Shown here: in pieces, positions 1 to 64,000 of the stretch
Position numbering within the stretch: position 1 is the stretch's first letter
Layout: every line of letters begins with the position of its first letter
Source of the DNA: Bryoerythrophyllum caledonicum
Taxonomy: Eukaryota > Streptophyta > Bryopsida > Pottiales > Pottiaceae
Length of the DNA stretch: 64,000 nucleotides
Reading direction: 5' to 3'
Assembly (NCBI GenBank): GCA_963971425.1
Contig: OZ020515.1
Span: 19,960,637 to 20,024,636, forward strand
Notes under the pieces: model-generated
What the model was told of the DNA's origin: nothing
Database searches by the model: none
The model's input: the letters and a program-made list of their open reading frames with translations, nothing else
Position numbers and translations under genes: made by a program

Positions 1-1704
1 ACGGGCCACGACAGAGTTTTCAAAAATTATGTGCAAAGATTATCATACCCGAGTGTTAGATTTGGGAAAAGAATTGATTAAAATATAGCTGCAAGAATAT
101 TTAGAAATTATTTTTTGTAGAAGAATATTTGTATGCTGGAAAAATCTCCTTTTAGATCATTAACTAAATTTGGCAGTTTAGTGCTAAATCCAACCCTTCA
201 ATATATTATTGTTTTTAGTGTTATTATGAAATATTTAAAAGAAAGCTGTAAAATCAACTTCTGACCATGGGATCTTATTGTATATTGCTAGAAAAACATG
301 CCAAAATTATAGAATGATTGGTATATCAATTGGAAGATTGTATCATTTAAGGCAAGTTAAATGGTGTTTTTACACCTAATATTTCTAGTTCATTACAGTG
401 TACTCCCTTCATGAGATTCAACTTTCAAACTCTACAGAGTTGCAATTCTTTACCATCACAATCTACACAATGTATGGTGCTTGTCTTACAAACTTATGTA
501 TATTAAAGGTGCATGCTATATTCAAAACAATCTTGCAACAAGAAGGTATTTGCAATCAAACAAAGTACAATTTGTATTTTTGTAATCTTCATCATATATA
601 AATTATCATACAACTTCAATATAAAGAATTTATGGATACTCAAGAAGGTTATGTTGATTATTTGTGTACAAAACCTCAAAGTTATCTGAGAAACAATGTA
701 AAATTGTCTTGATTGCCCCCCTCCAAAGAAACTACTTTGGGCAACATACACTTTCCATCAAAGGTCTAGTGCATACAAAATTTGTAATCCAACAAAGTTC
801 TTACACATATCCCTTCTATGGTTTAAAAAGCTAAAAAAAATTCTTGTATATGGTCATCACATGAACCTAACAAGATTCTTAAGAATCTAATAGTGGACAT
901 TAAGTCTTTAAAAATCAATTGCAACACAATTCTTTGATCATTTATTTTTTGAATTTATATTTTGATAAACCTACTATTGTGCTATAGTTCTGTATAGACT
1001 GCATAGACAAACTAAAGTGGGAATTTTTAATTATTTTATGGAGGTGAAAAGTTCTTGACATTGTCGCACCAAAATCACAGGAAACCACCATTTTCAATGC
1101 ATATAATATTTTATGTTGGATTGTGAAAGCTCACACATTGAATTTGGTATAATGGAACTTGTACTAGCTGTTATGTTTTTTAGGTTGGAGCAACTTGGGC
1201 ATTATTTTCAAATTTTGTAAGGAATCAATGGCTCTTCTAAAAAAATTTAAAATTTGAGTTGGCCTTTTTTACAAAAACCAAAGAAAATTATGGCAACCAG
1301 GTTGTAGTTTTTGGTGCCTGAAAGTGGCGATATTCAATGAAAAGTTCTGGCTACAAGAATTCATGTGTACTAGTCCTGTTTAAGCAAGAAACATTTGTAG
1401 GAGAGAAAATTTTGGCGACAAACATTGGAAGTTGGAACCATATGCAAAATCTTACAACAGAAGTATGGCAATGCTCTCAGCAGAAGCACGACAAAGGTAA
1501 GCCTCCCCATAACCAACTAAAACCCATAGCCAACGCCTAAAAAATTGGAGCATATCCAACCCTCTTCCATCCCATTACCACCAATCTGAGCTCCAAATCG
1601 AGGTTCGCTATTAGTCAAGACCCTTACTTTTGGTCGTTGGTTATTCGGGGTACCTATTGTTGGCCATCCACTAAACATGGCTACACACTTTGAAAATTCA
1701 GAAC
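1..1704. other. AT-rich non-coding sequence, unit 1
   Basis: I see no supported gene. The stretch is AT-rich, full of stops in all frames, and conserved in units 2 and 3 only as duplicated non-coding DNA. Unit 3 lacks the equivalents of about 1090-1342 and 1496-2305, which may be later insertions in the ancestor of units 1 and 2 or deletions in unit 3. Confidence 0.5.
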
Positions 1705-2076
1705 TACCGTAGGTGAACCTCTGGTCCGGCATAAATTAATTAGAAAAGCCCAGACCGAATTAAGTGGAAAATAATTTGTTGAAAATGCCGAAATTGTAAA
1801 AAATGTATATTTGCAGATTTCGGTACATGGATAGACATCAAAGGGGGTTAAGGCTTGGGAAGGGCTTCATCCATGGCATTTCATGCATAAATACTTGGGT
1901 TTGGAATCCCAAGGTCTAGAGTTCAATCCCCATGGGTGCCTAAGCAAGCCAAATATAATAGTCTTTGATTTCTTGCCAAAAATAACATTATTGTTATTTT
2001 GAATGCCGCATGTCATTTTTTCACTTCAATTAATTATTCGGCATTAAGGTGCCGAACCAGAGGTTCACCTACAGTA
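1705..2076. mobile_element. MITE-like element with about 27-bp inverted repeats (unit 1)
   Basis: The left end starts TACCGTAGGTGAACCTCTGG. The right end at 2050-2076 is its near-perfect reverse complement, followed by AT-rich sequence. A second direct copy of the right end lies at 2135-2162. There is no coding capacity. The interior at 1835-1945 has a tRNA box-B-like string (GAGTTCAATCCCC), so it may include a short tRNA-related insert. The terminal TA suggests a mariner-type or Harbinger-type origin, but the family is uncertain. Confidence 0.55.
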
Positions 2077-2589
2077 ATTCGGTTTTCATTGAAAAAATAT
2101 GAAATCTCACTTTAATTAATTATTCGGCATCAAGGTGTCGAACCAGAGGTTCACCTACAGTAATTTAGTTTTCATCAAAAAAGTATGAAATCACTTAAGT
2201 TGGAATTGTAATTCTATTGGCTATCACTGAAAAATAATAGTATAATTATCTACTCTCTCCATTTATGCTCATTCCTCAACTTGTCGGTTTTAGATGGCAT
2301 TACCTTAGCTCTTAACAAATCCACAACAAAACTCACAAAATTAAATTCACATATAGCTCATTTGACATTTGTAGTCGTTACTTTTTGAGTTTGATGTTAT
2401 TTTTGCGGATTGAGATAAAATCGGTCATGTAGGTCAACTTGAACTCGTTTTGATATGATAATGTGAATCAAGGAGATAGTTAATATGGTTTAGGTTGTTA
2501 GAATTACAAAGACCATTAGGATAAATTTGAGACATGAAGAGGCATAAAGCTATATCTACCTAGGACTATAAAAAAGAAGTCTAAAGAAG

Positions 2590-2726
2590 TCTGGTCTCCA
2601 TCGGAGAGTGGCGTGAATATAGTGTTTGCTCATTCTATTCACTAAGTCTATGGCCACGGGACATAGGGTAGTATAATATAAATACTCCCTCTTTCAAGTG
2701 TAAACACTTTTCTACACTAAGTGCTT
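2590..2726 (-). mobile_element. Old SINE/LINE 3' tail fragment, unit 1
   Basis: On the plus strand this reads GGCGTGAATATAGTG followed by sequence closely matching the 3' half of the SINE at 62221-62555, ending near CACTAAGTGC. A decayed GAA-rich tail precedes it. The insert is shared with units 2 and 3, so it predates the duplications. Confidence 0.7.
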
Positions 2727-3417
2727 CCCTACACTATTAGGATGATGATAACTTAAGAGAACAAACACTACACACTTAGAACATAGCAAGCACATCATAC
2801 AATGCTAGTCATAGTCTTAGAAGTAAATCTATTTTATCATTGTTGCAAATAGTGTTAATTATAGAACTTAATATTGCTGGTAATAGTGGTTGCATTGAGA
2901 TTTTCAACGGATTACTTTAGCATGTTATCAACTCCATTGGTCTAATAAATTAGATATGAATCACAAGTCTATATTTGTTTGATGTGGTTTGTGAATAATA
3001 CTTTGATTGGCTAGATGCACACACATCTAATTGATAAATATGTCTCAATTTACTGTATTGAGTTGATATAATTTGAGTCAGAGAAAACATTAAGAGCAAA
3101 CAGAGAGAAAGAATGAGTTGATTAGATGATGAATTGAGTCAATGTCTAAAGTCCAATAGAAGTCTAGGTTTGTCAGGAATACACCTGTGACTATCTACTA
3201 GATATTGTTAAGTTAATTGCAGAGATGATGATCTTACAATAACAATGACGTGAACCAATATCTATTTTGGTATTGTTGTGATTACCAACAAAAGAAAGAT
3301 GTTGGAGCGCACAAACCAATTTGAATATGAAATGGTATCATAGATTGAATGATAGTATAGATGAATAATTAAGTGTGATCTATTGGATATTATGTACATG
3401 GCCTGTAATATCAAATA

Positions 3418-6400
3418 CCGTACTTTAGGGGCAGCTTCGTCACCCCTCCGTCGAATAATTAATTAATTTCAAATTTTAATGTCCGGCAATAAAAAAAAGT
3501 AATTTTTTAAGATTCGACTTTTTGAGGAAATAAATAACTATAAGTTCAACTTTCATCCACAATTGATGAAGTTTCATTGAATGCTTGTTATTTCATCATC
3601 TTGTTTTGAAAGTGGCAACCGCCCTTTCATTTAACTTACCCTAAACGTTCACTAACCTTTGCTTAACCAACCCTAATCTCATTGTTTATCATGGAGGATT
3701 GCTTGTGCAAGTGGTAGTTTGTCAAGGTGCTTCTAAGAGCTTTGTAACATTGTACTGGACTTTGTTAGAACTTGTTAGGTTTAGGGTCTTGGTATTGCAT
3801 GATTGAGAACATGGCTAAGCAACAACTTTTGAGGAGTATGTTCACTATTATAGACAAAGTAGAAATGGAAGATAGGGTCGAACGTGACTTTGCACAGCTC
3901 CAGGTCAAGATGGACATGGAGCGATCTATGAAGAAAGAAGTTCAAAAGCGTCCACTGGGTAGGCCCAAGATGCAAATCGAAGTTGTACTTCTTCCAATCA
4001 AAGAGGAGAAACCTAATGCAACACCAAAGACCACAAAGGCTAGGGGACCATACAAAAACTAGTTTGTACCATCTCTCTGGGATCCTATTTACGCAGCTGT
4101 AACACATCATAGGAGTCTTGGTCTTGCTTTAAGATATTTGCAAGTGAAGTACAAGTCACCCGGACAAAACAAGAGTGTTTATGATGATTTGACTAGAGGT
4201 TCTTTAGGAGAGTGGTTCACTAAGACAGGGGAACTAAAAGATGGCACAAAACAAGCAATCTTCAAGGAAACAACAGCTTATACTTGTGGAGCTCAACATG
4301 CATATGTTTTATCTAAACATCATGAATTAGAGGAGGAGATTATCACTTTGTTGAAGGCACATCGTGAGGCACGTCAACCTCTCTTTGCATCTTCTGTAAG
4401 GAACTTAATTCGAACCCTCATTCAGAAGAGAGAGCCTAGCCTCCTATATTTCGAAAGTCAAAGTGGATTTAGGGTTTCTTTAGAATGGACACGAGATTTT
4501 GTAAGAACCAACTTAGATTGGAGCTTTAGAAAAGGTACAGGAACAACTAGAAAGCTACCAAAAGATTGGGAGCAACAAGGTCTGCGAATGGCACAACGAC
4601 TGGCGTACCTTGTCAAAGCTCATTCAATCCCACCTCAGTTGGTCATCAATACAGATCAAACGGGGATACATCTAGTACCAACAGGAGGTGCTCGCACTTG
4701 GGCAGAAAAGGGCTCTAAACATGTTCAAGTCCTTGGTATGGAGGACAAAAGGCAGATCACTACTTCATTATCCTCTTCAGCTGCAGGAGACTTGTTACCT
4801 CTTCAAATTGTATTTACAGGATCTACAAAGAGATGTCTGCCTCCTCGAAATGTTGGTCGCCAAGTGTGTGAAGAAGCTGGTTGGAACTTGACATTCTCTA
4901 GCAATCATTGGAGCAATTTAACAACTTGCAAACAATTTGTTGAAGAAATTCTACAGCCCTACAGAAGAAAACAAGTGCAAGAGATGGAGTTAGATGCAGA
5001 ATCAAAGTTGATTTGGATTTTAGACTGCTGGAGTGTCCATATCTCGAAGGAATTTATCTCTTAATTGAAGGAGACACATGGAGAGATCCTACTCATCTTT
5101 GTTCCCGCAAATAGTACAAGCGTTTTACAACCTGCAGATGTTATCTTACAGTGTCCATTCAAGCATGGTCTCAGACAACAATTTGACCAATATACAAGCG
5201 AGAACATTGGCAAGCAGATCGATGAGAGGGAACTACATGATGTGAAGTTGGATACCAAGATGTCGGTGCTGAAGCCTTTGATCTGCAGCTGGTTATATCA
5301 TGCATGGCAACACATCAACAAACCAACCATGATAAAGAAATGATGGTCCATGTGTGGCTTAGATCAAGCATTCCAAAACGCATTTCAGACATCAGCAATC
5401 GAGGAGCACATGAAGAACTCTTTGTTCAAAGAAGTGTTGGATATAGAACAGGAATCCGAGGAAAAAGAGGATGAAACAGATCCAGACAAGAGTGTTCAAG
5501 CTATAATGGAGAAAAACTTGACTCTTGTTGCAAATGTCACAACAAAAAACATAAGATCTACTGTTTCAACCATGAAAGATCACGCCAGAAAAAGGTAAGT
5601 TCCTTCCTACAAATACCTAGGGAAAAAGATTGATTTTAGATCTCAAATGTTGAAATGCAAAATGTTCTAATCAATATGAAGAAGGTTAGATTTGTAGTTC
5701 TTACCAACACTAATATCCTAGTCCTTTTCAACCAGAACCCTGCAGGCAAATGACAAACAAAACACTCAGCAAAGTGTGCAAGAAAAGAGACCAAGAGCAG
5801 AAAATCAAAGACTGAATGCTGGAGGAATGGAGAACAACCGTTAAGGAGGAGCCTGCAGGTACTTCACGAACTGGTTTGTGACATTTGCAACAAGAGTCAA
5901 GTTTGACATGCAATAATGATGTTCGTTGAGTGTTTTGTTTGTCGTTTGCTGAGTGTTTTGTTCAACATCTTGCATTTCAACATTTCAACAGTTTGACATG
6001 CAACATGTTGAAATACAAAATGTTTTAATCAACACAGACTTCGCGAACCCTGTAGGCAAACGACGTGGGTAATCAACAGACTTCACAAACCCTGCAGGCA
6101 AACGACATGGGGAAGTCAGCAGAAAAACAAAACTAAAAACAAAGGTGACTCACAGAATTGCTTGGGAATGTGCAGGTGCAGTCGGTCTTACAACAACGGC
6201 GTTACCTGCGTTACGGCGGCGACCTCCAACCCTACGACGCCGAGGAAGAAGCACGACTCGGACCCCACTTGATCAAAATGGCACCAAGTCCTACGAACCT
6301 CTGACTGTTCTAACCCTAGCGCACCTCCAATTTTTCTAACCGTTGATAGAGGCAGACTCGCACCCCAGCGGTGCAAGACTAATGATTCCCGGCAGGTATC

Positions 6401-7311
6401 CGAGAATCGTCAGCACCAGACAGATCCAAAACTCCGACTGCAGGCGCCATTGGAACAAAAACAAGACGTCAAAACGAGCTTTCAACAACCAAAACAATCA
6501 TGTGTGAGTGCATACAGTGCTTTTTACTTGACATAATTTGCTACCTAACAAATGCTCCAAGCCTGGGATCCAATCGCTCGCATTCACCTCTGACTTCTCT
6601 AACCGCCGTTGATAGAGGCGGATCAGGACGAGCAAGCTGCCAAGGATGCCGAGGTGGAGTACGATTGGCAGCAGGAGTGGTACTCCATGTACTTGGCCTT
6701 GCAGATGCCGAAAGCTGTGCCGCTGGGGTCTGAGTCCTGCTGGGTCCGAGTCTGCCAAAAGTTGCGCCACTGGGGTGCGAGTCTATCGAAAGCTGCGCCG
6801 CTGGAGTCCGCCTTCCTCCGCTACGACTACCACCCACAACTTCTGCTTCCAGCCCACCCTAAACCCTGATTCATCTGCTCACTAGACTGCGCTCCAATTA
6901 CCCATTGCCTCCTCAACCCAAGCCCAGGAGCTCCCACACGATCGCAACTCCACAACGGCCGGTCAGCTTTATGTGGTCAGTGCCACGCGTCCCTCGTGCT
7001 AAAGATGGGTTTGACTTGTGCATGCAAGGGGCTCGTGAGGGATTAATCTCGTCACTGCTAGCCTTGTGCTCCATGATGGATGCCTATTATTCAGTATGCA
7101 AGGGGCTCGTGAGGAACTAGTGGACTTCATGAGATCACTCTAAACATTTTTAATATATTTGATTTTCGGTTAATGCGTTGGATTTCAAGATATTTCGTCA
7201 TTCATCTAAATTTATTTCATGGTTTTCCAGCAAATTGATAGCGTAATTTTTTTTTAAATCCGACATTCTTATTTGGAATTATTTTTTGCCGAAGCTGCCC
7301 CTAAAATGCGG
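3418..7311 (+). mobile_element. Pogo-like (Tc1/mariner superfamily) DNA transposon, unit 1
   Basis: The element is 3894 bp. Terminal inverted repeats of about 22 bp begin CCGTACTTTAGGGGCAGC on the left and CCGCATTTTAGGGGCAGC on the right, flanked by a TA target duplication (3416-3417 and 7312-7313). Unit 3 shows the unoccupied site with a single TA. The left half holds a transposase gene. The right half (about 5900-7240) is GC-richer and non-transposase, with short degenerate repeats near 6700-6810 of a CCGAAAGCTGCGCCGCTGG type. Confidence 0.9.
3799..5598 (+). pseudogene. Pogo-like DDE transposase, broken (unit 1)
   Basis: This encoded the element's cut-and-paste transposase. The N-terminal part has a basic GRPK stretch (AT-hook-like) and a KARGPYKN segment. 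The DDE-type core shows VINTDQTGI (first Asp), WILDCWSVH (second Asp) and LQPADV (third Asp), the usual D-D-D of pogo relatives. In-frame stops lie at 4060-4062 (unit 2 has TGG here), 5062-5064 and 5341-5343. The last two are shared with unit 2. The open frame ends in AGAAAAAGGTAAGT, a good splice donor, so a short lysine-rich 3' exon after the CAG at about 5745 is plausible. I chose the ATG at 3799; the one at 3811 is equally possible. Confidence 0.85.
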
Positions 7312-7313
7312 TA

Positions 7314-8343
7314 GATGATTTATTTGATGGCAAAATTATTGTAGAAACCAATGTCTACTTGAAGGTATCTTAGTTGGTTTAGTTCTAATCAACCTTAATC
7401 CAATAGAAGATTGCACGTAGAGGTGACAACTACATCCATTTAAAAATAGAATTGAAGTCATTGTAATAAATTCACTTGTGGAGGTCCATAAGCTATAATT
7501 AAGACGTGCTACTTGTGGAGATGATTTTAATAGGATGTTGAGATAGATGTGATGGATGTTGGAGTAAAGCTTAATAGGGAGTATTGCATGAGCCAAGTGA
7601 TTGAACTCTAATTTTAATGAAGCATTTTAATGTGAACCAATTTGTAATGTAGATTTGAAGTTAATGAACATGCAATTGTTGTGACTATCAAGTTGATACT
7701 TGTACATCAAATGGACATTAAGGAGCATACAAAGTTGGAGTTGCAAAATTGCATATTCGAGTTGTGGAGATTGAAATTACAAGTTTTGAGGTGAGATTAT
7801 ATTTTTTGAGATTGTAGAACTAGGGTGATGGCTGAGGAGTAGCACCACAAAACCTGGTGAGGAGAGGCTTGGTGTTAGTCACATTTGCATCATGTTTATA
7901 GTGAGAGTTGTTGGGACTCACCACCAACCCCGAACATGTTCGCTTCTATAATAATTGATGTTTCTAGTGGCATTAAGTGTTGGAGAGGGGTTTTAGATCC
8001 AGATTTAGATTATGAATTGCACAAAGAGAAGAATTGAATCTCATACGAGGAAAGGAAAATTTGATGCGAGCACCTTGTGTTGGACCATAATCTACTAGAT
8101 CCAAATCAAACTTGCACATCTTCTAGATCTAGATCAAGTGTTGGCAGTTGTCTAGAAACATCCATACCAACGCCGTACCAACGCCTCTCTAAGACTAGCA
8201 AAGCAATAGTAGATGGACAACAACTACAGCAACAAGCAAGAGATGCAAGCGGCACCTCACCATCAGCACCAACCAAAACTCAAGCAATCACCATCAGCAC
8301 CAACCAAAACTCAAGCAAACAACAGTTTCATCTAAACCGTCAC
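7314..8343. other. Non-coding sequence between pogo and LINE fragment, unit 1
   Basis: No gene is supported. Up to about 7714 it matches unit 3. Near 8252-8330 a 31-bp tandem repeat (ACCATCAGCACCAACCAAAA core) is present about twice; unit 2 has about three copies (22935-23035). Confidence 0.5.
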
Positions 8344-8700
8344 ATGCTCCACTATATTAAAAAAAACTTACTTACCCTTTGAAAGAGATAAAATATTTGG
8401 CTCCTAAGGAAAGGCCTTTGTCCATAAATGGGCCGGTAAAGGTATAGCTCACCCCCACAATGAGGAAACTCAACAAGCACTACATTGGGCCCGACTTGCT
8501 GCTAAAAACGCCCCACAACACATATCAACACTCATTATCACACAAGACAAAAATTGATACCAAAATGCTAATCCACAGTCAAGCCCATTTGCAGACTCCC
8601 ACATCATTGTAATATTTGAAGTAGACTCAATCCCATTCAAAAAACCTAACCCACCTACTATCCCAAATGACGGTAAAACCCCCAATTCTCATTCCCGTGG
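8344..8700 (+). mobile_element. Internal LINE ORF fragment, unit 1
   Basis: About 350 bp match the full LINE at roughly 43080-43430, the segment between reverse transcriptase and RNase H. The shared blocks include AGGAAAGGCCTTTG, CACCCCCACAA and CAAGCCCATTTGCAGACTCC (compare CCCATTCCCAGATTCC). It lacks the LINE 3' end, so it is not a simple 5'-truncated insertion. It lies just beyond the kinase stop codon, possibly in the kinase 3' UTR. Confidence 0.8.
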
Positions 8701-8838
8701 GTCTAGACGTTGAATCAACACCATTGACCTCGAATGAAGACGATCGAAGAGTCTCGTGAGCAATTTTGAAATCCGGGATGGACTAGGGGGCCCATAGTTG
8801 TGGCTTGCCGAGCTAATGTTAGATGAAACATCGATAGT

Positions 8839-10095
8839 TCACTCCTCCGCCATTGAGGACAGCTCAGGTGTCGATACTAGCTTCACTGGACCGGTCATCG
8901 GGACACCAGTAATAAAGGGGTGTGTCATAAGGAGGTCGCAAGTGGGTCGAAGTGCCACATTCACTTCCAAACAATTGGAGATGAAACTTTTCAAATCATC
9001 TGGTAGGTCGTCCGGGATAGGAGGGCCCTCCCCGTGCCCCACTTTCCAAAGTACACCATGGGCCTCCAATTCTCCGAAAGGCGGTTTTCCTATTGCCATC
9101 TCCAATACCGTACAGCCTAGACTCCATATATCAGCCATCAAATTGTAGCTTCTCCTGCGGTTCACGACTTCTGGAGCAATCCAGTGAGCACTACCCATGA
9201 ATGACTTCAACAGGCCCAATTTATCCGTCTGTTTAGCCATCCCAAAATCGGCCAGCTTAACCACTCCAGATGAGTCCACCAAGATGTTCGCACACTTGAT
9301 ATCCCTGTGAATGATCTTCCGGTCATGCAGATACTTCAGGCCAGAAAGAATCTGCTTGGTATACGACCTAATCTGATCATAGAAAAATTCGTATTTGTTG
9401 TATACATGGGCTAATGAGCCCTTGCTGACCAGCTCCAGAAAAATGTAGAGGTTCTCATCGTCTCTCTCGGTACCCAGGTACTGAACAATATTTGGATGCT
9501 GAATTTCGATAAGAAGTGCTATATCCTGTTCCAGTTGTCTAATGGCCTGTGTCCCAGCCCTTCCTTGACCTGAAAGAGAAACTTCTTTCACGGAAAAAAA
9601 CGTTCCATTGTTGCCCACACCCTCGTACACTGTACCAAATGTTCCACTTCCGAGAAGCTCACCTTTTGCCCAGCTGGACCAGCTGGGTTTCTTCGGACCG
9701 ACATCAGGTAAACTTTCGATACTACCGCCGCTAGCAGTCAAAGCCAAGGATTCCTGTACCTGCTCTACCACAACAGACGGGATTCTTGGTGTTTCCCCAA
9801 CTTCAGTGATGACTACTTCCGACACCACAGGAAGTTCTTCTGCAGGATTTAGAAGTCTTCCGACACCCTTGAATTCGTCAGATATAGAAGTCTGGCCAGA
9901 GTCGACGGTCATGCCACGGGGAGACGGTGGTCGGCTGTTCATTGAAGACTTCAGAGGCTCCCAAGCAGATGCTTCAATACCTAGTCCGACAGGGCTTTCC
10001 ACACCTAGGAAGTCACAGGGTATTTGCCAAAGATCTTCATTGACCCCCACCGGGTCCTCGCGATTGCCACGAGAACTACCCCTCTCCTCCACCAT
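8839..10095 (-). CDS. MEKK1-type MAP kinase kinase kinase, copy 1
   Basis: A Ser/Thr kinase expected to phosphorylate MAPKKs in a plant stress or defence MAPK cascade. The 418-residue frame has a variable N-terminus (1-140) and a full kinase domain (about 142-394): glycine loop GSGTFGTV at 149-156, catalytic Lys170 in SVKEV, HRDIKCAN at 263-270, DFG at 283-285 and APE at 307-309. Similarity to plant MEKK1 is clear in the HRDIKCANILVD and LADFGMAK blocks. The alpha-C residue that is normally Glu is Asp191, and the residue two before the catalytic Lys is Ser168, not Ala; copy 2 has the usual residues. The whole domain is in one exon. Upstream in-frame codons stay open for about 60 bases, so the ATG is likely but not certain. 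Confidence 0.9.
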   Translation of the reverse strand: MVEERGSSRGNREDPVGVNEDLWQIPCDFLGVESPVGLGIEASAWEPLKSSMNSRPPSPRGMTVDSGQTSISDEFKGVGRLLNPAEELPVVSEVVITEVGETPRIPSVVVEQVQESLALTASGGSIESLPDVGPKKPSWSSWAKGELLGSGTFGTVYEGVGNNGTFFSVKEVSLSGQGRAGTQAIRQLEQDIALLIEIQHPNIVQYLGTERDDENLYIFLELVSKGSLAHVYNKYEFFYDQIRSYTKQILSGLKYLHDRKIIHRDIKCANILVDSSGVVKLADFGMAKQTDKLGLLKSFMGSAHWIAPEVVNRRRSYNLMADIWSLGCTVLEMAIGKPPFGELEAHGVLWKVGHGEGPPIPDDLPDDLKSFISNCLEVNVALRPTCDLLMTHPFITGVPMTGPVKLVSTPELSSMAEE

Positions 10096-12750
10096 CTTCC
10101 GTACTTCCCTTTGCGTTACTGCATTCTTGCACAGCAGACTTCCGTGTCAATCATGAGTCGTAGAAAGCAACAGCATCTAAACTTAAAAACAATTTTCTCC
10201 TGTTATTAACTAAAGAATAAAAGACACAAATAAATCTCCTACCTCCAGCCACGGAAAGAGCAACATCCCCAAGCACCAAAAATCCCGAATCTCAACCTTT
10301 TTACTCTCTTCGAGATTCTAAACGTCGCAATCCGAAAGCTCGGCCATTCAGCAGAAACCTGGGCGAGTCCCGACACTGCAGATCAGTAAATCGGGTGCCT
10401 ACTACGTCGATGCAGTCCTTCCGCCACAATATACCCTATCAGCCAGTTTCTGCCAAGTCGGCAATATCACGTTTCCGAATCCAGGTTAGAGCCTTTCAAG
10501 CCAGGAATTGATTCGCGGCGAGTCCTGACATCATAAACGCCAATCACATGAGTTTGCGATGGCCATACAACTAAGCCCAAACTAACTACATGAAGAGACA
10601 TTGAATTGTGAGTTCCTAGATACTGCAAAAAGATCGAGTAGCAGAACTTACGCTAAGTTTATCCACGCCAGAATCCTTTAGGCAGCCAACAAGATACTCT
10701 AGTCCACACTGCACATGTCAAACAAGCAGTTAATGCATGTGGCTAACTTACCACGCCTCAAGAGTTTTGAAATTATCTGTAGCTAAAGAACTCAAGGAAA
10801 AACATCTTCCTACAAAGAAGCAGAAAAGAACCGCCACTTACTTTCAGACTGCACAATCCCCAATAATAACAGGAGCTTGAGAATGAGGTGCGCAACAGCC
10901 TTGGTCATTTGTATACGCAACGTTAGACATTCCACCTATGTCATTGCCTGAGAGATTTCCATCCATCAATTACAGCTCTGAAATGCCCTCAAAGAAACTA
11001 TGACTTTCCATTACTTCACAATCGAACAAGATATGCTCACAACATACAGGTCGGCCGATACCTCCACACTCACATCAGAACCTAGGAAACACCAACACAA
11101 TCACCATTTCATGAAAATAAGACAAGAAACTAATCCACAAGTTCGGGAGAAAGAGCTAAGAGCAGGACATTAATTACAAGCCATAACGATTCACATTCGA
11201 GCAAATCCACAGGTCCACTCTTTGCCAATCCAAGTGTACACACGATTAGAATACCTTCAGAGGCCGACCACTATAATGGAAAGACACAACCACGAATTGG
11301 AGCTGGGGGGGAATACTGACGAGCTGAGCCTGTGACTTCACCACATGAAATACAATACTTCTACACACAATACTTCAAAAGAGGATGCTTGCTAGCATCT
11401 TGTTCGTCAAGTGTTCCGAAAGATATACTAGAGATTTTACCCTAACTCCCCCGAAATAATGGCTAACTCGACGCTTAACTCGCTCTAGAACGCTGGGGCT
11501 GAAACCCTCGGGACTAGAATCCTGCTAGAATCCATAGTTCAGCACAGCAACACTGTATGAGTTCGTCGGGATGATTGATGCGATGCCGTCTCAACGAACA
11601 GAAGCGAGTAACACTGTCCAATCACTCCTAAAATGTTAGATGACATTTCCGTTTGCGTATTCAAAAAATAATCGAACCCTAAAATGTAGGACATCACAAT
11701 TGGATGTTCACGGGCTCTAACTCACTACACACTCGAACAGTAAAAGCAATCCTGAACTTTAATATTTTAAAGAGAACAGCATCCATGAGTAATTAGATTC
11801 GGATAATTCGATATGCACGGATTGTATCGTCCGGGCACATCCCGAAAAACAGAATGGGTGAACCTCTTCAACATCCCTCTCTACGAAGCAACACATATCC
11901 AGCCAACGGCTTCAAGAATCCGAAGAGAACCCAGCGCCGTCTGTCTAGCTTCTACTGGACGGCCATCAGCGAAAATCCCATCCGGCCTCTCGCTGAATCC
12001 GCTCCAGAGATACTTAAAAGCGTCACGAAAATCAAATTAACTCTACACATGTGCCTTGGGGCTGAAGGAAGACCCCGACACGATAGCGGACTAGCGAGGT
12101 CCTCGCATCCATCCAATGCACAAAGTCTTCCAAAATCCACAACCAGAAATCACATAAAAACAAGCTCACAACATCCAGACCTCGCAAATTCCAATCTCAC
12201 TCGAATTGCAGTGAAATTCGAAATTCCTCAAATCCACGCAAAGAAAAACCGGAATCCCACGCTACTACAATCCATCAACCATCACTCTCGCTCCACACAC
12301 ACGCCACCGCCAAAATTCTCGAAAAGATTCCCGGACCCGAATCCCTACGCCCGGATCCCGCGGCCACCGCCACGAAACCCTACGCAACGCCCTAGCGAAA
12401 TCACATCGCCGCCGAAATCACTCACTCAAACCCTCCCCCGCCATAACCTAACCCTGACGCAACGCCAGAACCTCGTTGAAACCTCCTCGTCTCCGTGAGA
12501 GCGAAAATGGCCGAGATCTACTCACCTCATCCTGCAAAGACAGACGCCGCCTCCTCCTCCGAGAGCACCACTCCCTCCGCTGGCGATGGCGGACTCCTCC
12601 TTCTCCTCGAGGGTTCGACGCGAAGCCAGGCTGTGCTCCTCACATCGCATCCCTTGTCTCCTCTTCAGACAATTAATCCGGTTCGCTTCTGTTGCTGGCA
12701 CGCGAATCCGTCACTGAGAGCCCAAACCTGGCATTCGCGGGGAGGGGGAC
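10096..12750 (-). promoter_or_regulatory. Probable 5' leader and promoter region of MAPKKK copy 1
   Basis: No long reading frame is convincing on either strand. On the minus strand several strong splice-donor strings occur (GTAAGT-type near 10650, 10755 and 10839; GTGAGT at about 12518), and acceptor-like pyrimidine/CAG sites exist. A spliced leader or extra 5' exons starting near 12500-12740 is therefore likely. A small minus-strand frame near 10915 encodes a hydrophobic, signal-peptide-like start, but I could not join it to further exons. The exact transcript structure is unresolved. Confidence 0.45.
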
Positions 12751-13339
12751 ATGTCTTCGGCTCGAATGTACGCGGGTGCAATTATTGGGGCGGGTTTATG
12801 GGAGGTGGTGGGTTTAGGTCGCCAGCTGCGTGTTGGGATTTCCCTTGCGTGTTCCCATGGGCGATGATTCTGTTCCCACTGGGTTGTGTGAGTTGGCCAC
12901 TGGGAACGTACATTCGGGTACCGTTTTTCTGTCGCTTGCTTCTTATATTTTTATTGTTTTTCTAATACTTAAATTATTATTCTTCTTCTTGAGTCAGGCG
13001 GTGGGGAAATTCAATTGGGTGCATAATGGAATTATTTTGTAAAGTCACCCAAAGTTTGAACATCATATTCTCGGGTCACTTAAGGCACCTAGCTACAGAA
13101 ATCATTATTTATAAATCCATTTCAAAAAAAATTGGAGACGATCAGTATCATGTAGGTATTACATGGGTATCACCTTGGTACTACCTGGGTATCACCTATG
13201 CATTACCCGGGTATCATAGAGACTAATGTCTGGAATTCTAAAAATAATTTGAACATTCTCCATTGTGAATCAAATTATGTCTAAAACTTACCCGCACGCA
13301 CGGTAAGATACCTCTCTTTTTGAACTGAAGTAACCCTTG
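12751..13339. other. Unit 1 end with short tandem repeat
   Basis: No gene is supported. At 13146-13215 a short tandem repeat of GGTATCACC and GGTACTACCT blocks occurs; unit 2 (27675-27765) has one extra copy. Confidence 0.5.
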
Positions 13340-15046
13340 ACAGGCCACGATAGAGTTTTCAAAAATTATGTGCAAAGATTATTATACCCGAGGATCAGAT
13401 TTGGAAAAAGAATTGATTAAAATATAGCTACAAGAATATTTAGAAATTATTTTTCGTAGAAGAATATTTGTATGCTGGAAAAATCTCCTTTTAGATCACT
13501 AACTAAATTTGGCAGTTTAGTGCTAAATCCAACCCTTCAATATGTTTTTATTATTAGTGTTATTGTGAAATATTTTTTAAAAAATTGTAAAATCAACTTC
13601 CGACCATGGGATCTTATTGAATATTGCTAGAAAAACATGCCAAATTTATAGAATGATTGGTATATCGATTGGAAGATTGTATCATTTAAGGCAAGTTAAA
13701 TGGTATTTTTACACCTAATATTTCTAGTTCATTACACTGTATTCCCTTCATGAGATTCAACTTTCAAACTCTACAGAGTTGCAATTCTTTACCATCACAA
13801 TCTACACAATGTATGGTGCTTGTCTTACAAACTTATGTATATTAAAGGTGCATGCTATATTCAAAACAATCTTGCAACAAGAAGGTATTTGCAATCAAAT
13901 AAAGTACAATTCGTTTTTTTGTGATCTTCATCATATATAAATTGTCATACAACTTCAACATATAGAATTTATGAATACTCAAGAAGGTTATGTTGATTAT
14001 TTGTGTACAAAACCTCAAAGTTATCTAAGAAACAATGTAAAATTGTCCTGATTGCCCCCCTCCAAAGAAACTACTTTGGGCAACATATTACACTTTCCAT
14101 CAAAGGTCCAGTGCATACAAAATTTGTAATCCAACAAAGTTCTTACACATATCCCTTCTATGGTTTAAAAAGCTAAAAAAAATTCTTGTATATGGTCATC
14201 ACATGAACCTAACAAGATTCTTAAGAATCTAATAGTGGACATTAAGTCTTTAAAAATCAATTGCAACACAATTCTTTGATCATTTATTTTTTGAATTTAT
14301 ATTTTGATAAACCTACTATTGTGCTATAGTTCTGTATAGACTGCATAGACAAACTAAAGTGGGAATTTTTAATTATTTTATGGAGGTGAAAAGTTCTTGA
14401 CATTGTCGCACCAAAATCACAGGAAACCACCATTTTCAATGCATATAATATTTTATGTTGGATTGTGAAAGCTCACACATTGAATTTGGTATAATGGAAC
14501 TTGTACTAGCTGTTATGTTTTTTAGGTTGGAGCAACTTGGGCATTATTTTCAAATTTTGTAAGGAATCAATGGCTCTTCTAAAAAAATTTAAAATTTGAG
14601 TTGGCCTTTTTTACAAAAACCAAAGAAAATTATGGCAACCAGGTTGTAGTTTTTGGTGCCTGAAAGTGGCGATATTCAATGAAAAGTTCTGGCTACAAGA
14701 ATTCATGTGTACTAGTCCTGTTTAAGCAAGAAACATTTGTAGGAGAGAAAATTTTGGCGACAAACATTGGAAGTTGGAACCATATGCAAAATCTTACAAC
14801 AGAAGTATGGCAATGCTCTCAGCAGAAGCACGACAAAGGTAAGCCTCCCCATAACCAACTAAAACCCATAGCCAACGCCTATAAAATTGGAGTATATCCA
14901 ACCCTCTTCCATCCCATTACCACCAATCTGAGCTCCAAATCGAGGTTCGCTATTAGTCAAGACCCTTACTTTTGATTGTTGGTTATTCGGGGTATCTATT
15001 GTTGGCCATCCACTAAACATGGCTGCACACTTTGAAAATTCAGAAC

Positions 15047-15418
15047 TACCGTAGGTGAACCTCTGGTCCGGCATAAATTAATTAGAAAAGCCCAGACCGA
15101 ATTAAGTGGAAAATAATTTGTTGAAAATGCCGAAATTGTAAAAAATGTATATTTGCAGATTTCGGTACATGGATAGACATCAAAGGGGGTTAAGGCTTGG
15201 GAAGGGCTTCATCCATGGCATTTCATGCATAAATACTTGGGTTTGGAATCCCAAGGTCTAGAGTTCAATCCCCATGGGTGCCTAAGCAAGCCAAATATAA
15301 TAGTCTTTGATTTCTTGCCAAAAATAACATTATTGTTATTTTGAATGCCGCATGTCATTTTTTCACTTCAATTAATTATTCGGCATTAAGGTGCCGAACC
15401 AGAGGTTCACCTACAGTA
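15047..15418. mobile_element. MITE-like element, unit 2 copy
   Basis: This is the duplicate of the element at 1705-2076, with the same inverted repeats and the same extra direct copy of the right end (to about 15504). It was copied with the segment and is not an independent insertion. Confidence 0.55.
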
Positions 15419-15931
15419 ATTCGGTTTTCATTGAAAAAATATGAAATCTCACTTTAATTAATTATTCGGCATCAAGGTGTCGAACCAGAGGTTCACCTAC
15501 AGTAATTTAGTTTTCATCAAAAAAGTATGAAATCACTTAAGTTGGAATTGTAATTCTATTGGCTATCACTGAAAAATAATAGTATAATTATCTACTCTCT
15601 CCATTTATGCTCATTCCTCAACTTGTCGGTTTTAGATGGCATTACCTTAGCTCTTAACAAATCCACAACAAAACTCACAAAATTAAATTCACATATAGCT
15701 CATTTGACATTTGTAGTCGTTACTTTTTGAGTTTGATGTTATTTTTGCGGATTGAGATAAAATCGGTCATGTAGGTCAACTTGAACTCGTTTTGATATGA
15801 TAATGTGAATCAAGGAGATAGTTAATATGGTTTAGGTTGTTAGAATTACAAAGACCATTAGGATAAATTTGAGACATGAAGAGGCATAAAGCTATATCTA
15901 CCTAGGACTATAAAAAAGAAGTCTAAAGAAG

Positions 15932-16068
15932 TCTGGTCTCCATCGGAGAGTGGCGTGAATATAGTGTTTGCTCATTCTATTCACTAAGTCTATGGCCACG
16001 GGACATAGGGTAGTATAATATAAATACTCCCTCTTTCAAGTGTAAACACTTTTCTACACTAAGTGCTT
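15932..16068 (-). mobile_element. Old SINE/LINE 3' tail fragment, unit 2
   Basis: This is the segmental copy of the fragment at 2590-2726 and is almost identical to it. Confidence 0.7.
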
Positions 16069-17140
16069 CCCTACACTATTAGGATGATGATAACTTAAGA
16101 GAACAAACACTACACACTTAGAACATAGCAAGCACATCATACAATGCTAGTCATAGTCTTAGAAGTAAATCTATTTTATCATTGTTGCAAATAGTGTTAA
16201 TTATAGAACTTAATATTGCTGGTAATAGTGGTTGCATTGAGATTTTCAACGGATTACTTTAGCATGTTATCAACTCCATTGGTCTAATAAATTAGATATG
16301 AATCACAAGTCTATATTTGTTTGATGTGGTTTGTGAATAATACTTTGATTGGCTAGATGCACACACATCTAATTGATAAATATGTCTCAATTTACTGTAT
16401 TGAGTTGATATAATTTGAGTCAGAGAAAACATTAAGAGCAAACAGAGAGAAAGAATGAGTTGATTAGATGATGAATTGAGTCAATGTCTAAAGTCCAATA
16501 GAAGTCTAGGTTTGTCAGGAATACACCTGTGACTATCTACTAGATATTGTTAAGTTAATTGCAGAGATGATGATCTTACAATAACAATGACGTGAACCAA
16601 TATCTATTTTGGTATTGTTGTGATTACCAACAAAAGAAAGATGTTGGAGCGCACAAACCAATTTGAATATGAAATGGTATCATAGATTGAATGATAGTAT
16701 AGATGAATAATTAAGTGTGATCTATTGGATATTATGTACATGGCCTGTAATATCAAATACCGTACTTTAGGGGCAGCTTCGTCACCCCTCCGTCGAATAA
16801 TTAATTAATTTCAAATTTTAATGTCCGGCAATAAAAAAAAGTAATTTTTTAAGATTCGACTTTTTGAGGAAATAAATAACTATAAGTTCGACTTTCATCC
16901 ACAATTGATGAAGTTTCATTGAATGCTTGTTATTTCATCATCTTGTTTTGAAAGTGGCAACCGCCCTTTCATTTATCTTATCCTAAACGTTCACTAACCT
17001 TTGTTTAACCAACCCTAATCTCATTGTTTATCATGGGGGTTTGCTTGTGCAAGTGGTAGTTTGTCAAGGTGCTTCTGAGAGCTTTGTAACATTGTACTCG
17101 ACTTTGTTAGAACTTGTTAAGTTTAGGGTCTTGGTATTGC

Positions 17141-18940
17141 ATGATTGAGAACATGGCTAAGCAACAACTTTTGAGGAGTATGTTCACTATTATAGACAAA
17201 GTAGAAATGGAAGATAGGGTCGAACGTGACTTTGCACAGCTCCAGGTCAAGATGGACATGGAGCGATCTATGAAGAAAGAAGTTCAAAAGCGTCCACTGG
17301 GTAGGCCCAAGATGCAAATCGAAGTTGTACTTCTTCCAATCAAAGAGGAGAAACCTAATGCAACACCAAGGACCACAAAGGCTAGGGGACCATACAAAAA
17401 CTGGTTCGTACCATCTCTCTGGGATCCTATTTACGCAGCTGTAACACATCATAGGAGTCTTGGTCTTGCTTTAAGATATTTGCAAGTGAAGTACAAGTCA
17501 CCCGGACAAAACAAGAGTGTTTATGATGATTTGACTAGAGGTTCTTTAGGAGAGTGGTTCACTAAGACAGGGGAACTAAAAGATGGCACAAAACAAGCAA
17601 TCTTCAAGGAAACAACAGCTTATACTTGTGGAGCTCAACATGCATATGTTTTATCTAAACATCATGAATTAGAGGAGGAGATTATCACTTTGTTGAAGGC
17701 ACATCGTGAGGCACGTCAACCTCTCTTTGCATCTTCTGTAAGGAACTTAATTCGAACCCTCATTCAGAAGAGAGAGCCTAGCCTCCTATATTTCGAAAGT
17801 CAAAGTGGATTTAGGGTTTCTTTAGAATGGACACGAGATTTTGTAAGAACCAACTTAGATTGGAGCTTTAGAAAAGGTACAGGAACAACTAGAAAGCTAC
17901 CAAAAGATTGGGAGCAACAAGGTCTGCGAATGGCACAACGACTGGCGTACCTTGTCAAAGCTCATTCAATCCCACCTCAGTTGGTCATCAATACAGATCA
18001 AACGGGGATACATCTAGTACCAACAGGAGGTGCTCGCACTTGGGCAGAAAAGGGCTCTAAACATGTTCAAGTCCTTGGTATGGAGGACAAAAGGCAGATC
18101 ACTACTTCATTATCCTCTTCAGCTGCAGGAGACTTGTTACCTCTTCAAATTGTATTTACAGGATCTACAAAGAGATGTCTGCCTCCTCGAAATGTTGGTC
18201 GCCAAGTGTGTGAAGAAGCTGGTTGGAACTTGACATTCTCTAGCAATCATTGGAGCAATTTAACAACTTGCAAACAATTTGTTGAAGAAATTCTACAGCC
18301 CTACAGAAGAAAACAAGTGCAAGAGATGGAGTTAGATGCAGAATCAAAGTTGATTTGGATTTTAGACTGCTGGAGTGTCCATATCTCGAAGGAATTTATC
18401 TCTTAATTGAAGGAGACACATGGAGAGATCCTACTCATCTTTGTTCCCGCAAATAGTACAAGCGTTTTACAACCTGCAGATGTTATCTTACAGTGTCCAT
18501 TCAAGCATGGTCTCAGACAACAATTTGACCAATATACAAGCGAGAACATTGGCAAGCAGATCGATGAGAGGGAACTACATGATGTGAAGTTGGATACCAA
18601 GATGTCGGTGGTGAAGCCTTTGATCTACAGCTGGTTATATCATGCATGGCAACACATCAACAAACCAACCATGATAAAGAAATGATGGTCCATGTGTGGC
18701 TTAGATCAAGCATTCCAAAATGCATTTCAGACATCAGCAATGGAGGAGCACATGAAGAACTCTTTGTTCAAAGAAGTGTTGGATATAGAACAGGAATCCG
18801 AGGAAAAAGAGGATGAAACAGATCCAGATAAGAGTGTTCAAGCTATAATGGAGAAAAACTTGACTCTTGTTGCAAATGTCACAACAAAAAACATAAGATC
18901 TACTGTTTCAACCATGAAAGATCACGCCAGAAAAAGGTAA
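17141..18940 (+). pseudogene. Pogo-like DDE transposase, broken (unit 2)
   Basis: This is the better-preserved copy: one open frame covers the basic N-terminus, both early catalytic aspartates and most of the DDE core up to 18403. Stops at 18404-18406 (before the third Asp region) and 18683-18685 are shared with unit 1, so the transposase was dead before the segment duplicated. The Trp codon at the position of unit 1's first stop is intact. A GTAAGT donor follows the last codons, and the downstream putative intron carries the CACTA insertion. Confidence 0.85.
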
Positions 18941-19073
18941 GTTCCTTCCTACAAATACCTAGGGAAAAAGATTGATTTTAGATCTCAAATGTTGAAATGC
19001 AAAATGTTCTAATCAATATGAAGAAGGTTAGATTTGTAGTTCTTACCAACACTAATATCCTAGTCCTTTTCAA

Positions 19074-20444
19074 CACTGTAAGAAACCCGTGATTTTTGTG
19101 ACGTTAGCTGTGATCAAGTGTGTTTTTCAAAACATGTTTTTGTGAACGGGTTGAGCCTTGGGCTCTCGGATTCTGGTGGATGTTGCACCAAACATGGAAA
19201 AATTGGCCGAAAAACGCAGAGATGTTAGCATAAACGTATTTGTTTTGCGGGACGTCCTAGTGAACATAGTCATGTTTTAGACAACGTCCTCAGAAATGTG
19301 ACAATGCCACGTCGACAGGGGGGTTTAGCTTCACTGTGAGTAACTTCGAGATTGTTACTGCAACCTCCCGTAAAACACTGCCCAACGGGTAAAACACAAT
19401 GGAGATGGGCTGACCCCTACAAAAATAAAAATGTGGTTGTCGTTACTGACGTCACAAAAAACGTGGATGTCCTTACTAACATCACAAAAAACATGTTTGA
19501 GCCACGTAGGGAAGGTAGAAATTGGATTCTTTTTTAAATGTTTGTGCCATGTAGACAAGGTTGAAATCAGCTGCCACGTAGGCAAAGAGGATGTTGGAAC
19601 AGACGTCTGGATGGACGTCTACTGTGACATTTTAATGTTTATGCTAACACGAGGCTAACACCATGACAAATCCAATAATCCCATATGGATTGTCACCACT
19701 TGTGCATCCCATTGTATATATATGTAAGGCCTTCTCTCCTATCTCATCACACTTGAATCAAGAGTGATTCACTTTCATCCATCTATTTGGATGAATTTGA
19801 ATTACCCTTGAAACTTAAAGTGATACGGTACTTTTTGATGACATGGCGCTTCTTTTTGGTGACATGGCACTTGCTTTTGCTGACTTGGTGCTTGCTTTTG
19901 CTGACCTCCATCTCAACAAACGTCACAGAAAACGTCATAATGAACGTCACAGAAAACATACCGTGTTAGAAATGACGTCCCAATTTACACTGTCCACAAT
20001 TAATTATTGCATTAAACTATGCTGATTGGACATGCCACGTCATATTTCAAAAAGTGACACGTCATATTTTAAAGGTGCCACGCCATAAAATGGCGGGTCC
20101 ACGTATGCAAGCCTAGTCACAATCATATGCCACGTCATGCGCCACATCATGGGCCACATTACCAAGGGCCTGGATGAAAAAGTTGGGGATGTGGCACTGC
20201 CCGTCCATGTGGCGATGACGTGGACGCGACGTGGCAGCCACATGGCAGATTTTTAACACCTTCAACCCCCAAGTTTTTGTGACGTTTTAAAAAACGTGGG
20301 CCTGTTTTTTGAGATTTTGGCATGTTTTTCGCATGTCAATTATAACGGATTTATTTGGACGTCAACGTTGACGTGCCGGATGCTGCACAAAACATAATTG
20401 CACGTTAGTTGCCCTGTCACAAAAAACACGGGTTTCTTATAGTG
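19074..20444. mobile_element. Non-autonomous CACTA (CMC/EnSpm) element
   Basis: The ends read CACTGTAAGAAACCCGTG and, in reverse complement, CACTATAAGAAACCCGTG, the diagnostic CACTA terminus. A 3-bp CAA target duplication flanks it (19071-19073 and 20445-20447). Unit 1 has the empty site at about 5731-5737, with a single CAA. The element is 1371 bp with no transposase. The interior is dense in subterminal-type motifs around ACGTC/CACGT in both orientations (for example 19430-19500 and 20030-20240), as expected for transposase-binding repeats. It inserted after units 1 and 2 duplicated. Confidence 0.93.
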
Positions 20445-23031
20445 CAACCAGAACCCTGCAAGCAAACGACAAACAAAACACTCAGCAAAGCGTGCAAGAA
20501 AAGAGACCAAGAGCAGAAAATCAAAGACTGAATGCTGGAGGAATGGAGAACAACCGTTAAGGAGGAGCCTACAGGTACTTCACGAACTGGTTTGTGACAT
20601 TTGCAACAAGAGTCAAGTTTGACATGCAATAATGTTGTTCGATGAGTGTTTTGATTGTCGTTTGCTGAGTGTTTTGTTCAACATTTTGCATTTCAACATT
20701 TCAACAGTTTGACATGCAACATGTTGAAATAAAAAATGTTTTAATCAACACAGACTTCACGAACCCTGCAGGCAAACGACGTGGGGAAGTCAGCAGAAAA
20801 ACAAAACTAAAAACAAAGGCGACTCACAGAATTGCTTGGGAATGTGCAGGTGCAGTCGGTCTTACAACAACGGCGTTACTTGCGTTACGGCGGCGACCTC
20901 CAACCCGACGACGCCGAGGAAGAAGCACGACTCGGACCCCACTTGATCAAAACGGCACCAAGCTTTTGCGAACCTCTGACTTTTCTAACCCTAGCGCACC
21001 TCTAATTTCTCTAACCGTTGATAGAGGCAGACTCGCACCCCAACGGCGAAGGACTAATGATTCCCGGCAGGTACCCGATAATTGTCAGCACCAGACAGAT
21101 GCAAAACTCCGACTGCAGGCGCCATTGGAACAAAAACAAGATGTCAAAACGAGCTTTCAACAACCAAAACAATCATGTGTGAGTGCATACAGTGCTTTTT
21201 ACTTGAAATAATTTGCTACCTAACAAATGCTCCAAGCCTGGGATCCAATCGCTCACATTCACTTCTGACTTCTCTAACCGCCGTTGATAGAGGCGGATCA
21301 GGACGAGCAAGCTGCCAAGGATGCCGAGGTGGAGTACGATTGGCAGCAGGAGTGGTACCCCATGTACTTGGCCTTGTAGATGCCGAAAGCTGCGCCGCTA
21401 GGGTCTGAGTCCTGCTGGGTCCGAGTCTGCTAAAAGCTACGCCGCTGGGGTGCGAGTCTACCGAAAGCTGCGCCGCTGGAGTCCGCCTTCCTCCGCTACG
21501 ACTACCACCCACAACTTCTGCTTCCAGCCCACCCTAAACCCTGATTCATCTGCTCACTAGACTGCGCTCCAATTACCCATTGCCTCCTCAACCCAAGCCC
21601 AGGAGCTCCCACACGATCGCAACTCCACAACGGCCGGTCAGCTTTATGTGGTCAGTGCCACGCGTCCCTCGTGCTAAAGATGGGTTTGACTTGTGCATGC
21701 AAGGGGCTCGTGAGGGATTAATCTCGTCACTGCTAGCCTTGTGCTCCATGATGGATGCCTATTATTCAGTATGCAAGGGGCTCGTGAGGAACTAGTGGAC
21801 TTCATGAGATCACTCTAAACATTTTTAATATATTTGATTTTCGGTTAATGCGTTGGATTTCAAGATATTTCGTCATTCATCTAAATTTATTTCATGGTTT
21901 TCCAGCAAATTGATAGCGTAATTTCTTTTTAAATCCGACATTCTTATTTGGAATTATTTTTTGCCAAAGCTGCCCCTATAGTACGGTAGATGATTAATTT
22001 GATGGCAAAATTATTGTAGAAACCAATGTCTACTTGAAGGTATCTTAGTTGGTTTAGTTCTAATCAACCTTAATCCAATAGAAGATTGCACGTAGAGGTG
22101 ACAACTACATCCATTTAAAAATAGAACTGAAGTCATCGTAATAAATTCACTTGTGGAGGTCCATAAGCTGTAATTAAGACGTGCTACTTGTGGAGATGAT
22201 TTTAATAGGATGTTGAGATAGATGTGATGGATGTTGGAGTAAAGCTTAATAGGGAGTATTGCATGAGCCAAGTGATTGAACTCTAATTTTAATGAAGCAT
22301 TTTAATGTGAACCAATTTGTAATGTAGATTTGAAGTTAATGAACATGCAATTGTTGTGACTATCAAGTTGATACTTGTACATCAAATGGACATTAAGGAG
22401 CATACAAAGTTGGAGTTGCAAAATTGCATATTCGAGTTGTGGAGATTGAAATTACAAGTTTTGAGGTGAGATTATATTTTTTGAGATTGTAGAACTAGGG
22501 TGATGGCTGAGGAGTAGCACCACAAAACCTGGTGAGGAGAGGCTTGGTGTTAGTCACATTTGCATCATGTTTATAGTGAGAGTTGTTGGGACTCACCACC
22601 AACCCCGAACATGTTCGCTTCTATAATAATTGATGTTTCTAGTGGCATTAAGTGTTGGAGAGGGGTTTTAGATCCAGATTTAGATTATGAATTGCACAAA
22701 GAGAAGTTTTGGATCTCATACGAGGAGGAAAGGAAAATTTGATGCGAGCACCTTGTGTTGGACCATAATCTACTAGATCCAAATCAAACTTGCACATCTT
22801 CTAGATCTAGATCAAGTGTTGGCAGTTGTCTAGAAACATCCATACCAACGCCGTACCAACGCCTCTCTAAGACTAGCAAAGCAATAGTAGATGGACAACA
22901 ACTACAGCAACAAGCAAGAGATGCAAGCGGTGCCTCACCATCAGCACCAACCAAAACTCAAGCAATCACCATCAGCACCGACCAAAACTCAAGCAATCAC
23001 CATCAGCACCAACCAAAACTCAAGCAAACAA

Positions 23032-23388
23032 CATGCTCCACTAAATAAAAAAAATTTACTCACCCTTTGAAAGAGATAAAATATTTGGCTCCTAAGGAAA
23101 GGCCTTTGTCCATAAATGGGCCGGTAAAGGTATAGCTCACCCCCACAATGAGGAAACTCAACAAGCACTACATTGGGCCCGACTTGCTGCTAAAAACGCC
23201 CCACAACACATATCTACACTCATTATCACACAAGACAAAAATTGATACCAAAACGCTAATCCACAGTCAAGCCCATTTGCAGACTCCCACATCATTGTAA
23301 TATTTGAAGTAGACTCAATCCCATTCAAAAAACCTAACCCACCTACTACCCCAAATGACGGTAAAACCCCCAATTCTCATTCCCGTGG
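23032..23388 (+). mobile_element. Internal LINE ORF fragment, unit 2
   Basis: This is the segmental copy of 8344-8700, nearly identical and in the same position relative to the kinase gene. Confidence 0.8.
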
Positions 23389-23526
23389 GTCTAGACGTTG
23401 AATCAACACCATTGACCTCGAATGAAGACGATCGAAGAGTCTCCCCAGCAATTTTGAAATCCGGGATGGACTAGGGGGCCCATAGTTGTGGCTTGCCGAG
23501 CTAACGTTAGATGAAACATCGATAGT

Positions 23527-24783
23527 TCACTCCTCCGCAATTGAGGACAGCTCAGGTGTCGATACTAGCTTCACTGGACCGGTCATCGGGACACCAGTAA
23601 TAAAGGGGTGTGTCAAAAGGAGGTCGCAAGTGGGTCGAAGTGCCACATTCACTTCCAAACAATTGGAGATGAAACTTTTCAAATCATCTGGTAGGTCGTC
23701 CGGGATAGGAGGGCCCTCCCCGTGCCCCACTTTCCAAAGTACACCATGGGCCTCCAATTCTCCGAAAGGCGGTTTTCCTATTGCCATCTCCAATACCGTA
23801 CAGCCTAGACTCCATATATCAGCCATCAAATTGTAGCTTCTCTTGGGGTTCACGACTTCTGGAGCAATCCAGTGAGCACTACCCATGAATGACTTCAACA
23901 GGCCCAATTTATCCGTCTGTTTAGCCATCCCAAAATCGGCCAGCTTAACCACTCCCGATGAGTCCACCAAGATGTTCGCACACTTGATATCCCTGTGAAT
24001 GATCTTCCGGTCATGCAGATACTTCAGGCCAGAAAGAATCTGCTTGGTATACGACCTAACCTGATCATAGAAAAATTCGTATTTGTTGTATACATGGGCT
24101 AATGAGCCCTTGCTGACCAGCTCCAGAAAAATGTAGAGGTTCTCATCGTCTCTCTCGGTACCCAGGTACTGAACAATATTTGGATGCTGAATTTCGATAA
24201 GAAGTGCTATCTCCTGTTCCAGTTGTCTAATGGCCTGTGTCCCAGCCCTTCCTTGACCTGAAAGAGAAACTTCTTTCACGGCAAAAAACGTTCCATTGTT
24301 GCCCACACCCTTGTACACTGTACCAAATGTTCCACTTCCGAGAAGCTCACCTTTTGCCCAGCTGGTCCAGCTGGGTTTCTTCGGACCGACATCAGGTAAA
24401 CTTTCGATACTACCGCCGCTAGCAGTCAAAGCCAAGGATTCCTGTACCTGCTCTACCACAACAGACGGGATTCTTGGTGTTTCCCCAACTTCAGTGATGA
24501 CTACTTCCGACACCACAGGAAGTTCTTCTGCAGGATTTAGAAGTCTTCCGACACCATTGAATTCGTCAGATATAGAAGTCTGGCCAGAGTCGACGGTCAT
24601 GCCACGGGGAGACGGTGGTCGGCTGTTGATTGAAGTCTTCCGAGCCTCCCAAGCAGATGCTTCAATACCTAGTCCGACAGGGCTTTCCACACCTAGGAAG
24701 TCACAGGGTATTTGCCAAAGATCTTCATTGACCCCCACCGGGTCCTCGCGATTGCCACGAGAACTACCCCTCTCCTCCACCAT
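23527..24783 (-). CDS. MEKK1-type MAP kinase kinase kinase, copy 2
   Basis: Tandem paralogue of the kinase at 8839-10095, with 14 differences in 418 residues by my count. It keeps the canonical AVKEV context of the catalytic lysine and Glu191 of the alpha-C helix (LEQEIALL), so by sequence it is the more conventional kinase. The glycine loop, HRD, DFG and APE motifs are intact. Other changes cluster at 46-51 and at 313-314 after the APE motif. Both copies share the long upstream region, so both may be transcribed from a similar promoter. Confidence 0.9.
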   Translation of the reverse strand: MVEERGSSRGNREDPVGVNEDLWQIPCDFLGVESPVGLGIEASAWEARKTSINSRPPSPRGMTVDSGQTSISDEFNGVGRLLNPAEELPVVSEVVITEVGETPRIPSVVVEQVQESLALTASGGSIESLPDVGPKKPSWTSWAKGELLGSGTFGTVYKGVGNNGTFFAVKEVSLSGQGRAGTQAIRQLEQEIALLIEIQHPNIVQYLGTERDDENLYIFLELVSKGSLAHVYNKYEFFYDQVRSYTKQILSGLKYLHDRKIIHRDIKCANILVDSSGVVKLADFGMAKQTDKLGLLKSFMGSAHWIAPEVVNPKRSYNLMADIWSLGCTVLEMAIGKPPFGELEAHGVLWKVGHGEGPPIPDDLPDDLKSFISNCLEVNVALRPTCDLLLTHPFITGVPMTGPVKLVSTPELSSIAEE

Positions 24784-27280
24784 CTTCCGTACTTCCCTTT
24801 GCGTTACTGCATTCTTGCACAGCAGACTTCCGTGTCAATCATGAGTCGTAGAAAGCAACAGCATCTAAACTTAAAAACAATTTTCTCCTGTTATTAACTA
24901 AAGAATAAAAGACACAAATAAATCTCCTACCTCCAGCCACGGAAAGAGCAACATCCCCAAGCACCAAAAATCCCGAATCTCAACCTTTTTACTCTCTTCG
25001 AGATTCTAAACGTCGCAATCCGAAAGCTCGGCCATTCAGCAGAAACCTGGGCGAGTCCCGACACTGCAGATCAGTAAATCGGGTGCCTACTACGTCGATG
25101 CAGTCCTTCCGCCACAATATATCCTATCAGCCAGTTTCTGCCAAGTCGGCAATATCACGTTTCCGAATCCAGGTTAGAGCCTTTCAAGCCAGGAATTGAT
25201 TCGCGGAGAGTCCTAACATCATAAACGCCAATCACATGAGTTTGCGATGGCCATACAACTAAGTCCAAACTAACTACATGAAGAGACATTGAATTGTGAG
25301 TTCCTAGATACTGCAAAAAGATCGAGTAGCAGAACTTACGCTAAGTTTATCCACGCCAGAATCCTTTAGGCAGCCAACAAGATACTCTAGTCCACACTGC
25401 ACATGTCAAACAAGCAGTTAATGCATGTGGCTAACTTACCACGCCTCAAGAGTTTTGAAATTATCTGTAGCTAAAGAACTCAAGGAAAAACATCTTCCTA
25501 CAAAGAAGCAGAAAAGAACCGCCACTTACTTTCAGACTGCACAATCCCCAATAATAACAGGAGCTTGAGAATGAGGTGCGCAACAGCCTTGGTCATTTGT
25601 ATACGCAACGTTAGACATTCCACCTATGTCATTGCCTGAGAGATTTCTATCCATCAATTATAGCTCTGAAATGCCCTCTAAGAAACTATGACTTTCCATT
25701 ACTTCACAATCGAACAAGATATGCTCACGACGTACAGGTCGGCCGATACCTCCACACTCACATCAGAACCTAGGAAACACCAACACAATCACCATTTCAT
25801 GAAAATAAGACAAGAAACTAATCCACAAGTTCGGGAGAAAGAGCTAAGAGCAGGACATTCATCACAAGCCGTAACGATTCAGATTCGAGCAAATCCACAT
25901 GTCCACTCTTTGCCAATCCAAGTGTACACACGATTAGAATACCACCTTCAGAGGCCGACCACTATAATGGAAAGACACAACCACGAATTGGAGCTGGGGG
26001 GGGATACTGACGAGCTGAGCCTGTGACTTCCCAACATGAAATACAATACTTCTACACACAATACTTCAAAAGAGGATGCTTGCTAGCATCTTGTTCGTCA
26101 AGTGTTCCGAAAGATATACTAAAAAATTTACCCTAACTCCCCCCAAAGAATGGCTAACTCGGTGCTTAACTCGCTCTAGAACGCTGGGGCTGAAACCCTC
26201 GGGACTAGAATCCTACTAGAATCCATAGTTCAGCACAGCAACACTGTATGAGTTCGTCGGGATGTTTGATGCGATGCCGTCTCAGCGAACAGAAGCGAGT
26301 AACACTGTCCAATCACTCCTAAAATGTTAGATGACATTTCCGTTTGCGTATTCAAAAAATAATCGAACCCTAAAATGTAGGACATCACAATTGGATGTTC
26401 ACGGGCTCTAACTCACTACACACTCGAACAGTAAAAGCAATCCTGACCTTTAATATATTGAGAGAACAGCATCCATGAGTAATTAGATTCGGATAATTCG
26501 ATCTGCACAGATTGTATCGTCCGGGCACATCCCGAAAAACAGATTAGGTGAACCTCTTCAACATCCCTCTCTACGAAGCAACACATATCCAGCCAACGGC
26601 TTCAAGAATCCGAAGAGAACCCAGCGCCGTCTGTCTAGCTTCTACTGGACGGCCATCAGCGAAAATCCCATCCGGCCTCTCGCTGAATCCGCTCCAGAGA
26701 TACTTAAAAGCGTCACGAAAATCAAATTAACTCTACACATGTGCCTTGGGGCTGAAGGAAGACCCCGACACGATAGCGGACTAGCGAGGTCCTCGCATCC
26801 ATCCAATGCACAAAGTCTTCCAAAATCCACAAGCAGAAATCACATAAAAACAAGCTCACAACATCCAGACCTCGCTAATTCCAATCTCACTCGAATTGCA
26901 GCAAAATTCGAAATTCCTCAAATCCACGCAAAGAAAAACCGGAATCCCACGCTACTACAATCCCTCCCCCGCCATAACCTAACCCTGACGCAACGCCAAA
27001 ACCTCGTTGAAACCTCCTCGTCTCCGCGAGAGCGAAAATGGCCGAGATCTACTCACCTCATCCTGCAAAGACAGACGCCGCCTCCTCCTCCGAGAGCACC
27101 ACTCCCTCCGCTGGCGATGGCGGACTCCTCCTTCTCCTCGAGGGTTCGACGCGAAGCCAGGCTGTGCTCCTCACATCGCATCCCTTGTCTCCTCTTCAGA
27201 CAATTAATCCGGTTCGCTTCTGTTGCTGGCACGCGAATCCGTCACTGAGAGCCCACACCTGGCATTCGCGGGGAGGGGGA
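24784..27280 (-). promoter_or_regulatory. Probable 5' leader and promoter region of MAPKKK copy 2
   Basis: Duplicate of 10096-12750. The minus-strand splice-donor strings are conserved, including GTGAGT near 27050. It has lost about 155 bp relative to copy 1 at 12272-12430, in what would be intron or leader. Confidence 0.45.
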
Positions 27281-29186
27281 CATGTCTTCGGCTCGAATGT
27301 ACGCGGGTGCAAGATTGGGGCGGGTTTAGGGGAGGTTGTGGGTTTAGGTCGCCAGCTGCGTGTGGGGATTTCCCTTGCGTGTTCCCATGGGCGATGATTC
27401 TGTTCCCACTGGGTTGTGTGAGTTGGCCACTGGGAACGTACATTCGGGTACCGTTTTTCTGTCGCTTGCTTCTTATATTTTTATTGTTTTTCTAATACTT
27501 AAATTATTATTCTTCTTCTTGAGTCAGGCGGTGGGAAATTTCAATTGGGTGCATAATGGAATTATTTTGTAAAGTCACCCAAAGTTTGAACACCATATTC
27601 TTGGGTCACTTAAGGCACCTAGCTATAGAAATCATTATTTATAAATCCATTTCAAAAAAATTGGAGACGATCAATGTCATGTAGGTATTACATGGATATC
27701 ACCTTAGTACTACCTGGGTATCACCTTGGTACTACCTGGGTATCACCTATGCATTACCCGGGTATCACACATACTAATGTCTGGAATTCTAAAAAGAATT
27801 TGAACATTCTCCATAGTGAATCAAATTATGTCCAAAACTTACCCGCACATAGGATAAGATACCTCTCTTTTTTATCTGAATTTTACCCTAACGGGCCACG
27901 ATAGAGTTTTCAAAAAATATGTGCAAAGATTATCATACTCGAGGGTCAGATTTGGGAAAAAAATTATTCAAAATATAGCTGCGACAATATTCATAAATTA
28001 TTTTTCCTAGAAGAATATTTGTATGCTAGAAAAATCTCCTTTTAGATCAATAACCAAATTTGGCACTTTAGTGCTGAATCCAACCCTTGGATACAATATC
28101 ATTTCTAGTGTTAATGTAAAATATTCAAAAAAAGTTGTAAAATCAACTTCTGACCATGGGATCTTATTAAATATTGCTAGAAGAACATGCCAAATTTATA
28201 GAATGTTTGGGTACATCGATTGGAAGATTGTATCATTTAAGGCAAGTTAAATAGTATTTTTACACCTAATTTCTCTAGGTCATTACACTGTATTCTCTTC
28301 ATCAGATTCAACTTTTTACTCTAGAGAGTTGCAATTCTTCACCATCACAATCTACATGATGTATGGTGCTTGTCCAACAAATCTTATGTATATTAAAGGT
28401 GCAAGCTATATTTAAAACAATCTTACAACAAGAAGGTATTTGCAATCAAATAAAGTAAAATTCGTTTTTTGGTGATCTTCATCATATATAAATTATCATA
28501 CAACTTCAACATATAGAATTTATGAATACTCAAGAAGGTGATGTTGATTATTTGTGTAAAAAACCTCAAAGTTATCTGAGAAACAATATATAATTGTTCT
28601 AATTGGCCCCCCCCCTCCAAAGAAACTACTTTGGGCAACATACACTTTCCATCAAAGGTCTAGTGCATACAAAATTTGTAATCCAACAAAGTCCTTACAC
28701 ATATCCCTTCTTTGGTTTAAAAAGCTAAAAAAATTCTTATATATGGTCATTACATGAAACGAACAAGATTCTTAAGAATTTAATAGTGGACATTAAGTCT
28801 TAAAAAAATCAATTGCAACACAATTCTTTGATCATTTATTTTTTGAATTTATATTTTGATAAACCTATTATTGTGCTATAGTTCTAAAGAGATTGCATAG
28901 ACAAACTAAAGTGGGAATTTTTAATTATTTTATGGAGGTGAAAAGTTCTTGACAATGTCGCACCAAAATCACTGAAAACCACCAAGTTCTGGCTACAAGA
29001 ATTCATGTTAAGCAAGAAACATTTGTAAGAGAACAAATTTTGGCAATAAACATTGGAAGTTCAAACCGTATGCAAAATCTCACAACAGAAACATGGCAAT
29101 GCTCTCAGCAGAAGCACGACATAGCTCTTAACAAAACCACAACAAAACTCACAAAATTAAATTCACATGTAGCTGATTTGACATTT

Positions 29187-30166
29187 CGGACAATACATGG
29201 GTAATGCCCGCAAACAACTCTTCTTTGGAATAGAAAGATTTCCTACAATAACATGTCCAATTTGCAACACCACGGACCCGGACACATGGCTACATGTCTT
29301 ACTCAAGTGCCAAAACCCCCATGTATACTCACTAATTGTCAAAAGACATAACAAAGCCGTATGGGCTATTCGTAAACTACTTATATCATCAACCAAATCC
29401 CGGTGCTTCAGTCTCATGAATGCTGGAACCTTTAATGACAACCCACAAGAAAATACGGTCCCCCTTGGCTATTACCATGCATATGTCGCACTCAAAGGTG
29501 CCATTGTAATGCAAGATTCAAACCGGACCTACTATGTGTTAGAGGACTTTCATACAAAGACCCCCAACCAAACCACATAGACCCTAGTCTCACTATTCAG
29601 TTCATTGAATTCACATATTGCAATGATAGATTCTTTCCGGACACTATTGCAAACAAAACAAATAAATATTAACCATTACTTGACGATATTCAAGCACTTG
29701 GATGGAAAGTAGACCCCCTCATTGTCATCACCGCGGGTGCTAGAGCCACCACCTTCATTCCCTCAATGACAACCCTTGAAGAAACATTTAAAATCCCCAT
29801 CACCTCAATCAAAACCACTTTTTCAAATATTAACACTCTTGCAATTCAACATGCTATATCGATACTCCTGCATAAACAAAAACTTGAAAACAACCAACCC
29901 CTTCTTGATGTATCGAACCCCCCTCTATAGACCTACATTTGCATTTCACTGTACTCGCCTCCCTCTTTTTGGAAACCTTTGGGACCTAGGATCCTTTGTT
30001 ATCGGTTACTTGCTACTGGGTACATAGTGTCCACCCTCGAAAGGGGGAAGTAGTTCCATACTACTAACCCATGCCCGGTGGGCATGGACTTAGTGGTGGA
30101 ATGAACGGACACTTTATTCATGCCGACCCCCTTCGGAGACCGGCGTTCTTCTTCTTCTTCTTCTTT
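29187..30166 (+). mobile_element. 5'-truncated LINE copy in unit 3
   Basis: This matches the 3' end of the full LINE from about 44390 onward (GNARKQLFFGIERFP peptide) through the 3' UTR hairpin and a (TTC)n tail. It is flanked by a 12-bp duplication GATTTGACATTT at 29175-29186 and 30167-30178. Units 1 and 2 carry the empty site near 2360. Its C-terminal coding part is better preserved than in the full LINE: a CxC-x4-CHC zinc-knuckle-like string, then an extra domain with the GARATTFIP segment and a stop at about 29927. It has one in-frame stop near 29668. Confidence 0.92.
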
Positions 30167-30399
30167 GATTTGACATTTGAAGTCGTTACTTTTTCAGTTT
30201 GATGTTATTTTTGCGGATTGAGATAAAATTGGTCATGTAGGTCAACTTGAACTCGTTTTGACATGATAATGTGAATCAAGGAGATAGTTAATATGGTTTA
30301 GGTTGTTAGAATTACAAAGACCATTAGGATAAATTTGAGATATGAAGAGGCATGAAGCTATATCTACCTAGGACTATAAAAAAGAAGTCTCAAGAAGTT

Positions 30400-30533
30400 T
30401 GGTTTCCATCAGAGACCGGCGTGAATATAGTGTTTGTTCATTCTATTCACTAAGCCTATGGCCACGAGACATAGGATAGTATAATATAACTACTCCCTCT
30501 TTCAAGTGTAAACACTTTTCTACACTAGGTGCT
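30400..30533 (-). mobile_element. Old SINE/LINE 3' tail fragment, unit 3
   Basis: This is the unit 3 copy of the fragment at 2590-2726. It is more diverged, but the ACCGGCGTGAATATAGTG block and the CACTTTTCTACACTAG end are clear. Confidence 0.65.
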
Positions 30534-31597
30534 TCCCTACACTATAAAGATGATGATAACTTAAGAGAACAAACACTACACACTTAGCACATAGCAAGCA
30601 CATCATACAATGCTAGTCATAGTCTTACAAGTGAATCTATATGATCATTGTTGCATGTAGTGTTGATTATAGAACTTAATATTGATTGGTAATAGTGGTT
30701 GCATTGAGATGTTCAACGGATTACCTTAGCATGTTATCAATTCCATTGGTCTAATAAATTAGATATGAATCACGAGGCTAGAATTGTTTGATGTGGTTTG
30801 TGAATATCAATTTGATTGGCTAGTTGCACACACATCTAATGGATTAAATCTGTCTCAATTTATTATGTTGAGTTGATGTTATTTGAACCACATAGAACAT
30901 TAAGAGCAAACAGAGAGAACAAGAGAAAGAATGAGTTGAGTCAATGCCTAAAGTCCAATAGAAGTCTTGGTTTGTCAGGATTACACCCGAGACTATCTAC
31001 TGGATATTGTTGAGTTAATTGCAGAGATGATGATCCTACAATAACAATGACGTGAACCAATATCTATTTGGTATTGTTGTGATTACCAACAAAAGAGAGA
31101 TGTTGGAGCGCACAAACCAATTTGAATATGAAATAGTATCATAGATTGAATGATAGTGTAGATTATTAATTAAGTTATGATCTATTGGATATTATGTACA
31201 TTGCCCATAATATCAAATAGATGGTTATTTGATGGCAAAATTATTGTAGAAACCAATGTCTACTTGAAGGTATCTTAGTTGGTTTAAGTCTGATAAACCT
31301 TTATCCAATAAAATATTGCACGTAGAGGTGATAGCTACATCCGTTAAAAAATAGAACTGAAGCCATTGTAATGAATTCACTTGTAGAAGTCCATAAGCTG
31401 TAATTAAGGCATGCTACTTGTGGAGATGATCTCAATGGGATGTTAAGATAGATGTCATGGATGTTGGAGTAAAGATTAATCAGGAGTATTGCATGAGCTA
31501 AGTGATTGAACTCTAATTTTAATGATGCATTTTAATGTGAACCAATTTGTAATATAGATTTAAAATTAATGAACATACAATTGTTGTGACTATCAAG

Positions 31598-31640
31598 AAG
31601 AAGAAGAAGAAGAAGAAGAACGCCGGTTCCCGAAGGGAAT
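31598..31640 (-). mobile_element. Ultra-short LINE/SINE 3' end insertion
   Basis: Only 43 bp: on the plus strand an (AAG)n run followed by AACGCCGGTTCCCGAAGGGA, the reverse complement of the LINE 3' hairpin and (TTC)n tail. A perfect 19-bp target duplication AATTGTTGTGACTATCAAG flanks it (31579-31597 and 31641-31659). Unit 1 has the empty site near 7676. This is a severely truncated target-primed reverse transcription product. Confidence 0.9.
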
Positions 31641-31692
31641 AATTGTTGTGACTATCAAGTTGATAATGGATACATCAAATGGACACTAAGGA

Positions 31693-34555
31693 TACTATCA
31701 ATCTGATTGGACTAAGAGTGATACCTTTTATCTAATTTCTTAAAGAACAATCCTTGATTCATCTTATCAAAGAGTTGCATTTATTATCCTCATGTGGCCT
31801 TAAGCTACATAAAACACTAAAACAAAAAGACCCATTTCCAATCTTAAATCTGAGAATCAAGATTATTTGAGATGTCTTAGGTGATAGAGATAACCATACT
31901 AACGGGATGGTTTCCGATTAGTGGTAGCTAAAGATGTTAAAAATAAATGTCTCAATTGAAAAACTTATTATGAAATTTAATTTAAGTCAAGGAAATTTTC
32001 TTTTATAATAATTTTAATACATGAACGCCTACCACTTGAAATTAAAAGCATAATTTTATCTAAAATTTGGGATGATGGAAAATCTTTTAATGTATTAGCA
32101 ATCAATAAAGGAAAATTATTATTTCAAGTTAAACTTCAATTTTTATTTTTGCAATATGGAAAATTGAAGAAATATACTAAACCTTTAATTTCTGCAAGAT
32201 GTCGAGCCTGAAATGGCTGTAAATTGGGAAAATCATGTTATATATTTATATATATGAATATGGAAAACAAAAAGTAAATATTCAAGTATAGATTTATGAT
32301 TTTTTGTGTCAAGATCTTATTAGACCCGTGACATTATCTTTTGGTTTACTGTGTCTATAAAATGACAACAAAATGGTAGAAGCAATTAATTTAAGTTTTT
32401 GCAAAGTATCTCAACTATTAACAATATATTCAAAGGTTAGGAAAAATGAATTTTCTTTGATTATGTTGTTAATTATAAAAAATTGAAAGCATAAGAGAAG
32501 AATATGCAAGCCGGATAATTGAAGACTTACCTAGCCAATTTAAGAATCCTAGACAATTTGATGAAGAGGAAGATTATGGGAGCTATGAAGTTGAGCCATT
32601 TACGATGTCTTAGTCATGGTTTCAATTCCCATATTTTTAACTTAGACATTACTTTATTTTAATCTAGATTATTTTCCTTGGAAATAAGATTTAATTCATG
32701 AATCAAATTATTAATCATGCCGAAAGAACTACTACCTAGAAAATACAATTGGGAGAGTAATACTCCAATGAATTTCTTGGGGAGGATAGGATCGTTCCAA
32801 TATTTTTCCAAGGTTTTGAAATAGAGTGGGATCACCAAATTTAATATATACTGTAAGAGTTTATTACCAAATAAATCAAACAAAATTATGCTTTTACAAA
32901 AGTTAGAAGTTGAGATAAACCGGTGAATAAAAATAGCCCCCTATAATCATGGTGATGATTATAATGATGACTTAGAAGTAATTTGAGGTTAACTACAAAA
33001 CCTTAGGTCCAAAATTAATAATGCAGAATTAATTGATGTTGCATGTGACTTGATTTTTCTTATAGAAATAGAAGTAGATTACCACATGTGTGATCCAGTT
33101 TACCGTAAGTAAAATTGTTTAAAATTTGGATGGGGGCCTCATATGGCATGTTTCAATGTCAAAAGGGATAAAGAATTAAAGGAAATTTAGAAAATAGCTA
33201 AGGATGATTGACAAAGAAATCAAGAGGAAAATAAGGAAATTTTATTGGGAACAATATTAGTAGGTTCTAATAATCCAACATATAACACAACTTCTTTTCC
33301 TAGCCTGATTGCTACTCAATTTTCTAAATTCACTTTTTGATTACCTTTCCAAGAGAATTATGAGGTGGGATATGAGAATTTACCAAATTCTTCTAAAATT
33401 ATTGAGGATAATAAACTAGAAATTGTTTTATCTAGTGAAGAACAATTGAGAGAATCTCTTGAAACAAGGAGGAGAAGTTATTCTTATACACTTGTGATAA
33501 AAAATTTAATAACTCTTGGTAGATTTACAATTTATTCACCCCCTCAGGACAAAAGAAAAAAACCAAGACCAAAATGAATCTTTCAATCAAAAATAAATGA
33601 AGAATTTGTGAGTAGTTTTGAGGGTTTAGAATTGTAGGTATAGTTCATTTTAGGGAGTTTAAGGGTTTTAGATCATGGGCATTGTAGATCGGGGCTTCAT
33701 GACACTTCATCTAATTGAAATCCATCCAATCCATCTAAAATTTATTAAGAAATTAGGGTCATGGACTAGGTCAAGGTACCTGGTCTAGGCCCAATCCGCA
33801 CCTTGGGTCAACAAAAGAGGAGTTGGAAAAGAGTTTTATCACAAAAAGGGGCGTAAAATCTCTCTATTATACATGTGCTTTTGTATCATGTTTCTTAAGT
33901 GTCGTTGTTGTCACCTTTATTATGCTTCTGCTTCATTTTTCTTGTTCTCCGCCACCTCTGTCTTTACTTTCAGTACTTTGTTTTGCACTTCTCTCTCCAC
34001 TATGTCTAACACCTCACTCTAAGCTACCGGTGGATCTTACACCCAGCGCGTATATCTTCGCTATTGATTTTTCCTTACGCTCTTGCTCTTGTGTCTCCTT
34101 TATGAGTAGGGTACGTTTTCTCTCTTGTTGCAAGTTGGTCGTTTCTCGCAATGTGGCTATGTTGTTCTAGTAAAACTCTCCGTACTCTTGGTTTGTTGTG
34201 CTGTTGATCTTATCTCTTCTTGTAGTGGAGCTAATGTGGTCTTTTGATGTTGACATTCTTAATGCAGACTTTGTATAGAACCGACGTCATGTTGGTGTTG
34301 TTTTAGTAGTTTTGCATTTTATGCAAAAGAAATTGCGCTACTGATGCATTATAGTGTATGGTTTCCTTTTAATTTGTAAGTTTTAATTAGTTTTGTATTT
34401 AGGTCTATAGGTACTAAATTGGTCATGTTAAATTGGATCAATGCAAATATATTGGCATACAAACAAAAGATGAGTAAAATAAGATATGGCATGTAGAGAT
34501 GTGAAAGGGTGTCAGTCTTGACGTTGTTGTTGGATTGGTGCTTTTGTGTTACTTA
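31693..34555. other. AT-rich degraded region, unassigned
   Basis: No intact gene. Several short peptide-like stretches (for example 32540-32610 and 33365-33577) suggest an old, heavily broken element with many breaks. A decayed retroelement or virus-like fossil is possible, but I see no diagnostic motif and no terminal repeats, and I do not assign a family. Confidence 0.3.
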
Positions 34556-34567
34556 TCAATCTTGTGC

Positions 34568-37430
34568 AAAATGTAGGGGAAGTAAGGGGGGAATGAGGAA
34601 CGAGTGAGCTCCGTAATTGTTGGTGAGGGGAGGAGGACTTAGGCTCAGATCTAACACCCACGAGCAGTAAGATGTGGCTGAACTTGCTGAGGAGCCCTCG
34701 TTTGCTGTAGATCTGAGTCCAGAGGAGATTTTCGGAAGCAGACTGTGTGTTGGGAAGTGCTCCAGATCTAGATCCAACCAGCTCGTGGAGAAACGTGGTA
34801 GTGCACCAAATCTATGTGTTGAGAGATCTGAAAGCGAGCAAACTGCTGTGGTGATGCATAGGACTGAAAGCGAGCGTGTGTTGGCAAACAACAGAGATGG
34901 AGCAACATTGTGTTGGTGCATAGTCTGAGAGCACTAGACACGTTGAACAGCGAGATCTGACTTAGATCCAGACCACGGAAACAAGATCTGCAATCTCTCA
35001 CTAAGTCCTCTCCACCCCGATCCAGCCACCAAGCCATCCAACATTGCGAAGACAATCAGCACAAGCTCGTACCACAGCAACAACCATCCTCCACGCTTAG
35101 ATACTTTCTACACTCTACACTATGCATGTTTATTGTCTATTTTGTTGAACATCTACCCCCTCTCTCACACTTGCAACTCGCATAGTAGTATCACACTACA
35201 TAGATTGCAACAGGATGACCTAGACGTTAGAAAGCAGTCACAAAAATCACGTGTTAGAGCCCATAGACTAAACACACACCTATCACGCACCACCCTCTCT
35301 CATCACAAAAACACCGCACATAGTATTAGTCCATCACACGCACATAGAAAAGGTCAATCATCACTCACTACTCAAGCACAGATACGTTGCTCTACGACTA
35401 GCAAACTAACCTTGAAAGGCAACACCCTAGCAAAAACAGGAACCAAGCTTCAGTCGGCTTCACCAAACCAACAAGAAGGGCCCCAACATCCAGCGGCGAT
35501 TTGCAACCTAAAAAGCAACCCTCAGCTAACCTCAGCAATCCAACAAGACGAGCCTCAGCAGAGAGGAGCGATCTGCAACAACAAACAAGACGAAAATAAG
35601 AACAAGGAACAACGCAGGAGAGACAAGAATAACCAAGTCGCATCACCCAACCACGCAACAACAAACAAAGGAGAGCTCATTCCCCACACAAGCTGCAGCT
35701 GCGGCATTCAAGCCCCAACACAAGAAGCCGAAGAAGACAGGCCACATCTCACCCGAACCTTTTCTTTGCCCCGTTTTTGTTACACTCTTCGTTTTTGCAT
35801 TTCTTTCTTTTGTTCTGTAACAATATATCACTGCCCAATACCACATCATAGAAGAAAAATAAAAAGTCTAAAAACCTTGACTTCTAGTTGCAGGCAAACA
35901 AGTCATAACCAAGGCATCCAAACCTTGCAGCGAGCAGTCAAACCAAACAGGCAACCACACTACACAAGCACAGCAGGAACGCAGCTCAAAAGGGTTCAGA
36001 TTCATATAGGAGCATGCAACCTACAAATCCGCCACAACCACAACATCCAAGCATCCCACCGAATAGACATAACAAACAGGCCATATCTCACCTTTAACTC
36101 TCTTCCTTTATTGAAATATGTCTACAATCTTTGGATCTGTACTCCTTGCCACTGTTTTGCAGTAGTAAATCATTTTCTTTGTTTCCACGTTCATTGTTAT
36201 TGCTATATAATAGTGTATTGTCATCTAATACTAGAACCTAAGCAACAAAAAAAAAAAAACACAAAAACCCTGACCTATAGCTGCAGGAACACACACCATA
36301 CAGACGCAGTAGACCAACACTCCAATCAAAAAGTGCAGAAGAAAGACGCTCAAGTGAGGAAGGAGATACCCCAAATCACCAAATCAAGAAGCCGACGTTA
36401 TGCTCCGAACCCGACGTTCGAGAGCACCAAAGACAGACATTGTTTGAAGCTGCAAGAAATCAGAAGAATCAGCGCTAACCCTGTAGGTTGGAAGACAGAA
36501 CCAAAAGTACAAACCAAGCACCACCAACAGGAGGTTTCAATACAACAACCTCCATCATGCAAAGAAGAGTCACACCTCAAGCAAGTAGACTCACCTACTT
36601 CAGCAGCGAGCGCCTACAGGAGGAGAAAAATCAGCGAAGTACGTTTGTCGCCTGCCGCAGCACGGTAACACAGGAATAGCCGGCCGCCCCACCCGCCCAC
36701 TTCAACAAACATCCCGAAGGGAATACGTCACAGAGAACGGAGACACCCTCATTCGAAGTCTCCACCCACGCTGCTGCCCGAAGTCCACTCCCCTCAGCGC
36801 CGCAGCCCTAACCCCAGAACTACACAGACGCTGACTGCCAACTCCGTTCCCGACAACACTACCTCGAGAGGCCGCACCCACACAAACGACAACAACATCA
36901 TCTCCAACGGCAGAGGCAAAGGTAAGTTCCCTCACGCATTATATTTTTTGAAACCCTCTCTAACAAACAATAAGTGGAGCAGAAAATACTGGACTCTGTG
37001 CAGAAAGTACCGAAACCCCAGAACTGCACAGACACTGACTGCCAACTCCGTTCACAACAACACTACCTCGAGAGGCCGCACCCATACAAACGACAACATC
37101 ATCTCCAACGCCAGAGGCAAAGGTAAGCTCCCTCACGCATTATATTTTTTGAAACCCTCTCTAACAAACAATAAGTGGAGCAGAAAATACTGGACTCTGT
37201 GCAGAAAGTACCGAAACCAGACATCGAAGCTGAACACAAGCACGCCAGCTCTGCCCACTAGGGCAAAGAGAAGGAAAGGCGCCACCCAAACAAAGAGAGT
37301 CGTTACCAACACCAGCAGCTGCCGCCTCACCTACCACGCGACTTACGCAAAGCAATCCAAGCAACTGACAGTACAAAGACAGTCACTCCAGGTAAATTCC
37401 CGAACCCAACCCCCTTGTTTTTTACCTAAC
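34568..37430 (+). promoter_or_regulatory. LINE 5' leader, partly tandem-repeated
   Basis: The first 400 bp are G-rich, then the composition switches to C/A-rich. A 205-bp unit is present twice at 36811-37217 (starting CCCCAGAACT). A looser repeat links about 35740-35900 with 36075-36290. Long open frames here (for example 35133-36668) are probably a by-product of low G content: their products are low-complexity and match no domain I recognise. The leader probably holds the internal promoter. Confidence 0.6.
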
Positions 37431-39284
37431 ATGACAGGTAACACCAGAAAAAGCTCCAGCATCCACATGGAAGTGGAGACCATGGAGGACAACTCCACAA
37501 CGACCCAAATCACGAAAACATCAAGAAGGATAGACAAGGAAGGTAGTAGCAGCAAAAAAAGCAAGGTCTCCCTAGTACTAAATATGAATACCAATGTAAA
37601 ACCAAATACAACCACATATACACACCCATATACAAAGACAACCACACAACATAAAAAAAACACATACATATACACATACAAAGAAGAATACAATATACAA
37701 AAAATAAAATACCAAAGCCACATACAAGAACAAAAAATCTTAAAACAAAACAAAAAATCCACCTACTACAAAACACTAAATATGAATACCAATATAAAAC
37801 CTACATATACACACCCATATACAAAGACAACCACACAACATCAAAAAAACACATACATACACACATACAAAGACGAAGACACACAATCAAATAAACAAAA
37901 AATAAAATACCAAAACCACATACATAACCAAAAAATTCCAAAACAAAACAAAAAACACATCTATTATAAAATACTAACACTAATTCCCCCAAACAAACAA
38001 GACCCTAATAACATAACTAAGCCTAAAAAAATTATTATTATTAGTGTACAAAAAATAAAAACTCTAAAATACAACACTAAACATACATATCACAAACTCC
38101 TACTACTTCTAGGAGGAGACATAGAAACCAATCCCGGACCCATGCCAAATATACTAAAAAGACAACCTACGTCACATAAGAAAAATGCCAAAATATACTT
38201 CATACCTAATACCATAAAACTACAACCGGAATACGGACACATTGCAAAATCCTTTGCACCTTTTTTAAAAAACACACATACATTACACCATACACATAAC
38301 ACTACACACCCAAACATTGCCCAATTCATACAACAAAAAAATATGCACCCACCACCTCACATACTATATGCACTAATAATCACTACACACCCGAACATAG
38401 ACAAATGTAACCATATCTTAAATACACAAAATTTGAACACAATTACATGGACCAATACACTTCTACAAAATCTACTAAACTTACAAAATCCACCAGAAAG
38501 ACACATTTACACTCCACACCCTTATACTAAATTCCTAATAGACAACCAAAATATTATAAACCATGAGAACTCAATACATAAAAAATTATACGACTTCTTA
38601 CATAGTCAAGAAATACCACCCTCAAATTATACAATAAAACAAAAATTCCCTTACCTCCCAAACAACCTCATAAATGAATCACTAAAATGTCTAGACCCTA
38701 CACCAGAGTACACCCACCCACCCCCACCTCTTCCATACATCCCTCCTCAAAATCAAAACATGAGATCAAACCAAGAAAAAACATACATAATCACATGGAA
38801 TGCCTCCTCACTAAACACTGCCCTTCCGAGTTTACAAACTCTAGTCACAAACACAGACACACCACCAGCCCTCATAGTAATACAAGAAACAAAACTAACC
38901 GCCATAAAATCTACAAAATATATACAAAATATATTTCAAAACTATAAACTCATCTTTAATAATACACATGCACTTACAAGATGCATGCAACAAAGGAGAC
39001 CATACACACCGGGCCGCGGTGGCCTCCTTACATTAATACAAAAAAAATATACATTCCCAGGCAACATCAACAAAATTCCTACCCCAATGCACATATCACC
39101 ATACATTCAAATAATTAAAATTACTAATCACCCACTACAACCGTGGTTAATCTTTCACATGTATATGCCATCCCATCCCGAAGATACTAGATTTCTCTTA
39201 GATATACAAACTATTACATCCCATATTAATAATCATCCCAATCATACATATACTTATTATGTGGAGACTTCAATAGAGACATAG
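37431..39284 (+). CDS. LINE first protein, 2A site and endonuclease N-terminal part
   Basis: I chose the ATG at 37431. The first about 220 residues are polar and lysine-rich, with an internal tandem duplication (about 37577-37780 and 37781-37975; THPYTKTTTQH in both). A 2A motif at 38097-38141 would release this part during translation. After it come about 200 residues of unknown function, then an APE-type endonuclease from about 38785 (TWNASS, then IQETKL with the catalytic Glu, then GRGGLL). The frame breaks near 39255, just before the GDFN motif, which continues in the next frame. The endonuclease would nick target DNA to prime reverse transcription. Confidence 0.8.
   Translation: MTGNTRKSSSIHMEVETMEDNSTTTQITKTSRRIDKEGSSSKKSKVSLVLNMNTNVKPNTTTYTHPYTKTTTQHKKNTYIYTYKEEYNIQKIKYQSHIQEQKILKQNKKSTYYKTLNMNTNIKPTYTHPYTKTTTQHQKNTYIHTYKDEDTQSNKQKIKYQNHIHNQKIPKQNKKHIYYKILTLIPPNKQDPNNITKPKKIIIISVQKIKTLKYNTKHTYHKLLLLLGGDIETNPGPMPNILKRQPTSHKKNAKIYFIPNTIKLQPEYGHIAKSFAPFLKNTHTLHHTHNTTHPNIAQFIQQKNMHPPPHILYALIITTHPNIDKCNHILNTQNLNTITWTNTLLQNLLNLQNPPERHIYTPHPYTKFLIDNQNIINHENSIHKKLYDFLHSQEIPPSNYTIKQKFPYLPNNLINESLKCLDPTPEYTHPPPPLPYIPPQNQNMRSNQEKTYIITWNASSLNTALPSLQTLVTNTDTPPALIVIQETKLTAIKSTKYIQNIFQNYKLIFNNTHALTRCMQQRRPYTPGRGGLLTLIQKKYTFPGNINKIPTPMHISPYIQIIKITNHPLQPWLIFHMYMPSHPEDTRFLLDIQTITSHINNHPNHTYTYYVETSIET
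38097..38141 (+). promoter_or_regulatory. 2A ribosome-skipping motif (LLLLLGGDIETNPGP)
   Basis: The codons read LLLLLGGDIETNPGP. The core DIETNPGP fits the established D-V/I-E-x-N-P-G-P consensus of 2A peptides, with the leucine-rich run normally found upstream. In this family the ribosome fails to form the Gly-Pro bond (between 38138 and 38139), separating the upstream protein from the polyprotein without a protease. An ATG follows immediately. The motif is in frame with the proteins on both sides. Confidence 0.88.
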
Positions 39285-42058
39285 TACTAATTGGCCGCCA
39301 AAATGGAAACCATCGCACCCCCCCTCAAAACATTGATTACCAATGGCGCCGCTTCACAGAAAACTTAAACTTCACTTACATCAATACCGATACACAATTC
39401 TCTAGACAAGGTGGCTACAATTATAGTGATTGGAGTCTAATAGATGGATTCTATATAAATACAAACAATAATACACAATGCACCTCCACAACAAACAAAG
39501 ATATTATTGTCAACTCGGACCACTCACCCATACAATTGCACATCCCAAATAACACACTAATTAGTAGAACTCCTACAATCCCAAACAAAGACACTATACG
39601 CATACTCAACCCCATCCCAAAAACCAACATAGAAAAATTCAACACAAAATTCTTCGAAGAAAACTCCGTACAAATAGACTCCCTCATAAACACTCTTGAA
39701 AACAATAGTCAATTAACACAAGCACAATGGCAAGAAGCATGCCACTCTCTAGACAAACTCATCAATAAAATCTCGGATACACTAGAACAAACTTGTAGAG
39801 CACACCCAATACCCCAAATGACAAACAGAACCTCTCAACAAGGCGGGTATCTACCCCGCAAACTTTCTAAAACTTGGAAACAACACTTAACCACATATCA
39901 TACCATACGTAAAACCATTAGAATTGTAAAAAACAACCCTCAATGGCGTAACCACCCCATACACAACGAACTACTAACTATACAACACATCCAAATCCCT
40001 ACCCCGCCGCCTCCGGACCTTCCCCACGATACATGGATAAAAGATATCGCGATAATTGCAAAAAATGCCAACATACAAGCCCGGAGAATAATCACAAAAT
40101 ACACAAAAGAAAACATTAAAAAAGCCATCTCAAAATACAGACAACTATACGAAATCAGCCCCAAAAAAATTAACAAAAAAGTCTTCAAAAACCTTGAATC
40201 CCCACCAATGGATTGTATCAAAGATCAATATAATAATATTCTAACTAGCCCCGAAGACATTGTGAATGAAATATTTAACCAACAAACAAAAATCAATAGA
40301 CCAACAGTACCAACATGTAATTACCAGCCACAACATACAATAGAATGCACATGTGCAATACGCCAATACCCTTGGCACGACTTGGACAGATATACCCTTG
40401 ACAAACAGGGTGAACCAGAAATTCCACTACATAAATACCTCAACAGAGCCACATACGACACATGCCTTCAAAATCTTGGAAATAATAAAGCCCCAGGCCC
40501 AGACCGCATACCAAACTCAATACTAAAAAACATGCCTCCAAGATTTCACAAGCTATTATTTCTATTCTTCTCCCACTGCTATAAACAAAAACACATACCA
40601 AACTCATGGAAATTAAGTACAACAATTCTACTATACAAAAAAGGCGACCTGTCCATACTACCCAACCATAGACCAATTGCACTAGCTAACACAATATACA
40701 AACTCTTTACTAGTACACTGACCTCCATACTATCCTCATACGGCGAAAAATTCAAAATCCTACATGATAGTCAAGATGGATTTAGAGCAGAGAGAAGTAC
40801 CGCACGACAAATACAAACTATAATAGCCGCACTAGAAGACGCAAAATTTACTAACCAAGATATATACATACTATACGTGGACTTCAAAAATGCCTTTGGC
40901 TTAATTGACCATGCCCGACTTCTAGCAATAATGATGGACCTTGGTTACCCAAAAGATGCAACTACACTTGTTGGAAACATCTATTCTAAATCAACTACAT
41001 GTTATACCGGTGAACACTTTAGGAAAACAAAACCTATACCCATCCAAAGAGGAACTATACAAGGGGATACCTTCAGCCCATACCTATTCATTATATTTCT
41101 AGAATCACTACTCAGATGGCTAGAAAGAGGAAATTACGGATACACTTTTGGCACATCACAAGTCATAATAAACTCTGCCGCATACGCGGATGACCTAGCC
41201 ACCATAACTAACAAAATCAAATCAATCCAAATAAAACTAAATAAAATTGATAGATATTGTAAATGGGCCGGTATGGACGTAGGTGTCCCAAAATGTGCTG
41301 CTACCGGATGCCCAAACAAATCCAAACTGAATCCTACTACTTTCAAAGCCCTAATGCAAGCCTCGAACATCAATTACCGCAATCAACCGATCCCCATACT
41401 ACACCAAAATGAACCATACATATACTTAGGCACAAACCTTGTTCCCTCACTAAAATGGAAAATCCAAATCCACACCACAACGACAAAACTCATCAAACAA
41501 TGCAAAGAACTAACAACATGCCCAGCCACCATGAAACAAAAAATAAAAATGGTTGATACCGTACTATGCCCAGGTGTGGCATACAATTTCTACGGTGTAC
41601 CATACTCTATGCCAGCTATCAAAAAACTTGATAAAAAAATAATAGCCATACAAAAAACCATATGTGGATTACCAAAATGTATGTCAAATGCAATAACCCA
41701 ACTACCACATAACCTATTTGGACTTGAAGCTTTCTCCCTCAAAAACGCATACCTCCGTTGTATAGGCGAACAACTGCAAAATGCCTTAAACGATAAAGGA
41801 AGACTTGGGAAAATATATAATGGATTAACTCACTATGTCCTTGCCCAATATGGTGGCACCGAAAACATACCGAGAATTAAAAAAAGTGACCGCATAAGAT
41901 CACCAATAACACGAACATTCTTCTTATTAAAACATATAGCTAAAGCCCACCTTAAAAGTACGCTCCCGAACTTCCTCACTAATCCTACAACACTAGAAAT
42001 ACTATGGCGCCAAGAAACATTAAATCATAACACACTCAATGCCCAACTCTCCCAATAG
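39260..42058 (+). CDS. LINE endonuclease C-terminal part and reverse transcriptase
   Basis: The frame opens with CGDFNRD (39260) and keeps the endonuclease end SDHSPI. Reverse transcriptase motifs follow in order: NNKAPGPDRIPNSIL, NHRPIALANTIYK, QDGFRAERSTARQ, motif A YVDFKNAFGLIDH, RGTIQGDTFSPYLF, motif C AAYADDLATI and YLGTNLVPS. All catalytic aspartates (VDF and YADD) are present. A single TAG at 42056-42058 interrupts an otherwise continuous frame into the RNase H part. The enzyme copies the element RNA at the nicked target. Confidence 0.92.
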   Translation, partial: CGDFNRDIVLIGRQNGNHRTPPQNIDYQWRRFTENLNFTYINTDTQFSRQGGYNYSDWSLIDGFYINTNNNTQCTSTTNKDIIVNSDHSPIQLHIPNNTLISRTPTIPNKDTIRILNPIPKTNIEKFNTKFFEENSVQIDSLINTLENNSQLTQAQWQEACHSLDKLINKISDTLEQTCRAHPIPQMTNRTSQQGGYLPRKLSKTWKQHLTTYHTIRKTIRIVKNNPQWRNHPIHNELLTIQHIQIPTPPPPDLPHDTWIKDIAIIAKNANIQARRIITKYTKENIKKAISKYRQLYEISPKKINKKVFKNLESPPMDCIKDQYNNILTSPEDIVNEIFNQQTKINRPTVPTCNYQPQHTIECTCAIRQYPWHDLDRYTLDKQGEPEIPLHKYLNRATYDTCLQNLGNNKAPGPDRIPNSILKNMPPRFHKLLFLFFSHCYKQKHIPNSWKLSTTILLYKKGDLSILPNHRPIALANTIYKLFTSTLTSILSSYGEKFKILHDSQDGFRAERSTARQIQTIIAALEDAKFTNQDIYILYVDFKNAFGLIDHARLLAIMMDLGYPKDATTLVGNIYSKSTTCYTGEHFRKTKPIPIQRGTIQGDTFSPYLFIIFLESLLRWLERGNYGYTFGTSQVIINSAAYADDLATITNKIKSIQIKLNKIDRYCKWAGMDVGVPKCAATGCPNKSKLNPTTFKALMQASNINYRNQPIPILHQNEPYIYLGTNLVPSLKWKIQIHTTTTKLIKQCKELTTCPATMKQKIKMVDTVLCPGVAYNFYGVPYSMPAIKKLDKKIIAIQKTICGLPKCMSNAITQLPHNLFGLEAFSLKNAYLRCIGEQLQNALNDKGRLGKIYNGLTHYVLAQYGGTENIPRIKKSDRIRSPITRTFFLLKHIAKAHLKSTLPNFLTNPTTLEILWRQETLNHNTLNAQLSQ

Positions 42059-44867
42059 CTTCTACAAAAACTCCTCTCAAAAAATATTTTTGAACTAAAC
42101 CGAATTACTTTACCTAACGGTACACATATCATGAACAATGAGGACTTCAAAACCTACCACTTCACCCCATCTAAACTAATAAAGAGTGCCCTAAGTGTTG
42201 CTAAACAACTATTTTGCCACCTAACATGCCCCACTATATGTCATACCCCTTGCAACATACACCCATACTCTCATACACTTAAAGATCCACTCATCACCCT
42301 CAACAATAACATCATCCCAAGAAATATTCCCACACCAACCAATCCCCCTAACCCTCCACATACATACCACCCCCGCCCCCCAACATACATCCCCAAAAAC
42401 CCTACCACATACCCCATTAATAATATCATAAACCATAAACATATCCAACACACAGACATAAATAACATACAAAATACCTACACAAAATATCTATGCCAAT
42501 GGCAACACAATGATAATACATACAATAAATGGCTCCCCCAAAGAGACCTTTTTCCACGGCATGACACCAATACCTCCACACATAACACTGAAAAATTAAA
42601 ACAATACTACCAAAAGATCCAAAACAAAATATACTCAGATATCATCCTTGCCCACCATCCACAAGAGCAATTCTCAGACTCAAGGTCCGTAACACCACCC
42701 ATAATAATCCCACTCTTAAACATCTACACAACAGAATGCAACCCCAAAAATGATATCCTTACATCCTCAAACACAATTCAAATAGATAACAATCAAGCAC
42801 ATCTATTCGAAGAACACGGCCGACATTTACACACCATCCCCGTTACTCGACTCCAATGGCTATGGAATCAATATAATACAAAACTACAAACTCCTACAAA
42901 CATCGAACCAACGACCCAACCCTTTAAAACCGAAATAATATGGCTCTACCAAAGGTATAAATACCGAATACCAAAAACTGACCCCCTCAAAAATGCCCAA
43001 TACACAATACCCACTCTCATTTTAGACTCACTGATCTCATCCTTTAATATCGAGCAATCATACTTCTCTTCCCCGCTCACATGTTCTACCAAACTAAAAA
43101 AATTCTACTCACCCTATGAAAGAGACAAAATATTCGGATCCCTAGGAAAGGCCTTTGACTACAAATGGACCGGTAATGGCATAGCCCACCCCCACAACGA
43201 GAAGGACATGGAACAAGCCATACATTGGGCTAGACTTGCCGCCAAACATGATCCAAATAACACAAAAACAATCATCATCACACCGAACAACAATTGGTAC
43301 CAAAACAACAACCAACATCCAAACCCATTCCCAGATTCCCATATCGTCGCAATATTTGAAGCAGACACAATACCATACGAAGAACCTACTATTCCACCCG
43401 AGCTAAAAAAACCCCGAATGGAGTCATCAACATTACAAATACTATGCGTCCATCATCAAAATCAAACCCTTGGTTCCCTAGAACAACTTGCGGAACTTAC
43501 CTCCATAATAGACAATCTAGGCATACACCGACTATACACAAAACTGGCCCCACCAACACCCATACAAACCCCCGTAAACAAAAGTAAAAACTGGTCAAAA
43601 CTAAAATATGTCAACAACACATTAAACTATTCCGTCATACCTCCCCCTCTTCCAGACTATCAAACCCATACCACAAAAAAATTTAACCCCACATATAGTT
43701 ATTACACCGACGGCTCCTTTAAACCACGAGAACAAATTAGCCCGGGATCTTGGCGCAGAGAAAAAGTTGGCTATGGCATATATAATTCTACCAAAGAAAT
43801 TAAACTAGCCAAAAGACTTCATGGACTACAAAATATCCTCAAAGCAGAACTCATGGCCATCCACAAAACACTACAAATCATCACAACAAAATACAATGAT
43901 GAACCCGCACATATATTCACCGATTGTATAAATGCACTCTACCTACTTAACACTCAAATAACACACCCTACCCTTCACAATAGCCACCCCGACCAAACCA
44001 TATTAACATCAATGGTCCAAATGTTACATAACCGTACACAAATCACAACCCTCCACAAAGTGAGAGCCCATGCTAACATTGATGGCAACGAACAAGCAGA
44101 CAAACTAGCAAAAGAAGGGCGAGAAAAAACACACAAAAACGCCAAAGATCCACACGAACATGCCCATGCTACCCCATACTACTTTCAAAAAGAAGATTGG
44201 CCTTCCAAAGAAGATACCCCCGACAAAGGCCCAATTAGATTTTTAGGCAAATATCTCAAAAAACAAGACCTCTACAACAACCTTGACACAATCTCAGAAA
44301 ATATTCCTAACATAGAAAAATGGACTAACAATAACGACATAGACAATGAACTCTCTACAAATTTTTGGAAAAACCCCATCAAATTCCGTACGGGTCAATA
44401 TATGGGAAATGCTCGCAAACAACTCTTCTTTGGAATAGAAAGATTTCCATCCATAACATGTCCCATATGCCCCTCAACGGACCCCGACACATGGCTCCAT
44501 GTCCTACTCAAATGCCAAAACCACCACATACACTCTCTAATTGTTAAAAGACATAATAAAGCGGTATGGGAAATCCGAAAACTAATCACCTCGTACAATA
44601 AATCGAGATGTTTTATACTAATGAACGCCGGTACTTATAATAACAATCCACAAGAGAATACGGTCCCCCCTTGGCTACTCCCATGCTCGTGTATGACCCA
44701 ATGATGTCATTGCAACGCTAGGCTCAAACCAGACATCCTTTGTGTTAAAGGCTTACCATACAATGACCCACCACCCGATAACATCAACCAAGACTACACC
44801 ATTCAATTCATTGAATTCACATATTGCAACGATAGATTTTCCCCGGAAACAATCCAAAAAAAATAGA
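42059..44867 (+). CDS. LINE RNase H and zinc-knuckle region
   Basis: Same frame as the reverse transcriptase after the TAG. A poorly conserved linker (to about 43650) is followed by an RNase H domain with all four acidic positions: YYTDGSF (about 43700), KAELMAI, FTDCINALY and the C-terminal RAHANIDGNEQADKLAKEG. Next comes CPIC-x8-TWLHVLLKC and VKRHNKAVW, a zinc-binding module common after RNase H in I-group elements. TGA at 44702-44704 and a frame break near the A-run at about 44857 damage the tail; the truncated copy at 29187 has no stop at the first of these positions. Confidence 0.88.
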
Positions 44868-44955
44868 TAAATACCAACCCCTTATTGACGACATCATTGC
44901 CCTCGGATGGAATGTAGACCCCCTTGTTGTAATCACATCCGGTGCTCGTGCCACC

Positions 44956-44967
44956 ACCTTTATCCCA
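44956..44967. repeat. Target-site duplication, left
   Basis: ACCTTTATCCCA, repeated at 61206-61217. The outer two bases could match by chance, so the true length is 10-12 bp. Confidence 0.85.
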
Positions 44968-45035
44968 GGATTGCTAGTTTGTGAGCGGTGAGCAATGCTC
45001 ACTGAGCGTTGGGACGTGAGCGGTGGGAATTTGAG
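44968..45035 (+). repeat. Left terminal and subterminal inverted repeat of the large transposon
   Basis: Starts GGATTGCTAGTTTGTGAGC, then GGTGAGCAATGCTCACTGAG and further GAGCG-type repeats. The outermost 5-7 bases do not match the right end, which starts CAACGACGCTAGTTTGTGAG on the other strand. Confidence 0.8.
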
Positions 45036-46213
45036 CATTGAATTGTCGGAAATTCAAGGATGATATTTTGTAGAAATTGGATGATTAACCGTGGAGAAGT
45101 GGCAATAGTGTACCCAATTCCCGTGGAAAATTTGGAGTCGTATTGCCTATTTCTATGGAACTTTTGCAGTAGTAGAGCCTGCAATATCCACATTTGAAAC
45201 CTGGATTATGTTCTCTTGTTTTTGAAAATGCATTAAGATTTCATTTTTCTACTGAAATAAATTTTTGCATAAATCACATTTTCATAACATTTCAGTAGTT
45301 TATATTCTATGATTCATTTGTTTACTACATATTAATGCCTCGTGAGAAGTGTTTAAGCCTTAGGATTACAATCCTTAGATGTTTAGAGGAGAAAATGATT
45401 AAAAAAAGAACCACCCAATATATTTTGAACATCATTCATCAACCTAAAAGTGTTTTAGCTATTTATAATTTAAGGTTTAGCTTATACTTAATGATAAATT
45501 GTATTAGGATTGAAGATATATTTACAAATTTTAAACTAGATTCAAAATTGGAGACATCAAAGAGCACCTCCTTTTGTATTGTTGAAAGTTTAGTTTTTAT
45601 GAAGGGGCTAGTTTTTAAGTTGTATGTAAGATTTATTCCACGGTACACCAATTATTTGCCACCTGAATGCCACGTGCAAGTTGTTTCAATGAATTAATTT
45701 CAAACATTGATAGGTTTGTAATTAACTTCCTCAAGAAACTGGGACCATTACAAACAATGGAACATGTGAAAATCTCCAAAACTAGAATTCAAACTCATCC
45801 TGCCATTGTTGCCCCATATTGTTCTAGGATTTAAACGGGAGATCGCAAATAATTGCGTGAGAGGACTTGTTGAAATTGTAGTTTCTGTGAAGGTCTTTAG
45901 GGTCTTTCAATTTTTATGTATGAATGATGCTATATTACCATCAATTTTTTCCTTTATAAAATTGAATTCACAATGTCAAGAACTATAATTTGTACCTTGC
46001 TTTGGATGGATGAATTTTGGGTGGCACCAATTTTCATGTACATCGACAAAAAATTCTCCCAACAATGGCGGGGTTTGAACTGTTGATTTTGATCAACACT
46101 TGTTGCTCGTGAAACATAAATACATGCTAATAGTGGCAAATGAGGTGGCTCGGTGAGAACACTGAAGACGTGGTGGGATTTTCTCGCCACCATTTAATGT
46201 TTTGTTCATTTGA

Positions 46214-46231
46214 GTTGTAAGATCCAACAAA
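46214..46231. repeat. Palindrome site, diverged
   Basis: GTTGTAAGATCCAACAAA, three or four differences from the consensus, with the GATC core kept. Confidence 0.7.
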
Positions 46232-46900
46232 TGATTTGTCATGCCAATTCAGGTAGTGCACAATATACTTTCTTAAGATTTTTTTGCCAATTCATGGCAT
46301 TTGCTAAAATGTTTAAGAAATAAATTTGTAGAAATTGGAGAAATTTTATACTATATCATGTTTATTCAATTACCATTATAACCACGGAGAATATCGAGTT
46401 TTGCTCATGTTAGAGAATGGATTAAATCTACAAAGAGGATGAAATGTTAGACGGAGGATATAGAAGAGAAGTATAGAAAATAGGAAAGAAGTATATTAAA
46501 AACTAAGGAAATAGGAAACTAAGTTAAAAAGACAAATCAATGTGGAGAGAGAAAGGTTTTTTTGAAAATTAGAGGGAAGAAGAGTAGAATAGTGAAGGGA
46601 ATAGAATAAGTACATGGAGGAAAGAGAAGAAATATATACAATGGAGAAAGAAGAGGAAGATGGAAAGAGAAAGAAAATAAAATTTAAGAGGAAGTAAGTA
46701 GGCTACAAATGAAAAAAAATTTTAAAAATAAAATAGAAGGAAGGAAAGTGAACAGTAGGAGAAAAATGAGTCACGAATGGAAAAAACAAATACCGTTAAT
46801 GGAAGAGTGAGTAATCGAGAACCGTTATACAAGGATGTGAATATTACATGGAGAACTTGGTTCAATGCCAAGAAAACATCTAGTCCTGTAGATGGTTGAG

Positions 46901-46918
46901 GTTGTCGGATCCAACAAC
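46901..46918. repeat. Palindrome site, consensus match
   Basis: GTTGTCGGATCCAACAAC, an exact match to the degenerate consensus, isolated from the array by about 3 kb. Confidence 0.9.
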
Positions 46919-47078
46919 TGTCACAAGAATTGGAAGTTTGAAATTTCTATATATTTGTCAATCACACAAGACCAAAGCATTATCACCAAAGCAAATTAAG
47001 ATAGCTGGGATTATTTTAACTTAAACAAGAGAATCGTAACACAACAAACGTAGTGAGTACGACCAGAGAATAACAACA

Positions 47079-49487
47079 CTACTGAAATGACGATGTAGAT
47101 GCTTCTGAGAATTCAAGATCTACCTCAGCTTCAACATCACGATACATAAAGACATCGGAGTTGTACTTAGGACGTGGTATAGACGAGGAAGGCGGCGAGA
47201 ACTGCAAAGCTTGGAGCCTCGCAATGTCTTCCGCATACGACGGAAGAACCCAAGTCTTCGAGGGGGAAACATATTCCCTGCAAGAATCAATATACATCAA
47301 ACACAGACTTAGTAGAAGCTTCTTGATGAAAGAAATGTAGTGAAGAGGAATGTCAGTGTACTCACTTATTCAGGATCTTCAAGTCTTGGCCTCTTCACCG
47401 CTGGAGGATGCATGGTCTTGGAAGTAGTTGGTGCCAAGGTTTTTTTTGCAATTGGAAGAGTTGCCACAGGTAATGCTAGGGTCTGCATTGAAGAAAGGAC
47501 TGCTTCATACAACTCCTTCTCGCTTTCTAGCAAAAAGTTGTGTCTACCAGTAGCGTTGCAGGCACGAATGCTATTACCTAAGAAGAGTTCAATGTGTAAT
47601 TAAAATAAATCCACAGTAATGGAAAGAGAGAAATCAAAAATTCTTTACAACAATGAAGAGACAATAGATAGTATTGGAATTACGTGAAGCAAGTGAAAAG
47701 TCAACCACCACATCACCAGGGCGTGTCAGAGACAATATGAGAGAGGAAAAAAAGTACTCATCCTTCTCCCTTGGACCTCGCCAAGCGCGTTCTCCGTTCT
47801 TCAAAGGAGTTGTGCAATAATTGATAATGGTGTCATTGACACTAAGATCGTATCCCATGGCTAAGAGCTCTAGCACATCCTGGAAAGAGAACTTGGACTT
47901 CCAGATGGTGGAATCTGCGGGCCGACGGACCCGTTTGAGAAGCAAGACCTTCAAAAGGTTGGTCGTAGTAAACTGAGTCTTTGCCGAAGATATAGGCAAG
48001 TGATTAACTCCCGTCCAATCCTTCAGTGCCTCAAAATCAAAAGCCCCATAAAATGAAGATATTTCATCGAGCACTTATCCATTATCAGAGGGAAAAAATA
48101 GAAGCATTGCTCCGTCATCATGCAATACCTCATCAGCAAAATCAAAAAGTTCATCGAAGTACTGCTCATCACGAATGTTCCAGAATGGAACATCTGAAGA
48201 AGGATCTGACACATTGGGGACATGGAAGTCTTCAGGGACATCTGTGATCACAAGATCAGCAGCGCCTTTCATCCATGGTTTCCTGCCACGTGTGCAAGAC
48301 CGATTTGGATTGCACTCCAGAGCAAACCGACATGCAGTATGAATGAAATCCCGTTGTTTCAAAATAGAGGTGTTGAGAATACGCACTTGGCAGGCCAAAG
48401 TCGACATAGTGATATTAGGCACTGGATTTGGCTTCTTCAAAACGGCAGAGGTAAGGGTAATCGGGGAGCTCGTTGCTTCAGTCATGGTCGTGTCCTCTTC
48501 ACCTCCAGAATTCACAACGGAGGCCACCTTCGAAGCCCTAGCTGAGGATTTAGTCGGCTTTGGACCTTTTGCATTGCCCTTCTTTGTGGTAACCTCTGTC
48601 ACAGATGCCCCCGTAGTAGGGCCCTTCTTCTTCTTTCCTGAGGATTTGTCGGCTTCAAGCAATGCCTCTTTCATCAACCCTGTATCTTCATCATTATCTG
48701 ATACCTCTGTAGATTGAGTTAGTAGACACTTTACTTCCTCTTCTACATCTGGACAGAAGTTCTTAGGACACTCCAGATACCAGCAGCATTCGCGGAAATG
48801 CTCCCTGGTATAGTTCTTCTTCTGTAGAGGATTGAAGATAAATGTCTCCATTGAAGAGGCGGGGTCGCACCAACTATGAACCATTGGTGGCAGCTTCTTG
48901 ATAGCCCTAGCAGGTAAGAGTTCCCGCTTCATATACCTTTAAAACTCACGGAAATTGGTGTTAGAATTCAAAGAAGCCAAATTTGCAAATACAATGGAAT
49001 TTGAACTCTAGCTCAATGGTGTGGGTAACGTAGAAGTACCTGAGGCAAAGCCGTTTCACTACTTTGTCGGCATCCTTGACACTCTCAAAAGGCTTTCCCT
49101 TTTGATGCACCATGTCCCCTGTGAAATACCCGAAGAAAGCTTTGTCCCAAAGCGTAATCCGCCATGTCTCAACATAGTCTTCGAAGGACATGAAATCCTT
49201 TGAATTATCTATCCCACCACATAGATCTAAGTATGGAATAAGCTCCTTCTTGGCCATCTCCTCAAGACCGGCCCAAAATGACGCGCGAATAAGAAACTTC
49301 TTTAAATGGTCCTCACTAGCAGGGGGCTTTAGAAAGCGAAGGTCTTGTCTGACGCTTAATGAACTATTCCACCATTTGAGCCAGCAAACCTTATACTGTG
49401 GCTCTACCGATGAGGTTGCAATGAGTTGCAATTTTTCCAGGGTCATCTCAACCTTGGATGCAACATGGACGCTGAGTGGAATATAAC
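47079..49487 (-). pseudogene. Beta-class DNA amino-methyltransferase-like protein, 3' exons
   Basis: Inferred exons: 49040-49487, 47684-48936, 47366-47577 and perhaps 47079-47277. The intron phases between the first three agree. The large exon has an acidic and basic linker, then ADLVITDVPEDF at the position of the catalytic DPPY motif (Asp at 48240-48242). Further on, RPGDVVVDFSLAS corresponds to the SAM-binding DPFAGSG motif and runs across an intron into ACNATGRHNFLLESEKEL, the usual GR-x-x-x-GIE segment. The order catalytic motif then SAM motif is typical of beta-class N4-cytosine/N6-adenine methylases. Both motifs are altered, so activity is doubtful. In-frame stops: TAA at 48075-48077 and TAA at 47366-47368. 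It probably continues the ParB exons upstream. Confidence 0.68.
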
Positions 49488-49963
49488 CTACAAAATCAAG
49501 ACATAAAGTTTGTGAATGCTGCAATCACTTTCTTTCCCTAAGTAAATTTGGTTAAGTATAATATCAATCTAAATATTCATTGATTGAAGCATCAAAGACT
49601 CATCTTCCAAGAAACATTATTTGAAAAGTATAGCCATTCAAAGTTTTCAATACATCAGAGAATACATTGATTCAAGCATGGCAAAAACTAAAGACAAGGG
49701 TGACTACTTTCAAGATCAGTCAAGCATGCCCAAAACTCATGAAATAGAGCAATCATAATTTAAATGGAACGGTATACTTTGAATGGATCATCAAATAGAC
49801 TATAATTGTTCTTATGAGCCATACACATGTCCACAACATATATGTGTCTATACATAGGAGTTTGTGGGTAAATTATTGAGACAAGCAAATGCTTACCGGC
49901 CACCAATTCCACTACGTATAATTCCAAAGTGAATTAGATGTCTTGTTCAGACCTTCATCAATG

Positions 49964-49981
49964 GTTATTGGATCCGACAAC
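49964..49981. repeat. Palindrome site
   Basis: GTTATTGGATCCGACAAC, one difference from consensus, 150 bp outside the dense array. Confidence 0.85.
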
Positions 49982-50113
49982 TCAAAATTCATACCATTGA
50001 CAGAAGCTACTAATCATCTCCAAACATGAAGTCAAATCCAGCAACTGAGAATTATACAAATTAAGCTCTCAAAACTCTAACACAATCACGACGTGCTTAA
50101 TATCTTCGAACTG

Positions 50114-51405
50114 GTTGTAGGATCCAACAACTAGGAACAACACCGATTCAACACAAAGAATCCTAACTATTTCATTGGCTACTTTTCATCTCAAAATCGA
50201 TAGTTGGATCCAACAACTAACAAATATATTAACTTAGCACTCGTGAACTCTAACAGTGTCACCACATAGTCATCAACTCGAAACGGGTTGTCGGATCCAA
50301 CAACCCTGAAAAAAATTTATCAAGTACTGCTCTTCTAAACCATGACGATAAATGTAATGTGCAATTTTATGGCATTGACTACTGCTTGGCTAAAGAGTCC
50401 TTCTTGAAATATTGATTTTCTCGTTATTTTACCATCTCAAATCGATTGTCCGATCCAACAACATATAATTATATTGATTTAGTACTCGGGAACTCTAACA
50501 TTGTCACCACTGAGTCATCAACTGAAAACAAGTTGTTGGATCCGACAACTCTATTAAAAAGTTCCAAGTACTGCTCTTCTAACCCAAGATGATAAATCTA
50601 ATGTGCTATTTCATGCCATTGATTACTGCGTGGCTATATATTCCACCATGAAATATCGAATCAGTCCTTCTTTTATACCAATTCCAGCTACTTATACTAC
50701 TAATTACAGATAACAGCCTCTTTAACTCCCTAAAATCTATCCATAAGCAAAATCACATACACTCTCCCTTGTTTATGATGCTTGGTATGTAAATGTTCCC
50801 TCCAGTTGTCGGAACCGACAACTACTCATTCTCTTAATATTGCATGGTGCTCAAACTTTGAATTTAACTAAACGAATTTCACCATGAAGAAATGCACCAT
50901 ACTTTAATCACAAGGATCTAGGTTGTTGGATCCAACATCAAACATAGTCCAATATTTTCCAATGGTTCGATTCTAGATTTGTTAACTTTAAGTCCAAGAT
51001 CCTTCATATGATGCTTGGTATGTAAATGTTCCCTCCAGTTGTCGGAACCGACAACTACTCATTCTCTTAATATTGCATGGTGCTCAAACTTTGAATTTAA
51101 CTAAACGAATTTCACCATGAAGAAATGCACCATACTTTATTCACAAGGATCTAGGTTGTTGGATCCAACATCAAACATAGTCCAATATTTCCCAATGGTT
51201 TGATTCTAGATTTGTTAATCCTAAGTCCAAGATCCTTCATATGATGCTTGATATGTAAATGTTCCCTCCAGTTGACGGATCCGACAAATATTCATTCTTA
51301 AAATATTGCTTGGTGATCAAACTTTGAATATAATTTAACAAATATCACCTTAAGGAAATGCACTGTACTTTATTCTCAAGGATCTAGGTTGTTGGATCCT
51401 ACATC
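50114..51405. repeat. Phased array of 18-bp palindromes (GTTGTYGGATCCRACAAC)
   Basis: Eleven sites start at 50114, 50200, 50287, 50445, 50532, 50805, 50922, 51038, 51155, 51271 and 51388. Spacing is regular: 86-87 bp in the left part (with 158 and 273 bp gaps) and 116-117 bp between the last six. The centre is GGATCC in most (GGAACC at 50805 and 51038, CGATCC at 50445). Outer arms vary by one or two bases, often with the complementary arm still recognisable. Part of the array is a tandem duplication, but sites also occur singly elsewhere in the element. Confidence 0.92.
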
Positions 51406-51594
51406 ATATAGAGTCTAAAAAAGACCAAAGATAATCCAACTTTCATTAAAGCCTAGGTGATCAGAGTACTACAACAAATGAATCCAACCATGGATAAAGA
51501 TGCCAAGCATTCAAACGACAAATAAATTTACCATGAGTACACAAGTAGATTAAAAATATAATCTTGAACTTAAGAATTTTGCAAGGAAACTTAC

Positions 51595-53018
51595 TTGTTC
51601 TAATAATCCTTTGTATGCCGGATTTGCAATAGAGCTGCACTTGTTGAATACATTGGCCAGCTCATCTCGTTTTTTAGTAACCACCTTCTCTACGTATTTG
51701 TGAAATCCTTCTTCACTTTGGTCAGCTTCCTCAACATCTTCGGAGTATGTTTGTCCGGCCTCTTGTGAGGCTTGGACAATTTCATCCTGATCCAATGTAA
51801 TCCCGTAAGAACCAAATAATAAGTACGACGCCAATATAAATATTGATATTGAACGTGTAGTTAACTTACTTGAAAAATAAAATTAACCATGAGATTCTTG
51901 GTTAAGGGATACCAAGTTTTGATGGTCTTCGTTACACATGCTTTATATTGATCTTCTGTTAGCATTGGTTTATAATACTCCAGCTTGTGACTTCCGTACA
52001 GTTGAATACGATGAAGCGTGTGCACCAATGTAGTTTTGACGTGAGCATTCTAGTTTGCCCTACACATTCAAGTATATTGATTAGATTTTCTGCACCAGGA
52101 TTCAAAACATGAACAATCAATGAAAATATGAATTATGGCTTACTTGTTTATGTCGTGCATGGCCTCTAGAATATCACCTTGACCACCGGAAGTGTCCAAA
52201 ACAACGCAATCCGGATTCCCATGCCTAGAGTGCCAATTAACATCCTCCGCATGCAATGTATCAATAACTTCTTTCCAAGCAAGCAATCGGTGATTGCCAT
52301 CATAGACAAAAAACATGCTACCTGATAAATCTTCCAAATCAGGGTCTGCCAAGAGCCTTTTCTCAAATGCAGAATTTTCCTCAATCCACAAAGCACTCCA
52401 AGACTTCATGTCGTCAGTAGTAACCACCCGCTTATGACCATTCTCATTGTATTCTGATACATACATGGCTGCTGCATGCGGTTGATAGCCAAATCGAAAT
52501 GCACCCATTAATTTGAGAATGTCAGATCGTAGGGTGGGTCTCACCAAAGGCATCGGGATCAGCCGACAGAGTGGAATCTTTATCAAAGACTTAGAGCTCG
52601 GAATCCGGCGCATATTCTCGATCACCTGGAATAAGTTACCTTGAATTAGACCCTCCTGGAGTTTAAGTTCAGCATTTCGCAGATTCACGACTTGACGGCG
52701 AGCACGTTCCTCTGTCGTCATGGGACTTCTCTGGATCTCCATAGGGGGGTTGGTTGGAGAAGGCTCCTCGCCTGCTAATGCTCCTCCTTCGTTTGAATGG
52801 ATGCTAGTAGGTGTGTCAGTCTCAGGAGGGGTCCCCAAATGGGTTTGAAGTAACGGTCTCGAACGTTTTCGAATTAACAGCTCACCTGAAGACTCTCGCT
52901 CTTCTTCATCAAAATTTCCAGCGTCCTTGTCGATCGGAGAGTCCATCACGGCATCCACCATGTCATTCGTTGGAATTGAAGCTTCACTCAGCTGCTCAGC
53001 TACTTCATATGAAGCCAT
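51595..53018 (-). pseudogene. ParB/sulfiredoxin-like domain protein, 5' exons
   Basis: Inferred exons 52144-53018, 51870-52059 and 51595-51786 have matching phases and GTAAG donors. Exon 1 starts with an ATG and has an acidic N-terminus, a basic KRSRP string (49-56), then a ParB/Srx-type fold at about 146-275: SLIKIPLCRLIPMP at the start and the signature FVYDGNHRLLAWKEV (DGNHR at 240-244). In bacteria and phages this fold binds DNA or nucleotides and is often fused to methylases. Exon 2 carries an in-frame TAG at 52050-52052, probably a former Trp codon. The phase at the end of exon 3 does not fit 49487 directly, so an exon in 49488-51594 is missing from my model or the two parts are separate genes. 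Confidence 0.75.
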
Positions 53019-53312
53019 CTACGCACACCAAATCATGTTGAAACCATATGAAGGCAAAGTACTTGTGCAATGACCAATTCTAGCGCCCTAGACTAGCTTT
53101 CAGATCTTTTGGTAATTATTGAGTTCACACAACTCACACTACGCATTGAAAGCACAAGTTATGCATGAACATAAATGATTGTTTGTGATCTCATTTAGAA
53201 CACTCAAAATATGATTCATCAAAATTATCGAAAATCAACACCAGTTTAAATACTGTTTCACATTTCATCACAGATTTTTGTCACACATGCATTTCGGTTC
53301 GCAGTGTTCAAT

Positions 53313-53671
53313 GATCAATGATCTGAAATGCAGTGTTTAATGATCCGATTCAAAGATCACTGAACACGACACATCGTGCATCACTGTGATCAATGATCCG
53401 TGATTCAAAGATTCGAGCATTGATCTAGGGTCATGAATTGTGGAGTCTTTGATTCCAGCATGGATTCCAGCAATGATCCGAAATAAACCTGGAGCAGTGA
53501 TCAATGATCTGAAATGCAGTGTTCATATGATCCGAAATGTAGTGTTCAGTGAACATCACACGATCAATGATCATCGATCACTGAACATCACACAATGAAC
53601 ATCACAGACTTAATTAACATGAATCACTAAACATTAGATCATTCAACTTGGAGTTGGAATATCATTAGATC
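53313..53671. repeat. GATC-dense repeat block
   Basis: Sixteen GATC tetramers in 359 bp, where about 1.4 would be expected by chance. Many sit in repeats of the type TGATCAATGATC(C/T)GAAATG and GCAGTGTTCA. It lies 300-650 bp upstream of the ParB-like start codon. Confidence 0.85.
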
Positions 53672-53795
53672 ACTGAACTTTATCCAACTACAAAGGCAAT
53701 TTCACGTCACTGGTTTTGCATACACATGCATAGCAACGCGAATCAAGTCTAATATCGACACAATGAATTCTAGGATTCAAAGACTCCACGATGTG

Positions 53796-53813
53796 ATTGT
53801 CGGATCCTACAAC
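53796..53813. repeat. Palindrome site upstream of the ParB-like gene
   Basis: ATTGTCGGATCCTACAAC, two differences from consensus, about 780 bp upstream of the minus-strand ATG at 53018. Confidence 0.85.
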
Positions 53814-53852
53814 CTGAATTTAGAATTCCCAAAATCACATTGGTTCACTGAC

Positions 53853-54104
53853 AGCTACGACTTTTACATGAGTATCGACAAGTATCACATGAGTTACTAC
53901 TTGATTAAGTCGTAACTCAGCCATTACAACATGAATCATTACGATAGGAACCATGTCGACTGAATCGTAAGTCAGCTACGACAAGAATCACATGAGTTCT
54001 AATGAACACTGAACTCCAGATATGGTGCTCTAATGATATTCCAGGTTCAGTATTCTCATGAACACTGATACTCGTATGTGCTACGACATGTATCACATGA
54101 GTTC
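53853..54104. repeat. Threefold short repeat, GCTACGAC...ATCACATGAGTT
   Basis: Copies at 53853-53895 (with internal duplication), 53975-53999 and 54080-54104. Function unknown. Confidence 0.6.
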
Positions 54105-54182
54105 GGATCAGCACTACTCGTGCACCAACAAGATCAACATTTTAAGCAACACAAAATCCATGTACAAGTTCACAGTTTCACA

Positions 54183-54200
54183 GTTATCGGATCCTACAAC
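54183..54200. repeat. Palindrome site upstream of the ParB-like gene
   Basis: GTTATCGGATCCTACAAC. Together with 53796 it shares the flanking CTACAACCTGAAT, so the two may be a local duplication. Confidence 0.85.
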
Positions 54201-54629
54201 CTGAATGTACATGCACAAGTTCATATCAGTTTTAAATCCGATCCGCAAGTCTGGACACGACACACAGTTTCGATGGTCCCTGTCGAGGATGGAGAGCTGC
54301 TCCTAGAGTAACGGTGACTCTGTCCTACGTTTTTTTATTAATTATCTTGCTTACAACCTGTCATTAGTGTTAGGTATAAAGAAGAAAAGCAAAAAGTTGA
54401 ATGTTTTCATAATCCCAAACTATGTTTTCAGATCTTCTGGATAGTTGCAATGGCAACACTGATTTTTTTTTAAACTGATGTAGGTAGATTCGTATTCTGC
54501 TTTCAAGCATGACTAGATTTCAGAATTGCTACTCGCTTGGCTCACGGACGCTCAGCACCTTAGCAGTTGCCGCAGATAATTCTCACTTGAGTGCATAGAT
54601 ACACTCTAATATCGACACTCAATGATCTC

Positions 54630-54647
54630 ACTGTTGGAGCCGACAAC
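54630..54647. repeat. Palindrome site, diverged
   Basis: ACTGTTGGAGCCGACAAC: the right arm is intact and the centre is GGAGCC, so no GATC. Confidence 0.65.
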
Positions 54648-55487
54648 GGCAGTTGTCACTATTTAAAGACCGTAGAATTCCTTCTTGATACATATTATCT
54701 CACTAAGAACTTGTTAAGTACTAAACACTTCAGCTGTAGAGTTCGAGGTTTCATGTGATCTGCAGGTATACGGCGTCTAAAATCGGGAAGACGATGAAGC
54801 ACTTCAGCAAGAGCAATTTAATCTTCAAGCAAACCTCATATTGAACCCTAAGTGCAATATCATCTTTAAGCAAACCAGAAACTTGAACCCTAAGAAATCA
54901 TTTCTCGGACTTCACTTAAGAAGCATACAGATCTGGATTTGATGCTTACCAGAACGGCTCCTGGCTCTTCCGCGGTTCCACCAGCCTCACCTCCACAACT
55001 GCTACCGCTCAAGATCACCTGCATCAACGTCTATCAACAAATTAGACTCTACACTCCACAAATCACACGGTACACCACAAAGTTGACCTAAGTTCCAAAA
55101 AGCAGACGCTTACGGCGTTCTGAACCGGCGACATAAGGCCCACGCACATGCGCAGATTTGGCTAGCGACGCCGGCTCACATGGATGGGGTCTGTTCACCA
55201 GAAATAGACCTCTGTTGAGAGTGCTCCTCAACCTCAGCCGAAGTCAGGCAGGCACAAAAAAAATGAGCTGCCTCTCTCAGCCTCAGCCGCCCACTTTTGT
55301 TTTACCCTTATCAACCCTCTGACACTTAAAATTAGAGTAAGTAAAATGCACAAGTCACATAGAAAAGCACTATAAAAGTGTGATGGGGTTTGAGGTTTTT
55401 TTTTACTCAACGCGGCGTACGCTGGCGCACATGCAAGCGACGCGCTCCATGGCGTACGCCGGCTGACTTTCAAATACCCCGAACCCC

Positions 55488-55507
55488 TTCACACCGCGCG
55501 GTGTGAA
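55488..55507. repeat. Perfect 20-bp palindrome
   Basis: TTCACACCGCGCGGTGTGAA, flanked by CCCC and CGGGG, which extends the possible stem. It is in the GC-rich island of the intergenic region. Confidence 0.8.
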
Positions 55508-56311
55508 CGGGGTCGGAGCAGCTGATCCAGGCGCCGCCGCGTGGAACTGCGCCGGCGACGCCGGCTCAGCTCCTGACGTATGTGCATCAGCCTATAGAAA
55601 TTGTGAAGACGCAGGGGAGTTTGACGACCAAGCGGCGATAGGCTATGAGGAGCACGGGCTCAACCCAGGGTTCGAGGAATCTTCGTTCTTGGTGAGATGG
55701 ATGATAAAAGTAGACAGGAGTACGAGGTCATGCAAGTACCATTTCCTCAACCCTCGGGTTGCTCCACATTAAATCTAAGTGCATGACTCCACAAAATCCC
55801 AAGAAAATGCATCCATTCAGTGGTATAGCACCTTGGATTTCGATGACTATTTCAAATTCAAATCTACATAAGATGTCATTACTCTACATATACAACTGAA
55901 CTTACTAGTCTAGACTACAAATTTATTGCTTAACCATACTAATTATTATCTTATGGTTCTGATATTTTAAATGAATGCATGAGTTCTAAAAAGGATTTTT
56001 ATCTTTTAAATATCAATCACTGTCACCGGGGGGCATAATATTCAACATGTATGGTGCCGTATACTGATATTACAACTGGTACTGAAACTGAAATGACCAC
56101 CTCATTAAAGATGTAAGGTGAAGAACCTTCAATCTAGAGGTGTTAACCCTAAATCCAAACGTTTTTGTCCAAAATACTTCATTGTTTTTATCCCCAAACG
56201 TTATGCAGGAATTGAATGTATAGGCCCCAAAATAAAATTAATGAAATACTTGAAATGAATTCTCTACTTTAGCAAATACAACGTGTTAATTCATGTAATG
56301 TTAACAACAAC

Positions 56312-56668
56312 TCAAAGGCAAATAAGATAACCAAATCTTGCCTGTGCTTTGGTTGACTTTGTGTTTGCAACATTTGGGTCTTCTAGCTCCGATCTTCCAC
56401 CATTTCTTCCACTTGTTCCACATCTATCTCTTCCACGACATCTCCCCCCCAATGAAACTTGTACTCCTTCAAATCCTAAAGAGTCGACAAGTGAAGGCTC
56501 TACTTCTTGATTAAAATCTATCGCTCGAACTGTTTCAGATATACCCTCAAACCTCTTGCTTGCAAGCCTCATCCTAGACCTCTTCAACTCCCTCCGCGAG
56601 GAAAAAACAGACGGACGCCTCCCTCTCGTTCGACGGGGTTTGCTCACTCTAGATGAATACTCTTGCAT
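56312..56668 (-). CDS. Small basic open frame, hypothetical
   Basis: An ATG-started frame of 118 residues with a very basic N-terminal half (KPRRTRGRRP, AT-hook-like) and an acidic centre. It is not recognised. It could be a first exon (the end is near a possible AG/GC junction) or chance coding. Confidence 0.3.
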   Translation of the reverse strand: MQEYSSRVSKPRRTRGRRPSVFSSRRELKRSRMRLASKRFEGISETVRAIDFNQEVEPSLVDSLGFEGVQVSLGGRCRGRDRCGTSGRNGGRSELEDPNVANTKSTKAQARFGYLICL

Positions 56669-57332
56669 TTGTCTTAGAAATGAAATGATCTAACCAGAAC
56701 CCCATTTTCTATGATATACTCTCCCATTTCATTCACCATCATGTACAAAAAGCAACAATTGGAACAACATCAACCACGGGACAAGATGTACCAGTGGACC
56801 AATAAAAAAAACGCGTCGCTAATACGGCGATCTGTTTTAGAGCTACCACGTTTTGTTAGCAACCAACTATTTATTGCATACAAAGAAACACCATACACTC
56901 TGACATATCTAGTAAAATCTATACTGGAGTATTACAATAAATCATAGCACTTTCCATTACATTACTCATTCTTTCATTAGATCATTTTCAAATCTTGAAT
57001 CTTCTTGTCTAATTAGGGACTTCTAACCTTCATCCCAACTCTATAATGGAGACTTTTATTACTCTTTGAACCGATACACCTAAAATCATTTTTGAAGGAA
57101 CAACTGTCAACAGCCGTCATTGCATCGTGCATCATCTAATAGTAGATACAACGTATAGTGCGTTTACTATCTACTAAATCTAGATTTTTTGCCCGTCTAA
57201 CGTCACGCCGTTCCATGACGTGCCCCTTTTCTCAACTTCAAGTCTTCAAGAAATACAACTGCTCCACAACACTTGACACTCTCTTTAGGCTTCCTCCCCA
57301 CCTTTTGACTCTTCTCAAAGTTTGGCTATTCA

Positions 57333-60300
57333 ATGGCAACACTTAGAACTGATGATCATTTCATTCCAATCCGAATCCCTTTAGGAGTTGATGGGCTTGC
57401 CTTGGTTACTTCATCGCTCCTTGCACTTCGTTTTGGCTACCGTATAGATACTATCCATATAGAGGAAGAGGTTTTAGATGATGTTGGAAATATCAGCTAC
57501 ACCATGCTTCAACTCAGTATACTTGTGGATGACCAAAAGACTTGGTTTTTGAACGAGGGTACTTACAAAGTGATCGGTTTGACTGACTTGCAGATGCAGG
57601 CATCTATGGAGATCTTGACGCCTGGGAAATCCACCACTTCCAGTGTCAACCCGGTGTTTAACACTCCACAGACGGGCGCACCAGATTCACCCTCGGCTTT
57701 CGTACATCTTACTCCTGCTTCTCCCATTCATATCTCGGACAGCGAAGATGACTTCCCTGAAGAAGATATCGGAGCGCGTACTCCTTCAACCCTCAACCCG
57801 CCATTGGCGTCCATGCACTCCCAACATCAACTTCATCCGACTCCATCTTCCGCATCACGGCCCCCTCTGCATCCCCAAACCCTAGAACGCACTAGTATTG
57901 TGGCGTGTTTGAAGAGTCTCGCCTCTAGGCCGGGGATGAAGAACGCGTTGAAGACCGTCAACTATGCTACAGTGCCCCACAGGAAAGTGGACTTCCTCCC
58001 CTCCACGTACGACGGTGATGTCATCTTCGAGTTGCCTCCTACTTCTATGGACGCCAGCACCTCCAAAGCTAAAAACATGCAAGGTATGGATAAAAAATAC
58101 GACGGCCATTGTTGGTGCCTTACAAAGACTTCAAACATTTTGAATGGAATGGGTCTCACTTTTAGGAGATCCTCTTGTTCTGGACATCTTCGTTGCGATA
58201 ACATGGAATGCGATTATTTAAAGTGCCCCAACAGAGAAGAGCCTTTCAACGAGAAGGAGTGGGTGGGGAACACCCCTATGCCAGTTGGGCCTGGGGCTCA
58301 AGCTCCCAAAGGTTCAACTCTAGTATGTAAGGTATGCAAAACCCCGCCTACCGTTATTGCTACATGTAATGCCATTATCTACTACGTCCAAGGACCTGCA
58401 TCGATGACTCGTGCTTGTGTGCATATTGGCACCCATGACCACCCTGTTGCGTTTGGAACCTGTCGAGAGTCCGAGGCAAAGATCAAGATGTTATTGGGTG
58501 AACACGTGGAGCGAAAACCATTAGCTACGAATTCAGCTATTGCGATGGCAGCAAGCAAAGAGTTCCTTGCTGAACATCTCATTCGTCCCCTAGAATCAGA
58601 GAAGACCATGACAGTAGAAGATATGAAGGACGTCATGGAAAAGTACGCCAACCTCGCCTCTCCAAACGTCAAGAATGCAATCTCATCAGATGAGGGGGTG
58701 TACAACATGGCCCTTTGTCCAGCGAAATATGTTTCCCGGTCAAGGAGGTGACAAGGATAAAGTCTTTGTATTTAAAATGAGTGAGATAGGACCCGGCTCA
58801 GGCGTTGATCTTGTGACAAGGATGCAAGCCGGCAGAGACTTGCAAGATGCGTGGCTCATGTTTGATCATGTCAAACGCGTCAAACAGTGGACCACTATGG
58901 CGTGCCATGTGTACGATTCCCAGTACTGTAGAGTGATGATGATCGCCGTGTGTGACATGCAATCTGAAGATACGGAGGCCCAATGTCTCATGTGGAAGGG
59001 AATCAACGAAGTAATGGCCAGAAATGGGCTCAATTCAATCAACTTCAAAGGATTCATGGCAGATAGCGCTGGTGCAAACTGGAATGCTGTGAGGAAGATC
59101 TACGGTTCTGGTGATCCGCTAGAGGTAATGGCCGATCGTGAGCGCACTTGCCTCCTTCATTGGACTACCTCCATGAATTGCCACACGGACAAGTACATCA
59201 AGAATGAGTTCCAGAATCAGCATCGTCTTCTATGCAAGCAGTACAAGGATTCCAAGACTATAGCCGAATCCGAAGTTCGATACCTTGCAATTCGGGCATG
59301 GTGGCAATCCTGTGGAGCTCCAAACAATGAAGCTCTTAAACAGCTTGGACAATGGCTCGCATTTTGGCACTACCGCTACCGGCAATGGGGTGCCTCCATG
59401 CAAATGGTAAGAGTCCTTTAAGAATCTGAAGTATTTTAGTCGTATTGGTTGTTGGATCCACCAACCTAAATCCTTGTTGTTGACATGTATTCCACAGGAC
59501 CTCACCGATGAAGAACGGGCTGAAATGCCATCTTGTAATTTGACGGAGTCAATTCATAACCGTTGGCTTCAACAGTCCGGAAACAAGGGGAACGACTTGT
59601 ACGATGCAACAGTGGACGACTTCGTACGTGCATTCATGCAATGCACTAACTATTTTCAGTTCTTGAAGGGAGGGCGCTCGGGTAGTGGACCCTCCAAGCA
59701 GGAGTTGCGACTACGCCATGCCCAGAGAATGGGAAAGCCCGAGAAAGTTGTTGAAGCTCTTCATTGCATGCCTAGAGCTAAGGAGTGGTGCACCCGTACG
59801 CCCCATTTTGAAGGAGAGGAAGTCTTTGGGTCTAGCAAGCGGAAGCTTGACCTTCCACTTGGATCCGAGTTTGACAGCCACCGCCCGGACAAGATGAACT
59901 TCTCCCATCCCAAAGTCCCTACCAGATCCACTAGAGCACGCCGGGAGAGTGCGCCTTCAACTCTTGATGTATCTCTCCCTTCTTCTCCTACTTCCTCAGA
60001 CGACGTCCAAATCATGTCCCCATCGGCATCAGCACCTATGGTGTCTTTAAGGGTTACGCATGTCATGAGCGTCCATGAGTCTGAGTGTGATTTGAAGAAA
60101 TGGCACATTGCTCGACTCCCTAAAAATTCAGGGAAGAGTTGCTTTGCTAAGCAGGCCCGGACAGGAAGGACGTGCAAGGAGAAGATTGTGCGCCTGGGTT
60201 AAAGTACTCTTGCTCCGACTTATTCTGGAATTCTACACGTTCGAAGGACATTGAAGGACCAGGTCATGGAGTTCTTCCACTGTGCGGACGACATCGAACG

Positions 60301-60946
60301 TTGTGTAAAGGGAACGAAGAGGAAGTGGGTGAACCACCAACCTCCTGTCCCTACAGTATGGCATGTGCTGAAGGGCACTAATCTCACAAAGGCTGAGATT
60401 ATTAGACTGGAGGAAGCTGGATTCCAGCTTCAAGAACACCGAGAAGTTTCACCAAGGCGTCTGTTTGGAGACGCATCCAATCGAGCAGCACATCCTAGTG
60501 CTATTCCACTACCTTCTATACCCAATGCACATCCAACGACTCGCGATTGTCGCCACATTCGCCGTCTCCCAAACGCCAAGGTCTCGGTGAAGCAGAGAAA
60601 TCGTTGGGAGTCAGCTGGTATTCTCGATGCTCGCATCTCGCAGATTATTCCAATTCCGTATCCGGCTAATGGATGCATCATCTTACTTCACTCAAAAAAG
60701 GCGCAGACTACAACCGAGTATCGGTTGACAATCGGCCCTCTCCCCGATTGTTCTTGTGCAGATTTCAAGGACATGTTGGCATGGACCAAAAAGAGAGGCG
60801 CTTGGTACCACTGCAAGCACCTCTACTACATCTTCCGTGTGGTGTGCAATCTCGATCACGAGGATGACCATTTTGTCCATGCCCCCACTTTCAGCTTCAA
60901 CGAGATCAAGAAAGTCATGGACAAAGGAGTCAATCGTTTCCTGTAG
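57333..60946 (+). pseudogene. Mutator-like transposase with zinc and SWIM domains, broken
   Basis: This would catalyse excision and integration of the element. Inferred exons are 57333-59406 and 59498-60946 (91-nt GTAAGA...CACAG intron, phase 0). Order: a variable N-terminus; a Cys/His cluster at residues about 255-372 (GHCWCL, CKVCKTPP, ACVHIGTHDHP), like the WRKY-GCM1 zinc fold known in some Mutator-like transposases; a DDE-type core with MMIAVCDMQSED, FMADSAGANWNAV and RTCLLHW; and a SWIM finger at about 60748-60830 (CSCADF...CKHLYY, CxC-CxH). Defects: a frame change between about 58680 and 58750 and an in-frame TAA at 60200-60202. The protein was near 1,180 residues. The first exon may lie further upstream. 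Confidence 0.82.
59448..59465. repeat. Palindrome site inside the transposase intron
   Basis: GTTGTTGGATCCACCAAC, one base from consensus, inside the 91-nt intron 59407-59497. Confidence 0.85.
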
Positions 60947-61135
60947 AGGATACCAAAAGCATATTTACTACTATAGGTCAAATTGACAGTCCTTATGTTT
61001 TGCAAATGAAGGCCTCAAAATCCGACAACCCACGGTTATAGGCAGAATTTTATTTTTAAAAATAGAAATATTTGAAAAAATATTCGAATATATTTTTATT
61101 TTTAGTAAAAATTATTTATTTTTAGTAACTTTTTG
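60947..61135. other. Transposase 3' flank, AT-rich
   Basis: Short AT-rich stretch between the transposase stop and the right subterminal repeats. It has a palindrome half-site (ATCCGACAAC) at 61020-61029. Confidence 0.5.
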
Positions 61136-61205
61136 CTCACCACTCATGAAATCACCGCTCACCGCTCATCGCTCAACGCTCATTGCTCACAAACTAGCGT
61201 CGTTG
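61136..61205 (-). repeat. Right terminal and subterminal inverted repeat of the large transposon
   Basis: On the plus strand this is a run of GCTCACC/GCTCATC/GCTCAACG-type repeats ending CTCACAAACTAGCGTCGTTG, the inverted counterpart of the left end. Confidence 0.8.
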
Positions 61206-61217
61206 ACCTTTATCCCA
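61206..61217. repeat. Target-site duplication, right
   Basis: ACCTTTATCCCA, the second copy of 44956-44967, followed directly by the continuing LINE sequence. Confidence 0.85.
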
Positions 61218-61649
61218 TCTATAAAGACTCTAGAAGATACCTTCAAAATACCCATTGATACAATTAGAAACACCTTTAAAAACATTAACATCACCGCTAC
61301 TCAATATGCCATGTCTATTTTACTACACAAACGCAAAATTGAAAACAACCAAGCCCTTCCCGACACACAAGACCCCCCTTGATTTTCCCCGCTTCGATTT
61401 TCCTGACTGATTAGTCTTGTGGCTCATGGCTTCCTGCTTGTTTGTTTGTGTTTTTGGCTACTTGTTTGGTAAGATGGATGTTTAGTTGGTTGGGTGTTTG
61501 CTTGGCGGGTCTCTGGCTACCCGTTATATAGTGTCTACCCTCGAGAGGGGGAAGTAGTTCCTGCTTATTAATTCCTTGTCCGGTGGGCATGGTCTTAGTA
61601 GTGGAACGAACAGACACTTTATTCACGCCGGTCCCTTCGGTACCGGCGT

Positions 61650-61726
<77 letters not shown>

Positions 61727-61743
61727 TCTCTTCTCTCTCTCTC
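61218..61743 (+). mobile_element. LINE 3' end (C-terminal codons, 3' UTR and tail)
   Basis: This continues the LINE interrupted at 44967. The codons to the stop at 61380-61382 correspond to the conserved C-terminal region seen at 29760-29927 (ILLHKRKIENNQ against ILLHKQKLENNQ). The 3' UTR has the CGAGAGGGGGAAGTAGTTCC block and a terminal hairpin GCCGGT-loop-ACCGGC at about 61628-61648, then a tail that here expanded into a long (CT)n tract. Confidence 0.9.
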
Positions 61744-61745
61744 TC
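61650..61745 (+). repeat. (CT)n microsatellite grown from the LINE tail
   Basis: Nearly pure TC/CT dinucleotides for about 95 bp, directly after the LINE 3' hairpin and GTTC. Other copies of the family end in (TTC)n, so this tract probably expanded from the tail. Confidence 0.9.
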
Positions 61746-61755
61746 AATCTTGTGC

Positions 61756-62206
61756 TTTTTGGATCTCTTGGACTTGTTGCCTTGTTGATGTATTATTGTG
61801 TGGTACTAATGGCCTGCATTGATGCTTTTGTTGCCTTGATATTGCTAAGGTCTATTGTGCTTGTGTTTGGATTAAGAAGCAGTAAGTGCGGCTCATGTTT
61901 CTCTCTATTAGAAGCGCATATCTGGTCTTCTCTATCTTAGATGTGTTTCTAGAGCGAGATGTGGTTTCAATTTTGTAAAGTCCTTGACCCTCTTTATTTT
62001 ATTGCATGTCTAAAGTTTCTAAAGGCTACATTTGCATTTGTTTGCCCAGATCCAACATTTTTCCCTACCATTCCCTGACTCTAACCTCATATTTGTGTTG
62101 TAAGTTGGGCGCACAACCAAGCCTGCCTCACCAATTGTCTTAGCACTCAGATCTGCGGCTAACTTCTCAAACACCTTCATTAGAATTGCAGAGCTTTAGC
62201 ATTTTA
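61756..62206. other. Flanking host DNA right of the LINE
   Basis: I see no gene or repeat here. It is moderately AT-rich. Confidence 0.5.
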
Positions 62207-62220
62207 CTCTCTCTTCACCT

Positions 62221-62555
62221 GAAGAAGAAGAACTCCGGCCCCAAAGGGACCGGCGTGAATATAGTGTTTGTTCATTCTATTCACTACTCCCATGGCCACC
62301 GGACAAAGGATAGTGAATCTAGAGCTACTTCCCCCTTTCGAAGGTAAACACTTTTCTACACTAAGTGCCTTAAAGACAACCAACATGTCATCCCCCCCAA
62401 GGGCTTTTTGGGTACCCATACATCGAGGTCTCAAGACCCCCACCATAGTTGGGTGGACTATGGTGGTAGGCACCACGCCGGCATGGGGATTTGAACTCAC
62501 AACCACCTCACCGGTGTGCCATGAATCAAACCACTACACCAAGGCCGTGGTGCCT
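62221..62555 (-). mobile_element. tRNA-derived SINE with LINE-shared 3' tail
   Basis: A 335-bp element flanked by CTCTCTCTTCACCT at 62207-62220 and 62556-62569. Read on the minus strand, the head has a box-A-like TGGTGTAGTGG (62531-62541) and a box-B-like GAGTTCAAATCC (62487-62498), the layout of an internal RNA polymerase III promoter. The body has a hairpin around CCACCATAGT/ACTATGGTGG. The last 120 bp and the GCCGGTCCC-loop-GGGGCCGG hairpin with (TTC)n match the 3' end of the LINE family, which implies mobilisation by that LINE. Confidence 0.9.
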
Positions 62556-62569
62556 CTCTCTCTTCACCT

Positions 62570-63816
62570 CATATCATCCAAACCTCCAAGCATGCACATG
62601 TGATCTTTATATATTTTCATAGTTGTGAACTTGTTGTAAAATAGAGTCTCAAATTATAGTTGCCAATTTACAATGGAGCAATATTATTCAATATGACATG
62701 ACATTGTAGCACAATTCAAGAAATTTTTATATTTTTCAAAAAAAGTAAATGAGAGGACCTTATATGTAATATGCCAACTTACATTATTTGAGTAATGCAT
62801 ATGGGATGCAAAATTTAGATTCATAACTAATAGATGTGTAAATTGACACATTTAGAGTATATAGCAAACCATCTAGTTAGATGAAGAACCACATCCATTT
62901 GTCATTAATAAACAAAGATACACGTGGAAGAAGTTTTGCAAAAACATTAATTATTTCAAAAAAATCCTAATATAACTTTTTAATTTTTAAAAACTAAAAA
63001 TTAAATTATTTTACTATTAAAATAAAAAATAAATCATGAACTAAAACATAAGTGATAGCCATGTTTAGACATTCTAGTTATTTAGTAAATGATATAATAT
63101 TTTTCAAAAATTCACCATTGAACAACTTTTAAATTTTTTAACATGTACAAATGTGTGATGTATTTAGTAGAGGTGAAAAGTAATAGAATACATACAATTA
63201 AAGATGATACCACACGATTCAAAAAAAAATGTTTTGATTAATATTCAAAAGGGTTGTTTTTTTAATATATGCTAATATATTCTAATAGTTATTTGAATGT
63301 GACTTTGGTCAAACAATAATTTCTTTGAGGGACCTTTTGGTATTAAATTAAAATAAATATATGAACAAATGCATTACATGCTTAAGCTTTCAATATAATT
63401 AAACATCGAAAGGAAAATTTAAAAGTAAAAATCTAACCATAGAACAAATTTAAAATAAAACTCAATTTTTTTTTATGTGAAACCTTTTAATGAACTAAAA
63501 TAAAACATGATTCCACACACAATTGTTTTGCATATTTACATACACCAAAAATAGATCCTTTTAAACGTATAATAAGATATAGAAAGTCCGAAGATAAAAT
63601 TAACAAGGATGGACCCAAAAGTGGAATTGACGAGAATGTCTATTTAATCCTGTAACATTGAGGTGGGTTTGGATAATGGCCGAATCTATGATGGAAATAG
63701 ATTTCATAGTATATCATCTATTACACTCTATCATCCATAGCCACATCGGCTTTAGAGGGTTAAAGACGGATCTGCTTGGAATGGGTGACATGAAAGTGCT
63801 AGAATGAAACCGACAG
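62570..63816. other. AT-rich intergenic DNA
   Basis: Very AT-rich, with stops in all frames. I see no gene, RNA or element. Confidence 0.5.
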
Positions 63817-64000
63817 GAATGTGCCTACGGGCGTAAGTGACGAGAAGGTGTCCATGGACGTACATGACGAGAATGTGGCCATGAGTGTAGGTGACGGGAA
63901 TGTGCCTACGGGTGTAAGTGACGAGAATGTGTCCATGGACGTACATGACGAGAATGTGGCCATGCGTGTAGGTGACGGGAATGTGCCCATGGGCATGAGT
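63817..64000. repeat. 27-bp minisatellite in 81-bp higher-order units
   Basis: Repeats of the type GAATGTG(CCTACGGG/TCCATGGA/GCCATGAG)...GTGACG follow each other every 27 bp, and three variants form an 81-bp higher-order unit. It runs off the window end. Because 27 is divisible by three, the minus strand stays open and would encode 9-residue repeats (HGHILVTYT type). Coding is unproven. Confidence 0.85.

Follow-up and report, generated by a model that had tools for sequence, protein, structure and literature searches.

A fused ParB and methylase-fold gene and family-specific palindrome arrays in MULE-like transposons of Bryoerythrophyllum caledonicum

Bryoerythrophyllum caledonicum harbors MULE-like transposons in which a transposase gene is accompanied by a second gene, ParB-MT, predicted to join a ParB/Srx-fold domain and a methylase-fold domain in one protein. 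Families of these elements also carry arrays of palindromes, and the palindrome differs between families in step with the ParB domain. On balance, we favor the view that these are parts of a self-recognition system, in which ParB-MT would bind the array of its own family, likely to counter silencing, with a methylase fold that is probably noncatalytic. The element that led to this view lies in a 64,000-nucleotide stretch of contig OZ020515.1 (hereafter, the window). The genome searched comprised 437 Mb in 894 contigs.

A MULE-like element and its copies

The element, a DNA transposon spanning positions 44966–61205, resides inside the 3′ part of a LINE. The window also holds what we take to be a MEKK-type kinase frame, and its gene content looks plant-like to us. 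We compared the window element with 10 further copies, long blocks of which align to it at ~97–98% identity. The exception is copy c3c, whose right part is a related element, inverted and 74–76% identical. The boundaries and the one large difference between copies are as follows.

44956..44965, unstranded: left target-site duplication, ACCTTTATCC (flank comparison across copies)
61206..61215, unstranded: right target-site duplication, ACCTTTATCC (flank comparison across copies)
44966..45019, plus strand: left terminal inverted repeat, imperfect (inverted-repeat search and copies)
61152..61205, minus strand: right terminal inverted repeat, imperfect (inverted-repeat search and copies)
55136..55593, unstranded: ~458 bp, probable nested insertion, missing in nine of the ten other copies (c3c is not comparable here)

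The inverted ends and target duplication proposed in the initial annotation of the window are real and are borne out by the further copies, except that the duplication measures 10 bp and not 12, since the terminal CA of the element had been counted in. The terminal inverted repeats (47 nt, 74% complementarity) recur with the same ends in copies; the element begins with CAGGATTGCTAG and finishes with CTAGCGTCGTTG. Both flanks are covered for five of the 11 elements, and four of these (window, c2, c11 and c7, the last with only seven of the ten left bases) show the 10-bp duplication; in c12 comparison of both flanks found none. A Sola-like 4-bp CTAG duplication would restore the LINE frame, as would the 12-bp repeat (checked by hand), but the copies decide for 10 bp. 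CTAG borders the inner inverted repeats. Sola1 transposons have a 4-bp target duplication, which the copies do not show. MULEs are described in the available text of PMC6446971 as having 8–11 bp target duplications and often a SWIM finger; the 10-bp duplication falls within that range, and the element shares terminal inverted repeats with them as well.

The predicted transposase gene consists of two exons.

57331..59406, plus strand: transposase exon 1 (predicted, copies aligned), with ~42 bp missing near 58686 in the window copy
59498..60946, plus strand: transposase exon 2 (predicted), with a SWIM-like CxC...CxH pattern and, in the window copy, an in-frame TAA ending at 60202

The ~42-bp deletion and the TAA break the window transposase, while the frame is open over 1188 aa in four of nine copies (c7, c11, c8 and c3b; c3c was left out). 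Near the protein's end the CxC...CxH pattern reads CSC...CKH; a Pfam search with the intact 1188-aa protein, run to E 10, gave no match to SWIM, MULE or any other domain models.

ParB-like and methylase-like exons belong to one gene

ParB-like and methylase-like exons had been annotated as two proteins. Both are present, but as parts of a single fused gene: splice signals and open frames predict one spliced minus-strand gene with six exons, and this replaced the two-gene arrangement once the exons were compared with those of the copies.

52144..53018, minus strand: ParB-MT exon 1 (predicted), ParB/Srx-fold domain containing DGNHR, preceded by a variable N-terminus
51870..52059, minus strand: ParB-MT exon 2 (predicted), in-frame TAG in the window copy
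51595..51786, minus strand: ParB-MT exon 3 (predicted)
49040..49487, minus strand: ParB-MT exon 4 (predicted), 1 bp shorter than in 10 other copies
47684..48936, minus strand: ParB-MT exon 5 (predicted), linker plus methylase region, which includes an altered motif IV and where motif I starts; the window copy has an in-frame TAA
47366..47577, minus strand: ParB-MT exon 6 (predicted), end of the methylase domain and C-terminus

Like the transposase, ParB-MT is broken in the window: exon 2 carries the TAG, exon 5 the TAA, and exon 4 is frameshifted by 1 bp. Three of ten copies (c7, c11 and c15) have an uninterrupted ParB-MT frame of 1056 aa, and both genes are open in c7 and c11. We rejected an alternative genetic code as the explanation of the in-frame TAG and TAA, as intact copies are stop-free at those positions. 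Within the 1056-aa protein ~480 aa separate the ParB and methylase domains. Of 7116 candidates in a search with the full-length protein, none reached E 0.001; an NCBIfam look-up returned nothing useful, and single-sequence fold prediction reached a pLDDT of only 33.

Palindromic sites within the window element

The element had been credited with 18 palindromes private to it within the window, and a mismatch search agrees: 18 sites lie within two mismatches of TTGTYGGATCCRACAA inside the element, and the window outside it has no site within three. All 18 are in non-coding DNA.

49965..51404, unstranded: 12 sites (TTGTYGGATCCRACAA, up to two mismatches) in ParB-MT intron 3, partly in 233-bp tandem units (50774–51472)
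46215..46917, unstranded: two sites (46215, 46902) beyond the ParB-MT 3′ end
53797..54646, unstranded: three sites (53797, 54184, 54631) between the divergent genes
59449..59464, unstranded: one site in the transposase intron

Because several stem from 233-bp and ~245-bp tandem repeats, only ~11–12 sites are independent. Ten copies have 18–26 sites each, and the 233-bp repeat, with two sites per unit, numbers three to seven units across 11 copies. Within the window family, conservation of the sites does not exceed that of their flanks (0.77% against 0.83%, p 0.90), which speaks against the self-recognition reading. A second palindromic family, with five members, is also found in the window's element. 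Genome-wide there are 192 exact window-type sites and none of a reversed-pattern control. Among the 50 exact sites listed, 38 are no more than 17 kb from an exon-1 copy, such DNA being ~0.4% of the stretch listed; the other 12 have no listed exon-1 copy nearby.

The module is widespread in the genome

Searching the genome with the exon-1 protein yielded at least 137 matches (134 of 1756 candidates scored). Forty-eight entries (~42 places) represent the window's family, at 53–100% identity with whole copies mostly at 82–98%, and 89 entries show 38–47% identity across the ParB domain. With the transposase core, at least 150 matches were obtained (150 of 2351 candidates scored). Comparison of the two match tables by eye revealed 13 distant ParB/transposase pairs, all divergent and 1.1–7.9 kb apart, with ParB loci (contig:position) at C6:12149533, C1:4511727, C11:2840662, C2:19142912, C4:26598169, C3:30929977, C521:6249, C14:8608816, C3:24100380, C6:9458481, C4:6426972, C14:12357668 and C2:30521938. 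At another locus, L030, a related transposase (41%) is located downstream of ParB-MT on the same strand, so the gene order is not fixed. Since both the copies and the distant families carry the gene pair, the module is widespread in the genome, and its capture by chance, against which the initial annotation had proposed a search for further copies, is refuted.

Each family has its own palindrome

We then considered 12 other ParB loci (L029–L040), with intron 3 added for L037 (L037+L042) and L039 (L039+L041). Arrays were sought as repeated palindromes, and palindromes only, with no motif given. Eleven of the 12 loci turned out to have an array of their own near or inside the ParB-MT gene, making nine site types with the window's included, all of them palindromes of 15–20 bp. 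The 16-bp palindrome search found an array in six of the first eight loci; its shuffle control (60 per locus), which applies to this search and not to those allowing a spacer, gave at most three members. Allowing a spacer recovered arrays in the remaining two of the eight and in L038, L037+L042 and L039+L041. The first 3 kb of L037, L039 and L040 held no array, and a single L039-type site lies in the 3 kb covered of L040.

L029 and L032: NCGTCGGYRCCGACGN
L030 and L038: TCCTCGGTACCGAGGA
L031: NYTTCGGYRCCGAARN
L034: NTCTCGGATCCGAGAN
L033 and L035: GTCTCGTNACGAGAC
L036: CACTGCCGNNNNCGGCAGTG
L037+L042, after adding intron 3: CCTCTCGNNNCGAGAGG
L039+L041, after adding intron 3: TGTGCCGNNNNCGGCACA

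Five site types, the window's in part, have the core TCGGNNCCGA in common. Further palindromic repeats were seen in L036 (a four-member family), in L037+L042 (a second repeat) and in L038 (GTCGAC-type and other repeats). Control pieces taken from the window beyond the element, five in one search and four in another, contained no palindrome family.

When the nine site types were counted across the 13 loci, the table was diagonal except for one window-type site in L029, and counts were zero both in shuffles of the 12 loci and in four 10-kb control pieces. The diagonal itself is partly circular, as the consensus strings were drawn from the same loci, and likeness to the L033 site partly guided the selection of the one for L037. 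This circularity does not touch the empty off-diagonal or the genome-wide count, nor the finding of the L030 site in L038, for which no motif had been given.

Site types follow ParB kinship: close relatives share a site and others differ. The same site is found in L030 and L038 (84% ParB identity) and in L029 and L032 (68%). In L030 and L031 (72%) the outer bases differ; L036 and L039 (68%) agree in the inner part but not in the outer bases, and in L033 and L037 (57%) the inner part is similar. The L030/L038 pair has nearly saturated silent sites and a dN/dS of 0.04, and its upstream DNA has hardly any likeness except for the palindromes and a few adjoining bases. For L033 and L035 dN/dS is 0.08–0.18 in four domain blocks. 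The ratios of these two pairs indicate purifying selection on ParB-MT, methylase domain included; the three intact copies of the window family give 0 to 1.24, with too few changes to tell.

ParB-MT as the likely binder

The ParB domain as modelled by AlphaFold (pLDDT 87.3, pTM 0.84) has ParB, Noc, KorB and Srx as its best structural matches, with no Foldseek match reaching E 0.001. Phage ParB proteins are also among the matches, including a 'DNA methylase' of 479 aa. The GxxR-type box II is DGNHR in all eight aligned families. At the sequence level the domain matched no ParBc model in Pfam, its weak Pfam matches being DUF1015 (three of eight families, best 0.0027), DndB and DUF6551. Its profile had no relevant match among PDB sequences, and none of 80 pattern matches in IMG/VR was confirmed as a relative. 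Profile searches, proposed earlier as a check, thus returned the methylase and no ParBc model; the ParB/Srx fold that had been read from the exons is supported through the structure model and its matches.

Self-recognition through the palindromes, as first suggested for the window element, has good support from arrays that are specific to each family; that ParB-MT does the binding we infer from their being repeated, isolated as well as tandem, private to a family and near or inside a ParB-fold gene, which is best explained if they are ParB-MT sites.

A strict counterpart of the ParB–parS machine, with NTP-dependent clamps that load on the sites and spread or bundle the element's DNA (for partition, end pairing or protection), seems to us rather doubtful. 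The fold, the DGNHR box and the 15–20 bp palindromes arrayed near the gene all recall such a machine, as in the bacterial systems covered by the available text of PMC12704722. However, no HTH model matched ParB-MT, a C-terminal dimerisation domain was likewise not recognised, and the ParB fold also occurs in the enzymes Srx and SerK (PMC12704722). Unlike the bacterial case, the sites here belong to a eukaryotic transposon, one genome holds many site types, and no ParA gene is seen (none of the frames scanned in the element had a ParA-like match). The clamp reading nonetheless overlaps with self-recognition, for which it could provide the mechanism.

Subterminal sites bind the transposase in other DNA transposons. 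The palindromes might likewise be transposase sites, with a separate role for ParB-MT, and co-divergence alone cannot separate the two proteins, as the transposase gene travels in the same module. We consider this main rival unlikely. The element's left part holds two sites and the transposase intron one, but 12 of 18 are in ParB-MT intron 3, away from the ends. Moreover, five transposases with 80–84% core identity (C1:3610816, C1:49278530, C1:51006696, C1:63772802 and C2:13054760) have no exact window-type site within 17 kb among the sites listed, while C3:754525 and C3:2356370, with 82–85% ParB identity, have eight and nine among those listed. Since the transposases of the latter two are also 94–95% identical, this contrast is suggestive only.

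A methylase fold with an altered catalytic motif

The methylase-like character of the downstream exons is supported by profiles, with matches to CcrM (4.1e-9) and DpnA (4e-8). All eight families match PF01555 at E up to 1 (best 9.2e-8); the window family's own score, 21.4 bits, is below the Pfam cut-off of 26.7. The beta-class motif order, IV then I, is present, and residues of the SAM-binding region are partly retained. In motif IV of beta-class methylases the aromatic residue has a base-stacking role. Here this position holds D, E or N instead, and the catalytic pattern (D/N/S)PP(Y/F/W), DPPY included, occurs in none of the eight aligned families and in none of the 22 (of 72) database relatives in which the search strings located the motif.

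ParB-MT could still be an active N6/N4 methyltransferase marking its own element, as the fold, the CcrM-like match, the partly kept SAM region and the selection on the domain would allow. Because the catalytic motif is missing wherever it is readable, we regard this as quite improbable, and the DNA modification originally envisaged for the element finds no support. The sequences make a DNA- or SAM-binding module more likely than a methylase.

A reading of the arrays as ordinary tandem repeats to which no protein binds is hardly credible: many sites do sit in tandem units and the searches covered palindromes only, but the shared core, the L030/L038 site kept across saturated silent positions and hardly alignable upstream DNA, the isolated sites outside tandem units and the absence of the reversed pattern genome-wide all speak against it.

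Proposed function and relation to known systems

A close parallel is VANC of VANDAL elements, which are Arabidopsis MULEs. According to the available text of PMC5735166, VANC removes DNA methylation from whole VANDAL elements; in the VANC21 system, motifs occupy introns of both VANC21 and VANB21 as well as the DNA upstream of VANA21, tandem repeats of the motif change between copies, and a related VANC protein uses another motif. Our elements resemble this arrangement in combining a MULE-type element and an accessory protein with family-specific arrays in introns and upstream DNA (PMC5735166, PMC10398659), in copy-variable tandem repeats and in related proteins having different motifs (PMC5735166). 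They differ in that the VANC21 motif has nine bases in one orientation (YAGTATTAY), as against palindromes of 15–20 bp here, and anti-silencing, demonstrated for VANC, is proposed here by analogy (PMC5735166). The feature we would look for in a VANC-like system, family-specific motif arrays in the non-coding DNA of the element, is present. To our knowledge, VANC has neither a ParB nor a methylase domain. As VANC shows the same anatomy and strips methylation from its elements, we propose, with moderate confidence but less firmly than the binding itself, anti-silencing as the most likely use of array binding.

In the self-recognition model, each element would comprise genes for a SWIM-type transposase and ParB-MT, usually divergent, plus palindromes in introns and spacers. 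The latter protein would recognise, probably as a dimer, only the array that belongs to its family, and this array, once bound, would act on the whole element, likely keeping it expressed or accessible despite host silencing, as VANC does for VANDAL MULEs. The methylase fold, kept by selection with its normal catalytic motif lost, would serve as the DNA- or SAM-binding module. A more elaborate version, offered tentatively, is that ParB-MT clamps load on private arrays and spread to exclude or remove silencing marks, the methylase fold reads DNA or SAM, and repeated switches of specificity keep co-resident families apart.

As regards domain composition, a close counterpart is Sola1-1_Ec32 of Ectocarpus (21.5 kb), for which the available text of PMC12477816 describes a 1104-aa ParB-like and N4/N6 methyltransferase protein encoded opposite the transposase strand. 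Similar proteins are mentioned there for green and red algal transposons, and self-binding and self-modification are offered as an idea. A ParB-methyltransferase protein opposite the transposase in a giant DNA transposon is the common feature; the transposon is a Sola1, as opposed to MULE-like here, and the two proteins are likened by description. We found no site arrays in the available text of that account (PMC12477816). Phage fusions of ParB-CTPase with N6_N4_Mtase (PMC12704722, available text) likewise place both folds in one protein of a mobile element. The matched phage 'DNA methylase' is 479 aa long, compared with 1056 aa for ParB-MT.

The initial annotation knew of no described plant transposon with this combination. 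ParB-methylase proteins in eukaryotic transposons are already in print for algae (PMC12477816, available text), while in the open-access literature we found no such protein reported in a MULE-like plant element. The same literature yielded no report of cognate palindrome arrays, array–protein co-divergence or the altered catalytic motif.

With nine protein/site pairs in one genome, the printed idea that algal ParB-methylases bind their own elements becomes a testable code. The loss of DPPY across a conserved methylase fold would illustrate the conversion of a pseudo-methylase into a DNA-binding module, and the protein/site pairs may be ready-made sequence-specific DNA binders. If the system is VANC-like, unrelated proteins would have given rise twice to anti-silencing through sequence-specific recognition of self, and this would bear on how transposons evade silencing without damage to the host.

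Sequence surrounding the element

Outside the transposon, the window contains a large segment duplication (positions 1-12273 versus 13340-26963), with blocks that are 97.8-98.9% identical. Each duplicated segment carries one set of the same two frames, which we take to encode a MEKK-like kinase and a pogo/DDE_1-like transposase. Adjoining the element is a LINE whose long open frame (36669-39284) includes a 2A-like peptide, GDIETNPGP, encoded at 38115-38141.

Copies of the element and a palindrome array of another family

Within the element itself, about 458 bp (55136-55593; 55% GC) are missing in nine of the ten other copies compared; the tenth, c3c, is not comparable there. This stretch is probably a nested insertion of another element. 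In its right part, c3c contains a related element that is inverted and shares 74-76% sequence identity; the genome search with the transposase core gave a match at C3:24689335.

Two diverged copies lie at C3:748929-757927 and C3:2348473-2362300, with ParB identities of 82 and 85%, respectively. Among the matches listed, the first has 8 exact window-type sites and the second 9, and many of these sites are the perfect TTGTCGGATCCGACAA.

At L036, a ParB-MT locus of another family, about 20 palindromes of the form GCACTGCCG-nnnn-CGGCAGTGC lie upstream of the gene (~185-2130 in gene orientation), many spaced roughly 65 bp. This is the highest palindrome density among the arrays seen.
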